In this document: positions 1-64,000 of the stretch, one piece after another
Position numbering within the stretch: position 1 is the stretch's first letter
How the letters are laid out: each line of letters begins with the position of its first letter
Assembly: GCA_040757775.1 (NCBI GenBank)
Contig: JBFLWQ010000015.1
Coordinates: 1 to 64,000 of the forward strand
DNA length: 64,000 bases
Direction of reading: 5' to 3'
Source: Thermodesulfobacteriota bacterium
Lineage (GTDB): Bacteria; Desulfobacterota; UBA8473
The notes under the pieces: model-generated
What the model was told of the DNA's origin: nothing
Database searches by the model: none
The model's input: the letters and a program-made list of their open reading frames with translations, nothing else
Made by a program: the position numbers and the translations under genes

Positions 1-128
1 GAGACAATTGGCCGAAGGCTAATGCAGAACTGATGCCATATCTTGTTGAGGCTGTGAGGGCAAACGCCACGTTAGAAGAATCCATGGGGGTATTAAAGGA
101 AACCTTTGGCTGGAGTTATATTTACTAA
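1..128 (+). CDS. Acyl-CoA (methylmalonyl-CoA-type) mutase large subunit, C-terminal fragment
   Basis: The reading frame is open from the window edge (first full codon at 3) to TAA at 126-128. The visible tail contains NAELMPYLVEAVRANATLEE and ends in FGWSYIY, which fits the end of the catalytic domain of B12-dependent acyl-CoA mutases of the MCM/ICM large-subunit family. The next gene encodes a stand-alone B12-binding subunit, so this is the two-subunit form in which the cobalamin domain is a separate protein. Known family role: carbon-skeleton rearrangement of an acyl-CoA such as methylmalonyl-CoA. The substrate cannot be told from the 41 residues visible. Confidence 0.8.
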   Translation, partial: DNWPKANAELMPYLVEAVRANATLEESMGVLKETFGWSYIY

Positions 129-141
129 GAGGGGGGGCAGT

Positions 142-540
142 ATGGAAAGGGATAAGAAAACAGCGAAAATTCTACTTTGCAAATGGGCAATGGATGCCCA
201 TGACAGAGGCGTGAAAACGATAGCAAGAACCCTTCGTGACGCTGGCTTAGAAGTCATCTTTACTCGTTTTGAATTGCCAGCAGAGGCAGTAAGGGCTGCC
301 GAAGAGGAGGATGCTAATATTATTGGTATCAGTTGTTCCATGGGAGAGCATAAATATTTCGCTTCCGAATTTCTCAGACTTTTAAACGAGAGGAATATGG
401 GTGAAATTCCTCTAATATTTGGAGGGGTTGTTTCACCAAATGATTCTAAAGAATTACTCAAACAAGGAGTTAAGGCAGTTTTTGGCCCTGGTGCATCTGT
501 TCAAGAAATTTTAAAATATATTAATGGCCTGACAAGATGA
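142..540 (+). CDS. B12-binding small subunit of acyl-CoA mutase
   Basis: A 132-residue protein consisting only of a cobalamin-binding Rossmann domain. The base-off/His-on motif DxHxxG is present as MDAHDRG near residues 18-24, and the later SxL/GG-type loops appear as IIGISCSMG and FGGVVSP. I chose ATG 142 because a strong purine run (GAGGGGGGGCAG) lies just upstream; an in-frame TTG at 106 would overlap the previous gene. It follows the mutase large subunit by 13 bases, so the two probably form one heteromeric enzyme. The fit to the C-terminal domain of methylmalonyl-CoA mutase is good; substrate specificity is not visible. Confidence 0.85.
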   Translation: MERDKKTAKILLCKWAMDAHDRGVKTIARTLRDAGLEVIFTRFELPAEAVRAAEEEDANIIGISCSMGEHKYFASEFLRLLNERNMGEIPLIFGGVVSPNDSKELLKQGVKAVFGPGASVQEILKYINGLTR

Positions 541-829
541 AGAAAATAAGAGATGCAAAGGCTTAACAAAACCAAAAAATTATTGCATTTAATATTTTTT
601 TGTAGTAGTAAACAAACCATATTTTTATAAAGGGGGGATATAAAAAGGTTTTATTTGTAGCATTTTTCATCTGAATCCTGAGTACTTTTTCCTGTAGTAT
701 CGCACTTCTGATATTTACTATTCCAATTACCTTCATCCTGTATTGATATTATCCTGTTGAACCAGTCATTAAATGTAATTTCACAGCATATTAATCTGAT
801 CCCCGAGTTCTAAACCAGAGGTTTATAAT

Positions 830-1633
830 ATGGAAACTCAAAGTAACACAGCCAAACTCAAGGTTGAGGGATTACACCTCAGCTTTGGGGGTGTAGCAGC
901 ACTTTCAGACGTGAGTTTTGAGATTAAAGAAAAAGAGATCCTGGCAATCATTGGCCCAAATGGTGCAGGAAAAACCTCTATCCTGAACTGTATAACGGGG
1001 TTTTACCGTACCCAGAGGGGCGATATTTATTTTGAGGGTAAGAGGATCACAAATCTCCGTCCTCATAAGATTGTGTCTTTAGGCATAACCAGGACATTCC
1101 AGAACATTGAACTCTTTACCGGACTTACCGCCCTTGAAAATCTTATGGCAGGAAGACATATACATATGAGACAGGGCTCCATTGCCGGCTCTTTATTTTT
1201 TGGCAGAGCAAGGAATGAAGAAGTTAAACATCGAGAGGTGGTAGAGGATATTGTAGAGCTTTTAGAGATGGAGGAGATCAGGCAGAAAGTTGTTGGGTCA
1301 CTCCCCTATGGACAGCGAAAGAGGGTTGATCTGGGCAGGGCTCTTGCTTTAGAACCAAAATTGCTGTTATTGGACGAACCTATGGCGGGAATGAATGTGG
1401 AAGAAAAAGAGGATATGGCAAGATTTATTTTGGATATACAGGAACTTAAGGGTATCTCCATAGTGTTGATTGAGCACGATATGGGTGTTGTTATGGACAT
1501 TGCCGACAGGATAGTGGTACTGGATTTTGGAGAAAAGATTGCTGAGGGCATTCCCGAAGAAATAAAAGCAAGTCCAGAGGTTATAAGTGCGTATTTAGGG
1601 TCATCCTCTTTAGGGAACCGGGAGGAACGATGA
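830..1633 (+). CDS. livG: LIV-type ABC transporter ATPase (LivG)
   Basis: A 267-residue ABC ATPase. The Walker A motif GPNGAGKTS is near residue 46, the signature-like segment LPYGQRKRVDLGRAL precedes Walker B (LLLLDEPMAGMN), and the switch histidine lies in IEHDMGVVMDIA. Length and the LivG-type insertion after Walker A (RTFQNIELF) fit the HAAT/LIV family rather than LivF. It is the first gene of a transport operon; its stop overlaps the start of the acyl-CoA ligase gene (ATGA). The 289 bases upstream (541-829) show no gene I can support. The presence of a ligase inside the operon suggests a carboxylic acid substrate rather than plain leucine; this is inference. Confidence 0.88.
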   Translation: METQSNTAKLKVEGLHLSFGGVAALSDVSFEIKEKEILAIIGPNGAGKTSILNCITGFYRTQRGDIYFEGKRITNLRPHKIVSLGITRTFQNIELFTGLTALENLMAGRHIHMRQGSIAGSLFFGRARNEEVKHREVVEDIVELLEMEEIRQKVVGSLPYGQRKRVDLGRALALEPKLLLLDEPMAGMNVEEKEDMARFILDIQELKGISIVLIEHDMGVVMDIADRIVVLDFGEKIAEGIPEEIKASPEVISAYLGSSSLGNREER

Positions 1634-3525
1634 ACAAAGAAGACACTACGGTCAAGCTTCTCAGAAGGAATTATATGAGATATGGCAATAAGGTTGTTGC
1701 AATGCGTGAAAAGACACGGGGCATCTGGAAGAGATATTCATGGGAAGAATACTATAACAACGTAAAATTCCTTTCTCTATGCCTGGTTAGCCTGGGTTTA
1801 AAACGGGGTGACAAGGTGGCAATTCTGGGTGAAACAAAACCTGAATCCTATTGGGCAGAGCTGGCTGCCCATGGAGCTGGAGGGGTTGCCGTTGGTGTTT
1901 TTGCTGATTGTATACCTTCGGAGGTTCAATTCTATGTATCCCACTCCGACTCAAAGTTTATTATAGCCCATGACCAGGAGCAGGTCGATAAAGTGTTGCA
2001 AATCAGGGATGAACTTCCAATGCTGAATAAAGTAATCTACTGGGATGAAAAGGGGCTGTGGTTTTATGACGATACTCTCCTCATGAGTCTGTCTGAGGCA
2101 CTTGAAGTCGGGAAGGAATATGAGAAGAGTCATCCTGGCCTTTTTGAGGAAAACATAGAAAAGGGGAAAGGAGATGACCTGGCTATACTACTGTATACAT
2201 CAGGTACTACTGGTCTTCCCAAGGGAGCTATGTTAAGCCATGACTGTATGATTGTCGCTGGCAGGGCATTTGATGAAGTAGATAAGCTTAATGATACAGA
2301 CACATATCTAGCATTCATTCCCATGGCATGGGTTGGAGAGCAGCTTATTGGGCTTACCTGTTCTTTATACTCTGGCATGGCGGTTAATTTTCCGGAAAAG
2401 GCAGAAACTGTGCAGGAAAATATCCGTGAAATAGGTGCCAGTATTTTATTCTATGGACCAAGACAATGGGAGAGCGTTAATCGTATGGTACAGGCAAGGA
2501 TGAGAGATGCGGCGTGGATAAAGCGTGTCTTCTATGATTTATTTCTCCCTGTGGGGCAAAGGATCGCCGATATGCATCTTGCAAAGGAAAAGCCAAATCT
2601 TCTGTGGAAAATCCTCCACTTCCTCGGGTACTGGACGGTTTTTAAACCCCTGAGAGACAAGTTGGGTCTATCAAAGATAAGGGTTGCCTATACTGCAGGC
2701 TCTGCGATAAGTCCGGATATTATCCGGTTCTTTCAGGGTATAGGCGTAAATATAAAGCAGGTTTACGGCGCTTCGGAAATGGGACTGGTAACTGCTCATC
2801 GGGAGGGTGATATAAAGCCCGAAAGTTCAGGCACTACTCTTCCGGGTGCTGAGGTTAAATTAACTGAAGAAGGTGAAATTTTGGTAAAAAGCAGAGGTAT
2901 GTTTGTAGGTTATTACAAGGCAAATGATGCTTACCTCGAGAAGATGAAAGATGGCTGGTATGTGACAGGTGATTTTGGCCATATAGATGAAGACAGCCAT
3001 CTTATTGTTATAGATCGGATGGAAGATCTCAGGGAACTTTCCAGTGGTCGTAAATTTTCTCCCCAGTATACAGAGGTCAGGTTGAGGTTCAGCCCTTTTA
3101 TAAAGGACGCAATTGTAGTAGGTGGTAAGGATAATGATTACGTTGGCGCATTGGTAAATATAGATGTTGACAATGTGGGGCGCTGGGCGGAGTCAGAACG
3201 TATCTCTTATACAACCTTTGCCGATTTGTCTCAGAAAAAAGAGGTTATAGGGTTGATTGCAGAGGAAGTAAAAAAGGTGAATAAAACCATTCCTGAATGG
3301 ACAAGAATAAAGAAGTTCATCAATCTCCATAAGGAGTTTGACCCTGATGAGGCAGAGTTAACCAGGTCACGGAAACTGAGACGAACATTTCTTGAGGAAA
3401 GGTATGGAGACCTGGTTGAGTCTCTTTATGGAGGGAAAAATGAGTACGAGGTGGAAACGACGGTGACCTATCAAGATGGTCGTAAAGGGTCATTGAAATG
3501 CACGCTTAAGGTCACATCTCTGTAG
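1630..3525 (+). CDS. AMP-binding acyl-CoA ligase (long-chain acyl-CoA synthetase type)
   Basis: A 631-residue ANL-superfamily adenylating enzyme that activates a carboxylic acid to its CoA thioester. Visible motifs are the phosphate loop YTSGTTGLPKGAM (about residue 190), the A5-like segment VYGASEMGLVTA and the A7/A8 region GWYVTGDFGHIDEDSHLIVIDR. The C-terminal lysine region is less typical and follows an RELSSGRKFSP segment, as in long-chain LACS relatives. It is embedded between livG and livH with an ATGA overlap, an arrangement often seen in Desulfobacterota, which implies coupled import and CoA activation of the same acid. Whether the acid is fatty, dicarboxylic or aromatic cannot be decided here. 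Confidence 0.85.
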   Translation: MNKEDTTVKLLRRNYMRYGNKVVAMREKTRGIWKRYSWEEYYNNVKFLSLCLVSLGLKRGDKVAILGETKPESYWAELAAHGAGGVAVGVFADCIPSEVQFYVSHSDSKFIIAHDQEQVDKVLQIRDELPMLNKVIYWDEKGLWFYDDTLLMSLSEALEVGKEYEKSHPGLFEENIEKGKGDDLAILLYTSGTTGLPKGAMLSHDCMIVAGRAFDEVDKLNDTDTYLAFIPMAWVGEQLIGLTCSLYSGMAVNFPEKAETVQENIREIGASILFYGPRQWESVNRMVQARMRDAAWIKRVFYDLFLPVGQRIADMHLAKEKPNLLWKILHFLGYWTVFKPLRDKLGLSKIRVAYTAGSAISPDIIRFFQGIGVNIKQVYGASEMGLVTAHREGDIKPESSGTTLPGAEVKLTEEGEILVKSRGMFVGYYKANDAYLEKMKDGWYVTGDFGHIDEDSHLIVIDRMEDLRELSSGRKFSPQYTEVRLRFSPFIKDAIVVGGKDNDYVGALVNIDVDNVGRWAESERISYTTFADLSQKKEVIGLIAEEVKKVNKTIPEWTRIKKFINLHKEFDPDEAELTRSRKLRRTFLEERYGDLVESLYGGKNEYEVETTVTYQDGRKGSLKCTLKVTSL

Positions 3526-3545
3526 TCTGACAGGAGGTATAAATC

Positions 3546-4424
3546 TTGGATTTATTCTTACAGTTCTTTTTAAATGGTATTATGGTAGGGGGATTGTATT
3601 CCCTTATAGCAATAAGTATGGTTCTTATATATAAAGCAACGCGGATATTAAACCTTGCCGTTGGTGAGATGGTAATGTTGGGTGGGTTTTTTTGCTTGTC
3701 TTTTCTGGGATGGTTTAAATTTCCGATCTGGCTGGCTTTGCCTCTGGCCCTGGCTGGAGCGGTAGTACTTGGTTTTTTGATAGAACGATTGGCACTTCGT
3801 CCCTTGGTTGGACAGCCCATCCTGGCAGCTTTGATGGCTACCATAGCCCTTTCTCTGATCTTCCGAGGCTTCGGGATGTTTGTATGGGGGGCTTCAACCC
3901 TTCCCTATCCACCAGGAGGTATTTCACGTTCTCCTGTATTAGTGGGCCAAGTCGTAATACCTGGCGTGCTTCTCTGGACATTTGTAGTCTCTATTGTCAT
4001 ATTCTTAGCGTTGGCATTCTTCTTGAAAAAAAACAGGATGGGGTTTTTTATGAGAGCTACTGCAGAGAGCCATAAAATAGCCCAGTCTATTGGGGTTGAT
4101 GTGAAAAGGGTTTTTGGTACCACGTGGGCAATCGGGGCACTTATTGCCGCCGTGGGAGGGATATTCATGGGGGCAAGAATGGGGGTTGGAGTTGGTGATA
4201 CACCTCTTATACTGCTCAAAGCCCTCCCCGCAGTGTTATTTGGAGGGTTGGAATCGATCCCCGGGGCACTCATAGGTGGCATCATAGTAGGAATCATAGA
4301 GAATCTGACAGGGGGGTTTATTGATCCCAACTTTGGAGAGATTACACCCTATATAATTTTGCTCTTAATCTTACTCTTTCGCCCTGAGGGTTTGTTCGGG
4401 CTAAAAAGGATAGAAAGGATCTAA
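3546..4424 (+). CDS. livH: LIV-type ABC transporter permease (LivH)
   Basis: A 292-residue very hydrophobic permease with about eight predicted membrane helices. The family signature appears as NGIMVGGLYSLIAISMVLIYKATRILNLAVGEM split across the first two helices, and the cytoplasmic EAA-like loop as GAxxGAIGG equivalents (ESIPGALIGGIIVG). The start is TTG at 3546, preceded by GGAGG at 3533-3537; no ATG gives the full first helix. Six bases separate it from livM. It forms the membrane channel with LivM and is driven by the LivG and LivF ATPases. Confidence 0.87.
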   Translation: MDLFLQFFLNGIMVGGLYSLIAISMVLIYKATRILNLAVGEMVMLGGFFCLSFLGWFKFPIWLALPLALAGAVVLGFLIERLALRPLVGQPILAALMATIALSLIFRGFGMFVWGASTLPYPPGGISRSPVLVGQVVIPGVLLWTFVVSIVIFLALAFFLKKNRMGFFMRATAESHKIAQSIGVDVKRVFGTTWAIGALIAAVGGIFMGARMGVGVGDTPLILLKALPAVLFGGLESIPGALIGGIIVGIIENLTGGFIDPNFGEITPYIILLLILLFRPEGLFGLKRIERI

Positions 4425-4429
4425 TTGAT

Positions 4430-5485
4430 ATGTACCGTCCCTGTGGCACTTTTGATGAAACGTATACTCAGGACATTGCTATTATACGAACCCCAATGCA
4501 TTGGGCATATTTGGTTGCTGGGACCGGCATTCTTTTGTTACTCCCTTTCCTTATAGGTGGAAAGTACATTGCCCTGGTGAACCTGATCGCCATTACCGTC
4601 GTTTCGGTTCATGGCCTCAATATACTAACAGGCTATACCGGACAGATATCGTTAGGTCATGCAGCATTTATGGCTGTCGGCGCTTATACTACCGGACTGC
4701 TTGCAGTGTATCTGAAATTTCCATTCTGGCTGGCACTGCCATGTTCCGGGCTGAGTGCAGGTATAGTAGGGATAATATTCGGTCTGCCCTCTTTAAGGAT
4801 TAAGGGATTATACCTTGCAATGGCTACACTTGCCGCACAGTTTATTATTCCATGGCTTATCGTCAACGTAAGGCCTGATTTGACCGGGGGAACCGATAGT
4901 CTGGTTGTACCAACAGCACATATTGGCTCTTTCGCTTTCAATAGTCAGGAACGTATCTTTTATTTGGTTGTACCTGTAGCAATACTTGTAACTTTTTTTG
5001 TAAGAAGCCTGGTACGTACTCGAATCGGCAGGGCATTCACTGCAATCAGAGACAACGACCTGGCAGCAGAGGCTATGGGGATAAGTCTGTTTCGTTATAA
5101 GTTGCTTTCCTTCTTCATCTGTTCATTTTATGCAGGGATTGCGGGAAGCCTTTGGGCGTACTGGATGAGGGTAATAAACATCGATTATTTTGGCCTGCTG
5201 GACACTATATGGTATGTAGGGATCATTATTGTGGGGGGCATGGGTAGTGTACCAGGGGCAATATTTGGTACAATTCTGGTGCGTGTCCTGGATCTGTTTG
5301 TTAAATATATAGGTCCATGGATAGGGACTACCTTCGCTTCATTGGCAGGAGTGGCTGCTGCTGCCTTAGGACCTTTGGTGTTTGGATTGATTATTCTTGC
5401 CTTCCTGATTTTTGAGCCCCGGGGTTTGGCTCACAGGTGGGAGATAGTAAAGGGCTATTTTCGGCTTTGGCCATTCTCATATTAA
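4430..5485 (+). CDS. livM: LIV-type ABC transporter permease (LivM)
   Basis: A 351-residue membrane protein matching the BPD_transp_2 family. The first periplasm-facing helix pair contains the typical NILTGYTGQISLGHAAFMAV segment, and the coupling region reads DNDLAAEAMGISLFRYKLL followed by GGMGSVPGAIFG. It has around nine to ten hydrophobic segments. The N-terminal ~25 residues before the first helix are polar. It pairs with LivH and is followed, after 79 bases, by three tandem substrate-binding protein genes. Confidence 0.87.
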   Translation: MYRPCGTFDETYTQDIAIIRTPMHWAYLVAGTGILLLLPFLIGGKYIALVNLIAITVVSVHGLNILTGYTGQISLGHAAFMAVGAYTTGLLAVYLKFPFWLALPCSGLSAGIVGIIFGLPSLRIKGLYLAMATLAAQFIIPWLIVNVRPDLTGGTDSLVVPTAHIGSFAFNSQERIFYLVVPVAILVTFFVRSLVRTRIGRAFTAIRDNDLAAEAMGISLFRYKLLSFFICSFYAGIAGSLWAYWMRVINIDYFGLLDTIWYVGIIIVGGMGSVPGAIFGTILVRVLDLFVKYIGPWIGTTFASLAGVAAAALGPLVFGLIILAFLIFEPRGLAHRWEIVKGYFRLWPFSY

Positions 5486-5564
5486 CGGTATCTGTTAAGG
5501 TAAGATATAGTATTCCTTTTTATAAAGGGAGTAAAAATACGTCAAGATAAAAAAAGGAGGGAGT

Positions 5565-6794
5565 ATGAGAAAAACAAAAAGTGGTAAAGTCTTTTTAATT
5601 GGTTTTAGCTTATTCCTTATTTATTTTTTAGCCTTTTTTCAACCCGCAAATGCATCTCCAAGTAAACCCAAGTCAGTAAAGGTAGCCTTTATCGGTGATA
5701 TCAGCGGCCCCTATGCAGCCATAACAGGAGCTACGTACTATGGCATGACAGATGCCCTGGAGTATGTCAATAAAGAGCTGGGCGGCATCAACGGTGTTAA
5801 GATGGAAGGCGTAATTAAGGATGACGGGGGCAGGGTAGCTGTTGGTGTCTCCCACTATATGGAAGTGAGGGAGATGAAACCGAGACCGGCGATGGTTTAT
5901 ATCATTGTCTCTGCATTGGGAGAGGCATTAAGGGAAAGACTCGCAGAGGATAAGATTGTCGCTATAAGTGTGACCGGTGTACCTGCCATCTATCCTGCAA
6001 AGTATACATTCGGCTGGTTTCCCATCTACCCTGACCTCTTCGGAGCATTTATAGACTGGTTAAAAGAGACATGGAAGGAAACAAGGGCACCCAGAGTAGC
6101 CTTTTTAACATGGGATAGTACCTATGGGAGAGGACCTGTTACACCCGAGGCATATGCTTATGCCAAATCAAAGGGTGTCGAGATGGTCGCTGAGGAGCTT
6201 TTTACACCGAGGGATGTCTTTGTCGGTACGCAGCTTTTCAGAATCAGAGCTAAAAAAGCTGACTGGATTTATACGAATACCACGGCGAATGCCCCATCGA
6301 TCATAGTGACTTCGGCTCGTGAATCAGCGATAAAGATCAATCTTGCCGGTGGACTCGGCATGGACTGGTCATCAGTCTATATCGCCGGTAAAGCAGCCAT
6401 GGAGGGTGCAATATCAGTTTACCCCAATACAAGTCTTGACGAAGAAAATCATAAAGGTATCAAAATCCTCAGGAGATATTTTGAGAAGAACAAGAGAAAG
6501 AAGTTTGACTGGAACTATATGTATCAACTGGCATGGCAACTGGTGGTGACAACAAGAGATGTCGTCAAAAGGGTCGTTGATAAGGATGGTTGGGATAACG
6601 TAAAGGGTGAAACAATTAAGAGAGAGATGGAAAGCCTGAGGGATTATCGACCCTTAGACCTTATTCATTACACAACTACGCCTAAAAAACATGCACCGGA
6701 TAAAACATATATAATGCGGTTCACGGATGGGAAAATGATACCAATAGGAGGATTGAGAACCTGTCCCGACCTGAGGCCTGCGGAATTTAAATAA
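5565..6794 (+). CDS. ABC transporter substrate-binding protein, copy 1 (LivK-like)
   Basis: A 409-residue periplasmic binding protein of the Peripla_BP_6 (LivJ/LivK) family. The first ~30 residues are a Sec signal peptide (basic MRKTKSGK, hydrophobic core, cleavage probably after ANA). The mature protein starts with VKVAFIGDISGPYA, typical of the family. The RBS AAAGGAGGGAG precedes the ATG. It is the first of three adjacent paralogues of equal length; copy 2 is nearly identical over long stretches of DNA. Its ligand is unknown; the operon's acyl-CoA ligase suggests an organic acid. Confidence 0.85.
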   Translation: MRKTKSGKVFLIGFSLFLIYFLAFFQPANASPSKPKSVKVAFIGDISGPYAAITGATYYGMTDALEYVNKELGGINGVKMEGVIKDDGGRVAVGVSHYMEVREMKPRPAMVYIIVSALGEALRERLAEDKIVAISVTGVPAIYPAKYTFGWFPIYPDLFGAFIDWLKETWKETRAPRVAFLTWDSTYGRGPVTPEAYAYAKSKGVEMVAEELFTPRDVFVGTQLFRIRAKKADWIYTNTTANAPSIIVTSARESAIKINLAGGLGMDWSSVYIAGKAAMEGAISVYPNTSLDEENHKGIKILRRYFEKNKRKKFDWNYMYQLAWQLVVTTRDVVKRVVDKDGWDNVKGETIKREMESLRDYRPLDLIHYTTTPKKHAPDKTYIMRFTDGKMIPIGGLRTCPDLRPAEFK

Positions 6795-6971
6795 CGCTGA
6801 AACGTACCTTCTGGATTTCAAGATATGATTCTTTCTCCCAACTTAGGATATATCCCATCTCAATAGTCTATTATATTGTGTACATTCTATTAGGGGTATG
6901 ATGTGTCGTTTCGTATAAAGAAGAAAAGAGATTTTAAAAAGGCACTAACTGTCTAAAAGGAGGAGAAGGAC

Positions 6972-8204
6972 ATGAAAAGAACAAAGGTATGTAAAGTCTT
7001 TGCAATGGGTTTTATTTTACCCCTGACTTGTCTATTAGTCTTTTTTCAACCCGCAAATGCATCTCCAAGTAAACCCAAGTCAGTAAAGGTAGCCTTTATC
7101 GGTGATATCAGCGGCCCTTATGCAGCCATCACTGGACCTACATACTATGGTATGACAGATGCCCTGGAGTATGTCAATAAAGAATTGAATGGCATCGATG
7201 GTGTGAAGATGGAAGGCGTAGTTAAAGATGATGGGGGCAGGGTGGCTGTTGGTGTCTCTCACTATATGGAAGTGAGGGAGATGAAACCGAGACCAGTAAT
7301 GGTTTATATCATTGTCTCTGCCTTGGGTGAGGCATTGAGGGAAAGACTCGCAGAGGACAAGATTGTCGCCATGAGTGTGACTGGTACACCTGCCATCTAT
7401 CCTGCAAAGTATACATTCGGCTGGTTTCCTCTTTACTGTGACCTCTTCGGAGCATTTATAGACTGGTTAAAAGAGACATGGAAGGAAACAAGGGCACCCA
7501 GAGTGGCCTTTTTAACATGGGATAGTACCTATGGGAGAGGACCTGTCACACCCTAGGCATACGCCTATGCCAAATCAAAAGGTGTTGAGATGGTTGCAGA
7601 GGAGCTTTTCACACCCAGGGATGTCTTTGTCGGTACTCAGCTATTCAGAATCAGAGCCAAGAAGGCAGATTGGGTCTATACAAATACCACGGCAAACGGC
7701 CCCTCAGTAATAGCAACATCGGCTCGTGAATCCGCGATCAAGATCAATTTAGGCGGTGGGCTAGGTTTGGATTGGACTACAGTCTATATCGCCGGTAAAG
7801 AAACTATTGAGGGTGCTATAACAGTGATGCCATACACGAGTCTTGACGAAGAAAATCATAAGGGCATCAAAATCCTGAAAAAGTATTTTGCAAAGAATAA
7901 ATCTGTTAAGAAATTTGACTGGAACCTTATGTATGAGATAGCCTGGCAACTGGTGTTGACAACAAGAGAGGTTGTAAAAAGGGTTGTTGACAAAGATGGC
8001 TGGGAAAAAGTGAGTGGTGAAACAATCAAGAGAGAGATGGAAAGCCTGAAGGATTTTCGACCATTGGATCTTATTCATTACACAACTACGGCTAAGAAGC
8101 ATGCATCAGATCAAACATTTATAATGCAATTCAGGAATGGTAAACTTGTCCCGATAGGAGGATGGAGAACATGCCCGGACATAAGACCGCAGGAATTTAA
8201 ATAG
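6972..8204 (+). pseudogene. ABC transporter substrate-binding protein, copy 2, interrupted by an in-frame amber codon
   Basis: The frame is continuous over 411 codons except for a TAG at 7554-7556 (codon 195). Copies 1 and 3 have GAG (Glu) at the aligned position, within ACACCxGAG, so a single G-to-T change explains it. Everything else looks intact: RBS GGAGGAGAAGG, signal peptide, and full downstream homology (including the MVAEELF segment at 7590). Translation would give a 194-residue N-terminal fragment, and perhaps a re-initiated 204-residue fragment from ATG 7590. Most likely a recent nonsense mutation tolerated because two intact copies flank it. Amber read-through is an alternative, but no suppression genes are seen here. 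Confidence 0.85.
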
Positions 8205-8249
8205 CCAGTTCTCTCCTATGCTATACAATGATCCAAGTATTTGTTTGCA

Positions 8250-8276
8250 TGAAGGTGTTTTATGCTATTATTAAAC
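8250..8276 (+). repeat. 27-bp fossil of the livF start between livK copies 2 and 3
   Basis: This 27-base stretch is identical to 9621-9647, which covers the RBS and first codons of livF (the shared core is ATGCTATTATTAAAC). Here it lies downstream of livK copy 2 and leads nowhere. The sequence around the stop codons of copies 2 and 3 (AATTTAAATAGCCAGTTCTC) is also shared. This is the footprint of a tandem duplication whose unit ran from livK into the 5' end of livF. Confidence 0.85.
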
Positions 8277-8345
8277 TGCAGATAATCCGATCAAGGCAAA
8301 TTTATCAACTTTTGACAATACGTTACTACCAGGAAGGGGGAAGAT

Positions 8346-9575
8346 ATGAGAAAAACAAAGAGTGGTAAAGTCTGTGTGATTGGTTTTTTGTTGTCCCTGA
8401 TTTCTCTATTTGCCTTTTCACAACTCTCCGATGCGGCTCCAAAAAAACCTGAATCGGTAAAAGTTGTTTTTATGGGCGATGTCAGTGGTCCCTATGCTCC
8501 TATTACTGCACCCGCATACGTTGGTTTGACAGATGCCCTACAGTATGTGAATAAAGAACTGAATGGCATCGATGGTGTGAAGATGGAGTTTCTGCTTAAA
8601 GATGATGGGGGTAGGGTGGCATTGGGTGTCCAACATTACATGGATTTAAGGGAGATGAGACCAAAGCCGGTAATGGTTTATGTAGTAGTATCGGCATTGG
8701 GAGAGGCATTGAGAGAAAGATTTGCCGAGGACAAGATTGTTGCCATGAGTGTAACCGCTACACCTGCCATCTATCCTGCAAAGTACACATTCGGGTGGTA
8801 TCCGATTTATCCTGACCAGTTCGGTGCATTTATAGATTGGTTAAAAGAAACATGGGATAAGCCAACAGCACCAAGAGTAGCCTTCTTAACGTGGGATAGT
8901 ACGTATGGAAGAGCAGTTATGACACCTGAGTGCTACGCTTATGCCAAATCGAAGGGTGTTGAAATGGTTGCCAGTGAGCTTTTCAACGTGAGGGATGTCT
9001 TTGTGGGTACACAGCTTTTCAGGATTAAAGCGAAGAAGGCCGACTGGGTTTATACAAACACCACAGCAAACGGGCCGGCACTGATAAAAGCCTCAGCTCG
9101 TGAATCCGGGATGAAGATCAATCTTGCCGGGGCGATTGGTTTCGACTGGGCATCAGTTTATATCGCCGGTAAAGAAATCATGGAGGGTGCGGTAGTAGCG
9201 ATGCCTTATACGAGTCTTGATGATGAAAATCATAAAGGCATCAAGATTGTGGAAAAGTATTTTGCGAAGAATAATAGAAAGGAGCCCGACAGGACTCTCA
9301 TGTATGAAATAGCCTGGCAACTGGTGTTGACCACAAGGGAGGTCGTAAAAAGGGTCGTTGACCGACAGGGCTGGGAGAACCTTAGAGGTGAAACGATCAA
9401 GGGAGAGATGGAAAAGTTAAAGGATTTTCGCCCGTTAGACCTTACTCGTTATACCGTTACACCAAAGAAGCACGCACCGGATCAGGTAATCATAATGCAG
9501 GTAAGGAACGGGAAGTTTATACCCATAACAGGGTGGAGAACCTGTCCTGACTTAAGACCACAGGAATTTAAATAG
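8346..9575 (+). CDS. ABC transporter substrate-binding protein, copy 3 (LivK-like)
   Basis: A 409-residue Peripla_BP_6 protein, paralogue of the two preceding copies but more diverged from them. Signal peptide MRKTKSGKVCVIGFLLSLIS..., likely cleaved after SDA, then the mature start VKVVFMGDVSGPYA. Pocket-region differences from copy 1 are visible (for example TAPAYVGLTDALQYV versus TGATYYGMTDALEYV), so it may bind a related but different ligand. RBS GGAAGGGGGAAG. The 141 bases upstream contain only the livF-start fossil. It is followed after 57 bases by the real livF. Confidence 0.85.
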   Translation: MRKTKSGKVCVIGFLLSLISLFAFSQLSDAAPKKPESVKVVFMGDVSGPYAPITAPAYVGLTDALQYVNKELNGIDGVKMEFLLKDDGGRVALGVQHYMDLREMRPKPVMVYVVVSALGEALRERFAEDKIVAMSVTATPAIYPAKYTFGWYPIYPDQFGAFIDWLKETWDKPTAPRVAFLTWDSTYGRAVMTPECYAYAKSKGVEMVASELFNVRDVFVGTQLFRIKAKKADWVYTNTTANGPALIKASARESGMKINLAGAIGFDWASVYIAGKEIMEGAVVAMPYTSLDDENHKGIKIVEKYFAKNNRKEPDRTLMYEIAWQLVLTTREVVKRVVDRQGWENLRGETIKGEMEKLKDFRPLDLTRYTVTPKKHAPDQVIIMQVRNGKFIPITGWRTCPDLRPQEFK

Positions 9576-9620
9576 CCAGTTCTCGCTCGTACGATATAAT
9601 CATTCAACTCTTTGTGTACT

Positions 9621-9647
9621 TGAAGGTGTTTTATGCTATTATTAAAC
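9621..9647 (+). repeat. Parental copy of the 27-bp repeat, covering the livF RBS and start
   Basis: Identical to 8250-8276. It contains the functional RBS GAAGGTG and the ATG at 9633 of livF. It shows which sequence was carried along in the livK tandem duplication. Confidence 0.85.
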
Positions 9648-10427
9648 AATGTTGAAGTAATATACAGTAATGTAATTCTGGTACTAAAAGGGGTTTCCAT
9701 AGAACTTGAAAAGGGGAAGATCATTGCCCTTCTCGGCGCCAATGGAGCTGGAAAAACCACGACCCTGAAAGCGATATCCGGGTTGCTTCATACAGAATTG
9801 GGTGAGGTAACCGATGGGAGTATCGAGTTCAATAACTCCAGGATAGACAGGATGCCCCCGGAAAAGATAGCAAAAATGGGCATTCTGCAAGTGATGGAAG
9901 GACGACAGATACTGGAACATTTCACTGTAGAGGAGGAACTGAAAGTCGGTTTTTATGCTATGGGAGATGGAAGGAGTTTGAGCAGAGATCTGGATATGGT
10001 CTATAATTATTTTCCCAGGTTAAAGGATCTGAAAGATAATACAAGCGGTTTTCTTTCCGGCGGTGAACAGCAGATGCTGGTAATTGGGCGTGCCTTGATA
10101 GCCCATCCAAAGGTGATACTTCTGGATGAGCCGTCTTTAGGATTGAGCCCTATGCTTGTACGTGAGATATTTGAGATAATAAAGAGAATAAATGCTGAGG
10201 AGAAGACTTCTATGCTTCTGGTTGAGCAGAATGCGGTGGCTGCTCTATCCATTGCTGATCATGGTTATGTTATGGAAAATGGGAGAATAGTCCTCGATGG
10301 ACCTGCGGATAGATTAAAAGAGAATGAAGATATAAAAGAGTTCTATCTTGGGTTGACAGAGCTTGGAGAGAGGAAGAGTTATAGAGAGGTAAAGCACTAC
10401 AGGCGAAGAAAGAGATGGCTCTCTTGA
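9633..10427 (+). CDS. livF: LIV-type ABC transporter ATPase (LivF)
   Basis: A 264-residue ABC ATPase with Walker A GANGAGKTT near residue 34, signature FLSGGEQQMLVIGRAL, Walker B VILLDEPSLGLSP and switch His/Gln region LLVEQN. It is distinguished from LivG by the shorter Q-loop region and the VEQN motif. A basic, non-conserved C-terminal tail (RKSYREVKHYRRRKRWLS) extends beyond the usual LivF end. The ATG at 9633 follows GAAGGTG. It completes the transporter encoded from 830 onward, and lies 53 bases upstream of the glycyl radical enzyme, so co-transcription is likely. Confidence 0.87.
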   Translation: MLLLNNVEVIYSNVILVLKGVSIELEKGKIIALLGANGAGKTTTLKAISGLLHTELGEVTDGSIEFNNSRIDRMPPEKIAKMGILQVMEGRQILEHFTVEEELKVGFYAMGDGRSLSRDLDMVYNYFPRLKDLKDNTSGFLSGGEQQMLVIGRALIAHPKVILLDEPSLGLSPMLVREIFEIIKRINAEEKTSMLLVEQNAVAALSIADHGYVMENGRIVLDGPADRLKENEDIKEFYLGLTELGERKSYREVKHYRRRKRWLS

Positions 10428-10480
10428 GCGGGAATTCAATTTAGTTATATTTAGAAGAGCTTTAATAGGGAGGTATAGAT

Positions 10481-12901
10481 ATGAATGCCCGAACTCAAAT
10501 GTTAAAGGACAGCTTAATTATCAAGACGCACAGGAATGTAGCCCGGGGTTATGAGAGGGAGGAAGAGGGAATACCTTTCAGGCCTGGGATGGAGGTAAAG
10601 CTCTGCCTTGAGCGTACCAGGTTGCTCACCGATACGTATAAGGAAACTGAGGGCGAACCAATGGTCGTAAGGAGAGCAAAAGGTCTTGCAAGGATACTCG
10701 GGGGGATGACTGTGTATATACAACCCCAGGAGCTTATAGTAGGGAATTTTGCCAGTAGACCAGAATGTGTAACCCATTACCCTGATCTTCAGTGGAGGTG
10801 GCTTGACAAGGCTATTAATAATGGGTATCGGGATATACTCAGTGATGAGGAGAAAGACGAGCTGAAGGAGATCCATAAGTATTGGAAAACAAGGGCAGTT
10901 CATGGTATGGAGAGGGATCTTCTTCCTGAGGATGTAAGACCGTATTGGTCATTCAATGGGGCTCTATACTGGGCGTATCAGTGGGCTATGGCCACCCCGA
11001 ATTATGAGAAGGTATTTCGGGTAGGTATTAAGGGGATAAGAGAGGAAACAGAAGCTAAGTTAAGAGAGGTAGAGAAGTCTTTTTCCAATAATCGCATTGG
11101 GAGCAAGGAATACATTGAGAAGAAGAGATTCCTGGAGGCAGTAATCATAACGTTAGATGCCTTTACTAGGTGGGCGAGGAGATATTCAGGGCTGGCGAGG
11201 GACATAGCTCGGGCTGAGGAAGATGCCCGGAGAAAGGGAGAGTTAGAAGAGATAGGCGGAATCTGCAGTTGGGTATCTGAGAATCCACCGAGGAATTTTC
11301 ATGAGGCATTGCAGCTTTTCTGGTTTATACATTTAATAGTTGATTATATAGAAGTGCCCCTGGTTGGTTGTGGGATCAGGTTTGATGTCGCGTTCAATCC
11401 GTTTTATGAAAAGGATGTGAGGGAAGGTAGGATTACCCGGGAAGGGGCTCAGGAACTTACAGAATGTTTATGGCTCAAGTTTCAGGAGACTGGATTTCTT
11501 CATCCGCCCATATGGTCTGGTGCAGGCGGAGGGGGTTTAGGTTGGCAGACTTTGACCATAGGTGGAGTGGATTCTGATGGTAATGATGTGACAAATGATA
11601 TGACTTATATAGTTTTGGATGCTATTAAATCGACTCGCACTATACAGCCTCCTCTTGCTTTAAGGTGGCATGAAAAGATACCCAGGGAGCTGGTTCTCAA
11701 GGCGATTGATGTTATAAGTACGGGTGTAGCCCAGCCTGCGATATTTAATGATAAGGCTGTTATTCCCAGGTATACGGAAAGGGGTGTTTCTTTGGAGGAG
11801 GCTCGTAGCTATTCTATCAACAACTGTATGTTACCTATAATCCCTGGCAAGAATATTACTACCCGTACTCAGGCAGGGGGTCTCCTATTTCTGCCGAAGT
11901 GTCTCGAATTGGCACTTAATCGAGGCAGGGATATGAAGACAGGGCAGTTGATAAGCTGTGAGACTCCTGATCCTGCTACATTTACATCTATTGAAGAGAT
12001 AAGAGATGCTGTTTTGAAGCATTACAGTTTTTACTGTGACAAGGCTTTTCGGATCAGCGATATGGCAGATGCCCTTTATGAGGAGTATTTACCCCGTCCT
12101 TTCCTGTCGGCTTTTCTGGATGGGTGCATAGAGAAGGCAGAGGATTCGGGGAAGTGGAATTACATACCATGGAAAACTCTGGGGGTTCTTGGGGGGATAA
12201 ATGTAGTAGACTCGCTGGCGGCGATTAGGAAGTTTGTTTTTGAAGAGAAGATGCTGACGATGGCAGAATTGGTCAATATCCTCAAGAATAATTGGGAAGG
12301 GAAAGAAGACGTTCGTATGATGTTTTTGAATGATGCTCCGAAGTTTGGTAATGATGATGATTCCGTTGATTTGATTGCAAGGGATCTGTATTACAGGATA
12401 GCGGAGGAGACGAAGAAGTTCAGTACCTACTATGGGACCGCAGGTTTTGTAGATGGTAGTGTGGCTTCGGCGCCTTATTCTTTTGCTGTAGCTACCTGGG
12501 CTACTCCTGATGGGAGGAAGGCGGGGGATTCTTTTCATGATGGGAGCATATCTCCTGAGACCGGGATGGACAAGAAAGGACCTACCGCTGCTCTCAAGTC
12601 AATTTCGAAGGTAGATCCGGTAAAGTCATGGAACCATCTTTATAATCAATCATTCATGCCCCAGTTCTTAAAGGGGGATAATGCGAATGTTTTTGCAGAT
12701 TATCTCAATACATGGGGTGATTTAGGTATTCACCACATACAATTTACTGCTGTTGGTAAAGATACGATGTTAGATGCTCAGGTGCATCCGGAGAAGCATT
12801 CTGACTTAATAGTGAGGGTATGTGGATATTCTGCTTACTTTGTGGATTTAAGCAAGGGATTACAGAATGAGATAATAAAGAGAACCGAGCAGTGCTTTTA
12901 G
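10481..12901 (+). CDS. Glycyl radical enzyme of unassigned specificity (PFL-like family)
   Basis: An 806-residue glycyl radical enzyme. The glycine loop near the C-terminus is RVCGYSAYF, with the radical glycine at residue 782, 24 residues from the end. The active-site cysteine is Cys449 in NNCMLPIIPG. In the dehydratase/lyase clade (CutC, glycerol dehydratase) the loop reads CVEP with a catalytic Glu two residues after the Cys; here that position is Leu, so such chemistry is unlikely. X-succinate synthases also lack this Glu, but their small subunits are not encoded here. No radical SAM activase is in the window. RBS GGGAGGTATAG. Position after a transporter/CoA-ligase operon and near an acyl-CoA mutase suggests anaerobic acid or hydrocarbon metabolism (inference). 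Confidence 0.85.
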   Translation: MNARTQMLKDSLIIKTHRNVARGYEREEEGIPFRPGMEVKLCLERTRLLTDTYKETEGEPMVVRRAKGLARILGGMTVYIQPQELIVGNFASRPECVTHYPDLQWRWLDKAINNGYRDILSDEEKDELKEIHKYWKTRAVHGMERDLLPEDVRPYWSFNGALYWAYQWAMATPNYEKVFRVGIKGIREETEAKLREVEKSFSNNRIGSKEYIEKKRFLEAVIITLDAFTRWARRYSGLARDIARAEEDARRKGELEEIGGICSWVSENPPRNFHEALQLFWFIHLIVDYIEVPLVGCGIRFDVAFNPFYEKDVREGRITREGAQELTECLWLKFQETGFLHPPIWSGAGGGGLGWQTLTIGGVDSDGNDVTNDMTYIVLDAIKSTRTIQPPLALRWHEKIPRELVLKAIDVISTGVAQPAIFNDKAVIPRYTERGVSLEEARSYSINNCMLPIIPGKNITTRTQAGGLLFLPKCLELALNRGRDMKTGQLISCETPDPATFTSIEEIRDAVLKHYSFYCDKAFRISDMADALYEEYLPRPFLSAFLDGCIEKAEDSGKWNYIPWKTLGVLGGINVVDSLAAIRKFVFEEKMLTMAELVNILKNNWEGKEDVRMMFLNDAPKFGNDDDSVDLIARDLYYRIAEETKKFSTYYGTAGFVDGSVASAPYSFAVATWATPDGRKAGDSFHDGSISPETGMDKKGPTAALKSISKVDPVKSWNHLYNQSFMPQFLKGDNANVFADYLNTWGDLGIHHIQFTAVGKDTMLDAQVHPEKHSDLIVRVCGYSAYFVDLSKGLQNEIIKRTEQCF

Positions 12902-12944
12902 TACCTCTTGAAAAATCCACGCTCTGTAACGGTGTTTTATTTCA

Positions 12945-14063
12945 TTAAACCATGTGATGGTGCCTGTTTGGGGAAGAGTTGGAGTTGGAGGAAACCGCTG
13001 ACTTTGTGGGGAAGGAAACACGAAATGTGGAGCCTTCTCTTGGATGAGAGGAAAAGGTTATCTGTCCACCGAGTTCGTCGACTATTTTTTTGGTTACCAG
13101 CAATCCCAGACCGGTACCGTAGCGTTCCTTGGTGGATAAGATCTCGGTGAATACATAATTTTTCCATTCCTCGGGTAGTCCCGGGCCGTTGTCAGAGACC
13201 TCGAAGATCGCTATCGGTCCCTTGTGGTCGGTTCTGATTACTACCCGATGTTCTCGCCGGTTCAGGTCGAACTTACAGGCTTCCAGGGCATTGTGGACGA
13301 GATTGCTTATAATTGTATGAAGGTCCTCAGAGTTAAGCGGTATATGACCCATCTGTGGATCAATATCTACATTTAGTTGAATTCTTTCCAGTGCAGCGGT
13401 TTCGTGAAAGAGATCAAAGACTTCCAGAACTACTTGATTCGGTTCGATAACACTAATCTTATGCTCCCGTTTTTTTGCGCAGTAGAGTATATCCTTCACC
13501 AGATTGGAAATTCGGGCTACGTTACGCTGCACGATGTCCCAGCCTTTTAAGGTTTCCCCATAGTCTCTATTCCTCAACCCCGAATTCACCACGTAAATTC
13601 CCCCATCCAGACCGGTCAGGATGTTCTTGATGCCATGAGCCATTGTTGCAACCGTATGCCCCATCATGGTTAACTCAGTTTGCAGGCGTTTTACCGGGGT
13701 TATGTTGGTGGACATCTCCATTACCGCAACAATTGTCCCCTGCTCATTTCGTATAGGACTGGTGTAAACGATTACAAATGCCTCCTTACCTTCACGGGTG
13801 ATTACCTGCTCTTCGCTGGAATGGACCTGGCCGTCGGCGAATGTCTTAGCCACTGGACATTCAGGACAAGGGTCAGTTTTTCTTTTATAGACACTGTAGC
13901 AGAGTTCTCCTACACGGTCGCCAAAGTCCTCTCTAAAAAGCTCGTTGGTCTGGATAATGCGCAGTTCAGGATTTTGTACTGAGATATAGCAGGGGACTTT
14001 TTGGAAGAGTTGGCGATAATCGTGTTGGGTCGGCTCCCAACCGTCGATGCTGATTCGGTCCAC
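12945..14063 (-). CDS. PAS-domain sensor histidine kinase
   Basis: A 372-residue soluble kinase with no membrane segment. An N-terminal PAS domain (about 15-125) holds a cysteine pair in DPCPECPVAKTF. The HisKA-type helix has the phosphoacceptor His143 in MAHGIKN, and the HATPase domain shows the N box (LVHNALEA), G1 box (DNGPGLP) and G2 box (GTGLGLLVTKK). It starts at GTG 14063, preceded by GAGGAG. The PAS Cys motif and the AHGIKN...GG(I/M)YVVNSG region are shared with the kinase at 31989-34244, so the two are paralogues. It is the last gene of the - strand operon from the sigma54 activator, and probably phosphorylates the response regulator just upstream. Ligand or redox signal unknown. Confidence 0.85.
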   Translation of the reverse strand: MDRISIDGWEPTQHDYRQLFQKVPCYISVQNPELRIIQTNELFREDFGDRVGELCYSVYKRKTDPCPECPVAKTFADGQVHSSEEQVITREGKEAFVIVYTSPIRNEQGTIVAVMEMSTNITPVKRLQTELTMMGHTVATMAHGIKNILTGLDGGIYVVNSGLRNRDYGETLKGWDIVQRNVARISNLVKDILYCAKKREHKISVIEPNQVVLEVFDLFHETAALERIQLNVDIDPQMGHIPLNSEDLHTIISNLVHNALEACKFDLNRREHRVVIRTDHKGPIAIFEVSDNGPGLPEEWKNYVFTEILSTKERYGTGLGLLVTKKIVDELGGQITFSSHPREGSTFRVSFPTKSAVSSNSNSSPNRHHHMV

Positions 14064-14093
14064 GTTCTCTCCTCACCCAAATTTGTTGAAGTT

Positions 14094-14468
14094 TTATTTA
14101 ACGCAAGCTTCAACCTTACTCAGTAGGTCTTCGGTAGAGAATGGTTTCTCGACAAACTCCTGGGGCTTTGGTAGTCCGCCGCGTTCGCGGGCAAAAAAAT
14201 CTTTATACGCAGTAACGCCAGAAAGAATAATCACAGGAATATCACTGTATATTTCGCTCTTTTTCAGGTTGCGATAGAATCCCACGCCGCTCTGGTTTGG
14301 CATTATGATGTCCAGGATGACTACGTTGGGACCAAATTCCTTGACTTTGCGAAACGCATCCTCTCCATCCTCCGCCATCTCTGTTTTGTAACCGTTATTG
14401 CTTAGCAGAGAATTTAGATATGTCCTTACATCTTCTTCATCATCCACAATCAAAACTTTTTTTGCCAT
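14094..14468 (-). CDS. Single-domain response regulator (DivK/CheY-like)
   Basis: A 124-residue receiver domain without output domain: acidic pocket DDEED, phosphoacceptor Asp53 in LDIIMP, conserved Thr/Ser position in ILSGV, and Lys in FVEKPFS. I chose ATG 14468 because of the strong GGAGGGGGAAAA RBS and the canonical MAKKVLIVDD start; an upstream extension to 14555 would run through an inverted repeat. It closely resembles the regulator at 22553-22942. It probably relays phosphate from the adjacent kinase; output by protein interaction is inferred from the absence of a DNA-binding domain. Confidence 0.85.
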   Translation of the reverse strand: MAKKVLIVDDEEDVRTYLNSLLSNNGYKTEMAEDGEDAFRKVKEFGPNVVILDIIMPNQSGVGFYRNLKKSEIYSDIPVIILSGVTAYKDFFARERGGLPKPQEFVEKPFSTEDLLSKVEACVK

Positions 14469-14498
14469 TTTTCCCCCTCCTTTTTCCCCTGAAAGGTT

Positions 14499-14578
14499 GA
14501 TGACTTTGTAAAAAGTCCATCTGCCCGCCTCTGGCAAATTACTTTGCCATCCCAATTTTGACTTTTTACAAGTCCATC
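14499..14578. repeat. 80-bp nested inverted repeat between response regulator and HEAT gene
   Basis: Outer arms 14499-14517 and 14560-14578 are complementary with one slipped base (the shared core is ACTTNGTAAAAAGTC). A perfect inner hairpin, TGGCAAA-TTAC-TTTGCCA, sits at 14532-14549. It lies inside the - strand operon, so it is probably transcribed and could fold as an mRNA cruciform. A related core CTTTTTACAAG occurs at 35977-35987. It is either a small mobile-repeat remnant or an RNA stability/attenuation element. Confidence 0.6.
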
Positions 14579-14583
14579 AGGAT

Positions 14584-15213
14584 TTATAGTGGACAATTTG
14601 TTTGTCTTCCAGAACTCCTGATCCTTGCCAATGCTTCCCGTGCCTTCTCTTTTACTTCTGGTGGCTGGCTATTGTCTTCAGCTATTTTCTCCAGAGCAAT
14701 CGTCACATCCTTGTTGTCTGTGCTACTTATCAGTCCCAGAGACCTTGTGGCTGAGATACGTACGTCAATCTCGTTATCGGTTAAACAGGTGATGAGAGGA
14801 CTGCATGCGCCTCTTGCCCCGACCCCGATTTCTCCCAGAACCCAGGCCACACTAGCTCGAACATACCAAACAGAATCGGATAGGGCTGCTGTAAGGGCTG
14901 TTACCGCCGGAGCTGCCTTCGACCCTAACTCGCCGATGGTAAAAGCTACATACTCTCTGACATCCTCGTGTTCATCCTTAAGCATTGGTACAATCTTCTC
15001 TATAATTATATCCGATTCTAATCTAATATCCCGTAAGCTCTGCAGTGCGGCCAAGCGGACAAACCAGACGCTGTCTTTCAAGGCATCAACCAAAGCATCA
15101 TAAACCACGGGGCTGCCGGCTCCAACATCTCTGAGAGTCCGGGCAGCGGCAAAGCGTATATGACAGTCGTCGTCTTTCATGTCGCGGATTAGCTGGGCTA
15201 TCGCCTTCTTCAT
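14584..15213 (-). CDS. HEAT-repeat protein
   Basis: A 209-residue protein built of about six HEAT/PBS-lyase-type repeats of some 31 residues, with recurring patterns such as DxxxxVRxxAAxALGEIG (e.g. DSVWFVRLAALQSLRDI and DSVWYVRASVAWVLGEIG). No enzyme motif or signal peptide. HEAT repeats give protein-protein interaction surfaces. It sits between the universal stress protein and the response regulator of a redox/signalling operon, so a scaffold role in that signalling chain is a reasonable inference. The start ATG 15213 has only a weak RBS. Confidence 0.8.
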   Translation of the reverse strand: MKKAIAQLIRDMKDDDCHIRFAAARTLRDVGAGSPVVYDALVDALKDSVWFVRLAALQSLRDIRLESDIIIEKIVPMLKDEHEDVREYVAFTIGELGSKAAPAVTALTAALSDSVWYVRASVAWVLGEIGVGARGACSPLITCLTDNEIDVRISATRSLGLISSTDNKDVTIALEKIAEDNSQPPEVKEKAREALARIRSSGRQTNCPL

Positions 15214-15250
15214 GAATATTGAGACCCTTTATCGACTGCCAGATAGCTGC

Positions 15251-15778
15251 TTAACCCTCTATGAGACTCCATTCCCCTTCCTTAATGCCCAATTGGTCCA
15301 CAATGTCAGCTGCTAATCTGTTGAGGTGGAAGGAGTTAGGCTTATCCGGGCCCACCATGACAACCGAAGTCCTGAAATTAGAAGCGAATCGCTCAATAAC
15401 CTGGCCTCCAAAGTCTGCGCCCCGATCAAGGTATCCCATTACAAGGAGGTCATACTCTCTCCGGCGGAGACAACGGGCCAGTTCAGCCCCTTCGTTGCCT
15501 TCACAGAGTCGAAAGCCGACCTTAACAAAATCTCCTAGCTTTGACTCATAGTATTCGCGGAGCTCCAACTCCTTTTTGACCTGAAATTCATCTGTTACCC
15601 GAACCACTTCTTGCTTTTTGCTATCTGCGTAAACTATCTCCCTGCGGAACCGGAAAGGTGACTCCAGCCAGTGAAATATGTTGAGTTGGATATCTTTCTT
15701 GCTGGCCAACCCAAAAGCGTAATCAAATGCCCAGTCACCCTGACGGGAGTAATGCGAACAAAGTCCAATTGCTTCCAT
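15251..15778 (-). CDS. Universal stress protein (UspA family)
   Basis: A 175-residue single Usp domain. The start MEAIGLCSHYSRQGDWAFDYA matches the first strand and helix of the fold. The region YDLLVMGYLDRGADFGGQVIERFASNFRTSVVMVGP corresponds to the nucleotide-binding segment, although the usual GxxGxxxxxxGS(T/V) is degenerate, so ATP binding is uncertain. An RBS-like AGAGGGG precedes ATG 15778. It is co-directional with the TmcB-like gene upstream (22-base gap). From memory, Tmc operons of Desulfovibrio also contain Usp, response regulator and kinase genes, which fits this context. Confidence 0.8.
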   Translation of the reverse strand: MEAIGLCSHYSRQGDWAFDYAFGLASKKDIQLNIFHWLESPFRFRREIVYADSKKQEVVRVTDEFQVKKELELREYYESKLGDFVKVGFRLCEGNEGAELARCLRRREYDLLVMGYLDRGADFGGQVIERFASNFRTSVVMVGPDKPNSFHLNRLAADIVDQLGIKEGEWSLIEG

Positions 15779-15800
15779 GTGTTATACCCCTCTAAATTAT

Positions 15801-17234
15801 TTACTTTTTCTCATTCTTTTCTGGAATAACCAAAGCTTCTGCCACCAAGTCTAATATCTGTACTATCTTCATGTCAAGTTTATAATGCTTGATCAAGTCA
15901 CTCAGACCATCAACGCAGTTGTGACAACTAGTGCAGACGAGCTTGGCACCTGTCGCTATCAGTTGATCTGCCTTAATCTTTGCCACCTCCATCCTGAGGG
16001 GTTTATACTCAACCATCGACAGTGCCCCACCGCCGCCGGTACAGCAAAAGTTGTCCGACCTGTTAGGATACATCTCCCGAAAATCAGTACAGACCCGCTC
16101 CAATATCCAACGAGGTTCCTCGGTAAGGTCGCCGGAACGAGCCAGGTTACACGAATCATGATAGGTGACAGGCAGAGGATTCCGCGACGGGTCTACCTTT
16201 ATTAGCCCCCGATTTATATAACGAATCAAAGTAATCATAATGGACTCACTGGGAATATCCTGCTTATATTTGGCCCAGTTGTAGCCTTCCCAACGGCTAG
16301 ATCGGTATCCATGACCGCACTCAGAGATGACGATCCGTTTAACCTTTAGTCGCCTGGCTGCCTCGTAAAGGTTCTTGGCTATATAGCCACCCAGCTTGTC
16401 ATCACCGGAGAAAAGTCCAAAGTTAGTCTGGTCCCAGCCGAAGCTTGGCATGGTCCAGCTTTCTCCGGCTATATGGAATATCTTGCAAGCGTAGCCGATG
16501 GAGCGAGGATCGTACTTGATCTCACGAGGGTTAACGGTATACATGAAATCGCAATCTTCTTTATCTATTGAAATTTTGAAACTGGGGTCGTCTAATTCAG
16601 CCTGGACTTCCTCCTGCTGCCATTCAAGAGTTTCAATGTAATCCTCCTGTGAAACCCCCATCTGGTTGCCAGTTTCCCATGAGTCCTTATCCACTACGAA
16701 GACTCCCTCGGGCACAATCCCGAGTTCTGTAAGAAGCCCGCGGGTGAGTCGAACAAGGACTGCTGTATCCACGCCCATCGGGCAGTTGAGGGTGCAACGC
16801 CTGCAACCGGTACAGGTTCCAAAGACAATATTTTTGAGACGGTTCAGGTCTTCATCATTCTTTGGGGTTTTCGCATGTACCCACCAGGGGAAAACGCGGC
16901 CAGCCCAGTCAATATGCCTTTTAAAGATTTGTCTGATCTGGTCGGCCTTGTAAGCTGGAGTCATAGTTGGGTCGTGAGGCCGGGCTAACGCATAATGGCA
17001 TGAGTCGGAACACATGCCGCAATGCACACAACCTACCAATGAACTCACTGTCTGCCGACTCAGCCTGTTCTTCAGCATCTCCAGCAGGTTCTTTACATTG
17101 TCCCTGTTAGGGTCATAGACCTTTACTTTTCCTTCGACCACCGCAGGAGATTTTTGTTCTAAAGCCTTTTTCTGCTCTTTTAAATCCAGGGGTAAATTAA
17201 CTACATCGGAAATATTTATGGTTTTATCGCTCAA
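15801..17234 (-). CDS. TmcB/HdrD-like iron-sulfur electron-transfer protein
   Basis: A 477-residue protein. Two 4Fe-4S clusters are bound by CVHCGMCSDSCHYALARP and CTGCRRCTLNCPMG. Two CCG domains follow: one with CGHG and a degenerate cysteine pattern plus DSCNLARSG and FCCTGGGGAL, and a terminal CTSCHNC. These are the features of HdrD/DsrK/TmcB, which carry electrons between a membrane cytochrome b and a cytoplasmic partner. The gene is directly downstream of a TmcC-like membrane gene, as in Tmc complexes, but no cytochrome c or TmcD gene accompanies it. The donor/acceptor is unknown. The ATG 17234 follows the RBS AAAGGAGA. Confidence 0.85.
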   Translation of the reverse strand: MSDKTINISDVVNLPLDLKEQKKALEQKSPAVVEGKVKVYDPNRDNVKNLLEMLKNRLSRQTVSSLVGCVHCGMCSDSCHYALARPHDPTMTPAYKADQIRQIFKRHIDWAGRVFPWWVHAKTPKNDEDLNRLKNIVFGTCTGCRRCTLNCPMGVDTAVLVRLTRGLLTELGIVPEGVFVVDKDSWETGNQMGVSQEDYIETLEWQQEEVQAELDDPSFKISIDKEDCDFMYTVNPREIKYDPRSIGYACKIFHIAGESWTMPSFGWDQTNFGLFSGDDKLGGYIAKNLYEAARRLKVKRIVISECGHGYRSSRWEGYNWAKYKQDIPSESIMITLIRYINRGLIKVDPSRNPLPVTYHDSCNLARSGDLTEEPRWILERVCTDFREMYPNRSDNFCCTGGGGALSMVEYKPLRMEVAKIKADQLIATGAKLVCTSCHNCVDGLSDLIKHYKLDMKIVQILDLVAEALVIPEKNEKK

Positions 17235-17273
17235 TTATATTCTCCTTTCCAAGGCTTGTTGTATTTGGGTATG

Positions 17274-17954
17274 TTATTCCATGCCGGCAGGTTTTTCTCC
17301 ACCCTTTTTACGTGGGAAGACACCTCGATGCCCCATTGTTTTACCAAGGAAATAGCGGGTAAAAGGATAATATAGGTAATGGGAAATCTTGGAAAAGGGC
17401 ACGTAAATCAAGAACAAAGTCGTCATGCCGAAAAAGAGTATCAAAGGCCACTCACTTATCTCATGCTGATTGGGCATGGCGAAAACCCCCGCAGCAAACC
17501 ATGCTGTCAACAACGCCACTGAGAAATAATCATCCGGTGTACTGATAAGACGCATCACAGGACTGGTGATCCGTCGGATGAACCTTATCAATCCCACTGC
17601 AAAGGCAGCACCCATAAAAAGCTGAAAAATACGCACAATAGGTTCTGCCTCAAAGAACTCCGGCCAGTAGGGAAGAATAAAGGTTGCGGTGATTGCCACG
17701 AGTACTCCAAGGTGGAAGATCACAAATTGTACGTAAAAACTCAGATTTTTCCGCGCGCTTTCCATTGCCCAGGGCATAGCAACATTCATCATGGAGTAGG
17801 CTGCCCCTACTCTTGGACTGCCAACAGGGTTAGTAACCTCTTTGCCTGCCTTGAATCTGAACATCCATATCAGCCGTATTGTGTAAACTGTGGCCATGAA
17901 TGCCAATGCCACAATCTGCACCTCATCCTCCAAAATCCGCAGAAATTCGCTCAT
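17274..17954 (-). CDS. TmcC-like membrane cytochrome b subunit
   Basis: A 226-residue integral membrane protein with about five hydrophobic segments, related to nitrate reductase gamma / TmcC / DsrM proteins. Candidate haem-b histidines lie in FVIFHLGV and FSKISHYLYYPFTRYF, the latter a family hallmark. It presumably anchors the TmcB-like protein and exchanges electrons with the quinone pool or periplasmic cytochromes. First structural gene after the sigma54 promoter at 18004-18019. An RBS (GGAGGAG) precedes the ATG. Confidence 0.82.
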   Translation of the reverse strand: MSEFLRILEDEVQIVALAFMATVYTIRLIWMFRFKAGKEVTNPVGSPRVGAAYSMMNVAMPWAMESARKNLSFYVQFVIFHLGVLVAITATFILPYWPEFFEAEPIVRIFQLFMGAAFAVGLIRFIRRITSPVMRLISTPDDYFSVALLTAWFAAGVFAMPNQHEISEWPLILFFGMTTLFLIYVPFSKISHYLYYPFTRYFLGKTMGHRGVFPRKKGGEKPAGME

Positions 17955-18003
17955 TTACTCCTCCGTAAAAATAGTTTTTGAAATGCTTTAAATGGCTAAG
18001 AGC

Positions 18004-18019
18004 CGCAATTTCTATGCCA
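18004..18019 (-). promoter_or_regulatory. Sigma54 promoter upstream of the TmcC/B-like operon
   Basis: On the - strand the sequence reads TGGCATA-GAAA-TTGCG, with the invariant GG and GC separated by exactly ten bases, close to the consensus TGGCAC-N5-TTGC. The start of transcription should lie near 17993, about 40 bases before the ATG at 17954. A sigma54 activator gene lies immediately upstream on the same strand. Confidence 0.75.
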
Positions 18020-18109
18020 GAAATGGTCAAACGATGAAACCCTCTGTTTTCATAGATAAATTGCCATTTTTGGTTTTGGAAAAAGGGGGTAGACAACGGA
18101 AGGAAAGTA

Positions 18110-18243
18110 GCATAATGCAACTATCCAATTGGCAGGCGATAACTGTTTAGAAAAGGTAAACCTGTAACGATAGGAATAATGATGTATTGAATAAATGTAG
18201 CTAAAAATTATTAGTGTCGCATATTGCAACTCTATTATGCAAC
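18110..18243 (-). promoter_or_regulatory. Cluster of GTTGCAT-type upstream activator sites
   Basis: Three copies of a heptamer that reads GTTGCAT or GTTGCAA on the - strand occur at 18115-18121, 18224-18230 and 18237-18243; the first two extend to GTTGCA-N3-TGC. They lie about 95-225 bases upstream of the sigma54 promoter, the usual range for enhancer-binding proteins. The same heptamer recurs upstream of the second sigma54 promoter (43656-43679). The rest of 17955-18246 shows no gene. Confidence 0.6.
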
Positions 18244-18246
18244 ACC

Positions 18247-19629
18247 TTATACTAAGTTGCAATTGTCCATTCTTTTGAGTTTTCTCCACAAGGTACTTCT
18301 ATGGATACCTAGCTCTTCAGAAGCCTTGATCTTATTCCAATTATGTTTTTTTAGCGTAGATAGGATAGTATTGATCTCCACTTGATTAATCAAATCCAAG
18401 CTTTTTCCGACCTTCTCCAGTTTACCTTCAATCCCTATTACGTAGGAAGGCAAGTGTTCTTTTGATATAATATTCCCTTTGCACAGAATAAAGGAATGTT
18501 CTAGAATATTTTCCAACTCCCGGACATTGCCAGGATAATTATACTGCATTAGAATCTCTATGGCATCGGATGATAACCTTTCAATGTTTCGCTGGTCCCT
18601 TTGGTTAAACCTGGTTATGAAATAGTCCACAAGGAGGGGGATGTCCTCTGGTCTTTCTCGAAGGTTTGGAAGTTCCAGTTTAATAACGTTCAACCTGTAG
18701 TACAAATCCTGACGGAATTGTCCCTCCTTGACCAACTGTTCCAGATTACGGTTGGTGGCTGATATCACTCTCACATCTACTTTGACGGTGTTAGTACCAC
18801 CTAACGGTACAAACTCTTTATATTGCACAGCCCTTAGAAGCTTCACTTGAAGGGAAGGAGAAATATCACCTATTTCGTCGAGAAAGATAGTCCCTCCATT
18901 GGCCAATTGAAACCTCCCCAGTTTGTTCTTCTTAGCGTCCGTAAATGCCCCTTTCACATAACCGAAGAATTCGGACTCCAGGAGGGTTTCAGGAAGGGCG
19001 GCACAATTAACTTTTATAAGGGGTTTTTTCTGGCGAAGGCTTAAATTATGAACCGCGTTAGCAAAAAGCTCTTTTCCAGTGCCGCTTTCTCCTTGAATCA
19101 AAAGAGATGCATCAGTTCGGCTTATATCGGGGAGTATTTCGAAAATTTCCAGGATCCTCTTGTTCTTGGAAATAATCCCCTGAAATGAGTAGGCTGATTT
19201 AGGAGAATCAGAAAACCGGTATTTGGTAGGCATATCCCGGACAGCTATGATTCCTCCTGAGAAGGATCTTCCATGACTCTTGAGTATTGAGAAACGTATT
19301 GCAATGGGTATTGGCATCTCGTCCTTACGGATTATATCCGAGTAGTAATCAACGAAGCTCTCCCCATTATTGATCATATTTTGGACAGGGCATCCATCAT
19401 TGCAGTTATAAAGACGAAGGATTTCGTAACAGTGCTTTCCCAGTGCTTCTATCCTTGGAAATCCTGTAATCTCCTCAGCTCTTTTGTTGAAGTAAACAAT
19501 TCGAAACCCTGGGTCAATAATAAGGATAGCCTCACCTATATTCTCAAGAACAGAATCTCCGGATATTCCATTGAGAATATTCTTGTTAAAATTATCTTTG
19601 TCTCTAATATTATCCATAATGCATTCCAA
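18247..19629 (-). CDS. Sigma54-dependent transcriptional activator with PAS domain
   Basis: A 460-residue enhancer-binding protein with an N-terminal PAS domain (about 25-135) containing a CPVQNMINNGESF cysteine segment. The AAA+ domain has Walker A GESGTGKE, a GAFTDA variant of the GAFTGA sigma54-contact loop, Walker B GTIFLDEIGD and the R-finger region RFRQDLYYRL. The C-terminal Fis-type HTH contains ELGIHRSTLWRKLKR. TTG 19629 has a well-placed AGAGG; ATG 19617 is the alternative. It shares its architecture with the activator at 43692-45026. It likely binds the GTTGCAT sites just downstream and activates the redox operon. The PAS signal is unknown. Confidence 0.88.
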   Translation of the reverse strand: MECIMDNIRDKDNFNKNILNGISGDSVLENIGEAILIIDPGFRIVYFNKRAEEITGFPRIEALGKHCYEILRLYNCNDGCPVQNMINNGESFVDYYSDIIRKDEMPIPIAIRFSILKSHGRSFSGGIIAVRDMPTKYRFSDSPKSAYSFQGIISKNKRILEIFEILPDISRTDASLLIQGESGTGKELFANAVHNLSLRQKKPLIKVNCAALPETLLESEFFGYVKGAFTDAKKNKLGRFQLANGGTIFLDEIGDISPSLQVKLLRAVQYKEFVPLGGTNTVKVDVRVISATNRNLEQLVKEGQFRQDLYYRLNVIKLELPNLRERPEDIPLLVDYFITRFNQRDQRNIERLSSDAIEILMQYNYPGNVRELENILEHSFILCKGNIISKEHLPSYVIGIEGKLEKVGKSLDLINQVEINTILSTLKKHNWNKIKASEELGIHRSTLWRKLKRMDNCNLV

Positions 19630-19838
19630 CTCGCCTCTTGGTTAAGCTGCTTGTCAACTTTATGGGTTAAATTGCCAAAAACCCTTAAATTAAAACAAAA
19701 TAACATTTGAGAGAGAATATTTCAAGAAATTTATTTCCCCTATGTAATTGAAGGTAATGGATGAAGGCAGACCTGTTATTATATTACTATAGACTGGGAG
19801 AAGATTAAAAGGAGAAAAATAGAACAGGAAAAGAGAAA

Positions 19839-19871
19839 AGGTATTGACATTGCTTCAGATAGTGGTATTCT
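19839..19871 (+). promoter_or_regulatory. Promoter of the second cytochrome b/HdrD-like pair
   Basis: A TTGACA at 19844-19849 and TATTCT at 19866-19871 are separated by 16 bases, a good sigma70 match. The same DNA also contains GG-N10-GC (19840-19853) ending in TTGCT, a weaker sigma54-like pattern, so the sigma factor is uncertain. It lies 60-90 bases before ATG 19933. The remainder of the divergent intergenic region 19630-19932 shows no gene. Confidence 0.5.
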
Positions 19872-19932
19872 CAAAAACCATTTAGCAAATTTATAGGTCG
19901 TGCAGATCTATTTAATAACAGGAGGTGCAAGA

Positions 19933-20832
19933 ATGCTGTTGTTGATGTTGTCTTATTTAGGTATTGGAATTTTTGTTGTGGTTATTTTGGGAAAGATCAT
20001 AAAGTACTTTACTATGCCTTTGCATGTGAGATGGGAGCTTTATCCTCTCCCTCATGAAAAGGGACGCGAGTATGGAGGATCTTATTTCGAAGAATTGAAC
20101 TGGTGGGAAAAACCCATTAAAAAATCAATGCTGGGGCAAGTTAAATTCATGGTACCGGAGATTCTTTTTGTGAAGTCGCTCTATCATGATAATAGAAAGC
20201 TCTGGTATGTGTCATTCCCCTTTCATTTTGGGATTTACCTGGTAATCGGTTGCCTGGGATTGATCTTCATTGGGGCTATAGTGAGCGTTGCGGGTTTATC
20301 TCCGCAAAACGCAATATCTGTTTTTCTACAGTCTCTGGCAGTTATTTTTGGTGCCGTTGGCTTTATGCTGGGTACAATAGGTGCAATTGGCTTACTCCTA
20401 AGGAGAACCTTCGATAAAGACCTGCGAGCCTTTGCAGCACCAATAGATTACTTCAATCTGGTATTTATCCTGGCTATTTTCTTAAGCGGGCTGATAGCAT
20501 GGTTTTCGTACGACTCAGCGTTAACCGTCTCCAGGGATTACATGAAAGGTTTGATAACATTCAGCCCTGTGGTTGTTGGTAATTCAAGTCTGGTAGGGCA
20601 TATAATACTTCTATCCCTTTTTCTCATTTATCTGCCCTTCACCCACATGACCCACTTCATTGGCAAATATTTTACATGGCATGAAGTGCGATGGGATGAC
20701 AGAATAAATACAAGGGGGAGCGCCATTGAGGCAAAAGTAAACAAACTCTTGAACGTCAAGCAAAACTGGTCAGCACCTCATATGAAGCCAGGCAAAACAT
20801 GGGCTGAGACCGCTACAGAGGAGGTTGAATAG
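19933..20832 (+). CDS. Membrane cytochrome b-type subunit (NarI/DsrM/HdrE-like)
   Basis: A 299-residue membrane protein with about six hydrophobic helices. Putative haem-b histidines are in SFPFHFGIYL, VVGNSSLVGHIIL and the conserved end motif PFTHMTHFIGKYF. ATG 19933 is chosen because GGAGGT lies six bases upstream; an in-frame GTG at 19900 has no RBS. A cytoplasmic loop after helix 1 (RWELYPLPHEKGREYGG) is longer than in the TmcC-like protein at 17274-17954. Its stop is contiguous with the start of the HdrD-like partner (TAGATG), indicating translational coupling. Probably passes electrons between menaquinone and the partner. Confidence 0.82.
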   Translation: MLLLMLSYLGIGIFVVVILGKIIKYFTMPLHVRWELYPLPHEKGREYGGSYFEELNWWEKPIKKSMLGQVKFMVPEILFVKSLYHDNRKLWYVSFPFHFGIYLVIGCLGLIFIGAIVSVAGLSPQNAISVFLQSLAVIFGAVGFMLGTIGAIGLLLRRTFDKDLRAFAAPIDYFNLVFILAIFLSGLIAWFSYDSALTVSRDYMKGLITFSPVVVGNSSLVGHIILLSLFLIYLPFTHMTHFIGKYFTWHEVRWDDRINTRGSAIEAKVNKLLNVKQNWSAPHMKPGKTWAETATEEVE

Positions 20833-22443
20833 ATGAAGGCAGGAAAAATAAGGCTCAAAGATATTGGCAAACCATCGGAGCAGATGGTTCAACTCAACCC
20901 GGCAGACTTTATGAGGCTGCCATACCCTTATGATAAGGCAGATTCTGATCCTGATTTTAAGCAACTTACGGAAGATCAGAAGAAAAAATATGAGGCAACC
21001 CTTGACGGGGTATTGGCCATAAGTATACCCAAACCCGAGACAAAAGTGGAAGAGGAGGAACTCGTCAGGAAGTTTTTGTCAGGTCTTGAAAAGCTGCTCA
21101 CAAAGGAGAATAACTGGACGTTTTTGCAGCCGCTAACCCTCTCTCTTGAGTACTGTGCCAAATGTCAGACCTGCAACGAGGCATGTCCTATATATGTTGG
21201 GAGCGGGAAGCAAGAGATATACAGGCCTACCTATCGATCCGAGGTCCTCCGTGCAATTGTGAATAAATATATCAAAAAGGGCGGAAAGACCTTTGCAAAA
21301 TTCAGCGGCAACGACATCGATCTCAACTGGACGACAGTTGCCAGGTTAGCTGAACTGGCATACAGATGTACCCTTTGCAGGAGGTGTGCCCAGACCTGCC
21401 CGATTGGTGTTGACAACGGTTTGATAACCCATGAACTCCGAAAGCTCTTTAGCCAGGAATTGGGTATTGCCCCTGCCGAAATCCATACATTGGGTTCGAT
21501 GAAGCATTTGAAGTCCGGATCAAGTACTGGTTTGATCCCGGTGGCATTAAAGGATACCATAGAATTCCTGGAGGATGACATAAAAGACAGGACGGGATTA
21601 GACATAAAATTCCCCATGGACAAAGAAGGGGCAGACATACTCCTTATCCATAATGCCGGTGAGTTCCTGTCATGGCCTGAAAATCCGATGGCATTTGCCA
21701 TTATATTCGAAGCGGCTGGGTTAAACTGGACACTCTCCAGTGATCTGTTAGGGTATGATGCCGTTAATTACGGCTTATGGTATGATGATGTCCAGTTCGC
21801 CAGAGTAGCAGTAAGGCATGCCCAGATTGCCAAGAAACTGGGTGTAAAGAAGATAGTTATAGGGGAATGCGGCCATGCTCATAAGGCTATCTCTGTTATC
21901 GCCGACCGGATCATAAACGGGGAAATAAATATACCGAGAGAGAGTTCTTATACATTACTGGAAGATATTGTTTGTAATGGAAAACTAAATCTCGATCCCA
22001 AGAAAAACGATTTTCCTGTTACACTGCATGACCCATGTAATGTAACCCGACTTATGGGTGTGGTGGAGCCTCAGAGAAGAGTTATCCGCAAGATATGTCC
22101 CCAGTTCAGGGAGATGGAGCCCCATGGTGTCAAGAATTACTGCTGCGGAGGGGGGAGTGGCTTTGCCATTATGCCTTCAATGAATTTTCCCGACTGGAGG
22201 ACAAGAATATCAGGAAGGATGAAATTCAAACAAATTCTTGATGCCTTTCAGGATGTAATAGACCCAGGTATAAAAAAGATGGTCTGTGCACCATGTTCCA
22301 ACTGCAAGGGTGCTATCAGGGAAATATTAAGTCATTATGATGCATGGGAAAAATGCGGCATAGCATACACGGGTTTGGTTGAATTTATAGTCAATGCCAT
22401 GGTTGACATAAAAGAACCTTACATCGAATGGCCTGAGATGTAA
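20833..22443 (+). CDS. HdrD/DsrK-like iron-sulfur protein
   Basis: A 536-residue protein with two 4Fe-4S motifs (CAKCQTCNEACPIYVG and CTLCRRCAQTCPIGVD) and two CCG-type modules: CGHAH plus DPCNVTRL with NYCCGGGSGF, and CAPCSNCKGAI near the C-terminus. Length and the pairing with a cytochrome b resemble DsrMK/HdrDE, but no other dsr gene is nearby, and the N-terminus lacks DsrK-specific features I know. It probably oxidises or reduces menaquinone via its partner and a soluble donor (for example ferredoxin or a heterodisulfide-like substrate); this is inference. Followed by a strong terminator. Confidence 0.82.
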   Translation: MKAGKIRLKDIGKPSEQMVQLNPADFMRLPYPYDKADSDPDFKQLTEDQKKKYEATLDGVLAISIPKPETKVEEEELVRKFLSGLEKLLTKENNWTFLQPLTLSLEYCAKCQTCNEACPIYVGSGKQEIYRPTYRSEVLRAIVNKYIKKGGKTFAKFSGNDIDLNWTTVARLAELAYRCTLCRRCAQTCPIGVDNGLITHELRKLFSQELGIAPAEIHTLGSMKHLKSGSSTGLIPVALKDTIEFLEDDIKDRTGLDIKFPMDKEGADILLIHNAGEFLSWPENPMAFAIIFEAAGLNWTLSSDLLGYDAVNYGLWYDDVQFARVAVRHAQIAKKLGVKKIVIGECGHAHKAISVIADRIINGEINIPRESSYTLLEDIVCNGKLNLDPKKNDFPVTLHDPCNVTRLMGVVEPQRRVIRKICPQFREMEPHGVKNYCCGGGSGFAIMPSMNFPDWRTRISGRMKFKQILDAFQDVIDPGIKKMVCAPCSNCKGAIREILSHYDAWEKCGIAYTGLVEFIVNAMVDIKEPYIEWPEM

Positions 22444-22518
22444 AGATGGTTGTTATCTTTGGGGGTGACAGGGAGATTAACTAAAGGAAAGTAGTCGTTA
22501 AGAAAGGGTTAATATAAA

Positions 22519-22549
22519 GGGGCGATTCACGAATCGCCCCTAATTTTTT
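22519..22549 (+). terminator. Rho-independent terminator after the HdrD-like gene
   Basis: A perfect GC-rich hairpin (GGGGCGATTC at 22519-22528 paired with GAATCGCCCC at 22531-22540) is followed by TAATTTTTT. It ends the + strand pair 19933-22443 and lies between convergent genes, so it may also protect the - strand side. Confidence 0.88.
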
Positions 22550-22552
22550 AAC

Positions 22553-22942
22553 CTATTTTATTTTGTCTCGAACTGTCTCGAGAAATTGCTGTCTGTCGAT
22601 TGGCTTTTCCAGGTACCCCTCTGGTCCTGGCACAGAGCGCTTGTTAAGGAACTCCTTGAAGTCCATAAGAGGGTGCTCATCCCCCCTGAAACCTGTTACA
22701 ATAATCACGGGGATTCCCTTCAATCCCTCATCCTTCCTGAGCTCTCTGTACAGACCTATACCGGATTTTTCAGGCATCAATATGTCCAGACAGACGAGAT
22801 CTGGTTTATTCTCTTTTATTTTCTTTAACCCGTCTACCCCATCCTTAGCAGAATCAGTCTGATAACCATTCTCCTCCAGGAGAGTAGTCAGATAGGTAAT
22901 TACATCAGGCTCATCATCAATGACCATTATCTTTTTGCTCAT
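22553..22942 (-). CDS. Single-domain response regulator
   Basis: A 129-residue receiver domain with DDEPD acidic pocket, phosphoacceptor Asp53 in CLDILMP, Thr in IIVTGF and Lys in YLEKPID. ATG 22942 has the RBS GGAGGATATA; in-frame extension to 22999 would overlap the toxin gene. It has an insertion after the Thr strand (DEHPLMDFKEFLNKRSVPG), also present in a different form in the regulator at 34332-34844. No cognate kinase is adjacent; the paralogous kinases at 12945 and 31989 are candidates. Confidence 0.85.
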   Translation of the reverse strand: MSKKIMVIDDEPDVITYLTTLLEENGYQTDSAKDGVDGLKKIKENKPDLVCLDILMPEKSGIGLYRELRKDEGLKGIPVIIVTGFRGDEHPLMDFKEFLNKRSVPGPEGYLEKPIDRQQFLETVRDKIK

Positions 22943-22991
22943 TATATCCTCCTTCGAATTATTTTTCTGATTCGCATTGTTAGTAGAATCA

Positions 22992-23465
22992 TTATCCACT
23001 ATTGAAGCATCGTAGAAACCCCTCCGGGGTCATAACAGTGCCAGGGAAAATATTTTCAAAGTGGGTATTATCCCATGTAACCATTGTTGAAACAAAGGAC
23101 AGATGCTTTTGTGCCACTGAAATCATCAAGGCGTCACCCAGTGATTTCCTTTTTTTCAGCAGATCAAAAATATCCTTAATACCTACCCTTGGAAAGTAAC
23201 TCTCAAAATCGGGAATAGGTAGAACAGTAACTTGGTATCTATCAGGGAAGTAAAACCATAATTCGGTTAATTGTTTTTCACTGAGATTAAATGAAAGAAT
23301 TCCACAAAGCTCTAATAGATTGACAATAGTAGTAAAACCGGTCCTCTTTTTCGCTATATAGGTAAGAAACTTATAGTTATTCTGGTAATAAGTATCCCTT
23401 TTGTAACGGAGGTCAATCACAAAGATGTTTGTATCGATCAAAATTAGATCCTGCCTCGTACCCAC
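22992..23465 (-). CDS. PIN-domain toxin (VapC-like)
   Basis: A 157-residue PIN domain. The acidic residues expected for Mg-dependent RNase activity are in LIDTNIF (Asp), NLLELCG (Glu), SLGDALM (Asp) and MVTWDNTHF (Asp). It starts at GTG 23465 inside the end of the antitoxin gene (22-base overlap), the standard antitoxin-toxin layout. Known function of the family is cleavage of tRNA or rRNA when unneutralised. It is longer than a minimal VapC (about 130) because of an insertion around DRYQVTVLPIPDFESYF. Confidence 0.8.
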   Translation of the reverse strand: MGTRQDLILIDTNIFVIDLRYKRDTYYQNNYKFLTYIAKKRTGFTTIVNLLELCGILSFNLSEKQLTELWFYFPDRYQVTVLPIPDFESYFPRVGIKDIFDLLKKRKSLGDALMISVAQKHLSFVSTMVTWDNTHFENIFPGTVMTPEGFLRCFNSG

Positions 23466-23707
23466 TCAATGGCCTCCCGCCATCCTTTAAACCTAGGTTT
23501 TGTTCTCTCCAGACTTTCCTCAATATCTCTCCATGCATCCTTAAAAGGCCTCAACTCTCCTAAGGCTTTCCTCCCTTCCATTTCTGGTGGAGCAATTACA
23601 GCCACAGGCCTTCCCCTGTATGTAACAGTCAATCGTTCACCTGATTTGACCTTCCTAATAACCTCGCCAGTCCTTTGCTTCAACTCCTTGGCAGTTATTA
23701 TACCCAT
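23444..23707 (-). CDS. Phd/YefM-family antitoxin
   Basis: An 87-residue protein beginning MGIITAKELKQRTGEVIRKV and continuing with SGERLTVTYRGRPVAVIAPP, the hallmark N-terminal DNA-binding fold of Phd/YefM antitoxins. The C-terminal part (WRDIEESLERTKPRFKGW) would wrap the PIN toxin encoded downstream in an overlapping frame. Antitoxins of this family repress their own promoter, which should lie in 23708-23863; no clear operator was seen in that gap. Confidence 0.82.
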   Translation of the reverse strand: MGIITAKELKQRTGEVIRKVKSGERLTVTYRGRPVAVIAPPEMEGRKALGELRPFKDAWRDIEESLERTKPRFKGWREAIEWVRGRI

Positions 23708-23863
23708 ATTACCCCCAGTAATTACTTTAGTGACATAATAAACACTTCATTCTGCAATGTCAAGACTAAAAGCAAGTCATCATCTGAACATAGAATCTAG
23801 TTCTTGGAGTCATAAGTCGGGTTGGTTTGCTTCGCCAAGAGCCATGGCAGTACCGAAGAGAGT

Positions 23864-24220
23864 TTAATAGGGATGGGTCCCCACTACAACGTCTTTTCCG
23901 AAGTTATCCTTCACAAGCGTGGTAAGCCGCTCAAAATCAATAGGACATTGAGCTGTCTTAACTGCCTTCACTATACATGTCCCCAGATGGATAACATTAA
24001 AATCTCGCTCTAAGGTATCGCCGATTTCCTTCATCAATTTTATTTTTGGAATAATAAGCCCTGGACAATCCCCACAGTTTCCAAGGGCTACCAGCTCGAT
24101 ACCATCCGCATACCTGGAAAACTCCCCTTCCTTCTTGCTGATAGCTTTGAGGCATTTCTCGCACGCTACACATAATTGATCTTGAATCCGCTTACATCCA
24201 ATAATGGCGACTTTTGTCAT
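23864..24220 (-). CDS. CGGC-domain protein
   Basis: A 118-residue cysteine-rich protein. Cysteines occur in IIGCKRIQDQLCVACEKCLKA, in GNCGDCPGLI and near HLGTCIVKA, the layout of the CGGC domain (predicted metal or Fe-S binding, function unknown). ATG 24220 is preceded by GGAG; a longer in-frame start overlaps the NrfD gene and has no homology to the domain. It is the last gene of the tmc/hmc-like operon (46-base gap from the NrfD gene), suggesting a link to that complex. Confidence 0.75.
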   Translation of the reverse strand: MTKVAIIGCKRIQDQLCVACEKCLKAISKKEGEFSRYADGIELVALGNCGDCPGLIIPKIKLMKEIGDTLERDFNVIHLGTCIVKAVKTAQCPIDFERLTTLVKDNFGKDVVVGTHPY

Positions 24221-24266
24221 CTTTTTTCCACTCCATTCTCCTTTGTAACCGAAGGTTATGTAGGTT

Positions 24267-25520
24267 TCATATTCCTTGCTTAATCCGGATTGAAGCATTG
24301 TCGCTTGAAATTGCCCCTCTTTCAGGGGCAGGTATGACTGGAAGGATGGAGACAAATACCCTATAGACAAGCATAAGTGTCGCAATGAGTCCTATAGTGA
24401 GAGCAAACTCGCCTATAGCAGGGAAGTAAGCCTTTTCTGCAAAAGGGGGTTGATACGCTACGAAGAACACCGCACATCGATTTAACAAGACTCCTAAAAT
24501 ATACATAGTGGCAGCGGTAAACAACCAGCCAGCAGAACTTCGAACCCGTGATGATAATAACATGAGAAAAGGAACCACTGTCAGGATACCGAACTCGAGC
24601 CAGAACATCCGTGATTGGGTCGACCCTTCGAAAAGGTATACATATGTACCTCTGTAAATCATGTCTCCAATTTTCAACACTATATAACTACCCAATAAAT
24701 AGGGTATAAATTTAGCCAGTGGGGTCAAAATATCCATTTCTGTTTTATGACCAAACGACTTCGATGCAATCATAGACTCAAATATCACCATGGGATATCC
24801 AACAGCAATGGCAGAGGCAAGAAAAAACAATGGAGATAGAGGAGACCAATACAATGGATGCATCTTGTAAGGACTAATTACCATCAATGTTCCCAAAGAC
24901 GACTGATGTAGGCAGGAGAGAACTACACCCGCAATCACAAAAACAAACATGACTTTCCCCAGAATGTTATCTAAGAAGCTGAGAAGCCTGTCTATAGGCT
25001 CATTAAAGAAGGAGAGCATTCCAGGAAGGTTTACTTGTCCGATAAAGCGCTCGGTCACCACTGGTAGAAATTCGATATACAACACCGTCAGATATACCAT
25101 TACACACATGCCGACTTCAAATAAGACCGAATTGCCCTGCCACATCATGGGAAGGGCAGGATGCCATATATTATACCACCTTCCAAGGTCAAACATTAAC
25201 CCAATCCCGACAAAGGTATACCCCAACATCGCTGTGAGGAGGGCTGGTCTAACAATAGCGTGGAAATGTTCTCTGTGTAAGATATGGGCCAAAAAAGCAG
25301 TTGTGAAGCCTCCGGCCGCCAGGGCTACCCCGCTGGCCACGTCCACCCCAATCCACATCCCCCATGGATACTGATCCGTCAAATTTGTTGTAGACCCCAA
25401 ACCAAATATCATCCTGTACAAACCAAAACTCAGCCCAGTAATCATCAAGGCTATAAGAATTTTTACCCCTGTGGTAAAAAATCTTTTATCAATAGGAGTA
25501 GGGGTTTCATGGAAACTCAT
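24267..25520 (-). CDS. NrfD/HybB/HmcC-type integral membrane protein
   Basis: A 417-residue protein with about ten membrane helices, of the polysulfide reductase NrfD family. Typical segments are QYPWGMWIGVDVASGVALAAGG near the first helices, FDLGRWYNIWHP, and a conserved SPLSPLFFLASAIAVG. Such subunits bind quinone and connect a periplasmic ferredoxin-like partner to the membrane. The start overlaps the stop of the upstream Fe-S gene by 4 bases, supporting a stable B/C subcomplex as in Hmc and Hyb. Expected partner: the Tat-exported Fe-S protein at 25517-26446. Confidence 0.85.
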   Translation of the reverse strand: MSFHETPTPIDKRFFTTGVKILIALMITGLSFGLYRMIFGLGSTTNLTDQYPWGMWIGVDVASGVALAAGGFTTAFLAHILHREHFHAIVRPALLTAMLGYTFVGIGLMFDLGRWYNIWHPALPMMWQGNSVLFEVGMCVMVYLTVLYIEFLPVVTERFIGQVNLPGMLSFFNEPIDRLLSFLDNILGKVMFVFVIAGVVLSCLHQSSLGTLMVISPYKMHPLYWSPLSPLFFLASAIAVGYPMVIFESMIASKSFGHKTEMDILTPLAKFIPYLLGSYIVLKIGDMIYRGTYVYLFEGSTQSRMFWLEFGILTVVPFLMLLSSRVRSSAGWLFTAATMYILGVLLNRCAVFFVAYQPPFAEKAYFPAIGEFALTIGLIATLMLVYRVFVSILPVIPAPERGAISSDNASIRIKQGI

Positions 25521-26446
25521 TTTTCCTGTCCTTCTTCGTTTAATACTGATTTAGATTCTGTCTTTCTTTGTCTCAAGAACCACATGAAACCACCGAGCAC
25601 AGCGAATAAGGTCAAAGGGGGGATGAAATGCTTAAAAATAGCGTGTTGTATAGGTTCCGTATAACTGGGTGTCGATATATACCCAAACTTGGGGAAATCG
25701 ATTTTCTCAAAGGGAAGGCTTGACAGGTAAAGCCACGAAGTCCCTCCCAGTTCATGCTCCCCATATAAATGGGGAATATATCGATCAGGATACTTTTCAA
25801 TCCGCTTCTTAGCGATTTTGATTAATTCTCTTTTCTTTCCAAAAGTCATGACCTCCATAGGGCAAGCCTGAACACATGCAGGTGCTTTACCCTTAGATGT
25901 CCTTTTTTCGAAACAAAAAGTGCATTTTCTGACCTGAGGCGTCGTGGCATTATTATATTCATAGGCAGGAACCTGGAAAGGACATGCGGTCATGCAATAA
26001 CGACATCCTATGCACTTCCATGGGTCATACTTTACTGCCCCATTCGATTCTTTTGTCAGTGCGCCAACGATACAAGCAGATACGCAAGCAGGGTCAGCAC
26101 AATGCATACACTGGAATTTTACATAAACCGGGTTACCTGAATTCCCTGGATTGTTATAGCGATTAACTACGGTGTAAGAATCGGCAGCCATCCTTCTTTT
26201 TTTGTCGAATACTGAATTGTCATTGAAGGATTGGGGAGTCTTTCTTGGTAGTTCTTGATTTATCTGGTTACAAGCCTTTTCACAACTTCGACAGCCAACA
26301 CACAAGGTTGTGTCAACAAGGACTCCCAAGGAGTCACGGAGGGTGGTAGTTTGCTCACCTGCCCAGACATTCACATCTTTCGCGAATAATGCAATGCCTC
26401 CAATTCCTGCTAGTTGTTTTATAAAGTCTCGCCGGTTGATCCCCAT
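25517..26446 (-). CDS. Tat-exported 4Fe-4S ferredoxin-like subunit (HmcB/HybA type)
   Basis: A 309-residue protein. The N-terminus has a twin-arginine signal (NRRDFIKQLAGIGGIALF). Four ferredoxin-type cysteine groups follow: CVGCRSCEKACN, CMHCADPACVSAC, CIGCRYCMTACP and CTFC with CVQACP, so up to four 4Fe-4S clusters. A single helix near the C-terminus (FIPPLTLFAVLGGFMWFL) anchors it on the periplasmic side, as in HybA. I chose ATG 26446 so that the Tat motif is N-terminal; the in-frame region up to 26536 overlaps the cytochrome gene. It should bridge the multihaem cytochrome and the NrfD-type protein. Confidence 0.87.
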   Translation of the reverse strand: MGINRRDFIKQLAGIGGIALFAKDVNVWAGEQTTTLRDSLGVLVDTTLCVGCRSCEKACNQINQELPRKTPQSFNDNSVFDKKRRMAADSYTVVNRYNNPGNSGNPVYVKFQCMHCADPACVSACIVGALTKESNGAVKYDPWKCIGCRYCMTACPFQVPAYEYNNATTPQVRKCTFCFEKRTSKGKAPACVQACPMEVMTFGKKRELIKIAKKRIEKYPDRYIPHLYGEHELGGTSWLYLSSLPFEKIDFPKFGYISTPSYTEPIQHAIFKHFIPPLTLFAVLGGFMWFLRQRKTESKSVLNEEGQEK

Positions 26447-26478
26447 ATTGTGATATTTCCCTGTTTCTAAAGAGAAGG

Positions 26479-28164
26479 CTATTGCTTGCTGATCCCAGTT
26501 TTTAGCCCCGTCTTTTCTGCATGACATCCAGTGCAATTCATAGGCTCAATTCTCATCTCTTTATGACAACCAAGGCATAGACGATGGTAAGCCCCAAGGA
26601 GACCGGGAGTATCTGTTTTCTTAGGTTCCATATTTACACTATGACAGGTGCTGCAAAGGGGGACTTCTTTCTTCGCTTCTAACGGGCTTTTATGATGACA
26701 CGCAGAACAGATGGTTTTCTGGTCATTGTGGAACTTTTTAGCTAAATTGCTTGAATTAGATATTTCGGTCAATTTTTTGATTATACGGAGATGGGGAAAT
26801 TTAGCCGGCATGTAATCTCTTTCCATGGTCTTGATGGTTATATCTCCAGACAAATTTGCAGGAAGAAGCTTATTAGGGTTGCCCAGCTTTGAAGCAACCC
26901 CAACTTCCTTAAATGAACCATTATGACAAGGGAGGCAAGACGCCTCAGTTAACCCACTTTCCAGTAGATGATGACATCCGGCACAGGACGGTTTTGATTT
27001 ATAAGACGTATGGCAACCAATACAGCTCCGTTCAGATAACGGCTCATGATATGCTTTTGCCAGATTGACCATGCCACCTTCCGGACTGCCATTTATTGTA
27101 TGACATTCTTTACAGGCAATTAATTTCTCGTGGTGACAGTTTCGGCATGTGAGACTCTGTGTCTCGTGACTTTTATGGTCAAAAGGAACCCCCTTCATCC
27201 TGGAACCTTTAATACTAATAAGGATTCTATCTGGCTGCCCTCTTTCCAATCTGGGTATAACCACCGCTTCCTTGGTTGTCTGTTGTTTCTTTTCAATATG
27301 ACACCCCTCACAGACGTAAGGACCTGTTTTTTTGCTTTCTTTGCTAAGTTTCATATGGCAATTTATACAGTCTTCATGTGCCACATTTTTATAGGAACGT
27401 CTGTTCTCCTCGTCTTTTTCTCTATGACAATCCCGGCAAGAAGACTCCGTTCCCTTCTTATAAACCAGTTTCTTCTCTTTTTCGTCATAGATATGATGAC
27501 AGAGCTTGCAATCCTTCTCAAGGCCTTTTTCATGCTGGTTATGCAAATAATAATCGAAACCTATTTTTGACCATGTTGTTTTTTCAATCTCCTTTTTCTT
27601 TATATAGAATTCCTTCCAGCTTAAGACCTCAGCTTCCTTAGTTACTTCCCTTCCTTCTTTATGACATGCAATACAGTCTTTATGATAAGTATCGTTCAGG
27701 GAATAGTAGTAATCAGGACCAATTGGAGCATACTTCATTACTCGAGATTTTTTCTTCACAACATGGCATTCCCCACAGGTCACAAAACCGGATTTTTTGC
27801 CTTTTTTTGACGTTTCAACGTGGCATCCTATACAACTATCATGATACGAATTCATGAGACCCTGTTTAGTGCTGTCATCTCTCAACTTGGGATATTTAAA
27901 TGTAAATCCACCCTTCTCATCCTGAGGATGACAGACCCCACAGCCTTCTTTTTCCAAGGCAACTGTATGCCCATCATGGTAAAATTCCACCGGAGGCCGT
28001 TCCAATTCCTTGAAAACAGCAGTCTCAGAAATTAATATGGGAGGGGCAGAGGATTTCTCTTTATCTCCTCTTTCAGCCCAAATATTACCCATAACTAAAA
28101 GCAAGAAGAAAAAACATGTAGATATCCCTATTAAAACAATAAAACCAAGCAGTTTCTTATTCAT
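26479..28164 (-). CDS. Multihaem c-type cytochrome, 17 CXXCH motifs (HmcA-like)
   Basis: A 561-residue exported cytochrome. A signal peptide/anchor (LLGFIVLIGISTCFFFLLLVM) starts the protein. I count 17 CXXCH haem attachment motifs, from CGVCH near residue 75 to CTGCH near the C-terminus, many with spaced partner histidines as in cytochrome c3/HmcA repeats. Desulfovibrio HmcA has 16 haems. It probably collects electrons from periplasmic hydrogenase or formate dehydrogenase (via small cytochromes) and passes them to the Fe-S/NrfD pair downstream and the TmcBC pair upstream. Only 21 bases separate it from tmcB. Confidence 0.87.
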   Translation of the reverse strand: MNKKLLGFIVLIGISTCFFFLLLVMGNIWAERGDKEKSSAPPILISETAVFKELERPPVEFYHDGHTVALEKEGCGVCHPQDEKGGFTFKYPKLRDDSTKQGLMNSYHDSCIGCHVETSKKGKKSGFVTCGECHVVKKKSRVMKYAPIGPDYYYSLNDTYHKDCIACHKEGREVTKEAEVLSWKEFYIKKKEIEKTTWSKIGFDYYLHNQHEKGLEKDCKLCHHIYDEKEKKLVYKKGTESSCRDCHREKDEENRRSYKNVAHEDCINCHMKLSKESKKTGPYVCEGCHIEKKQQTTKEAVVIPRLERGQPDRILISIKGSRMKGVPFDHKSHETQSLTCRNCHHEKLIACKECHTINGSPEGGMVNLAKAYHEPLSERSCIGCHTSYKSKPSCAGCHHLLESGLTEASCLPCHNGSFKEVGVASKLGNPNKLLPANLSGDITIKTMERDYMPAKFPHLRIIKKLTEISNSSNLAKKFHNDQKTICSACHHKSPLEAKKEVPLCSTCHSVNMEPKKTDTPGLLGAYHRLCLGCHKEMRIEPMNCTGCHAEKTGLKTGISKQ

Positions 28165-28185
28165 TTCCTCTTCCTTATTGACATA

Positions 28186-29514
28186 TCAAACTTTTAGCTC
28201 CTCTGGAATCTCCATAACGTCCACCAGTATTTCACTAAAAAACTTAACATGCATCCCAAGCTTATAGTAGTTGACTATATCTTCAATACCGCTATGGCAG
28301 TTGTGACAGGGTGTGATGACTACCTCGGCACCTGTGGCCTTAAGTTGTTCTGCTTTGACCCTGTTACCCTCTACCCGATTTTTCTTCCAGGGCGGGCCGC
28401 AGTTTATGACACCCCCACCTGCACAGCAGCAGTAGTTGTGTTCATATCGAGGAGAAACATCCCTAAAATCCTCACAGGTAGCCCGCATGATATAACGGAG
28501 CATATCCCCCAGCCCCCTGCCTCTTATAATATTACACGGCTCCTGTATTGTAACGGGTTGTTCGAATTTTCTGGCTATTTTTATCTTTCCATCCCTGATC
28601 AGTTCATAGTAAAACTGAACAGCATGAATCAACGGCACTGGAGGCTCCTTCCATGCTAGCCACTTAGGACCATCATAGACAGCACCCCGAAATGCGTGAC
28701 CGCATTCACCCATCACAATCTTTTTTACTTTGAGTTTGAACGCTGCCTCAAAATGTTTTCTCTCAACCCGTGCCATGGTCTCAAAATCGCCTGAATACAT
28801 GGGCATATTGCTATTATCCCAACCGTCAAAGGAAGGCATTGTCCAATCCATACCCGCCACAGTCATAATTATCGAGATATTGCCCAGAAGTTGGGCAAGA
28901 AATTTCGGTTCCGGGCCTATAACCGAGTACATAATCTCTGCCCCCTCTTTATCTAGGGGGATGCGTGCGTTCTTTACCTCATCCTGAGCATCTTCCTCCT
29001 GCCACTGGAGGGTATCGATCCATTCATCCTGCTTGACCCACATCTGGTTCATAGTAACAGCATGGCTGTTGACCGTGTCCTGAAGATACTGTGGTACTAC
29101 ACCTAATAAGGCGCAGATACGACGCACCAGAAGAAGAAGATATGCCATGTCAATGCCGAATGGGCAGTACATGCTGCAACGCCGGCAGACATTGCACTCT
29201 GTGTGGGCTATCCTCGAACAGTTTTTAATAAATTCTCCATCTACCCTGCCCTTTCTCTTCACTATTTCCCAGAGGGTTTGCTTCACCTTACCCACAGGCG
29301 AAAAACGGGGGTCCTTGTCATGGGAGAGGTAAAAATGGCATGCTTCTGAACATAAGCCACAGTGAACGCAGGTCTGCATGTAGACCTTTAGGCGGGCAGC
29401 AGCCCCTTTAGTTAAAACTTTATTTATCGTATCTTCTATCTTCTTCGGGGTGAGTTTCTTTATAGTTTCGTCTAAGCCCGGATCTACGACAATTTCCTTT
29501 GCAGGCTCAGCCAT
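28186..29514 (-). CDS. tmcB: Electron-transfer complex Fe-S protein TmcB
   Basis: A 442-residue cytoplasmic-side protein with two 4Fe-4S motifs (CVHCGLCSEACHFYL and CNVCRRCSMYCPFG) and CCG modules including VMGECGHAF, EPCNIIRG, HNYCCCAGGG and CHNCHSG. The sequence around GECGHAFRGAVYDGPKWLAW and the run of three cysteines match what I know of TmcB. ATG 29514 is chosen because GGAGG stands at the right distance; TTG 29520 is poorer. It is paired with tmcC (27-base gap) and tmcD upstream, and is followed by an HmcA-like cytochrome instead of the usual small TmcA. Confidence 0.85.
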   Translation of the reverse strand: MAEPAKEIVVDPGLDETIKKLTPKKIEDTINKVLTKGAAARLKVYMQTCVHCGLCSEACHFYLSHDKDPRFSPVGKVKQTLWEIVKRKGRVDGEFIKNCSRIAHTECNVCRRCSMYCPFGIDMAYLLLLVRRICALLGVVPQYLQDTVNSHAVTMNQMWVKQDEWIDTLQWQEEDAQDEVKNARIPLDKEGAEIMYSVIGPEPKFLAQLLGNISIIMTVAGMDWTMPSFDGWDNSNMPMYSGDFETMARVERKHFEAAFKLKVKKIVMGECGHAFRGAVYDGPKWLAWKEPPVPLIHAVQFYYELIRDGKIKIARKFEQPVTIQEPCNIIRGRGLGDMLRYIMRATCEDFRDVSPRYEHNYCCCAGGGVINCGPPWKKNRVEGNRVKAEQLKATGAEVVITPCHNCHSGIEDIVNYYKLGMHVKFFSEILVDVMEIPEELKV

Positions 29515-29541
29515 AAGCAATCCTCCTGAAAATATTTATGC

Positions 29542-30189
29542 CTACCAATCTTTAGAGTTGCGCACCGCACCAAATTCGCTGCCCATATATGCTCGGGTAA
29601 AGACAAAATATAGCATATGGCTCAACCTTGTAAAAGGGATAACGATTAACATAAGTTCACCAGACAGAATATGAAGAATCAATATCGTTTTATAGGGGAG
29701 CCATTGGTGGTATGCCAGAAAGCCGGTCAGAAACGGCGCCAGAGCTATTATCAGCAAAGCATAATCAGATGCAAAGGTGACGAACCTAACCTCAGGGAGT
29801 ACTAATCTTCTGGCAAGGAAAAAAAACGCGGCAAGAATTACGATTACAGTCATTATATCAGCTGTCCCTTCAGGCAATGTCCACCAGCTAATTTTCCAGG
29901 ACTGGTACCAGAGAATGTTATGAGACAGGAGAAAAATGGGTGTTAAAACCAGACAGATATGAAAAGCGAAGGTTGTTACCGTCATCAAAGGCCGTCTTCT
30001 CATATTGGTACTGGCAAAGGGGATAACCCAGTGAATAATGGATCGCAGACCATACTTTAGACTCATATATGGATATATGACTTTTTCCTTCTTTGCCAGT
30101 TTATGCATGGAACACAGCCGATAAAGACTACCCCCAATGAAGACTATGAATGAAATCCATACCAATGGTCCGCTCACAAATTCATACAT
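29542..30189 (-). CDS. tmcC: Electron-transfer complex membrane anchor TmcC
   Basis: A 215-residue integral membrane protein with about five helices, of the NarI/TmcC family. Likely haem or quinone-site histidines are in FAFHICLVL, ILHILSGELM and TRLSHMLYFVFTRAY. It is shorter than NarI-type subunits of DsrM but matches TmcC in size. It would anchor TmcB and move electrons across the membrane from the periplasmic cytochrome. 62 bases separate it from tmcD upstream, with no clear promoter. Confidence 0.83.
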   Translation of the reverse strand: MYEFVSGPLVWISFIVFIGGSLYRLCSMHKLAKKEKVIYPYMSLKYGLRSIIHWVIPFASTNMRRRPLMTVTTFAFHICLVLTPIFLLSHNILWYQSWKISWWTLPEGTADIMTVIVILAAFFFLARRLVLPEVRFVTFASDYALLIIALAPFLTGFLAYHQWLPYKTILILHILSGELMLIVIPFTRLSHMLYFVFTRAYMGSEFGAVRNSKDW

Positions 30190-30251
30190 TTCTCTAATTC
30201 CTCATTCTTTATGGGCGTTTTACAACCTTAAATTTCATCAGTATTCAGCGA

Positions 30252-31514
30252 TTAATAAACCTCTTCCACTGGCATTACCCGACGGTAATACTTCCCATCC
30301 TGTATACTTCTTACCATAAGCTTTGTTCCATCAGGGCTGAAAACAGGGCTCCAGAGGTTTTCGAACGCCTGTTTCCCTGTTTTACCATCCAGGACAATGT
30401 AGAACTTGCCATTTTTTTCAGCCTTGGCAGCAACTCTATCACTGCTTGGGCTGAAAACAGGGTCCCATATCATATCAAAATCTTCTCCCCATGGGGTTCC
30501 GTCTAATGCAACTGTCCAGCGATTGTTTTCCTTAATAATGGCTGCCACTCTTTTGCTGTCGGGACTGAAAACAGGCGGCAGGACTGCATCCTTAAACGTC
30601 CTGTTCCAGGAAGAGCCGTCTATTGCAATTGTCCATTTGCCAAACTCCGGTGCTACCACGGCAGCGATTCTCTGCCCATCCGGGCTGAATTTCTGATGCC
30701 ATGTCTGGACGAACTTCCTATCCCATATCAATTCGCCGTTCTTTGCCATGGTCCAACCCTCATCGACCTGAACAGGCGCCAGAACATCATACATCTCTGG
30801 GCAAAAGATTGGTTCCCAGACGCATTTGAATATCTTATCCCACGGAGTCCCATTTACTGCAATGGTATATTCATATTCACCAATCCTGACTTCTGCCGCT
30901 ACGATACTGCTGTCAGAACTGAAGACAACGCTCCATACATTCAGGAAATTCCTCTCCCATGGTTTACCATTCACCGCAACCGTCCATATACCTTCTGCAA
31001 ATCCAAAGATATCTCCTTCTCCGAGACGTTTGGTCTGTATACAGGCAGCAGTGAACTTTCCATTGGGGCTTATAGCAAAGTCCCTTGCTTCAACAAATCC
31101 GTTTTCCCAAGTCTTGCCGTTTAAGGCTATTCCATATCCATTTTCGCCTTTTATGTTCACTGCGATGCTTTTCCCATCGGGGCTAAGTTGTATATTCCAG
31201 GCATATTCGAAGCTTTCTTCCCATGTTTCATCATCTACCGCTACAGTCCATTCATCGTCTTTTCTCGACAAACCTGCCAGCCTGTCATCATGCCCGAATT
31301 TAAGCGACCATAATTTCTCAAAGGTGTTTTTCCAGGTTTCACCGTTCACACATGCTGTAAATTCATCATCTTCTGTCCTAACAGGTGCCGAAATTTTTTC
31401 GCCATCGTTACTGACAACAAATTCATAGATAGCCGGAAATTTACTTCTCCATTCGTTTATATCTGTAACCAGCTTCTCTTTGGTTTCCCAGTCAAAACTC
31501 TCTAGTTCAGCCAT
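30252..31514 (-). CDS. tmcD: TmcD-like tryptophan-rich beta-propeller (PD40 repeats)
   Basis: A 420-residue protein of about eight repeats. Each combines a strand pair like FSPDGKRIAAVV with a tryptophan segment such as WTVAVDDETWEESF, the pattern of PD40/WD40-like propellers. Tryptophan is unusually frequent (several WT and ETW/TPW per repeat), and TmcD is described as tryptophan-rich. No signal peptide, so it should be cytoplasmic. ATG 31514 has GGGAG six bases upstream; ATG 31568 is in frame but lacks an RBS. It is the first gene of the tmcDCB-hmcABC-like operon. Function in the complex is unknown; the propeller suggests a docking role. Confidence 0.75.
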   Translation of the reverse strand: MAELESFDWETKEKLVTDINEWRSKFPAIYEFVVSNDGEKISAPVRTEDDEFTACVNGETWKNTFEKLWSLKFGHDDRLAGLSRKDDEWTVAVDDETWEESFEYAWNIQLSPDGKSIAVNIKGENGYGIALNGKTWENGFVEARDFAISPNGKFTAACIQTKRLGEGDIFGFAEGIWTVAVNGKPWERNFLNVWSVVFSSDSSIVAAEVRIGEYEYTIAVNGTPWDKIFKCVWEPIFCPEMYDVLAPVQVDEGWTMAKNGELIWDRKFVQTWHQKFSPDGQRIAAVVAPEFGKWTIAIDGSSWNRTFKDAVLPPVFSPDSKRVAAIIKENNRWTVALDGTPWGEDFDMIWDPVFSPSSDRVAAKAEKNGKFYIVLDGKTGKQAFENLWSPVFSPDGTKLMVRSIQDGKYYRRVMPVEEVY

Positions 31515-31586
31515 TGATTGCTCCCAAACCTCCCATTGACTATATAAAAAAGGATTTTGAATGAGCATTCATTCAAGGTTGACAAA

Positions 31587-31615
31587 AATCTAACATGTGT
31601 ATTAGACATTGTCAA
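31587..31615 (-). promoter_or_regulatory. Sigma70-type promoter for the tmcD operon
   Basis: On the - strand TTGACA (31615-31610) and TAGATT (31592-31587) are separated by 17 bases. Transcription would begin near 31580, which includes the ATG at 31514 and is just upstream of the in-frame ATG at 31568. Confidence 0.55.
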
Positions 31616-31657
31616 GAATTTTTATAATACTTTATCAAATTATTTTTCAAATTTATG

Positions 31658-31672
31658 TATCACTATGTGATA
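31658..31672. promoter_or_regulatory. Palindromic operator-like site, tmcD side
   Basis: TATCAC-TAT-GTGATA, perfect six-base arms around a three-base spacer. It shares its arms and spacing with the site at 31888-31904. It lies about 43 bases upstream of the -35 box of the tmcD promoter, suggesting control of both divergent transcripts by one dimeric regulator. Confidence 0.55.
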
Positions 31673-31887
31673 TCTAATATATACTACACTTCAATTCAAA
31701 TAGTGTTTATAAATAATAATTACAATAAGTTACAGTTTATTGTGGCTTGCGGTCGTTTATATTATTGTAAAAAAATTAGATATTTTGCCCAGTTAAAATT
31801 GATGCTAATGGTCCTCTAAATACCATACCTTCACAGGACTGTCAATTTAAATATTTCAATTTTTATAAAAATAAAACCTTGATTTAT

Positions 31888-31936
31888 ATATCACAGTGTG
31901 ATATGCAAAATACTTGCATATCCCTTTAAAAAAGGG
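31888..31936. promoter_or_regulatory. Three consecutive palindromes upstream of the XRE-kinase gene
   Basis: Site 1, 31888-31904, is ATATCACA-G-TGTGATAT, a perfect 17-bp palindrome matching the site at 31658. Site 2, 31903-31919, is ATGCAA-AATAC-TTGCAT. Site 3, 31922-31936, is CCCTTT-AAA-AAAGGG. They abut one another and end 52 bases before the ATG at 31989. The rest of the AT-rich 31569-31988 gap shows no gene. The downstream protein carries an HTH domain and is an obvious candidate binder. Confidence 0.55.
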
Positions 31937-31988
31937 CAAAGTAATTGAAGAGAGGAGAAGGTATATTCGTAATTCACCTTATTAGATT

Positions 31989-34244
31989 ATGGAAAGTAAA
32001 GAATTTTTATCCATACGCCTGAATATGGGGAAGACACAAAAAGAAATGGCCGAGCTTTTAGGTACATCCTTGCGGTCAATCCAGAGTTTTGAACAGGGAT
32101 GGCGAAAAATTCCTAATGAAATAGAACGGCAGGTTCTATATGTGCTCGTTATGAGGAGCACAAAAGAACAGTCGTTAAGACCATGCTGGGAACTGGAGAG
32201 TTGTCCTCAGGACAAAAAGGAACATTGCCCCGCATGGGAAATGGATTCAGGACATCTGTGCTGGTTTATAAATGGGACAATTTGCAAGGGTAGAGCATAC
32301 AGTGACTGGAGCGAAAAAATGGAATTCTGCCAGGAATGCCAGGTTTTCCAGCCTATTAAACAAATATACAACAGAGCAATAAAAAGAGAACAGGATGGGT
32401 TAAGAAAAGATACTGTACTATTCTTTGGGGGAGATGAAATACTTGAAGGCAAATCCGAAAAATGGAGAAGTTTCGATTTGTTCGATCAGGTTCCCACGAA
32501 TATTGCTATAATCGATAGAAAGTATAGAATAGTAGATGTTAACAAGGGATTTAAAGATACTTTTGGGGACTGGAATGGCAAAAAGTGTTTTGAGGTATAT
32601 AAGAAAAGGAAAAGAAGATGCCGTCACTGTGTTGCAACTGAAACGTTTGTAGACGGTAAAACCAGGGTTTCCCAGGAGCGGGGAAGAGATTTGAAAGGCA
32701 ACCTTAACTATTATTTGGTCCATACATCTCCTTATCGAGATTTCGACGGTAATATTAGTCATATAATTGAGATGTCTACAGACATTACTGAAAAGGTTCA
32801 GATTCAGAATGAATACAGAACAATCTTTGACAATGTTCCATGTTATATAACTGTCATTAATAGAGATTTTCAAGTAGTAAAAAGCAATAAGTATTTTCAA
32901 AAGATCTTTGGAAAAACCCCTGGAAGGTTTTGTTTTGAGTCCTATAAAAAAAGGAATGAAGTCTGTGAAAGTTGTCCTGCCAAGATGGTCTTTGAAAATG
33001 GAAGAGTCTACAATTCTTTACAGGAGGGTTATGATAGAAAAGGCAACAAGGTTATTTACATGGTAACCGCAGCCCCGTATTCAAAAGAGAATAAGCATGT
33101 AAAGTATGTTATCGAGATGGCTCTTGATGTAACAAAGACTTTTTTGTTGGAAAGGCATTTAAAAGAAGCCAGGGAATTTCATCAAATTATGATTCAAAGT
33201 ACACTGACTGGGATTATTGCTGATAATAAGGATGGAATAATAAATATATATAACCCCTCGGCAAAAAGAATGCTTAATTACCCAATAAATAAGGTTATTG
33301 GAAAGATGTCAGGGGAACAGATATATCCAAAAAATTTCTTGAGTGCAATCGAAGAAGGTGATGACACCGTAAGTTTTAGAGAAGGCGAAATGACCGATTA
33401 TAAGGGAAATAAAGTTCCTATAGCTTTCTCAGGTGTTAGGTTAAAAAAGGACAACGATTATATTGGGAAAGTAATGTTTTTTCAGGATATCAGCAAAATT
33501 AAACAATTGGAAAGTGAAATAATTGAAGCAGAACGCCTTGCTGCAGTTGGTCAAACGGTAGCCGGCCTTGCTCACGGCATAAAGAATGTTCTCATGGGAT
33601 TAGAAGGTGGGATGTACGTCGTTAACTCCGGCATGAATAGGAATAACAATGAATTGGTAAAACAAGGATGGGATATGCTCCAGAATAATATTGAAAAGAT
33701 TTCTTCTTTTGTAAAAGAATTCCTGAATTTTGCCAGGGGGACCACCCTAAATGCCGAATTGATAGATCCATACTCTATAGCAGCCGATATTATAGACCTT
33801 TACAAAGATACTATAGCACAATCCAGGATAAGATTCATAACAAAACTGGAAGAGGGTATTGATAAGGCGGCCATGGATGCCAAAGCTATTCATACGTGTA
33901 TAGCTAACCTGATCTCTAATGCCATTGATGCCTGCCTTGTAAGTGACAATAAAAATCCTACAATAGAGTTTTCTTTATTTGAAAAAGATGGTACTATCTG
34001 TTACGAAGTAAAGGACAATGGATCCGGCATGGATTATGAGGTAAAGAAAAAGGTTTTTACCAGTTTTTTTACGACGAAGGGATCTGACAAAGGAACAGGC
34101 TTGGGTCTTCTTACTACGAAGAAAATCGTTCATGAGCATGGGGGGAAAATATTCTTCGAATCCGAATTGGGGAAAGGATCGGTTTTCAGGCTGGAATTTC
34201 CTAGAAACCGTTTACCTGTTCCTCAAGGGACGTCCGTAAACTAA
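31989..34244 (+). CDS. Histidine kinase with N-terminal XRE-type HTH and three PAS domains
   Basis: A 751-residue protein with no membrane segment. Residues 1-55 are a lambda-repressor-like HTH (GKTQKEMAELLGTSLRSIQS). Next is a cysteine-rich block (CWELESCPQDKKEHCPAWEM ... CW ... C ... CQEC, about 58-122). Three PAS domains follow (about 155-265, 275-385, 395-505); the first two carry Cys segments like CRHCVATETF and CESCPAKMVF. The kinase core has His529 in LAHGIKNVLMG, the N box LISNAIDA, DNGSGMD and GTGLGLLTTKK. DNA-binding and kinase functions in one chain are unusual. It is divergent from tmcD across palindromic sites and followed by a response regulator. Confidence 0.85.
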   Translation: MESKEFLSIRLNMGKTQKEMAELLGTSLRSIQSFEQGWRKIPNEIERQVLYVLVMRSTKEQSLRPCWELESCPQDKKEHCPAWEMDSGHLCWFINGTICKGRAYSDWSEKMEFCQECQVFQPIKQIYNRAIKREQDGLRKDTVLFFGGDEILEGKSEKWRSFDLFDQVPTNIAIIDRKYRIVDVNKGFKDTFGDWNGKKCFEVYKKRKRRCRHCVATETFVDGKTRVSQERGRDLKGNLNYYLVHTSPYRDFDGNISHIIEMSTDITEKVQIQNEYRTIFDNVPCYITVINRDFQVVKSNKYFQKIFGKTPGRFCFESYKKRNEVCESCPAKMVFENGRVYNSLQEGYDRKGNKVIYMVTAAPYSKENKHVKYVIEMALDVTKTFLLERHLKEAREFHQIMIQSTLTGIIADNKDGIINIYNPSAKRMLNYPINKVIGKMSGEQIYPKNFLSAIEEGDDTVSFREGEMTDYKGNKVPIAFSGVRLKKDNDYIGKVMFFQDISKIKQLESEIIEAERLAAVGQTVAGLAHGIKNVLMGLEGGMYVVNSGMNRNNNELVKQGWDMLQNNIEKISSFVKEFLNFARGTTLNAELIDPYSIAADIIDLYKDTIAQSRIRFITKLEEGIDKAAMDAKAIHTCIANLISNAIDACLVSDNKNPTIEFSLFEKDGTICYEVKDNGSGMDYEVKKKVFTSFFTTKGSDKGTGLGLLTTKKIVHEHGGKIFFESELGKGSVFRLEFPRNRLPVPQGTSVN

Positions 34245-34331
34245 CATCCATAGAAGAGGATAAAAATCTCCTTATCTGATTTTGTTAAGGAAAAAGAGGG
34301 ATTTAATAATTTTAAATTCTGGAGGGATAAA

Positions 34332-34844
34332 ATGGATGATATAAAAAACAAAACAATTCTTGTTGTGGATGATGAACCCGATATCCAGCTATTTTTAAAA
34401 ACCGTACTCGAGGATGCCGGATTCAATGTAGTAACCGCAAATAATGGTAAACATGCTTTGGAGAGAATTAAGGAGTGCAAACCTGATTTAATCTCTCTCG
34501 ATCTTGTAATGCCTAAGATGGGGGGGGTAAAACTTCTCTCATATCTCCAAAAGAATCCGGAATGGGCGAAGATCCCCTTTATTGTTGTTACTGCTCATGC
34601 CCATGATGAACTTGGCAGAGAAGATTTTATGAAGTTAAAGGCAGAAAAAGTCCTTCTTAGCCCTCACTCTTATATCGAGAAGCCAATAATACCTTCAGAA
34701 TATATCAAAAAAGTTAGAGAATCCCTCGGGCTTGAAGCAACTGGAAATTCAGTAACAGAGGATTTAAAAACAAAAGTTAGAGATAAACTAAAAACTGCAA
34801 CCAAAGGTAAGCTCGAAGAAGCGCTTAAAGTGTTGGGGGAGTAA
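34332..34844 (+). CDS. Response regulator with short C-terminal extension
   Basis: A 170-residue protein with a receiver domain (VVDDEPD, phosphoacceptor Asp57 in SLDLVMP, Thr in VVTAHA, Lys in YIEKPI) and a further ~35 residues rich in Lys/Glu (TEDLKTKVRDKLKTATKGKL) that may form a helix. RBS GGAGGGATAAA. It follows the XRE-PAS kinase by 87 bases on the same strand and is the probable phosphorylation target. It has no DNA-binding domain, so the output may act by binding another protein. Confidence 0.85.
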   Translation: MDDIKNKTILVVDDEPDIQLFLKTVLEDAGFNVVTANNGKHALERIKECKPDLISLDLVMPKMGGVKLLSYLQKNPEWAKIPFIVVTAHAHDELGREDFMKLKAEKVLLSPHSYIEKPIIPSEYIKKVRESLGLEATGNSVTEDLKTKVRDKLKTATKGKLEEALKVLGE

Positions 34845-34854
34845 GGTGAATACC

Positions 34855-35829
34855 TCAAAAACAAAAAGTCGTCCCAACACTGTTCAAATGAAACTGTTTT
34901 GAAAACCTACTTGCAATCCAGTTTATAGCTACCCAACAAGTACAATGCATAGGAACGATCACCGATGGGTTAATCTTTTCTAGCTCCTGGATTGTTCTCT
35001 CGGTAAGCGGTATGAACTCAGGGCCTGTTAAATGGAATCCCCCCATAACAGCATAGACTGTATCAACACCTGTAATTTTTTTTGCATACTTAACAGTGTT
35101 GATTATTCCGGAATGAGCGCAACCCGTTATAACGACCAGCCCTTTCCCTCTTATATTCATTACCAATCCATGGTCATCCAGGATGAGGTCGGATTCAAAA
35201 TTCCCTTCCCGTTCAATGATAGCCCCGGGCATCCCTTTTTCAAAGTCAGTGACTCGTTCTACCTCTCCTAGCGAAAATATCAACCCCGAAGCGAGGGCAT
35301 GCGGTGTCTTCGTTTTGACAACATTGACCCCGGTTTTTTGAATAGATGACTCCTCTAAAATGGGCATCCCTATCTTGGCTCCTATAGGTAATGAAAGTGC
35401 CCGCGGTAAAAAGGCATCAGGATGAATAATTACTGAAATTCCACGGTGAGTCACTATCTCCAACACTTCAGGTAATGCCCCGAAATGATCCATGTGACCA
35501 TGGCTTATCACTACTGCCTCTATTCCGGAAGTATCTACCGCTAACATCTCCATATTATGAGGCACTCCTATCTTTGACCAGCCTGCATCAAGTAGTACGC
35601 TGTGATCCGTACCATTCTTGAAGGCTTTAACCAGCAAACAAAGGCCGTGTTCTGCCAGGAGTGTATCAGAGGGTATTCTCCCTTCAACCGCCGGAGGTAT
35701 CCTCTTTACCATTTCAGAAGGGGACTCACTCATCGGGAGGGTATGATCTGAATAGTTGTCTATAATTGTGGTGATTTCAAGCCTATCTGCTTCTTTTATT
35801 TGGATAGTGGGATTTTGTTCTCCATTCAT
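34855..35829 (-). CDS. Metallo-beta-lactamase-fold hydrolase
   Basis: A 324-residue MBL-fold protein. Metal ligands are visible in VISHGHMDHFG (HxHxDH), TGCAHSGI and GGFHLTG, with a final MHCTCW. The TGCAHSGIINTVKYA stretch is characteristic of the subgroup related to archaeal dihydropterin ribofuranosylaminobenzene 5'-phosphate synthase; its actual substrate here is unknown. No signal peptide. RBS AAGGAGGAACC. It is convergent with the response regulator gene (10-base gap). The 235 bases upstream (35830-36065) carry no supported gene, only a small hairpin GGCTT-TTTAC-AAGCC at 35975-35989. Confidence 0.83.
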   Translation of the reverse strand: MNGEQNPTIQIKEADRLEITTIIDNYSDHTLPMSESPSEMVKRIPPAVEGRIPSDTLLAEHGLCLLVKAFKNGTDHSVLLDAGWSKIGVPHNMEMLAVDTSGIEAVVISHGHMDHFGALPEVLEIVTHRGISVIIHPDAFLPRALSLPIGAKIGMPILEESSIQKTGVNVVKTKTPHALASGLIFSLGEVERVTDFEKGMPGAIIEREGNFESDLILDDHGLVMNIRGKGLVVITGCAHSGIINTVKYAKKITGVDTVYAVMGGFHLTGPEFIPLTERTIQELEKINPSVIVPMHCTCWVAINWIASRFSKQFHLNSVGTTFCF

Positions 35830-36065
35830 ATTGTGGTTCCTCCTTTAGTACGGAATTGAAAATTTACGTCTTCCGGAGAAGCTGATTGGCAGCAACCAAA
35901 AGCGGGTCGCATACCGGGCTAAAAGGCGGTGCGTAGGCAAGATCAACCTGTGAAAACTGAGCAATCGTCATTTTGGCTTTTTACAAGCCGGTTCTCTGTT
36001 TCTCCATTCCTGTCTGACCGTCCCCATATACGAGACTAACTCGCATAACATCTAACGAAAGGTTG

Positions 36066-36257
36066 TTACTCCATTTTTGCTTCTATCTCCTCTTCTCCTT
36101 TGGCGATTATCTCGACCGCAACCTCTTCAGTCAAGTATGTCGTTCCACACTTGGGACACTTCAATGCGTCAACAAAACCTGTCATCTCCAGATATGAAGA
36201 CACCACCTCTTTTACTTCCATCTTCTCTTTACACTTAAAGCAGTACCATTCCTCCAC
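36066..36257 (-). CDS. Small zinc-ribbon/redox protein (DVU_1557-like)
   Basis: A 63-residue protein with two CxxC pairs, in WYCFKCKEKMEV and KCPKCGTTYL, separated by about 30 residues, followed by an acidic tail. It resembles a family of small redox/zinc-ribbon proteins typified, as I recall, by Desulfovibrio DVU_1557. It lies two bases from the deformylase gene and ends the long - strand operon that starts at 43492. Function unknown. Confidence 0.7.
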   Translation of the reverse strand: MEEWYCFKCKEKMEVKEVVSSYLEMTGFVDALKCPKCGTTYLTEEVAVEIIAKGEEEIEAKME

Positions 36258-36259
36258 TG

Positions 36260-36769
36260 TTATTCCCCCCCCAACTCCGTTCTGTGAGAATACGCTGTGT
36301 GTACTGTGTAAGCTCCATCTCCAGCAAGAGAATACTCCACATAAAACGTGACATCAGCAACTCTGAGCTTTGCCAGGAATTTGTCAGACCCCTGCTGATA
36401 GAGTTTCCCCTCTTTCGTTTCAGCGTTATGTTTATCAATGATCAGTTTCCCGTCCAGATGATCAATCTCGTGCAGAAATACTCTCGCCAAGAGTCCCGAT
36501 GCCTCAAATTCTACGTCTTTCTCATTAACATCTCTTCCCCTGACTAGTATTCTGGCATTCCTTGTTATACTTACTGTAACGTCCGGTAGACTCAAACACC
36601 CTTCTTCCCCCATGGTATTCCCTTCGGATTCAACTATCTCCGGGTTGATCAATGGTATCAAACCGTAACCGGAGTTGACCACAACGACCCTCAAGAGTAT
36701 ACCAATCTGTGGGGCTGCAAGTCCAATCCCCTTATATAGATACATCCTCCTCGCCATGTCATCGATCAT
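36260..36769 (-). CDS. def: Peptide deformylase (start uncertain, N-terminus probably upstream)
   Basis: Removes the formyl group from nascent N-terminal Met. All three catalytic motifs are present: GIGLAAPQIG, EEGCLSLP (metal Cys) and HEIDHLDG (two metal His and the catalytic Glu). The first ATG is at 36769, but the typical N-terminal sequence IYPDPVLRQQAIPLEAI continues in frame upstream to about 36838 with no ATG, GTG or TTG before an in-frame stop. So the true start may be a non-standard codon (AUA at 36838 follows an AAGGAAG at a reasonable distance) or the start codon has mutated. The C-terminus is also longer than usual by ~30 residues. It follows coaE closely. Confidence 0.85.
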   Translation of the reverse strand: MIDDMARRMYLYKGIGLAAPQIGILLRVVVVNSGYGLIPLINPEIVESEGNTMGEEGCLSLPDVTVSITRNARILVRGRDVNEKDVEFEASGLLARVFLHEIDHLDGKLIIDKHNAETKEGKLYQQGSDKFLAKLRVADVTFYVEYSLAGDGAYTVHTAYSHRTELGGE

Positions 36770-36842
36770 TTCCCTGTCTTTTGCATCAATGGCTTCTAGG
36801 GGGATCGCCTGTTGCCTTAAAACAGGATCAGGATATATTCTT

Positions 36843-37451
36843 TTATCGACGACTTCCTTCGAAAAGTATCTGATTATAAATGTTTTCTACCTGCCTTCTT
36901 GTCTCCTCCATCGATCCATCATTGTAGATAACGAAGTCGGCAAACTTCATCTTTTCGTTTATAGAAATGTGCGCTCCTATCCTATTTTTTGCTTCTTCCT
37001 CAGTAAATCCTCTTTCTTTCAATCTCCTTATCTGGTTTTCTTCACTGGCATAAACTACAACTGCCTTATCAACCAATGTATGCTTAATCTCAGCAGTTAG
37101 TAGTGGCACATCTTTAATTATTATAGCATTAGGGTCTTTAATCCTTATCTTCTTAACTAATCTTTCGTCCTCCCTAAATATCTCAGGATGAACTATCTGA
37201 TTCAGCCTTTGTAACTTTTCAGGCTCCTTAAAGACTATTGCCCCCAATTTCTGTCGGTCAATAGTCTGGTCTTCGTTCAGAATATCTCTTCCAAAATATT
37301 CCACTACACCCTTCCACGCCCTTTTTTGGGGGAGCATCACCGCATGGCCAAGCACGTCCCAGTCAATCAAGTATGCCCCCAAATCTATAAAGAACTTAGT
37401 AACCGTGCTTTTCCCCGACGCAATACTGCCGGTTACACCAATGATAACCAT
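36843..37451 (-). CDS. coaE: Dephospho-CoA kinase
   Basis: A 202-residue P-loop kinase catalysing the last step of CoA synthesis (phosphorylation of the 3'-OH of dephospho-CoA). The start MVIIGVTGSIASGKSTVTKF has the Walker A motif; DWDVLGHAV matches the conserved CoaE DAD-like segment, IVHPEIF and KDVPLLTA the substrate region, and NDGSMEETRRQVE the C-terminal signature. It has typical length. It stands in an Fe-S/ORP-like operon rather than with other CoA genes. Confidence 0.9.
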   Translation of the reverse strand: MVIIGVTGSIASGKSTVTKFFIDLGAYLIDWDVLGHAVMLPQKRAWKGVVEYFGRDILNEDQTIDRQKLGAIVFKEPEKLQRLNQIVHPEIFREDERLVKKIRIKDPNAIIIKDVPLLTAEIKHTLVDKAVVVYASEENQIRRLKERGFTEEEAKNRIGAHISINEKMKFADFVIYNDGSMEETRRQVENIYNQILFEGSRR

Positions 37452-37538
37452 CTTATGCTCCTGTTGAATCCTGTAATTTGGATGTCTGAACTGTTAAAGT
37501 AGTATCATTTCATGGAAGACATACGTTGAAGAAAGACA

Positions 37539-38009
37539 CTATTTTTTGTAATTTCTCTTCCACGAGTCCCTCTTGTAAGCCAAATAGTCTTTTATTGCCT
37601 CTTTTAAGGTATTTGAGGCTAAAAGAGCGCAATGCTTGTTGTCTTCAGGCAGTCCACCCAATGCATTCAGGATAACCTCCTGGCTTATCTTTAATGCATC
37701 TCTTATATCCTTTCCAGTTGCCATCTCGGCTGCCATACTTCCAGCTGCAATTGTAGCTCCACAGCCGTCAGTCATAAACAAAGCTTTTGTTATCCTGTCA
37801 TTCTTGACCTTCAAAAATATCTGTACGGTGTCTCCACACGGACCGGTTATATACCCAGCCCCATCCGGGTCTTGCATCTTACCAATGTTTTTCGGATTGA
37901 GCCAGCGATTTACAACCTCTTCTGAGAATGTCTCCCGGGCATCTTGAATAATAGATGCCTGTATCTCTTCAATCATCTTATCTACATCATAAGTATCGTC
38001 CTTAGCCAT
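37539..38009 (-). CDS. NifU-like Fe-S cluster scaffold protein
   Basis: A 156-residue IscU/NifU N-terminal-type domain. Conserved cysteines/ligands lie in GYITGPCGDTVQIFL, FMTDGCGATIAAGSM and DNKHCALLASNTLK, matching the three scaffold cysteines. ATG 38009 is chosen, with GAGGAG upstream; an in-frame TTG at 38051 and GTG are alternatives. Its neighbours encode a DUF59 protein and ferredoxin-fused MinD ATPases, supporting a role in building or delivering a metal cluster. Confidence 0.85.
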   Translation of the reverse strand: MAKDDTYDVDKMIEEIQASIIQDARETFSEEVVNRWLNPKNIGKMQDPDGAGYITGPCGDTVQIFLKVKNDRITKALFMTDGCGATIAAGSMAAEMATGKDIRDALKISQEVILNALGGLPEDNKHCALLASNTLKEAIKDYLAYKRDSWKRNYKK

Positions 38010-38057
38010 GCTTATGTCCACTCCTCTGTAATCTTTTTTGTCTATGAACAATTTCCC

Positions 38058-38303
38058 TTAATCTCTGCCGCATCTATTGCCACCAGAGCAGGGAGGGGTA
38101 TCACAGCGCTCTTCCCTCCCGCAGCAAGTAGTTCCAGAGGGTCGGCTGCTGTCTTTGGATACGAAGGATGATACCGACATTAACTTTTCCAGATTAGAGC
38201 TCCCGCAACTCTTGCACAGAGAAAGATCACTGTGAGAACCAATGCCGGCCAATATTTCTGACACCTGCCCACATTGGCTGCAACGGTATTCATAAATTGG
38301 CAT
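38058..38303 (-). CDS. FmdB-family zinc-ribbon protein
   Basis: An 81-residue protein starting MPIYEYRCSQCGQVSEIL, with a second CKSCGS pair, the FmdB regulatory-type zinc ribbon. The C-terminal tail is rich in Cys and Gly (CCGREERCDTPPCSGGNRC), which could bind additional metal. Function of the family is not established. It lies 48 bases upstream of nifU in the same operon. Confidence 0.8.
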   Translation of the reverse strand: MPIYEYRCSQCGQVSEILAGIGSHSDLSLCKSCGSSNLEKLMSVSSFVSKDSSRPSGTTCCGREERCDTPPCSGGNRCGRD

Positions 38304-38321
38304 AAGTATTGCATCCTTAAG

Positions 38322-38606
38322 TCAAATAGTTTTCAGAAGATTGTTTAACTCCTCTGACATATGATGATCTGTAACGATCATCTCCAGTTCTTTTACCTCT
38401 TCTATCTCTTTAACTGCCTTTAGAATCTTGAAGGCCAGAGGAAAAACCAGTGGGCATACAGAAGAAGAGGGACGGAACTTGAAACTGACCTTACTTTCAT
38501 TCGTAATCATCAGGTCTTTGATCAGCCTCATGCTGATTACATCCATCCCCGTTTCGGCATCTATTACAGTCTTTAATCTCTCGATGACCTTATCCTTTAA
38601 GTCCAT
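38322..38606 (-). CDS. MIP18/DUF59-family metal-sulfur assembly protein
   Basis: A 94-residue protein of the DUF59 (SufT/PaaD-like) family: a short helix-strand start (KVIERLKTVIDAETGMDVISMRLI) and the segment VSFKFRPSSSVCPLVFPLAF with the conserved cysteine. These proteins help Fe-S cluster maturation. The gene overlaps the end of the upstream MinD-like gene by 17 bases, indicating close coupling. Confidence 0.82.
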   Translation of the reverse strand: MDLKDKVIERLKTVIDAETGMDVISMRLIKDLMITNESKVSFKFRPSSSVCPLVFPLAFKILKAVKEIEEVKELEMIVTDHHMSEELNNLLKTI

Positions 38607-39462
38607 CCTGAAGTTTAGCCTCTATCTTTTCCCACATCTTCTTAATTATCTCAGCAACAATTCCCGAATCATATTCCACTAACGCTTGACGCTCCACCAT
38701 TGCCTTGGTTACAACAGGGTCATAAGGGATCTCTCCCACCACTTCTATGTTCTTATCTTGGCAGTAATCCTCTATCTTCCGTGTATTTTCCGGGTTGATG
38801 TCGCACTTATTAACACAGACCATGGCGGGGACATTGAAATGTTTAGCTACATCCAATACCCTTTCCAGATCGTGGATTCCTGAAAGCGTGGGTTCAGTAA
38901 CTGCCAGAACCAGGGTTACACCAGTGAGGGCAGCAATGACAGGGCAACCTATACCAGGAGGGCCATCTATAATGATCAAATCCTTGTTTTCATCCTCGGC
39001 TATTAACCTAGCCTGCTGCCTTACCAGAGTAACCAGCTTCCCAGAGTTTTCTTCTGCGATCCCCAGCCTGGCGTGAACCATAGGGCCAAATCGCGTATCG
39101 GATATGAACCAGTACCCTGATAACTTCTCCCCCATTTTTATGGCACCAGTGGGGCAGGCATGCATACAGAGCCCGCACCCCTCACAGGAGATGGGGTCTC
39201 TCGTAAAATTATGGATAGCATCAAAACGGCAAACCTCCATGCAGATACCGCATTGATCACATTTGTCTTTATCCAAAGATGGGGCACGTCCTCCATAAAA
39301 CTCTTTTCCTCTTTTTATATGTGGAGTCAGGATCAAGTGTAGATCGGCGGCATCCACATCACCATCGGCCATAACGTGGTTTTGAGCCAGTGCGGCAAAT
39401 GCTGCTGTTATGGTGGTCTTTCCTGTCCCTCCTTTACCACTGATTACAGTCAGTTGCTTCAT
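38590..39462 (-). CDS. MinD-like ATPase with inserted 2x[4Fe-4S] ferredoxin domain (1)
   Basis: A 290-residue P-loop ATPase with deviant Walker A GKGGTGKTT at residues 9-17, followed near residues 63-113 by two ferredoxin motifs, CDQCGICMEVCRFDA and CEGCGLCMHACPTGA. Walker B-like IIDGPPGIGCPV. This is one of the paired MinD/ParA-ferredoxin fusions typical of ORP (orange protein) operons in anaerobes. The second copy is directly upstream and overlaps it. ATP-dependent handling of a metal cluster is the likely role; not established for this subfamily. Confidence 0.87.
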   Translation of the reverse strand: MKQLTVISGKGGTGKTTITAAFAALAQNHVMADGDVDAADLHLILTPHIKRGKEFYGGRAPSLDKDKCDQCGICMEVCRFDAIHNFTRDPISCEGCGLCMHACPTGAIKMGEKLSGYWFISDTRFGPMVHARLGIAEENSGKLVTLVRQQARLIAEDENKDLIIIDGPPGIGCPVIAALTGVTLVLAVTEPTLSGIHDLERVLDVAKHFNVPAMVCVNKCDINPENTRKIEDYCQDKNIEVVGEIPYDPVVTKAMVERQALVEYDSGIVAEIIKKMWEKIEAKLQDGLKG

Positions 39463-40303
39463 TCTCTCTTCTCCTGCCCTCTTTTTCTATCTCATAGTAA
39501 AGTTCTTGAAACCTTTTTTTGTTTTCAGGAAGCTCTTCTAGTAATGGAATGCCTCTGGAATATGCCTCCGCTATTCTTCTGTCCGCAGGAATTTCCAAAA
39601 GGATGGGAATCTTTTCTGTTTCGCAATACTGCCAGACCTTACGATCACCTATATCGGAGCAATTTATCAATAACCCTAAAGGGATGCCTAACTTCCTTAC
39701 CATTTCCACTGCTAATTTAAGATCATTTAACCCAAAAGGGGTAGGTTCGGTAACCAGAAGACAGAAATCGCTCCCCTTTACCGCTTGCACTACCGGACAT
39801 GAAGTGCCGGGTGAAGAGTCTATAATAACAGTCTTATGATTATTTATAAACCTCTTTTCTGTGCGGATCAGGGGGGGTGCCATCGGTTCTCCCACATTTA
39901 ATATGCCGTGAACAAACTCGATATTTCCAGCCTTTCCCTTTTCGATTATACCGATCTCTCTTTCCACCTCTTCTATGGCACCCACCGGACAAATATATGA
40001 ACACCCTCCGCAACCATGGCAGAGTTCAGGAAAAATGAGCACTTTCTGCTTTATAACTACAATGGCATTGAACTCACAGACCCGGACACACTCACCACAG
40101 TAAGTACATCTGGATTTGTCCACTTCAGGGACAGGAATACCTACGGAGATACTATCTTCTATTTGAGGTTTTAAGAAAAGATGTCCATTTGGTTCCTCCA
40201 CATCGCAGTCCATGTATTGGGCATCCTTTAATGAAAGGGCAAGATTGACAGCAACCGTGGTTTTCCCTGTTCCCCCTTTTCCACTGGCAATAGAAATTAT
40301 CAT
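39434..40303 (-). CDS. MinD-like ATPase with inserted 2x[4Fe-4S] ferredoxin domain (2)
   Basis: A 289-residue paralogue of the next gene. Walker A GKGGTGKTT near residue 7, ferredoxin motifs CTYCGECVRVCEFNA and CHGCGGCSYICPVGA, and Walker B-like IIDSSPGTSCPV. I chose ATG 40303, which places the P-loop at the N-terminus as in the family; the in-frame upstream part to 40384 shows no homology. It overlaps the next MinD gene by 29 bases. The two probably form a heterodimer. Confidence 0.87.
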   Translation of the reverse strand: MIISIASGKGGTGKTTVAVNLALSLKDAQYMDCDVEEPNGHLFLKPQIEDSISVGIPVPEVDKSRCTYCGECVRVCEFNAIVVIKQKVLIFPELCHGCGGCSYICPVGAIEEVEREIGIIEKGKAGNIEFVHGILNVGEPMAPPLIRTEKRFINNHKTVIIDSSPGTSCPVVQAVKGSDFCLLVTEPTPFGLNDLKLAVEMVRKLGIPLGLLINCSDIGDRKVWQYCETEKIPILLEIPADRRIAEAYSRGIPLLEELPENKKRFQELYYEIEKEGRRRENEATDCNQW

Positions 40304-40423
40304 AATGGGCAACCTCTGAGATAAGAGAGGGCAAGAGAGAAAGGAGGACCCCAGGGTAGGTAGGAAGTACCCTGGAAAATGCATCTGCTCTCTGACTTTT
40401 ACACTCTCTTGCCCCAGTTCTTT

Positions 40424-40654
40424 CTACTTTCTTACCATACTGGTGCCACATTTTGGACAGCTTATCTGGTTACATGGCGATCCTACGCGATGGGGGACTG
40501 TAGTGTTACAATTGGGGCAAATGCACTCTCCGCCGCGACCAGCGCCTGGCCTATTACCACCCATCCTTCCAGCGCCTCTACCACCCCTACCCATGCCTCT
40601 TCCTGTTCCTTGACCTCCCCCGCCGGGAGGCCCTGTTCCGTCTCCTCTGGGCAT
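40424..40654 (-). CDS. Small Gly/Arg-rich zinc-ribbon protein (DUF5320-like)
   Basis: A 76-residue protein. It starts MPRGDGTGPPGGGGQGTGRG, similar to the DUF5320 start seen at 41749, continues with GRGGRGAGRMGG repeats and ends with two CxxC-type pairs (CICPNCNTT and ISCPKCGTSM). ATG 40654 follows AAGGGGTGAG; GTG 40663 is possible. Such proteins are common companions of NifX/MinD clusters; function unknown. Confidence 0.72.
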   Translation of the reverse strand: MPRGDGTGPPGGGGQGTGRGMGRGGRGAGRMGGNRPGAGRGGECICPNCNTTVPHRVGSPCNQISCPKCGTSMVRK

Positions 40655-40680
40655 TTTTCTCACCCCTTCCTTTAATTATA

Positions 40681-40818
40681 GACTTTGAAAAACTCGCTTT
40701 CAGTCATTGCGAGGCGTGTGCATGCCGTGGCAATCTCTTTGATAATTAACACGTTATGAGATTGCCTCATAAGCCTTTGGCGGATTCGCAATGAGAAATT
40801 GGGCATTTTTCAAAGGTC
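40681..40818. repeat. 138-bp imperfect inverted repeat (REP/MITE-like)
   Basis: Arms run from 40681 (GACTTTGAAAAACTCG) and back from 40818 (reverse complement GACCTTTGAAAAATGC), continuing inward through CATTGCGA and GCAATCTC blocks to a centre near 40745. Inverted repeats built on CATTGCGA...GCAATCTC are a widespread type of bacterial palindromic element. It fills most of the 213-base gap 40655-40867 inside the operon and could affect mRNA processing. Confidence 0.7.
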
Positions 40819-40867
40819 TCAATTAGTGTCCATCAACAAATGAAACGAGGGAACTGATTATAATCGT

Positions 40868-41440
40868 CTAGCCCTTTTTCTTGAGGGCCTCTTTTACGTC
40901 CGAGATCCCTGTGGTTTGCTTTTTGTTAACAGGGTTTCCCCTTTCCTCCAGTTTATCTATCCTGTCCATGGCTTTTTCCAATTGAGATCTGAGTACCTGA
41001 GACTCCTCCTTCAAAACAGTAAGCTCATCAACCTTAGATGGCTGGCCTGGCCCCATTCCTCCACCACGACCCATGCCCATACCGAAGTGAGCGTCTACCG
41101 AGGGACCCGAAGCAAGGGGTCGCAATTTTCCGTTCTTATAGCCTTCTACTGCTTCTCTGACTTTTCCGGCAACTCCTGTAATTATACTTACACCGGCAGC
41201 CTGTAATGTGTTATATGCATTTGGTCCTGCATTCCCCGTAAGGACAAACTCTACCCCTTTATTGGCTACAAACTGGGCAGCCTGTATACCAGCCCCACCG
41301 GAAGCGCTAATGCTACTGTTCTCTATCGATTCAAATTGCATGGTATCCGGGTCAACAATAGTAAAGTACTGACACCGGCCAAAGCGGGGATCAACCTCGG
41401 CATCCAACCCTTTGCCGGTAGCACTAATACAGATTTTCAT
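40868..41440 (-). CDS. NifX/NifB-family cluster-binding protein with coiled-coil tail
   Basis: A 190-residue protein. The N-terminal ~110 residues are the dinitrogenase iron-molybdenum cofactor-binding fold (MKICISATGKGLDAEVDPRFGRC start, HFGMGMG at its end). A Gly/Met-rich linker follows, then a coiled coil (about 135-170, KEESQVLRSQLEKAMDRIDK), suggesting oligomerisation. The short C-terminal end TGISDVKEALKKKG resembles the end of the Mrp protein at 42115 ([14 protein letters not shown]), a possible shared docking tail. Confidence 0.82.
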   Translation of the reverse strand: MKICISATGKGLDAEVDPRFGRCQYFTIVDPDTMQFESIENSSISASGGAGIQAAQFVANKGVEFVLTGNAGPNAYNTLQAAGVSIITGVAGKVREAVEGYKNGKLRPLASGPSVDAHFGMGMGRGGGMGPGQPSKVDELTVLKEESQVLRSQLEKAMDRIDKLEERGNPVNKKQTTGISDVKEALKKKG

Positions 41441-41482
41441 TTAATTCACTCCCTTCCAATGAGATAGGTTAGTTGGGTGAAT

Positions 41483-41749
41483 TTACCACCCAAATCTTCT
41501 ACCTCTACCCATACCTCTTCCCATACCAAAGCCTCTACCCGTACCTCTTCCCATGCCAAAGCCACCGTAAGGATAAGCCTGATATGGAGGATATTGATAG
41601 TTTCCGTATGGGTATCCTGCAAATGGTGCTCCGTAGTGATATCCCATATAGGGGTCTCTCCTTCCCGCAAAGTTGGGGTTACAAAATCCCCTCCCTCCCC
41701 CGGTCATTGGACCGAGTCCTCTTGGCCCTGTTCCATCAAATCCTGGCAT
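41483..41749 (-). CDS. DUF5320-type Gly/Tyr/Arg-rich small protein
   Basis: An 88-residue low-complexity protein. MPGFDGTGPRGLGPMTGGGR is the characteristic start of DUF5320. The middle is rich in Tyr/Pro (YPYGNYQYPPYQAYPYGG) and the end in GRG/MGR repeats. ATG 41749 has the RBS AAAGGAGGTG. It sits between two NifX-like genes. Function unknown; a structural or RNA/metal-binding role is only speculation. Confidence 0.72.
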   Translation of the reverse strand: MPGFDGTGPRGLGPMTGGGRGFCNPNFAGRRDPYMGYHYGAPFAGYPYGNYQYPPYQAYPYGGFGMGRGTGRGFGMGRGMGRGRRFGW

Positions 41750-41764
41750 ACGTTTCACCTCCTT

Positions 41765-42094
41765 TTAGTGATCACATATATTAGCCCCGGTCACTAATCT
41801 GTCATTAAGGAAATCCTCAATTACATTATCTATCAAACCTGAAGCCCCTGTGATAACAATAATCCCTTTTTCGGCAAACAACCCTTGTGCCCTTCCACCC
41901 ATACCACCGGCAATGATGCAATTTACCCCCTTTTCTGCTAAAAATACCGGCAAAAAGCCAGGCTCATGACCAGGGTTATCTATCAAATTCCTGGTTATTA
42001 CCTTTCCGTCCTCTACCTTGGCAATGGTATAGGATCTGCAATGGCCAAAATGCTGGGAAACCATGTTGCCATCAGTAGCAACAGCTATCTTCAT
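41765..42094 (-). CDS. NifX-like (dinitrogenase iron-molybdenum cofactor-binding fold) protein
   Basis: A 109-residue single-domain protein: MKIAVATDGNMVSQHFGHC start with the conserved QHFG(H/R)C loop, and CIIAGGMGGRAQGLFAEKGI. This fold binds Fe-Mo or Mo-Cu-S clusters; ORP, which binds a Mo-Cu-S cluster in Desulfovibrio, belongs to it. In this operon it or the protein at 43091 is the best ORP candidate. It is followed 15 bases later by the DUF5320 gene. Confidence 0.85.
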   Translation of the reverse strand: MKIAVATDGNMVSQHFGHCRSYTIAKVEDGKVITRNLIDNPGHEPGFLPVFLAEKGVNCIIAGGMGGRAQGLFAEKGIIVITGASGLIDNVIEDFLNDRLVTGANICDH

Positions 42095-42114
42095 TGTTTT
42101 ATCCCCCTTTATTA

Positions 42115-43074
42115 TTAATGTTTTTTACCCTTCAACATCTCCTTCACCTTAGATATACCTGTAGCTCCCTCCTTTATTAATGCGGATTTTGCTAAGGAAC
42201 CATTAACAAACCTCTCACATTTCTCACCAATCTCTCTAAAGGCTTCGGTTGCCTCTGAGTCTGGAACGTTCTCCACAAAGGGTATTCCCCTGTCAGATTT
42301 TTGAACGATGTCCGGATCAAATAATATCCTTCCAAGAAATGGAACCCGAAGTTCTGAAGCTGCCTTCTCTCCCCCCCCTATCTTGAAGAGATCGATAGCT
42401 TTTCCGCAATGAGGGCAGGAGAACCCGCTCATATTCTCAACAATTCCTACCACGGGGATTTTCAGCATCCGGCTGAAAGTTACCGCTTTCCTGGAATCAA
42501 GGAGGGCCACGTCCTGAGGGGTGGTTACGATAATCGAACCATCCACATTATTGATCAACTGGGCAATGCTCAAGGGTTCATCACCTGTTCCGGGCGGAAG
42601 GTCAACTATCAGGTAATCGAGATCACCCCATGAGACTTCGCTTAAGAACTGTTTAAATGCCCCATGCTTCAGAGGTCCCCGCCAGACGATAGGATTATCA
42701 GGGTCAGTAATGAGAAATGCCATACTAACTACCTTGAGATTTGGATTAAAAGAAACCGGTTTTATCCCATCAGGCGATCCCTCAAGCCTTTTCATGTCCA
42801 GACCCAACATCTTAGGTATATTAGGACCGTGTATATCTGCATCGAGTAGGCCAACCGCGAATCCATTTCCGGCCAGAGTCACTGCCAGGTTAGCAGCTAC
42901 TGTACTTTTGCCTACTCCCCCCTTTCCACTCATCACCATAAATTTATGCTTTATCTTTCCAATCGTTTCCCTGAGTAATGCCTCGGTATGAGCATCCTTC
43001 TCCTCTTGTGAGCACGTGCCCTCTTGACCGCAGGTTTCACAGGTAGAGTCTCTATCACATTTCTCCTGACTCAT
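42115..43074 (-). CDS. mrp: Mrp/NBP35-type Fe-S carrier ATPase
   Basis: A 319-residue P-loop ATPase with deviant Walker [10 protein letters not shown] (about residue 51), Walker B-like [12 protein letters not shown], and the CPHCG cluster pair ([13 protein letters not shown]) near residue 210. An N-terminal Cys cluster, [16 protein letters not shown], is added as in NBP35-type proteins. The family binds and transfers 4Fe-4S clusters. The tail after residue 295 ends [14 protein letters not shown]. It has 16 bases to the upstream NifX-like gene. Confidence 0.88.
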
Positions 43075-43090
43075 AATAACCTAGCCCCCT

Positions 43091-43492
43091 TCATTTTTTC
43101 TTATCATTCATTGCCCATGGTGGCCCAAAGAATTTACCCTTTCTTCCTCTGAAACTCCTGCCTCCCCTTCTACATATCCTGAGGCCAGGCTCTAATTCCC
43201 CATTTAAAAACAGACTTAGTGCCTCGCTGGCCTCACCAGCAATCTCTGGAATAACCGATATCCCCAGATTTCTAAGCTGATTATGGCAGAACCTGTCTAT
43301 ACCCCCGCAGATAAGGGTATCAATCCTCAGAGAAGCAAACTGGTCAAACCATCGAGGAAGCGCCAATCCGGTCATAGATATCGTTTTTTGAGTTGTAACT
43401 TTGCCATCTTCTATTGTTAATATCCATATCTCCTGGGAAAAACCAAAACGGGGAGATATCCAATTGCCAAAAAGAGGTATGGCAACATTCAT
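43091..43492 (-). CDS. NifX-like protein, first gene of the ORP-like operon
   Basis: A 133-residue protein of the same cofactor-binding fold: MNVAIPLFGNWISPRFGFSQ with the PRFG loop, ICGGIDRFCHNQLRNLGI, and a basic Gly/Arg tail (RICRRGGRSFRGRKGK). The RBS GGAGGTGG precedes the ATG at 43492. The sigma54 promoter lies immediately upstream, giving a leader of only about 14 bases. Confidence 0.82.
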   Translation of the reverse strand: MNVAIPLFGNWISPRFGFSQEIWILTIEDGKVTTQKTISMTGLALPRWFDQFASLRIDTLICGGIDRFCHNQLRNLGISVIPEIAGEASEALSLFLNGELEPGLRICRRGGRSFRGRKGKFFGPPWAMNDKKK

Positions 43493-43516
43493 CTTCCACC
43501 TCCATTGTTAAGTAAC

Positions 43517-43532
43517 AGCAAATAGTATGCCA
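43517..43532 (-). promoter_or_regulatory. Sigma54 promoter of the ORP-like operon
   Basis: The - strand reads TGGCATA-CTAT-TTGCT, with GG and GC ten bases apart; a near-consensus sigma54 site. Expected transcription start is near 43506. The first seven bases are identical to the promoter at 18004-18019. Confidence 0.8.
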
Positions 43533-43655
43533 TGGACATTTTTTGGGGGGGGATATTTAAGAAAGATTATTGATTAAAACAAGTTGAGGGAATTGATGGG
43601 TTATGAGCAAGGGAGGGAAGGGGCGATATCTAGATGCAATAATACATCGTATCGC

Positions 43656-43679
43656 ATGCAACAGTTGCATAAATGCAAC
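43656..43679 (-). promoter_or_regulatory. GTTGCAT-type upstream activator sites for the ORP-like operon
   Basis: Two overlapping inverted repeats: TGCAAC-A-GTTGCA (43657-43669) and GTTGCA-TAAA-TGCAAC (43664-43679). They contain three GTTGCAT/ATGCAAC heptamers within 24 bases and lie about 125-160 bases upstream of the sigma54 promoter, immediately downstream of the activator gene. Confidence 0.68.
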
Positions 43680-43691
43680 CACAACCGGTAT

Positions 43692-45026
43692 TTAAATGCC
43701 GTACTTCTTCATCTTTCTCCATAGAGTGGATCGGTCAATCTTTAATTCCTTTGCTGTTGCTACTCTATTCCCATGGTACTTATCAAGAATTCCCCTGATT
43801 AACTCTGCCTCAGCATCCTTTAAGGGATGACTCATGGCTGGTTTTCGTGGAACTTCTCTCTCTCTAAAACCCCTGGTAAGCTCCGGCGGCAGGTGTTTTA
43901 TCTCAATGATTCTGTCCTTACAAAGGACAAAGGCATGTTCGATGATATTTTCCAATTCCCTTATGTTGCCGGGAAAGTCATACCCCATCAGAAATTCCAT
44001 CACAGTATCAGAAACCCCAACGATAATCTTCCCTTTCCTTAGATTGAACTTGTGAATAAAATTGTCTATAAGAAGGGGGATATCTTCCCTCCGTTTAGCC
44101 AGAGGAGGGAGTTCAATCTTTACCACATTAAGCCGATAAAAGAGATCCTCCCTGAAGCTTCCGGTTTTAACTAAATCAGAGAGGCTTTTGTTAGTGGCGG
44201 TTATTGCCCTTACATTAGCCTTAACTGGGCTTATTCCCCCCAGGGATTCATATTCTTTTTCCTGTAAGACTCGAAGGAGTTTTATCTGAAGAGCAGGAGA
44301 CATATCCCCTATCTCGTCCAGAAAGATGGTGCCTCCTTCTGCCAGGGCAAATCGGCCCGGTTTATTTTTTTTGGCATCGGTAAATGCCCCTTTAACATAA
44401 CCAAAGAGTTCAGATTCTAAGAGTGTGTCAGGGAGTGCTCCACAGTTTACCTTTATATAAGGGTGGTTTTTTCGATGACTCAGGTTATGGATAGCCCTGG
44501 CAAAAAGTTCTTTACCAGAACCGCTTGGCCCCTGGATCAGGACTGTTGAATCACTTTCGGCAATATCCGGGAGTATATGGAATATCTCCTGAATTTGATG
44601 ATTTTTGCTGATAATGTCCTCAAGGGAATACTGTTTGGATATCTCCTTTTTTAATTCTTCTTCTACCGAGATATCCCTGAAGGTCTCTACTGCCCCAATG
44701 ACCTCTCCTTTCTCCTCTTTGAGGACAGCCGTGTTGATACTGACCGGCACTTCTTTTCCCTCTTTGTTCAGGATGTTGACGGGTAAATTGATAATAGCTT
44801 TGCCTGTCCTCAGGGTCTGTTTGAGGGCACAGTGAGTCTGGCAGATATTGGTTCTGAAAATATTGAAACAATACTGCCCGATAGCTTCATTTCTTGTAAA
44901 TCCTGTAATATCCTCTGCCGCTCGATTAAAGGAGGTAATTTGGTCCTGATCATTTATGGTGAATACCCCATCAGCTATACTATCCAGTATAATATTTAAA
45001 AAGGAAGCCCCCTTATCTGCCTTCAT
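43692..45026 (-). CDS. Sigma54-dependent transcriptional activator with PAS domain
   Basis: A 444-residue enhancer-binding protein: PAS domain (about 10-120) with a CFNIFRTNICQTHCAL cysteine segment, AAA+ domain with Walker A GPSGSGKE, GAFTDA in place of GAFTGA, Walker B GTIFLDEIGD, and a Fis-type HTH with ELKIDRSTLWRKMKK at the C-terminus. ATG 45026 is favoured over TTG 45062; neither has a clear RBS. It is a paralogue of the activator at 18247-19629, with nearly the same recognition helix, which fits their shared GTTGCAT sites. It probably controls the ORP-like operon starting at 43492. Confidence 0.88.
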   Translation of the reverse strand: MKADKGASFLNIILDSIADGVFTINDQDQITSFNRAAEDITGFTRNEAIGQYCFNIFRTNICQTHCALKQTLRTGKAIINLPVNILNKEGKEVPVSINTAVLKEEKGEVIGAVETFRDISVEEELKKEISKQYSLEDIISKNHQIQEIFHILPDIAESDSTVLIQGPSGSGKELFARAIHNLSHRKNHPYIKVNCGALPDTLLESELFGYVKGAFTDAKKNKPGRFALAEGGTIFLDEIGDMSPALQIKLLRVLQEKEYESLGGISPVKANVRAITATNKSLSDLVKTGSFREDLFYRLNVVKIELPPLAKRREDIPLLIDNFIHKFNLRKGKIIVGVSDTVMEFLMGYDFPGNIRELENIIEHAFVLCKDRIIEIKHLPPELTRGFREREVPRKPAMSHPLKDAEAELIRGILDKYHGNRVATAKELKIDRSTLWRKMKKYGI

Positions 45027-45106
45027 GGTTAATATTATAAACTCAATCGGTAGATTTATCAAGGTTTGAGTGAAAGTTTTTCGGCAAACACCCGTTCTCT
45101 TTTTCG

Positions 45107-45135
45107 TTGACTTACTCCAATAGAGTTGGTTAAAT
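45107..45135 (+). promoter_or_regulatory. Sigma70-type promoter of the radical SAM gene
   Basis: TTGACT (45107-45112) and TTAAAT (45130-45135) are 17 bases apart. The predicted start is only a few bases before ATG 45146, so the transcript may be nearly leaderless; no RBS is visible. Confidence 0.4.
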
Positions 45136-45145
45136 AGTCTTTATT

Positions 45146-46432
45146 ATGAATATTTTACTTATCGAAATAAATCCGTTCATACCTCCATCTGTCCCTATTT
45201 CCATCGCCTATATTGCAGCCTTTTTGAGGGGTCACGGGTTCAATGTAAATGTTATGAATATTGGAGAGAACGCCCCTTTTTCTCTTAATCTTCTCCATTC
45301 ATATATCCGCGATTTTAAACCATCGCTGATAGGGTTTTCTACCTATCAGCGAAACATCCTCTTTGTTATCGGGCTGGCAAATTATGTAAAGTCCATTGAC
45401 CCGAAGATCAAGATTGCAATAGGCGGCCCTCAGGCTACTTTTATGCCACCTTCTGCATTTCAATCCATCGGCTCTATCGATTATATATGTAGAGACGAAG
45501 GCGAAATTGCTCTTCTGAACGTAGCCTCGGCCATTAGAGATGGAATTGACAATACTGCAATATCAGGGAACTCCTGCAAATGCGAAGACGGTCTGTTTTA
45601 CGATGGTCCCGGTGTAGAAGCCTATAGTGATCTGGACAGATACCCCTCCCCTTATCTTCATAACGACCTTATTAATTTCTCTAACCTTGAAGAGGCAATC
45701 CTGTTTACTTCAAGAGGGTGTCCCTATAGATGTGTCTTCTGTTATACACCTAACGCTTTTAAACGAAAGGTCAGGTTTCATTCTGTTGAGAGGGTAATAG
45801 AGGAAATTGACTGGATTTACCGTAAAGGCATTAAAAAGTTCTGGTTTGCAGACCCGAGTTTTTCCATCAATATTGATAGAATAGATCAACTGATGGAAGA
45901 GATTCTCCGAAGAAACCTTAAGATACAGATATGGCTTGAAACCAGAGCGGATCTTGTCAATGACGAGCTTATGAAAAAGATGAAAGCCACAGGAGTTTAT
46001 CTTGTTGCCTACGGGCTGGAATCGGCATCGGGGAAGGTTCTTAAAGGTCTCAAAAAAGACATTTCTCTGGATGACATGCGAAGGGCAATAGAATTAACCC
46101 AGAATAATGGCATAGACGTAGAGTTATTTACTCAATACGGTCTTCCCAATGAGACCTTTGATGATGCGATGAAGACATTACAGTTTCTAAAAGACAATGA
46201 TGTAAAAGTAAGGGGGAACTCTAACTCCCAGCAGATGCAGGTGTATTTTGGCACGGATGTATTCAACTCTTATCACGAATATGGTGTTCGTCCACTGGAA
46301 AAGAACATACCTGCATATATGTCCATAGGGAAACAGTACGAGACAGAACATCTGTCCTCTGAGAAACTTAAGAAAATCAGGTTGATATGGGAAAAGGAAT
46401 CCCTTGATGGGGTGAAGAGAAAGGTTTCATAG
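45146..46432 (+). CDS. B12-binding-domain radical SAM protein
   Basis: A 428-residue protein. The N-terminal ~130 residues form a B12-binding-like Rossmann domain (NILLIEINPFIPPSVPISIA, IGGPQATFMP) without the DxHxxG histidine motif, as usual for this class. The radical SAM cluster motif is GCPYRCVFCYT (CxxxCxxC, about residue 192), followed by the typical FADPSFSIN and GLESASGKVLKGLKK segments. The reaction is not predictable; relatives include methyltransferases and tailoring enzymes. The last codons are part of a 39-bp direct repeat. Confidence 0.85.
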   Translation: MNILLIEINPFIPPSVPISIAYIAAFLRGHGFNVNVMNIGENAPFSLNLLHSYIRDFKPSLIGFSTYQRNILFVIGLANYVKSIDPKIKIAIGGPQATFMPPSAFQSIGSIDYICRDEGEIALLNVASAIRDGIDNTAISGNSCKCEDGLFYDGPGVEAYSDLDRYPSPYLHNDLINFSNLEEAILFTSRGCPYRCVFCYTPNAFKRKVRFHSVERVIEEIDWIYRKGIKKFWFADPSFSINIDRIDQLMEEILRRNLKIQIWLETRADLVNDELMKKMKATGVYLVAYGLESASGKVLKGLKKDISLDDMRRAIELTQNNGIDVELFTQYGLPNETFDDAMKTLQFLKDNDVKVRGNSNSQQMQVYFGTDVFNSYHEYGVRPLEKNIPAYMSIGKQYETEHLSSEKLKKIRLIWEKESLDGVKRKVS

Positions 46433-46434
46433 GG
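46396..46434 (+). repeat. 39-bp direct repeat, left copy
   Basis: A 39-base sequence covering the last twelve codons and stop of the radical SAM gene (core CCCTTGATGGGGTGAAGAG) is identical to 47067-47105. The two copies bracket the DUF3786 gene. Confidence 0.92.
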
Positions 46435-46480
46435 TATAATACGTTATAATAAACCATATAATCATTTGTTGGGCTGAAAT

Positions 46481-47086
46481 ATGACAACTTCAATCGATAC
46501 AATACTTTTTCGGGATCTAGCCAAACAAGATCCGAAAGATGTTTGCAGGCGGGCATTATGTGAATACGATGACGGGAAAAAGTATTATACCTTATCTGTA
46601 TGGGGTGACGATTATGTGATATATCCTCATCAGTTTAAGATTGATCGTATTACCACTAACTTTCCAAGCCCTCATGATTATTTTCATCATTTCATTATAC
46701 ATTATCTTCTGAAATCAAAAGAAATTGAAATTTACAACGAATGGATATCCGAGAAAGACATTCCTGGTGGTGTTACATTTTTTCGTGGCCCTCATGAAAT
46801 ACCAAGTTATTTAATCTCTAGACAATATGCCAATGATATTAACGGATTCAGAAAAAGATGTGAACAACTTCACGGCATTTCACTTGACATGGCAGATGCG
46901 GCATACAGCTTTAAAATAACAACACACATTCCGGTGGCTGTTCTATATTGGAAGGGAGATGACGATTTTTCCGCTGAATCGAAAATACTCTATGATAGTA
47001 GCATTACTGAACATTTAACATCTGATATTATATTTGCTTTAGCAGTCGAAATTTGCACAAGAATAGGGAATCCCTTGATGGGGTGA
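46481..47086 (+). CDS. DUF3786-family protein
   Basis: A 201-residue protein matching the DUF3786 pattern (VCRRALCEYDDGKKYYTL near the start, GGVTFFRGPHEIP, and PVAVLYWKGDDDF near the end). Function unknown; the family is frequent in anaerobes and has been noted near corrinoid proteins. Its C-terminus IGNPLMG is encoded by the right copy of the 39-bp repeat, so the natural end of the gene may have been replaced when the segment was inserted or duplicated. No RBS is obvious. Confidence 0.75.
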   Translation: MTTSIDTILFRDLAKQDPKDVCRRALCEYDDGKKYYTLSVWGDDYVIYPHQFKIDRITTNFPSPHDYFHHFIIHYLLKSKEIEIYNEWISEKDIPGGVTFFRGPHEIPSYLISRQYANDINGFRKRCEQLHGISLDMADAAYSFKITTHIPVAVLYWKGDDDFSAESKILYDSSITEHLTSDIIFALAVEICTRIGNPLMG

Positions 47087-47105
47087 AGAGAAAGGTTTCA
47101 TAGGG
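47067..47105 (+). repeat. 39-bp direct repeat, right copy
   Basis: Identical to 46396-46434. Here it is read in another frame as the last codons of the DUF3786 gene. The distance between copies is 671 bases. Confidence 0.92.
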
Positions 47106-47174
47106 GGGTATTGTCAAATTTATATCAAGATAAGCATGGGAGCAGGTCTTATTGACCGGTAAAGCGAGGTTAAT

Positions 47175-48215
47175 ATGAGCAAAGAATTAATAAGCGACAA
47201 GAGTTTAATAAACGAAATCAAAGAGTTAATTGAAAAAAGCAGACAACAGGTTGCCTTATCGGTCAACGCGACAATGAGCTTTTTGTATTGGCAAATCGGA
47301 AAAAGAGTAAATGAAGAAATCTTACATTATAAAAGGGCAGAATATGGAAAGCAGATTATTGCTACACTGTCACGACAATTGGAAATGGAGTATGGAACGG
47401 CATTTTCAGAGAAGAACCTACGAAGAATGATGCAGTTTGCTGAGGTTTTTCAGGATGAACAAATTGTCGTATCGCTGATACGAGAATTGAGTTGGACTCA
47501 TATTTTAGCAATTATTCCAATTGAAGACTCCTTAAAGCGGGATTTTTACATACAGATGTGTAAGCTCGAAAAATGGAGCGTCCGCACTTTTAGAGAACGT
47601 ATCCAATCCATGCTCTATGAACGCACCGCCATCAGCAAAAAGCCGGAAGAAACCATTAAAAACGATTTGGCATTGTTGCAAAATCAACAAAAGTTAAGCC
47701 CTGATTTAATTTTTCGTGACCCTTATCTTCTTGATTTTCTTGGATTAAAAGATACCTATTCCGAAAGAGATTTAGAAACATCTATCCTTGCCGAGTTGCA
47801 GCATTTTATAATTGAAATAGGAAATGACTTTGCTTTTTTGGCCCGTCAAAAACGCATTACAATTGATACCAGGGACTATTACATTGACCTTTTGTTTTAT
47901 CACCGCAGATTAAAATGTCTTGTAGCGATTGATCTGAAAATTGGTGAATTTGAAGCTGCATACAAGGGGCAGATGGAGTTGTATTTACGCTATCTCGAAA
48001 AATACGAGCAGGTTGACGGCGAACACACACCCATCGGCTTGATTCTATGCACTGGCAAAAACGAAGAACACATTGAACTATTGCGGTTAGATAAAAGCAA
48101 TATCCGGGTAGCCGATTATTTAACCATATTGCCACCCAAAAAATTGTTGCAGGAAAAATTGCATAAAGCAGTTGAAATTGCCCGGCAAAAAATAAAAGAG
48201 AACGATCATGAGTAA
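47175..48215 (+). CDS. YhcG-type PD-(D/E)XK nuclease (DUF1016)
   Basis: A 346-residue protein of the YhcG/PDDEXK family. N-terminal region: VNATMSFLYWQIGKRVNEEIL and SEKNLRRMMQFAEVF; C-terminal nuclease: DYYIDLLFYHRRLKCLVAIDLKIG (catalytic D ... DLK) and KGQMELYLRYLEKYE. Such genes often lie between hsdS and hsdR in type I restriction operons; here hsdM/hsdS are absent upstream, and only the first codons of an hsdR follow, overlapping its stop. RBS GCGAGGTTAAT. It is probably left over from a second, degraded restriction locus. Confidence 0.83.
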   Translation: MSKELISDKSLINEIKELIEKSRQQVALSVNATMSFLYWQIGKRVNEEILHYKRAEYGKQIIATLSRQLEMEYGTAFSEKNLRRMMQFAEVFQDEQIVVSLIRELSWTHILAIIPIEDSLKRDFYIQMCKLEKWSVRTFRERIQSMLYERTAISKKPEETIKNDLALLQNQQKLSPDLIFRDPYLLDFLGLKDTYSERDLETSILAELQHFIIEIGNDFAFLARQKRITIDTRDYYIDLLFYHRRLKCLVAIDLKIGEFEAAYKGQMELYLRYLEKYEQVDGEHTPIGLILCTGKNEEHIELLRLDKSNIRVADYLTILPPKKLLQEKLHKAVEIARQKIKENDHE

Positions 48216-48276
48216 CATCGGCAAAAAAGAACGAGAAACTCAAAGTCGTGCAGTGGGCTTATTTCAAAAAGAATTG
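48208..48276 (+). pseudogene. Truncated hsdR start (first ~22 codons)
   Basis: Starting at ATG 48208, overlapping the YhcG stop, the frame reads MSNIGKKERETQSRAVGLFQ, matching the intact HsdR start at 53870 (MDNIGKKERETQNRVVALFQ). Similarity ends at about 48275, exactly where the DUF1330 gene begins. The rest of the gene is gone. DNA similarity to 53870-53935 is high, so this is a 5' remnant of a related hsdR. Confidence 0.82.
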
Positions 48277-48278
48277 AT

Positions 48279-48569
48279 ATGTCAGTTTACTTTATCATAG
48301 AGTCTAAGGTAATAGACAAAGACAAATATGCTCAATATATAGACAAGGTATCGCCGATAGTTAAGAAATACGGAGGGCGATATCATGTTCGTGGAGAAGC
48401 TATCAAGGCTTTTGGTTCATGGAAGCCGGAAAGAGTTATTGTTATTGAGTTCCCCACAAAGAATCATGTTCATGATTGGCTGACATCATCTGAATACAAG
48501 GCTATCGCATCATTGCGTGAAGAGAGCGCTGAAACACAGGCTATTCTTGTAAGTGGTTATGAAGGGTGA
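48279..48569 (+). CDS. DUF1330-family protein
   Basis: A 96-residue ferredoxin-like-fold protein: MSVYFIIESKVIDKDKYAQY start, KYGGRYHVRGEAIKAF, and RVIVIEFPTKNHVHDWLTSSEY. This matches DUF1330, of unknown function. It sits at the breakpoint after the truncated hsdR and has no RBS of its own; it appears to be unrelated cargo inserted between two restriction loci. Whether it is expressed is unclear. Confidence 0.78.
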   Translation: MSVYFIIESKVIDKDKYAQYIDKVSPIVKKYGGRYHVRGEAIKAFGSWKPERVIVIEFPTKNHVHDWLTSSEYKAIASLREESAETQAILVSGYEG

Positions 48570-48625
48570 ATAATTCGTAGTAGGTATGAAATCAGGTCAA
48601 TAACATGTGAGTTTGAGGAAAAAAA

Positions 48626-51076
48626 ATGGCAATCAAGAAATCTGAATTATACAGCTCACTTTGGGCAAGTTGTGACGAACTGAGAGGCAGTATGGACGCC
48701 AGCCAATATAAGGATTATGTATTGGTGATGCTGTTCATGAAATATGTTTCCGATAAAAAAGACCCGCTTATTGAAATACCTGCAAATGCCAGCTTCTACG
48801 ACATGGTAAAGCAAAAAGGCAAATCTGACATCGGTGATAAAATCAATAAAATCATTGGAGAGTTTGCCAAAGGCAATGGTCTGACTGGCGTAATTACAGT
48901 TGCTGACTTTAATGACGATGAAAAGCTAGGCAAAGGGAAAGATAAGGTTGACAAATTAACCAACCTGATTACCATTTTTGAAAAACCGGAACTGAATTTT
49001 AGCGATAACCATGCGGAAGGCGACGATCTGCTTGGTGATGCCTATGAATACCTGATGCGACATTTCGCTACTGAAAGCGGAAAAAGCAAAGGACAATTTT
49101 ATACACCTGCCGAAGTTTCCCGCATAATGGCAAAAGTAATTGACATCAGTAAATCCAAAAGCCAGTCGGAAACCATCTATGACCCTACTTGTGGGTCGGG
49201 GTCTTTGCTGCTGAAAGCAGCAGATGATGCGCCGCACGGTATTACCATTTACGGGCAGGAAAATGACAACGCCACACGCGCTCTGGCCGTAATGAACATG
49301 TGGCTTCACGGCAACCCCGATGCCGAAATTTTGCAGGGCAATACGATGGCTTCACCACAGTTTACTGATGATACCACAGGCGAACTCAAACAGTTTGATT
49401 ATGCCGTTGCCAATCCCCCTTTCAGTTACAAAGCCTGGATGAATGGCTTAGACCCCGTCAATGATATTTACAGACGTTTTGAAGGTTACGATGCTGTTCC
49501 TCCCAAAAAGAATGGCGACTTTGCCTTTTTGCTGCACCTGATTAAATCGCTGAAATCAAAAGGCAAGGCGTGTATTGTCTTACCTCTGGGCGTTTTGTTC
49601 CGAGGTAGTTCCGAAGCCAATATCCGTAAAAAGATTATCCAAAAGGGTTATATCAAAGGCATTATCGGTTTGCCGCCCAACTTGTTTTATGGAACAGGCA
49701 TTGCCGCCTGTTTGATTATAATAGATAAAGAAAACGCTGCAGAGCGCAAAGACATTTTCATGATTGATGCAAGCAAGGGATTTATAAAAGACGGTAACAA
49801 AAACCGTTTGCGTGAGCGGGATATCCATAAGATAGTGGGTACGTTTAACAATCGCATTGAAATACCCAAGTATTCAAGAGTTATTCCACTTGCTGAAATT
49901 GCCGATCCGAAGAACGATTATAACCTGAACATCCCTCGTTATATTGACAGCCAGGAAGCAGATGACATACAGGACATTGAAGCCCATTTGGTAGGAGGTA
50001 TTCCCAGAAGTGATATTGAAGCATTAGAAAAATATTGGACGGTGTATCCTTCATTGAAAAGTGAGTTATTCAAAACCATCGATAAGCGCGCGGAATATTA
50101 TCAACTAAACATTGCAAACGAAGAAATCAAAAACACTATCTTTCAGCACCCTGAATTTACAGCTTTCAGTAAAAAGATGGATTCAGTATTCAAAAAATGG
50201 GAAACCAAAACGATAGTCTTTGTCAAATCATTGGACAAAGACTTGAAACCCAAACAGGAAATACAATCCATTTCTAAAAATCTGTTGAAACATTATGCAA
50301 ATATACAACTTACTGACAAATACACTATGTATCAGCACCTGATTGACTATTGGAATGAAACCATGCAGGATGATTTTTATGAATTGGCCGCTGATGGCTG
50401 GATAGCAGGCAATGAAGTAAAACGTATAGAAAAGAAAATTAAAAAAGGCGATAAGGAAGTAGTGAAACAAGTGGTAGGTATTGAAGGACTGGAAGGCAGA
50501 TTGATACCGCCTGCACTAATTATTCAGGAATATTTTACTAAGGAGAAGGCTGCTATTGACACATTGGAATCAGAGCTTGAAACCGTAAATGTCAAAATTA
50601 ATGAACTGATTGAAGAACATGGAGAAGAAGACGGTTTGCTGAGCAATGCTATAGACGATAAAGGTAAAATCAGTAAGAGTAATTTGCAAAAAGCCATAAA
50701 AGATTTGGGCAAACGCAATGCTGACAATGCCGAAGAATACGACATGCTGGAGCAATATAAATGGTTGATAGAAGAAGAAGCAAATAAAAAAGCTCAAATC
50801 AAAGCAGCAAACACAGTATTGGAGGGATTAATTATAAAAAAATACCCAACGCTGAGCATTGACGAAATAAAAACCATTGTAGTGGAAAAGAAATGGATGT
50901 ACAGCATGAAACAGCGAATCCGCACTGAAATGGACAATATCAGCCATCGTTTGACCCAGCGCATTAAAGAACTGGCTGAACGTTACGAGATGCCTTTGCC
51001 GAAACTGAGCAGAGAAGTGGATGAGCTTACCGTAAAGGTAGAAAGCCATTTAAAGCAGATGAAATTTGTATGGTAG
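48626..51076 (+). CDS. hsdM: Type I restriction-modification DNA methyltransferase (HsdM)
   Basis: An 816-residue N6-adenine methylase. The N-terminal HsdM helical domain (WASCDELRGSMDASQYKDYVL) is followed by the SAM-binding motif DPTCGSGSLLLKA (about residue 190) and the catalytic NPPF at residues 263-266. It is some 250-300 residues longer than standard HsdM: the extra C-terminal half is rich in charged helices (coiled-coil-like, about 600-760), as in a subgroup of long HsdM proteins. It overlaps hsdS by 7 bases. Codon style and AT-richness differ by eye from the redox operons, suggesting horizontal acquisition. Confidence 0.9.
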   Translation: MAIKKSELYSSLWASCDELRGSMDASQYKDYVLVMLFMKYVSDKKDPLIEIPANASFYDMVKQKGKSDIGDKINKIIGEFAKGNGLTGVITVADFNDDEKLGKGKDKVDKLTNLITIFEKPELNFSDNHAEGDDLLGDAYEYLMRHFATESGKSKGQFYTPAEVSRIMAKVIDISKSKSQSETIYDPTCGSGSLLLKAADDAPHGITIYGQENDNATRALAVMNMWLHGNPDAEILQGNTMASPQFTDDTTGELKQFDYAVANPPFSYKAWMNGLDPVNDIYRRFEGYDAVPPKKNGDFAFLLHLIKSLKSKGKACIVLPLGVLFRGSSEANIRKKIIQKGYIKGIIGLPPNLFYGTGIAACLIIIDKENAAERKDIFMIDASKGFIKDGNKNRLRERDIHKIVGTFNNRIEIPKYSRVIPLAEIADPKNDYNLNIPRYIDSQEADDIQDIEAHLVGGIPRSDIEALEKYWTVYPSLKSELFKTIDKRAEYYQLNIANEEIKNTIFQHPEFTAFSKKMDSVFKKWETKTIVFVKSLDKDLKPKQEIQSISKNLLKHYANIQLTDKYTMYQHLIDYWNETMQDDFYELAADGWIAGNEVKRIEKKIKKGDKEVVKQVVGIEGLEGRLIPPALIIQEYFTKEKAAIDTLESELETVNVKINELIEEHGEEDGLLSNAIDDKGKISKSNLQKAIKDLGKRNADNAEEYDMLEQYKWLIEEEANKKAQIKAANTVLEGLIIKKYPTLSIDEIKTIVVEKKWMYSMKQRIRTEMDNISHRLTQRIKELAERYEMPLPKLSREVDELTVKVESHLKQMKFVW

Positions 51077-52272
51077 AAGCTATGGGAATACAGAAAGGGT
51101 TTAAGCAGACTGAGGTTGGGGTGATTCCGAGGGATTGGGGGTTATTCCCGATTGAGGACTTAACACCGAAAAATAGAAAATACAATATTGTTGATGGACC
51201 ATTTGGCTCAAATTTAAAAACTATTCATTATCGCAAATCTGGTATTCCTATAATTACAAGTGGATATGTAACAGATGGGAAGTTTTCGGCATCGGAATAC
51301 CTTTACGTTGACTTAGAAAAATTTAAGCAAGAGAAGCGAAGTGCTGTAAGGGGTGGAGATATAGTAATGGCTAAAATTGGGGAGAGATGTGGCGCAAGTG
51401 CAATTTTGCCAAAAGATCACCAAGAAGGCATTTTGTCGGGTAACGCATTAAAAATCACTATTGATGAAAATAGATTTTCAAAAGACCTAATTGCTCAAAT
51501 ATTATGGAATCATCACATAATGGGGAATTTTGAATTATTAAGGACCACCGGTGCACAACCAGCCATTTCAATGGCAAATCTGAAAAAATACAAAATCCCC
51601 CTCCCCCCCACCAAAGCCGAGCAAACCGCTATCGCCGCCGTCTTAAACGATGCCGATACCCTCATTACCCAATTGGAAAAACTCATTGCCAAAAAGCGAG
51701 CCATCAAGCAAGGGGCAGTGCAGGAGCTGTTGAAGCCAAAAGTAGGGTGGGAAGCTAATAAATTAGGAGATTTCCTAGATTATGAACAACCCACAAAATA
51801 TTTAGTGGCAGATACAGAGTATAACGACCATAATCAAACGCCAGTTCTTACGGCAGGTAAATCATTTATACTTGGTTATACAAATGAGGGGTTTGGCATT
51901 TTTACAAATCTTCCAGTAATCATTTTTGATGATTTCACCACTTCTATCAAGTTTGTTAATTTTCCTTTTAAAGTTAAATCATCTGCGATGAAAATGTTAA
52001 AGCCTAAGAATGAAAATGTAAATTTGAGATTTGTTTTTGAGTTAATGCAAATGATAAAGTTCGATAGCACTGACCATAAACGATATTGGATTTCAGAATA
52101 TCAAAACATTGAAGTTAAAGTTCCCGAATCAAAAGAACAAACTCGAATCGCCCAAATCCTCTCCGACATGGATGCAGAGATAGAAACCCTAGAAAGGAAA
52201 CTGAAAAAATACAAAATGATTAAACAGGGAATGATGCAGAATTTATTAACGGGGAAAATAAGGTTGGTATGA
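51070..52272 (+). CDS. hsdS: Type I restriction-modification specificity subunit (HsdS)
   Basis: A 400-residue protein with two target-recognition domains. Each is followed by a conserved helix: PPTKAEQTAIAAVLNDADTL with LIAKKRAIKQGAVQELL, and EQTRIAQILSDMDAEIETL with KYKMIKQGMMQNLLTGKIRL at the C-terminus. The opening FKQTEVGVIPRDWG is typical for TRD1. ATG 51070 overlaps hsdM; ATG 51082 is possible. The two TRDs define a bipartite DNA target that cannot be read from sequence alone. Confidence 0.88.
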   Translation: MVEAMGIQKGFKQTEVGVIPRDWGLFPIEDLTPKNRKYNIVDGPFGSNLKTIHYRKSGIPIITSGYVTDGKFSASEYLYVDLEKFKQEKRSAVRGGDIVMAKIGERCGASAILPKDHQEGILSGNALKITIDENRFSKDLIAQILWNHHIMGNFELLRTTGAQPAISMANLKKYKIPLPPTKAEQTAIAAVLNDADTLITQLEKLIAKKRAIKQGAVQELLKPKVGWEANKLGDFLDYEQPTKYLVADTEYNDHNQTPVLTAGKSFILGYTNEGFGIFTNLPVIIFDDFTTSIKFVNFPFKVKSSAMKMLKPKNENVNLRFVFELMQMIKFDSTDHKRYWISEYQNIEVKVPESKEQTRIAQILSDMDAEIETLERKLKKYKMIKQGMMQNLLTGKIRLV

Positions 52273-52412
52273 TTATATTCATATAGTCCTTTTCTCATGT
52301 GACAGGCCATTTAAGGACAGCCTCTGTAAGTAGATGATATAGTTAATGTTTCACGATTATTAAAAATTTAAAGGGCTCCTTAGCAATAGTATTATAAATA
52401 GCGCAGTGTGAC

Positions 52413-53870
52413 ATGGATATAAAAGAACTTCTTAAAAAGAACGGGCCAATGCTTTCTTCATCAATAAAACAGACGATATTGGCATCTGGATTATCTGATG
52501 AAGCTGCCCGCAAGCAAATTTCGAGGGTCAGCAAACAAGTTAAAAAGCTCCATGTAAAGCTCTTTCCCAGGAGGGCTTACTTTTTTTATTTAGAGGATCA
52601 AGAAAATACAACCAAATTCTTTGAAAATTTAGTTGCGGCACTAAAAGAGACAAACTCTATACATTATGGTGCAATTGTTGCTTTGGCCGCCAGGGGTGGG
52701 AAGGCAAGTCTGGAGAAATTCAAGGTATTATCAGGCGCACCAGAAAAGCGGAAGAAACAGAAAAATTTCAATCTTTTAGTTAGTGAACTGATTAATTCAA
52801 AACTTGCTTTTAAAAAAAATGAAGGTGGAGTAGAACTAATAGAGTTGAACATTAATCTGGCATCTTGTTTCAACAAGGACAAGATCGAAGTGCTTGAAGT
52901 TTTGGAGGAATTAATTGTAGCAGCTATGACGGACTGGTTGAAGAAAACCGGGCTTGGTTCTTATAACAAACTGAAACGCTCTAGTGATTTCAATTCCTAT
53001 TATTGGGATATAACAGTTCCTTCGTATGTGTTCCCTTTTTGTATAAAGAAAGAAAATGTAAAACCAGGTTTTATTGTCGTAGATATTCTCCCACAATACA
53101 ACATTCAAACAGAACACATTAAATACTTTATTAAAAAATTCGAGTCATCGAGAAGTCAATACCCTGGTAGATTTTTCCCCATTTTGATAGGAAATAATTT
53201 CGAACCAGATGCGTTCACCTTAGGCAAGAAATCAGGATTCTTAATTACAACACCAGGAAACCTTTTTGGCGACTCTGTAGGTGCTTTACTCTCAGACCTC
53301 AAGAATACTTTGGAAAACATGTCAGCCGCGGCCACAAAGAAATCAGAGGAGGAGATTTCGAAAATGATTCGTTCGGTTGCTAAACTGGAAGGAAAATCGA
53401 ATAATATCCGCGGACAATTATTTGAATTAGTTGCAGGACATATTGTTTCAAAAGCTTTTAGTGGTTATGTAGATATTAGGAAAAAAATTCATGATCAAAA
53501 TGGTAGAAAAGCTGAAATTGATGTAATTTGTTTCGAAGGCAGTAAAGCAATACGAATATTTGAATGCAAAGGAAATAATGCAAATCAGGTAATTGATTTG
53601 CCAACGATACAGGAATGGGAAACAAAAATAAACATCATCCGAAACTGGCTAGACTGTAATAATGAATATAGGAGTCGAAAGCAGTATTTCGAATTTTGGA
53701 CAACAAGCAGTTTTAAACCTGAAGCAATCTCCTATCTAGATAAGGTTAAAGCCTCTGTTAGAAAATACACTGTAGATTACAAAGCATCTAATGGTGTGTT
53801 GGCTATGGCAAAAAATGAAAATCTCAATTCAATTCATGCTCTTTTATTAGAACACTATGGAGCAGAATAA
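52413..53870 (+). CDS. Unrecognised winged-helix plus PD-(D/E)XK nuclease-like protein in hsd operon
   Basis: A 485-residue protein I do not recognise as a named family. The N-terminal ~60 residues resemble a winged-helix segment (MLSSSIKQTILASGLSDEAA). Near residues 335-390 is a restriction-endonuclease-type core: RGQLFELVAGHIV (helix with Glu), then AEIDVICFEG with Asp370 and IFECKGN with Glu384 and Lys386, giving D-x13-ExK. Its stop overlaps hsdR's ATG, so it belongs to the hsd operon, in the hsdS-hsdR slot where YhcG nucleases are often found. It may be an accessory nuclease or regulator of restriction. The 140 bases upstream (52273-52412) show no gene. Confidence 0.72.
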   Translation: MDIKELLKKNGPMLSSSIKQTILASGLSDEAARKQISRVSKQVKKLHVKLFPRRAYFFYLEDQENTTKFFENLVAALKETNSIHYGAIVALAARGGKASLEKFKVLSGAPEKRKKQKNFNLLVSELINSKLAFKKNEGGVELIELNINLASCFNKDKIEVLEVLEELIVAAMTDWLKKTGLGSYNKLKRSSDFNSYYWDITVPSYVFPFCIKKENVKPGFIVVDILPQYNIQTEHIKYFIKKFESSRSQYPGRFFPILIGNNFEPDAFTLGKKSGFLITTPGNLFGDSVGALLSDLKNTLENMSAAATKKSEEEISKMIRSVAKLEGKSNNIRGQLFELVAGHIVSKAFSGYVDIRKKIHDQNGRKAEIDVICFEGSKAIRIFECKGNNANQVIDLPTIQEWETKINIIRNWLDCNNEYRSRKQYFEFWTTSSFKPEAISYLDKVKASVRKYTVDYKASNGVLAMAKNENLNSIHALLLEHYGAE

Positions 53871-56800
53871 TGGACAACATCGGCAAAAAAGAACGGGAAA
53901 CCCAAAACCGTGTGGTGGCGTTGTTTCAAAATGAACTGAAATACCGTTATCTCGGCAATTGGGAAGAACGGGAAGACAACAGCAACATTGAGGAAGAAAT
54001 ATTAGCCAATTATCTCACCCAAAAAGGATACAGCCGAAACCTGATAGACAAAGCTCTGTATGAATTCGGCAAAACAGCCAATGACCAGGGTAAATCACTT
54101 TATGACGTCAATAAGGAAGTGTATTCCATGCTTCGCTATGGCGTGAATGTGCAGCCCGAAATCGGACAGAACAAGGAAACCGTCTGGCTCATTGACTGGG
54201 AAAACCCCTTAGAAAACGATTTTGCCATTGCCGAAGAAGTTACCATCAAAGGAATCCACAAAAAACGTCCTGATATTATTTTGTATGTGAACGGTATTGC
54301 ATTGGGTGTTTTGGAGCTCAAACGAAGCACCGTATCCATATCTGAAGGCATCCGTCAAAACCTGGACAATCAAAAACATATCTTCATAAAGTCGTTTTTT
54401 AGCACCATTCAGTATGTCATGGCAGGAAATGACATTGAAGGCCTTGCGCATGCCGCGATTGATACCAAAGAGAAATATTTCCTGAGATGGAAAGAGGTCA
54501 GTGAAGAAGTCAATAAAGACCATCTGTACTTGCTTCAACTTACCAAGCCCATCCGTGACAGAGCAACCTGTTATGATTATCCGCTCGATAAAAACATTGT
54601 GGAATTGCTGCATAAAGAACGCTTTATTGAGTTGCTGCACGATTTTATTGTCTATGACAGAGGGCAAAAAAAACTGGCCAGACCCAATCAGTATTTCGGC
54701 GTTAAAGCCGCACAGGATTTTGTGAAACGCGGAGAAGGCGGCATCATCTGGCACACACAGGGTAGTGGCAAGAGTTTAACGATGGTATGGCTCACCAAAT
54801 GGATCAGGGAATACAACCCCAACGCCAGGGTGCTGATTATTACCGACCGTGAGGAACTGGATGACCAGATAGAAAAAGTGTACAAAGGAGTTCAGGAAGA
54901 TATTTACCGTACCAAAAGCGGAAAAGATTTGCTGAATAAACTAAATGATAATTCGCCTTTGCTGATGTGTTCACTGATTCACAAATTTGGTGGTAAGGAA
55001 GAGGTGGATGACAAAGACATGGATGATTATTTGCAGGATTTACGCAGTAGCATCCCTTCTAATTTTAAAGCTAAAGGCGATATCTATGTATTTGTGGACG
55101 AATGCCACCGAACACAGACTGGCAAGTTACACGAGGCCATGAAACAATTTATACCCGATGCTTTATTTATTGGTTTTACCGGAACTCCTTTACTAAAATC
55201 CGACAAAAAGACCAGCTTGGAAGTTTTCGGAAGATACATTCATACTTACAAATTTGATGAAGCCGTAAACGATAAGGTAGTGCTGGATTTACGTTATGAA
55301 GCCAGAGACATAGAGCAAAACATTACATCGTCGGGAAAGGTTGACGAATGGTTTGAACTCAAAACCCGTGGCCTTACTGACTTTGCCAAAGCCGAGTTGA
55401 AACAGAAATGGGGCACGCTGAAAAAGGTGTTCAGTTCCAAATCGCGATTGGAAAAAATCGTACTTGACATGATGCTCGACATGGAGAAAAAAGAACGTCT
55501 CCAAAACGGCAGGGGCAATGCCATGCTGGTTTCAGACAGTATATACAATGCCTGTCGTTATTATGAGCTGTTTCAAAACGCAGGTTTAAAAAATATGGCT
55601 ATTGTAACGTCATTCGTTCCAACCCATACTGATATTAAGGGAGAAGAAACAGGCGAAGGATACACCGAAAAATTGCAGCGTTTTGAGATATATCGAAAAA
55701 TGCTGGCAAACTATTTTAACGAAGACCCCGATACAGCTATCAACAAGGTCGAGCAGTTTGAAAAAGAGGTAAAGAAAAAATTTGTAGAAGAACCTGCCCA
55801 GATGAAATTGCTGATTGTTGTAAACAAACTGCTCACCGGTTTTGACGCACCATCGGCCACTTACCTGTACCTGGATAAAAAACTCAGGGACCACGGGCTT
55901 TTTCAGGCAGTTTGCCGTGTAAACCGATTGGATGATGATAAGGAATACGGATACATAATTGACTACATGGATTTGTTCAGGAGTTTGGAAATAGCTTTCA
56001 AGGATTATACTTCCGAAGTGTTCAGTGGCTATGAAAAAGCAGACATTGAAGGCTTATTAAAAGACCGCCTGCAAAAAGGCAAAGAAAGATTAGAAGAGGC
56101 ATTGGAAGCCGTAAAGGCATTATGTGAAGCCGTTGAACCACCCAAAGACACTCTTTCCCATATTCATTACTTCTGCGGCAAAAACACCGAAAACCCGGAT
56201 GAACTGAAAGACACCGAACCGAAACGGGTTTCCTTGTATAGACTGACCATTGCGCTCATCCGGGCATATACCAACATAGCCGATGAAATGAAAGAAGCAG
56301 GTTATACTGATAAAGAAGCAGAGCAGATTAAAAACGACATCAAACACTTTGAAAACCTGCGAAAAGAGATACAGCTTGCCAGTGGCGATTATATCGACTT
56401 GAAACAATATGAGCCTGCTATGCGTTATTTGATTGACAGCTACATCGGAGCGGAAGAAAGTCGTATGCTTGCCAATTTTGATGACATGAGTATGGTTGAA
56501 TTGCTGGTTGAAAAAGGAAAAGATGCTATAAATGATGTACCCAAAAAAATCCGTGATAATAAAGATGCAATGGCGGAAGCCATAGAAAACAATTTGCGTA
56601 AAGTAATAATTGAAGAAAGCCCGACCAACCCTGTTTACTATGAAAAAATGAGCGTGCTTTTAGATGAACTCATCAAGCTGCGCAAAGAAGCCACTTTGGA
56701 ATACGAAAAGTATTTGCAGGAAATCATTGACCTTTCAAAAAAAGTGAAGAAACCAAACACTAATTCTGAGTATCCTTTTTCAATAAATACAAACGCTAAA

Positions 56801-57013
56801 AGGTCATTGTATGATAATCTTGGCAGAAACGAAGCAATTGCAAATGAATTAGACCATAAAATATTAACAACGAAAAAAGACGGGTGGAGAGATAATATTC
56901 AAAAGTCAAAAGCCGTCAAATACGCAATTGGAGAAGTATTGGAAGAATACGGCATTAAAGAGCCGGATGCTTCATATGTGTTCAATCTTGTTAAAAATCA
57001 AAGAGAATACTGA
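53870..57013 (+). CDS. hsdR: Type I restriction endonuclease, motor/nuclease subunit (HsdR)
   Basis: A 1047-residue subunit. N-terminal nuclease domain with RPDIILYVNGIALGVLELKR (catalytic D ... ExK). SF2 helicase motor with Walker A TQGSGKSLTM (about residue 300), DECHR box, FTGTPLL motif III, and the motif VI-like VCRVNRLDDDK. The C-terminal helical domain mediates HsdM contact. It translocates and cleaves unmethylated DNA. It overlaps the upstream PD-(D/E)XK gene and the downstream peptidase gene (TGATG), so the operon runs 48626-57729. Confidence 0.92.
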   Translation: MDNIGKKERETQNRVVALFQNELKYRYLGNWEEREDNSNIEEEILANYLTQKGYSRNLIDKALYEFGKTANDQGKSLYDVNKEVYSMLRYGVNVQPEIGQNKETVWLIDWENPLENDFAIAEEVTIKGIHKKRPDIILYVNGIALGVLELKRSTVSISEGIRQNLDNQKHIFIKSFFSTIQYVMAGNDIEGLAHAAIDTKEKYFLRWKEVSEEVNKDHLYLLQLTKPIRDRATCYDYPLDKNIVELLHKERFIELLHDFIVYDRGQKKLARPNQYFGVKAAQDFVKRGEGGIIWHTQGSGKSLTMVWLTKWIREYNPNARVLIITDREELDDQIEKVYKGVQEDIYRTKSGKDLLNKLNDNSPLLMCSLIHKFGGKEEVDDKDMDDYLQDLRSSIPSNFKAKGDIYVFVDECHRTQTGKLHEAMKQFIPDALFIGFTGTPLLKSDKKTSLEVFGRYIHTYKFDEAVNDKVVLDLRYEARDIEQNITSSGKVDEWFELKTRGLTDFAKAELKQKWGTLKKVFSSKSRLEKIVLDMMLDMEKKERLQNGRGNAMLVSDSIYNACRYYELFQNAGLKNMAIVTSFVPTHTDIKGEETGEGYTEKLQRFEIYRKMLANYFNEDPDTAINKVEQFEKEVKKKFVEEPAQMKLLIVVNKLLTGFDAPSATYLYLDKKLRDHGLFQAVCRVNRLDDDKEYGYIIDYMDLFRSLEIAFKDYTSEVFSGYEKADIEGLLKDRLQKGKERLEEALEAVKALCEAVEPPKDTLSHIHYFCGKNTENPDELKDTEPKRVSLYRLTIALIRAYTNIADEMKEAGYTDKEAEQIKNDIKHFENLRKEIQLASGDYIDLKQYEPAMRYLIDSYIGAEESRMLANFDDMSMVELLVEKGKDAINDVPKKIRDNKDAMAEAIENNLRKVIIEESPTNPVYYEKMSVLLDELIKLRKEATLEYEKYLQEIIDLSKKVKKPNTNSEYPFSINTNAKRSLYDNLGRNEAIANELDHKILTTKKDGWRDNIQKSKAVKYAIGEVLEEYGIKEPDASYVFNLVKNQREY

Positions 57014-57729
57014 TGGAACAAATCACTGTCAACAATATCAAAATTGATGTAGTTCGTAAAAACATTAAAAACATACATCTGGCCGTTTATCCGCCAACAG
57101 GTAGGGTGCGCATTGCCGTACCATTAAAAGCAAATGATGATGCAGTTCGCCTTTTTGCTATTTCAAAATTAGGCTGGATAAAACGACACCGACTAAAATT
57201 TGAAGGGCAGGAAAGAATTACACCAAGAGAATACAAAAACCGGGAAAGCCATTATTTTCAAGGCAAAAGATACCTACTGAATATCATTGAAGAGGATGCA
57301 CCACCCAAGGTTATTTTAAAAAACAAAACTTACATCGACCTTTATGTAAGACCTGGGATACCAGTTGAAAAACGGCATACAATAATGACCGAATGGTATC
57401 GGGTTGAACTGAAAAAACAAATTCCCGCAATGATTGAAAAATGGGAAAAAACATTGAATGTCAAAGTGAACGAGTGGCAAGTAAAGCGGATGAAAACCAA
57501 GTGGGGCTCGTGCAATATTGAAAAGAAAAGAATTTGGATAAACCTCGAGCTGGCTAAGAAGCCGGATTATTGTTTAGAATATATCATCGTACATGAAATG
57601 GTTCACTTGTTGGAAAGGCATCACAATGACAGGTTTCTATATTACATGGATAAATACTTGCCAAACTGGAAGCAGTTGAAAACAGAATTAAGCAGACTAC
57701 CTATAAGCCATACATATTGGAACTATTGA
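57013..57729 (+). CDS. YgjP/M48-type zinc metallopeptidase
   Basis: A 238-residue protein of the YgjP-like (DUF45) metallopeptidase family. The zinc site is VHEMVHLLERHHNDRF (HExxH plus a further His), preceded by the conserved KMKTKWGSCN-like segment (MKTKWGSCNIEKKRIWINL). It is often found next to hsdR in type I loci; a role in restriction is not established. The start overlaps the hsdR stop. Confidence 0.85.
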   Translation: MEQITVNNIKIDVVRKNIKNIHLAVYPPTGRVRIAVPLKANDDAVRLFAISKLGWIKRHRLKFEGQERITPREYKNRESHYFQGKRYLLNIIEEDAPPKVILKNKTYIDLYVRPGIPVEKRHTIMTEWYRVELKKQIPAMIEKWEKTLNVKVNEWQVKRMKTKWGSCNIEKKRIWINLELAKKPDYCLEYIIVHEMVHLLERHHNDRFLYYMDKYLPNWKQLKTELSRLPISHTYWNY

Positions 57730-57751
57730 TTAAAATTCATATTTATTAAAA

Positions 57752-58312
57752 ATGATACCAAGCGATAATTTAAATAAAATAAACAACGTAACAACACCGA
57801 AATTTATAGCCTTTACAATAGGATTCTTATTATTGATTATTACATTAATTTTTGATGCTGATGGCTTTATCTTTATCATCGATCACGCAAATCTCCTGTT
57901 TCATGAAGCCGGGCATATAATATTTGGAATTTTTGGCAGTACACTTGGGCTTTATGGCGGTACTCTGGGGCAGTTGGTATTTCCGATAATAACGGCGTTG
58001 ACTTTTTTACGACAGGCAGCCTTAGTCTCCTTTTCAGTTTCAATGTTATGGTTATTTGAAAACTTTTTTAACATTGCCAGATACATGGCAGACTCAAGGG
58101 CACAAGAATTACCGCTGGTGGGCAGCGGCGAACACGATTGGACAACGATATTTACAGGCATTGGTCTATTAAATTACGATACTGCCGTTGCAAATTTTGT
58201 CAGGTTTATAGGTTGGTTGGGTTTAATATCCACTATGCTTTTTATAACATATCAATGGAATCGATATAGAAAAGAGCATACTGTGACAAAAATAGGGACA
58301 GTCCACACTTAA
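57752..58312 (+). CDS. Membrane protein with HEAGH zinc-peptidase-like motif
   Basis: A 186-residue membrane protein with about four to five hydrophobic helices and the motif LLFHEAGHIIFGIFG (HExxH in or near a helix), resembling M50-type intramembrane metallopeptidases, though the second metal motif is not obvious. A conserved AQELPLVGSGEHDWTTIFTG segment follows. It lies 22 bases after the peptidase gene with no clear RBS. Function unknown. Confidence 0.65.
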   Translation: MIPSDNLNKINNVTTPKFIAFTIGFLLLIITLIFDADGFIFIIDHANLLFHEAGHIIFGIFGSTLGLYGGTLGQLVFPIITALTFLRQAALVSFSVSMLWLFENFFNIARYMADSRAQELPLVGSGEHDWTTIFTGIGLLNYDTAVANFVRFIGWLGLISTMLFITYQWNRYRKEHTVTKIGTVHT

Positions 58313-58342
58313 TTTAATACGTGAAATTATATTGGTAACCTT

Positions 58343-58555
58343 GTGAGTAAAAAAATGATTGAAATTGAACCGAATTTTCAAAAAAGAAATGAATTCAAAG
58401 GTGACGATTTAGTATGCTACTGTTTTAACTATACGAAAAGAGATATCGAAAATGACTTTGTTACTAACAATCGTTCTTTGATCTACGAAAAGATTTCCTC
58501 TGAAAAGAAGGCAGGAAGGTGCAATTGTGCTGAGGAAAATCCGAAAGGAAAGTGA
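58343..58555 (+). CDS. Small BFD/CopZ-type 2Fe-2S protein
   Basis: A 70-residue protein with the cysteine layout VCYCFNYTKRDIENDF ... GRCNCAEENP (CxC plus CxC), which fits the BFD-like 2Fe-2S domain found alone or in CopZ-type proteins. The start is GTG 58343 or ATG 58355. It is the gene before the selenoprotein, in the same direction (59-base gap). A redox role alongside the SelW-like protein is possible but unproven. Confidence 0.72.
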   Translation: MSKKMIEIEPNFQKRNEFKGDDLVCYCFNYTKRDIENDFVTNNRSLIYEKISSEKKAGRCNCAEENPKGK

Positions 58556-58614
58556 TGTTTAGCTGACGTCCACCAGGTTGTGGAAACCTTAAAAAAGATG
58601 AAAAGGAGTGAGAC

Positions 58615-58851
58615 ATGAAAATATCGATAAAATACTGTACATCTTGAAACTATCTGCCAAAAGCCTCCAGTTTGGCGGCAAAAATAAAAAAAGAATTCGG
58701 TATTGAGGTAAAATTAATTAAGGGCAGCAATGGGATTTTTGATGTCGTTGCCGATGGCAACCTCATATTTTCTAAACACGAGGTTGGTCGATTTCCAAAG
58801 GAAGAAGAGGTAATTGATTTGTTAAAAAAAATGAATTTAAAGCGAGGTTAG
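58615..58851 (+). CDS. SelW-like (Rdx family) selenoprotein with in-frame TGA
   Basis: 78 residues with selenocysteine at codon 11 (TGA 58645-58647): MKISIKYCTS-U-NYLPKAS. The CxxU redox motif sits exactly where Rdx/SelW thioredoxin-fold proteins have CxxC or CxxU. After the TGA the frame stays open to TAG 58849 and keeps family features, notably GIFDVVADGNLIFSKHEVGR followed by FP. A strong RBS (AAAAGGAGTG) precedes ATG 58615. A hairpin suited to a bacterial SECIS follows the TGA. Standard gene calling would miss it. Likely a thiol/selenol redox protein; its partner is unknown. The next gene starts two bases after its stop. Confidence 0.88.
58654..58678 (+). promoter_or_regulatory. Candidate bacterial SECIS hairpin
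   Basis: CTGCCAAA (58654-58661) pairs with TTTGGCGG (58671-58678), eight base pairs with one U-G wobble, closing the nine-base loop AGCCTCCAG. It begins six bases after the TGA, the position at which SelB-dependent SECIS elements lie within the coding region. Confidence 0.6.
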
Positions 58852-58853
58852 CA

Positions 58854-60179
58854 ATGTTAGGAAAGCAGATGAGCAAGATTATAGTATTGATTATCTGTAT
58901 GTATCCTTTGTTATTTGCAGTTAATGCATATCCTGAAGAGAAAATATTTATTAAAGAGTATACCTATCGTGCAAGCGACCTCGACAGCAAGGTTTCCAGC
59001 AGAACAATCGCTCTTGAACAGGTTAAGAGGCTTGTTCTGGAGGAACTGGGGACGTATCTGAAAAGCGAGACAGCGGTTAAAAACTTTGAATTAACAAAGG
59101 ATCAATTGACTGCTTTTACAGCAGGTGTAACGAGAATCATGGTTATTGATGAAAGATGGGATGGAAAAACATATTATCTGAAAGCAAAGATAGTAGCTGA
59201 CCCGGAAGAAGTGACCCGTTCAATCGAGAAAATCCGTGCAGACCAAACTATGAGCAGGGTGCTCGAAGAAACCAGCAGGAAGGCAGATGATGCCGTGAAG
59301 GAGATTGATAAGTTAAGAAAAGAACTGGAGACCATGAAGACCAATGCCAAAAAACAGCAGGAGTACACAAAAGCTGTCGAGAAGCTGTCTTCCAGGGAAT
59401 GGTTTGATAAGGGATATGCACTTATCATAGCGGGCAACTACCAGGAGGCAATCGCAGCCTACTCAAAAGTGGTCGGCTTGGAGACGGACAACGTCACAGC
59501 ACTAATTCATCTCGCATGGGCATATAACGGGGCAGGTAATTATAAAAAGGCAATCGTTCATTTGGACAGTGCAATAGCACTGGAGCCAAAAAATGAGCAT
59601 GCATACGTTCAGCGCGCCTGGTCTTACAACGCATTGAGCAAATATCAGTCGGCGATCGTTGATCTGGATAAGGCATTAAGCATAAACCAGAATAACCAAT
59701 GGGCATATTATCACAGGGGCTGGGCATACAATGCCTTGGGCAATTTTCTGCAAGCTAAGAAAGATATGGACAATGCTGTAAAGATCAACCCGAACGAACC
59801 CTTTAATTATTTTATGCGCAGTTGGTCTTATAACGGTCTGGGGAACTTTCAAGAGGCGATAAAAGATGCGGATACGGCATTAAAATTGTCCCCTGACAAT
59901 AAATATGCATTAATTCAAAGGGGGTGGGCATATAACGGTTTGGGGAATTATCAGCAGGCTGAAAAAGATTTCAACGCAACGTTAGACATAGATCCTAAAT
60001 TCGCAGATGGTTACTATAATCTGGCTATTTTTTATTATTACAGGGAGGGAAAAGAAAAGGCCATGATATTCCTGGCCAGAGCGATAAAGCTTGACGCAAA
60101 CCTGAAACAAAGGGCAAAGGCAGATTTAAACTTCAAAAATCTGAGCAATGACAAAGAGTTCGAAAGATTAGTAAACTGA
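58854..60179 (+). CDS. Exported TPR-repeat protein
   Basis: A 441-residue protein. A signal peptide (KIIVLIICMYPLLFAVNAYP) is followed by a ~95-residue domain (YRASDLDSKVSSRTIALEQV ... YYLKAKIVADPEEV) of the kind found in secreted proteins of this group, then a coiled coil (about 120-170). Six to seven TPR units follow; five have an almost identical first helix (AWAYNGLGNYQQA type). No catalytic motif; a periplasmic scaffold is likely. The start is two bases from the selenoprotein stop, with the RBS inside that gene, so translation is probably coupled. Confidence 0.82.
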   Translation: MLGKQMSKIIVLIICMYPLLFAVNAYPEEKIFIKEYTYRASDLDSKVSSRTIALEQVKRLVLEELGTYLKSETAVKNFELTKDQLTAFTAGVTRIMVIDERWDGKTYYLKAKIVADPEEVTRSIEKIRADQTMSRVLEETSRKADDAVKEIDKLRKELETMKTNAKKQQEYTKAVEKLSSREWFDKGYALIIAGNYQEAIAAYSKVVGLETDNVTALIHLAWAYNGAGNYKKAIVHLDSAIALEPKNEHAYVQRAWSYNALSKYQSAIVDLDKALSINQNNQWAYYHRGWAYNALGNFLQAKKDMDNAVKINPNEPFNYFMRSWSYNGLGNFQEAIKDADTALKLSPDNKYALIQRGWAYNGLGNYQQAEKDFNATLDIDPKFADGYYNLAIFYYYREGKEKAMIFLARAIKLDANLKQRAKADLNFKNLSNDKEFERLVN

Positions 60180-60251
60180 ATTCCAATTCGCATAGAAAAA
60201 TATTTTACGGGTAGTGGCTTCCTGGATAAGGGGAAAGAGAGAGTTTTTATA

Positions 60252-61997
60252 ATGTCAGAGAGTTCAATAAAGAAATTGTATCTTATTCTGGACCGGTCAG
60301 ACGGCTATTCTTCTCAGGAATTTCAGGAATATTTTACCGGTTTCTTTCCTTACATTGATATATCTGCGGATATATACCTTATTGTAAAAGATATTGAGAG
60401 AGGTTTCCCCCGTGTGAGGGAGACGATAAAACAGATCGCCCTGTTTCTAAAAAGATACTTCTTTTACAGGATAAACATCCATCCTGTTCATCCGTTACCT
60501 TCTGAAGATTTACTGGAAGATGTTTACAACGATTTTTTCCAGATAATCAGCCCTTTTAATAGGGAAGGATACCTTCACCAGAGCGTATCCCGTATTATGA
60601 TCTTACCCATACTTACAGCAGAAGAGGACGATGATATAGTATTCCTCAACAGATCCCTGGAGTTCCTGAGAGATCGACTTATGATTCCCAGTATCTACAT
60701 CACAGAAAATAGTCTCCCTAACGGAATCAAAGGGATTATGAAGAGTGACAGAGAAAGGATTTATCTGGAACTGGGTGGGGGAAATAAGCTGGAAAGGCTC
60801 ATAAATACCCTGGGAACCCATTCTGTATTCGATGACCTTATGGTATGGGCCAGTGCGCCGATAAAGAATCCCCTTCAAGGATGCCCTTCTGTTATATTGA
60901 GAGAAAAAGATGGGGATATTTACAACTGCTTCAAGGCAGTATCCTCAAAACAGCCCGTTTCAAACCTTTACTCTATGAACAGTCTGCCTGAGCTGCTCAT
61001 GACATTCGAAACCTATGAAAACAGGCGGAGCGATTGTATGAACTGTGCTGTAGAATCGCTATCTCTTATGAAGGATACCCTCAGGATAAATGACCGCGAA
61101 AAAGAGGCATTTAGCATTTCCTTTCAAATTGGCATGGAATTGGTCAAACAGGAAGACTACAAAAGCGCGCTGGAACATTTCGACAGAGTGCTGACGGAGC
61201 GTACCGAACTTGAGGATATGGGAACTATCCTCCTTTCCAAGGCATTGTGTCATCTCAAAAGAAAGGAAAACGAGAAGGCAATGGTTACCCTGGAAGAGGC
61301 AGAAAGGCATATCCCATCTTCAGCCATGATCTATTATTATAGGGGCCTGTGTGAATTCGGTCTCAGGGATTATATAGAGGCAATTGACAGGTTCCAGGAT
61401 GCCCTGAAAATGGGGTCTGACCAGCTTCCCCTGGGGGATGTGTATTTTTATGCGGGGCTAAGTCATATAAATCTGGAGGAATACAGTGAAGGACTTGCGA
61501 TGATGAATCGTGCAGAAGAATTTTTCACCGAAAAGAGCCCTGTCTATTATTATATGGGGCTCTGCTTTCTAGGCATGAGAGACCTTGATACCGCTTTAGA
61601 CTATCTCAAAAAGGCACTCACATCCCAACCTCAGGAAGGAGACTTAGGCAGTATCCACTTTTACCTGGGCTCCTGCTATAAAGAGATGGAGAGGTATGAA
61701 GATGCCCTTTTAGACCTTAAAAGGGCTATGGAAGCGGAGGAGGGAAGGAAGGACATTCATAACCTTATGGGGTACTGTTATTTCAAACTGAAAGAATATG
61801 ATGATGCTATACAATGCTTCTCCAGAGCCGTGGAGATAGACCCGAACTCTGCTATCGATTACGCAAATATAGGGGTGAATCTCAGAGAAAAAGGGGAGAT
61901 AGAAAAGGCTGTTCCTATGTTCAAAAAGGCACTAAGCCTGGATCCCTCCATTGGTTTTGCCAGAAAGCATCTGAACGAAATAAATAGAGAGCTTTAA
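60252..61997 (+). CDS. Large TPR-repeat protein with unknown N-terminal domain
   Basis: A 581-residue protein. Residues 1-280 are an unfamiliar domain (KKLYLILDRSDGYSSQEFQE start, a lone DCMNCAVESL cysteine pair at its end). Residues ~285-581 contain about eight TPR units, e.g. YYYRGLCEFGLRDYIEAIDR and YYYMGLCFLGMRDLDTALDY. No signal peptide, so it is cytoplasmic and presumably a protein-binding scaffold. It ends in a strong terminator. Confidence 0.78.
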   Translation: MSESSIKKLYLILDRSDGYSSQEFQEYFTGFFPYIDISADIYLIVKDIERGFPRVRETIKQIALFLKRYFFYRINIHPVHPLPSEDLLEDVYNDFFQIISPFNREGYLHQSVSRIMILPILTAEEDDDIVFLNRSLEFLRDRLMIPSIYITENSLPNGIKGIMKSDRERIYLELGGGNKLERLINTLGTHSVFDDLMVWASAPIKNPLQGCPSVILREKDGDIYNCFKAVSSKQPVSNLYSMNSLPELLMTFETYENRRSDCMNCAVESLSLMKDTLRINDREKEAFSISFQIGMELVKQEDYKSALEHFDRVLTERTELEDMGTILLSKALCHLKRKENEKAMVTLEEAERHIPSSAMIYYYRGLCEFGLRDYIEAIDRFQDALKMGSDQLPLGDVYFYAGLSHINLEEYSEGLAMMNRAEEFFTEKSPVYYYMGLCFLGMRDLDTALDYLKKALTSQPQEGDLGSIHFYLGSCYKEMERYEDALLDLKRAMEAEEGRKDIHNLMGYCYFKLKEYDDAIQCFSRAVEIDPNSAIDYANIGVNLREKGEIEKAVPMFKKALSLDPSIGFARKHLNEINREL

Positions 61998-62020
61998 AAA
62001 CCTGGGTTTTTAAAGCTCTC
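61987..62020 (+). terminator. Rho-independent terminator after the TPR gene
   Basis: A perfect 16-bp stem (61987-62002 with 62005-62020, GAGAGCTTTAAAAACC / GGTTTTTAAAGCTCTC) with a minimal loop, followed by T-rich GGTTTTGTTTTTT. It includes the stop codon of the TPR gene and lies between convergent genes. Confidence 0.88.
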
Positions 62021-62042
62021 TGATGGTTTTGTTTTTTATTTA

Positions 62043-63257
62043 CTAGGGAAGGCCATAAAGGGCTATTGCACACATGAACTTACCCGGCAGGCCAGCCTGA
62101 TTATGAACCATACCAAGTTTTGGATTCTTTAACTGACGGGACTTGTCTTCTGCCTTTCCCTGAAGCTGCTTGTATATTTCAAATGCTTCTCTACAGCCAC
62201 TGGCACCAATGGGATGGCCAAATGCCTTTAAACCACCACTGAGGTTGACTGGTATTTCGCCTTCCTGTGTCCATGCACCTGCTTCAAGGTCTTCCCTTGC
62301 CTTTCCTCTCTCGCAGAGTCCCATAGATTCCACAGCAATGACCTCGGAGATTGAGAAACAGTCATGACACTCAACGAGATCAATCTCTTTCCTGGGGTTC
62401 TTTATCCCTGCCATGGTATATGCCTCTTTAGCTGCATATACAGTCTCATCCCAGACTGTAAAATCATAATCTGTCCTGATGCTTCCCTGCCCAGGACCTA
62501 TGGAGAGCCCTAACCCTTTGATAACTACATAATCGTCTCTGAACTTCTTTGCATCCTCTGCACGGCACAGGATAGCCGCTGCTGCTCCATCGGTTACACC
62601 GCAGCAATCGAACAACCCGAGGGGCCATGCAATTACAGGCGCATTCATAACCTGATCTTCGGTTATCGCATTTCGAAGATGGGCTCTGGGGTTTCTTGAG
62701 GCATTGTAATGACTCTTTACTGAAACCTTTGCCAGCATTCTCTTTCCCTCTTCGGGGCTGAGTCCATACTTCTTGAAATATCTGGTTGCTGCAAGGGCAT
62801 ACATGCCAGGAGCAGTTATGCCTCCCTCGAAGACAGGGTGTGGAGGTATGGACAGCTCACCGAGCCCGCCAAAACCGGTGTCCTTCAGCTTTTCAACGCC
62901 CACAACAAGAACGATATCGTAAACCTTGGCTGCCACTGCAAAAGCAGCATTCCTAAGGGCATCTGTGCCGGTAGCACATCCATTTTCTACTCGGCTAACA
63001 GGCTTGTATGGAAGCTTTAATGGCATCGACATGGATGCCCCTGTAATCCCTGTAGAGGTCATACCGGCTCCGGTACCATGGAACCCTATAGTTCCTACCC
63101 ACCCTGCATCGATGTCCTTCATCTCAATACCTGCATCCTTCAATGCCTCATAGGTAGCTTCCACAACCATATCCTCGCTTCCCATATCCCAGTTTTCCCC
63201 GAATTTGGAACAACCCATGCCAATAATTGCAACCTTGTCTTTAAAACTCTCTGCCAT
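62043..63257 (-). CDS. Thiolase-family acetyl-CoA acetyltransferase (SCP-x type)
   Basis: A 404-residue thiolase-fold protein. The nucleophile cysteine is in ENGCATGTDALR (about residue 94), the catalytic His in VECHDCFSISE, and the GGLKAFGHPIGASG motif is near the C-terminus. It belongs to the lipid-transfer/SCP-x-like thiolases that are encoded beside a DUF35 protein, as here. Likely acyl-CoA condensation or cleavage in a degradative pathway; substrate unknown. The upstream neighbour is 13 bases away on the same strand, so they form an operon. Confidence 0.87.
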   Translation of the reverse strand: MAESFKDKVAIIGMGCSKFGENWDMGSEDMVVEATYEALKDAGIEMKDIDAGWVGTIGFHGTGAGMTSTGITGASMSMPLKLPYKPVSRVENGCATGTDALRNAAFAVAAKVYDIVLVVGVEKLKDTGFGGLGELSIPPHPVFEGGITAPGMYALAATRYFKKYGLSPEEGKRMLAKVSVKSHYNASRNPRAHLRNAITEDQVMNAPVIAWPLGLFDCCGVTDGAAAAILCRAEDAKKFRDDYVVIKGLGLSIGPGQGSIRTDYDFTVWDETVYAAKEAYTMAGIKNPRKEIDLVECHDCFSISEVIAVESMGLCERGKAREDLEAGAWTQEGEIPVNLSGGLKAFGHPIGASGCREAFEIYKQLQGKAEDKSRQLKNPKLGMVHNQAGLPGKFMCAIALYGLP

Positions 63258-63270
63258 TTTACATCCCTCC

Positions 63271-64000
63271 TTATGCCCTTACCGGACGGCATTTCCAGAA
63301 ATAGTTGTGAATACCATGCGCTTCATGAACCCTTCTAAAGGTAAATTCTACTGCTATGTCAGGGCTGATCTTTTCAGGATCCCGATCTGTTAATATAGTA
63401 GAAACCCTGCCTCCTCCATCTATGTTAACTATGGCGATTACAGTTGGTTTGTCTACAGATGTTGCCAGGTTATCCATGCTGTAAGTAAAGAGTGTCCCCT
63501 TCTTATCCGACAACCTTATTTCATCGAAATCATCCTTGGCCTGACACCATGTACATACCCTTTGCATGGGGAATTGTATGGTCCCACACTGCCTGCACTT
63601 ATGCCCATGGCAACTGAAGACCCAGTTTCTGTCCCTCCATGACATCGTCAGTGCTCCAAACTTTTCTGGCTCCCGCTGCCGACCCCAATCCATCAGGTTG
63701 CGGAAATGGAGATACTTTCCATAAGTAGGTAAGTCCATCTTTGATGCCAGGTTCCTCTTTATACCACGTCTGTCCCTGATTTTTTCTATCTGCTTGGTTA
63801 CCTTCAGGATAAAGGCATCTGCTCCATCACCATAGTTGGCAAAGAGTATCCTGTCTCCAGGTTTTGCCTCTTCGAGGGCAGCAACCAGCATCATCATGGC
63901 TTGAGCAGACCCTGTATGACCCACTGTGGTGAGAAGGGAATCCTGTAACTGGGCCTTTGGATCAAAACCCAACCTTTTTGCAAGCTCATTGTGTCTTCGT
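63271..64000 (-). CDS. HMG-CoA-synthase-like/DUF35 OB-fold fusion protein, C-terminal part
   Basis: The frame is open to the window edge, so the N-terminus is missing; about 243 residues are visible. The first part (SLLTTVGHTGSAQAMMMLVAALEE, GDRILFANYGDGADAFIL) is the C-terminal end of a ketoacyl/HMG-CoA-synthase-type thiolase fold. The rest is a DUF35 domain: zinc ribbon HKCRQCGTIQFPMQRVCTWC followed by an OB fold (GTLFTYSMDNLA). DUF35 proteins assist partner thiolases, which fits the adjacent thiolase gene. Confidence 0.82.
   Translation of the reverse strand, partial: RRHNELAKRLGFDPKAQLQDSLLTTVGHTGSAQAMMMLVAALEEAKPGDRILFANYGDGADAFILKVTKQIEKIRDRRGIKRNLASKMDLPTYGKYLHFRNLMDWGRQREPEKFGALTMSWRDRNWVFSCHGHKCRQCGTIQFPMQRVCTWCQAKDDFDEIRLSDKKGTLFTYSMDNLATSVDKPTVIAIVNIDGGGRVSTILTDRDPEKISPDIAVEFTFRRVHEAHGIHNYFWKCRPVRA

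Follow-up and report, generated by a model that had tools for sequence, protein, structure and literature searches.

Two duplicated, probably insulated sigma54 regulons at a Tmc/Hmc-like and an orange-protein-type operon, with a shared predicted half-site and a one-base difference in dyad spacing

In the window (the whole stretch of 64,000 nucleotides that we analysed, from a Thermodesulfobacteriota genome), a Tmc/Hmc-like membrane redox operon (tmc) and an operon of the orange-protein type (orp, ORP) each stand behind a sigma54 promoter, GTTGCAT words and the gene of a PAS-AAA-Fis activator. The original prediction took this common layout as a sign of cross-regulation that links a membrane redox complex to the orange-protein system. 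We asked whether the two loci share their regulation or only the origin of their regulatory parts. The features of both loci are collected in Table 1.

Table 1. Features of the tmc and orp loci, in window coordinates
Feature	Position	Strand	Basis or remark
TmcR (name coined here), PAS - AAA+ (GAFTDA) - Fis HTH sigma54 activator	18247..19629	minus	Pfam PAS_9, Sigma54_activat, HTH_8
Extra half-site GTTGCAT, upstream of tmc dyad 1	18237..18243	minus	invariant in 5/5 tmc loci of family f1
Predicted TmcR operator dyad 1, GTTGCA-ATA-TGCGAC, N3, 15 bp	18216..18230	minus	sequence and relatives
Predicted TmcR operator dyad 2, GTTGCA-TTA-TGCTAC, N3, 15 bp	18107..18121	minus	~110 bp from dyad 1
tmc sigma54 promoter, TGGCATAGAAATTGC / TGGCATAGAAATTGCG	18019-18005 / 18004..18019	minus	TGGC and TTGC elements conserved in orthologues
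TmcC/HmcE-like membrane subunit	17274..17954	minus	NCBIfam HmcE 54 bits (cut-off 275), TmcC 45 (cut-off 240)
HmcF/TmcB-like iron-sulfur (CCG) subunit	15801..17234	minus	NCBIfam HmcF 328 bits (cut-off 750), TmcB 317 (735)
Rest of likely tmc operon: USP-like, HEAT-repeat, receiver-like, PAS-histidine-kinase-like genes	12945..15778	minus	ORFs
OrpR-like PAS - AAA+ (GAFTDA) - Fis HTH sigma54 activator	43692..45062	minus	Pfam domains and tree
Predicted OrpR-like operator dyad, GTTGCA-TTTA-TGCAAC, N4, 16 bp, perfect	43664..43679	minus	perfect N4 in 6/6 loci of family f1
Extra orp half-site GTTGCAT	43656..43662	minus	17 bp from first; kept in 4/6 loci of family f1
Degenerate second orp N4 dyad, GATGTA-TTAT-TGCATC	43633..43648	minus	31 bp from first; by eye from alignment
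orp sigma54 promoter, TGGCATACTATTTGC / TGGCATACTATTTGCT	43532-43518 / 43517..43532	minus	sequence and alignment of relatives
ORP-type operon	38590..43492	minus	ORFs, Pfam, NCBIfam; gene set kept in relatives
NifX-like, ORP operon	43091-43492	minus	
Mrp/NBP35 ATPase, ORP operon	42115-43074	minus	
NifX-like, ORP operon	41765-42094 and 40868-41440	minus	
Two ferredoxin-MinD ATPase-like ORFs, ORP operon	39434-40384 and 38590-39462	minus	named from sequence alone

Every element of the described layout was found at or near its predicted position. The GTTGCAT words of the tmc locus lie at 18243-18237 and 18121-18115, both on the minus strand and 96-224 bases upstream of the -24 element. Those of the orp locus lie at 43679-43673 (minus), 43664-43670 (plus) and 43662-43656 (minus), about 124-147 bases upstream rather than the 125-160 first given. 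The heptamer is real, but the true unit is an inverted repeat, and the GTTGCAT words are, as we read the sequence, the half-sites (arms) of predicted dyads with a spacer of three bases (N3) at tmc and four (N4) at orp. We compared both intergenic regions with 5000 dinucleotide-preserving shuffles. These held 0.06 GTTGCAT words on average; the two words observed at tmc were reached in 6 of the 5000 shuffles and the three observed at orp in none. Dyads with at most one mismatch (Tmc) or with no mismatch (ORP) were likewise absent from all 5000, and both the words and the dyads therefore exceed chance expectation.

The two activators proved as similar as had been claimed. Their recognition helices read IHRSTLWRKLK in TmcR and IDRSTLWRKMK in the OrpR-like protein, and each gene ends directly before its GTTGCAT sites. 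Among roughly 20 activators that we read in the window's genome, the R-S-T-L-W-R-K helix is unique to these two, which share 49% identity and are reciprocal best matches within the genome. Both have the domains of sigma54 enhancer-binding proteins (Pfam PF00158 at 1.6e-68 and 2.5e-67, HTH_8 at about 1e-11 in both), and upstream sites plus a -24/-12 promoter, as expected for this class, are present at both loci. They also share a C-x8-C-x3-C motif in the PAS domain and a GAFTDA loop that matches that of DVU2106, an activator of the OrpR type.

To place the pair among its relatives, we searched 99 genomes and obtained 57 activators with the cysteine motif, the window's two included. TmcR and the OrpR-like activator belong to one family (Cys-rich PAS domain, GAFTDA loop), most members of which adjoin NifX/Mrp/MinD (orange-protein-type) operons. 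The OrpR-like activator adjoins such an operon, as do most of its relatives in the tree; the neighbour of the TmcR clade is a Tmc/Hmc-like operon instead. The Tmc activators form one clade (support 100/99) with an adjacent TmcC-TmcB pair in every case. A wider search found Tmc-type activators in 8 of the 395 genomes of the phylum, confined to two families.

We scanned for operators with spacers of 0-8 bases behind each activator at 56 loci, one of them an extra Tmc-type locus from the 395-genome search. Strong dyads had the N3 spacer in 16 of the 56 loci and the N4 spacer in 27, whereas shuffled sequences reached the threshold at a rate of about 0.5% for each spacer. We chose the scoring weights manually after an initial inspection of the sites, so the dependable result is the contrast among spacers and not the absolute rate. 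The remaining spacers reached the threshold in 0 to 5 loci. The spacer tracks the tree: it requires 6 changes, compared with a mean of 12.6 and a minimum of 8 in 1000 shuffled labellings. Directly behind the activator gene, all 8 Tmc-type loci (families f1 and f21) have N3, whereas each of the 6 ORP loci in the window's own family (f1) has N4. In genomes with at least two called operators, paralogues differ in spacer in 9 of 10 cases and in half-site in 1 of 10, although f1 and f21 go back to the same duplication, which leaves few independent lineages with differing spacers. At ORP-type operons of several other genomes the spacer is N3, and it thus marks the paralogue and clade, not the type of target. 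By eye, no single helix residue explained the choice between N3 and N4.

The same 56 loci were used to compare helices with half-sites. All 7 loci whose first helix residue is S or T have a GTTTCA-like half-site with T at the fourth position of each arm, compared with 1 of 38 others. All four independent switches of helix and half-site go in the same direction, which is too few for significance (sign test, p 0.125). Because the half-site co-varies with the helix, the protein encoded next door probably reads the dyad. We observed a possible code of the Fis helix, in which S/T goes with GTTTCA and H/D/N with GTTGCA. Where the second helix position is K or P, the half-site is sometimes ATTGCA, and where F or Y replaces W, it is often GTCGCA. 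In a blind test of the helix-to-half-site rule, the predicted GTTTCA dyad was absent at a third, more distant paralogue of three genomes (G001, G003 and G004), and we treat the rule as a lead only. The broader proposal, that paralogues with the same helix and half-site are kept apart by one-base spacing and that S/T to GTTTCA and H/D/N to GTTGCA form a readable code, is tentative, and we would put it somewhat below even odds.

The best matches of the tmc proteins are HmcE/TmcC and HmcF/TmcB, but all Tmc/Hmc subunit scores lie under the NCBIfam equivalog cut-offs; the order of the first tmc-operon genes is kept in relatives. For the rest of that operon, the USP (weak) and HEAT assignments come from Pfam, and the receiver and kinase were named from sequence alone. 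A second, diverged TmcC/TmcB-like pair lies on the minus strand at 28186-30189 and is 26% and 36% identical to the first pair. Three loci of genus mates (L122, L140 and L142) have two further genes between that of the Tmc activator and a DsrM/DsrK-like pair, one for a third PAS activator (C-x8-C-x4-C) and one for a partial AAA+ protein about 360 amino acids long. Both extra proteins are absent from the window (19629-19900), where the DsrMK-like pair is thus without its former neighbouring regulator.

We consider it most probable, at roughly 0.68, that tmc and orp are two duplicated, local and self-contained regulons with a common half-site, a 1-bp difference in dyad spacing and probable insulation from each other. 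The two loci are paralogous copies of one regulatory module, in which a one-component PAS-AAA-Fis activator of the OrpR kind would bind inverted-repeat operators directly behind its own gene, loop to one sigma54 promoter and drive the neighbouring operon. One copy would serve the ORP (orange protein/Mrp) operon and the other the Tmc/Hmc-like membrane redox operon. The half-site GTTGCA would be kept in both because the recognition helices are nearly identical. The one extra spacer base (15 bp with N3, 16 bp with N4) turns and shifts one half-site relative to the other, which probably limits cross-binding and separates the two regulons. A cluster ligated by the cysteines of the PAS domain is the probable means by which each activator senses redox state. 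For OrpR, a 2021 paper reportedly described a redox-sensing iron-sulfur cluster.

The cross-regulation originally suggested, in which either activator binds both regions, fits less well with these observations, and we regard it as unlikely. The common half-site, the near-identical helices and the close relationship of the activators speak in its favour, and dimers of the Fis type might tolerate 1 bp of spacer. However, the spacers differ by one base, each side keeps its own throughout the family, and none of the 56 loci has both an N3 and an N4 dyad; the tmc promoter lacks an N4 dyad, and the orp promoter an N3 dyad. The loci are also separable, as two genomes of the family (G005 and G006, each about 85% complete) have the ORP activator and no match to TmcR. 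The shared layout needs no cross-talk, as common descent accounts for it.

A genome scan for dyads near sigma54 promoters had been proposed as a check. We carried it out in five of the family's genomes and allowed no more than one mismatch. Each dyad type was recovered beside its own activator, at tmc or orp, and an N3 site appeared on contig C25 of the window's genome (G000); all other matches but the few that lacked a fetched locus were inspected singly and lay inside ORFs without a sigma54 promoter nearby. The C25 site (29781-29990; L040, L058) comprises the N3 dyads ATTGCATATTTCAAC and GTTGCATACTGCAAC, one perfect and the second with two mismatches 92 bp away, and the sigma54 site TGGCATTATTATTGCT, which lies 188 bp past the stop codon of the C25 activator gene. 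On one side of the C25 site is this receiver-type activator, on the other an operon whose first gene is USP-like, followed further on by permease-looking and kinase-looking genes, named from sequence alone. Judged by spacing, the Tmc activator would more probably act on this promoter than on that of orp. That the Tmc activator does cross-talk with C25, and not with ORP, seems quite doubtful to us: the two N3 dyads and the sigma54 site stand at distances similar to those at tmc, but the receiver-type activator next door, with its partly similar helix DRVSLWRHSK, is the simpler binder, and a close orthologue of C25 is absent from the genus mates.

The near-identical sigma54 promoter was the other element of the predicted link. 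TGGCATA-N4-TTGC is indeed present at both loci. The genome nevertheless contains 7 copies of its 11 fixed bases, at least 2 of them within genes, and orthologues carry TGGCGCG, TGGCACA, TGGCATG or TGGCACG in place of TGGCATA. For these reasons, the match appears to be only sigma54 consensus and carries little weight. One further sigma54-like sequence, TGGCATAAGTATTGC at 38298-38312 on the plus strand, has no evident plus-strand gene downstream and is probably a chance occurrence. Common TTGCA words and GG-GC promoters could in principle make the whole resemblance a matter of chance or generic sigma54 sequence, but this is extremely improbable and is refuted for the dyads, which are near zero in shuffles, conserved and clade-specific.

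Taken as two insulated copies of one module, the tmc and orp loci would replace a vague guess of cross-regulation with a specific rule for how duplicated sigma54 activators avoid cross-talk. This reading predicts that a Tmc/Hmc-like membrane redox operon is controlled by an activator of the orange-protein redox family. The set of 56 operator loci offers a natural series for the study of spacing and recognition in Fis-type activators.

We compared both loci with systems described in sulfate reducers. The activators resemble OrpR/DVU2106 of Desulfovibrio vulgaris Hildenborough, a single-component sigma54 activator with a GAFTDA loop and an ORP gene cluster. The DVU2106 binding sites are palindromes located upstream of the sigma54 promoters of orp, with IHF in between (PMC3897727; PMC4641369). 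The palindromes of D. vulgaris lie about 90-130 bp upstream of the promoter; the comparison is one of layout and not of site sequence, as we found no binding-site sequence for OrpR, DVU2106 or Tmc regulation in the accessible literature text. The D. vulgaris system coregulates two divergent operons and requires IHF, whereas here the activator precedes a single operon. In contrast to the D. vulgaris ORP, Mrp and its NifX-like domain are separate genes here: the Mrp protein scores 364 bits against the MrpORP fusion cut-off of 450, and the separate NifX-like gene scores 110 bits. DVU3142 is a predicted activator of the membrane redox operon ohc, which encodes an octaheme cytochrome complex (PMC4641369, Kazakov 2015), and is likewise a one-component sigma54 activator that adjoins the operon of a membrane redox complex. 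It has a GAFTGA loop and is divergent from its target, whereas TmcR and the OrpR-like activator have GAFTDA; unlike ohc, the window's tmc operon has no identified cytochrome gene. The membrane subunit and CCG iron-sulfur subunit are related to HmcE/TmcC and HmcF/TmcB of the Hmc and Tmc complexes of sulfate reducers, from which they differ by their scores under the equivalog cut-offs. This kind of system is already known; in the literature that we searched we met no earlier case in which an activator of the OrpR family adjoins a Tmc/Hmc-like operon, which makes this a new member.
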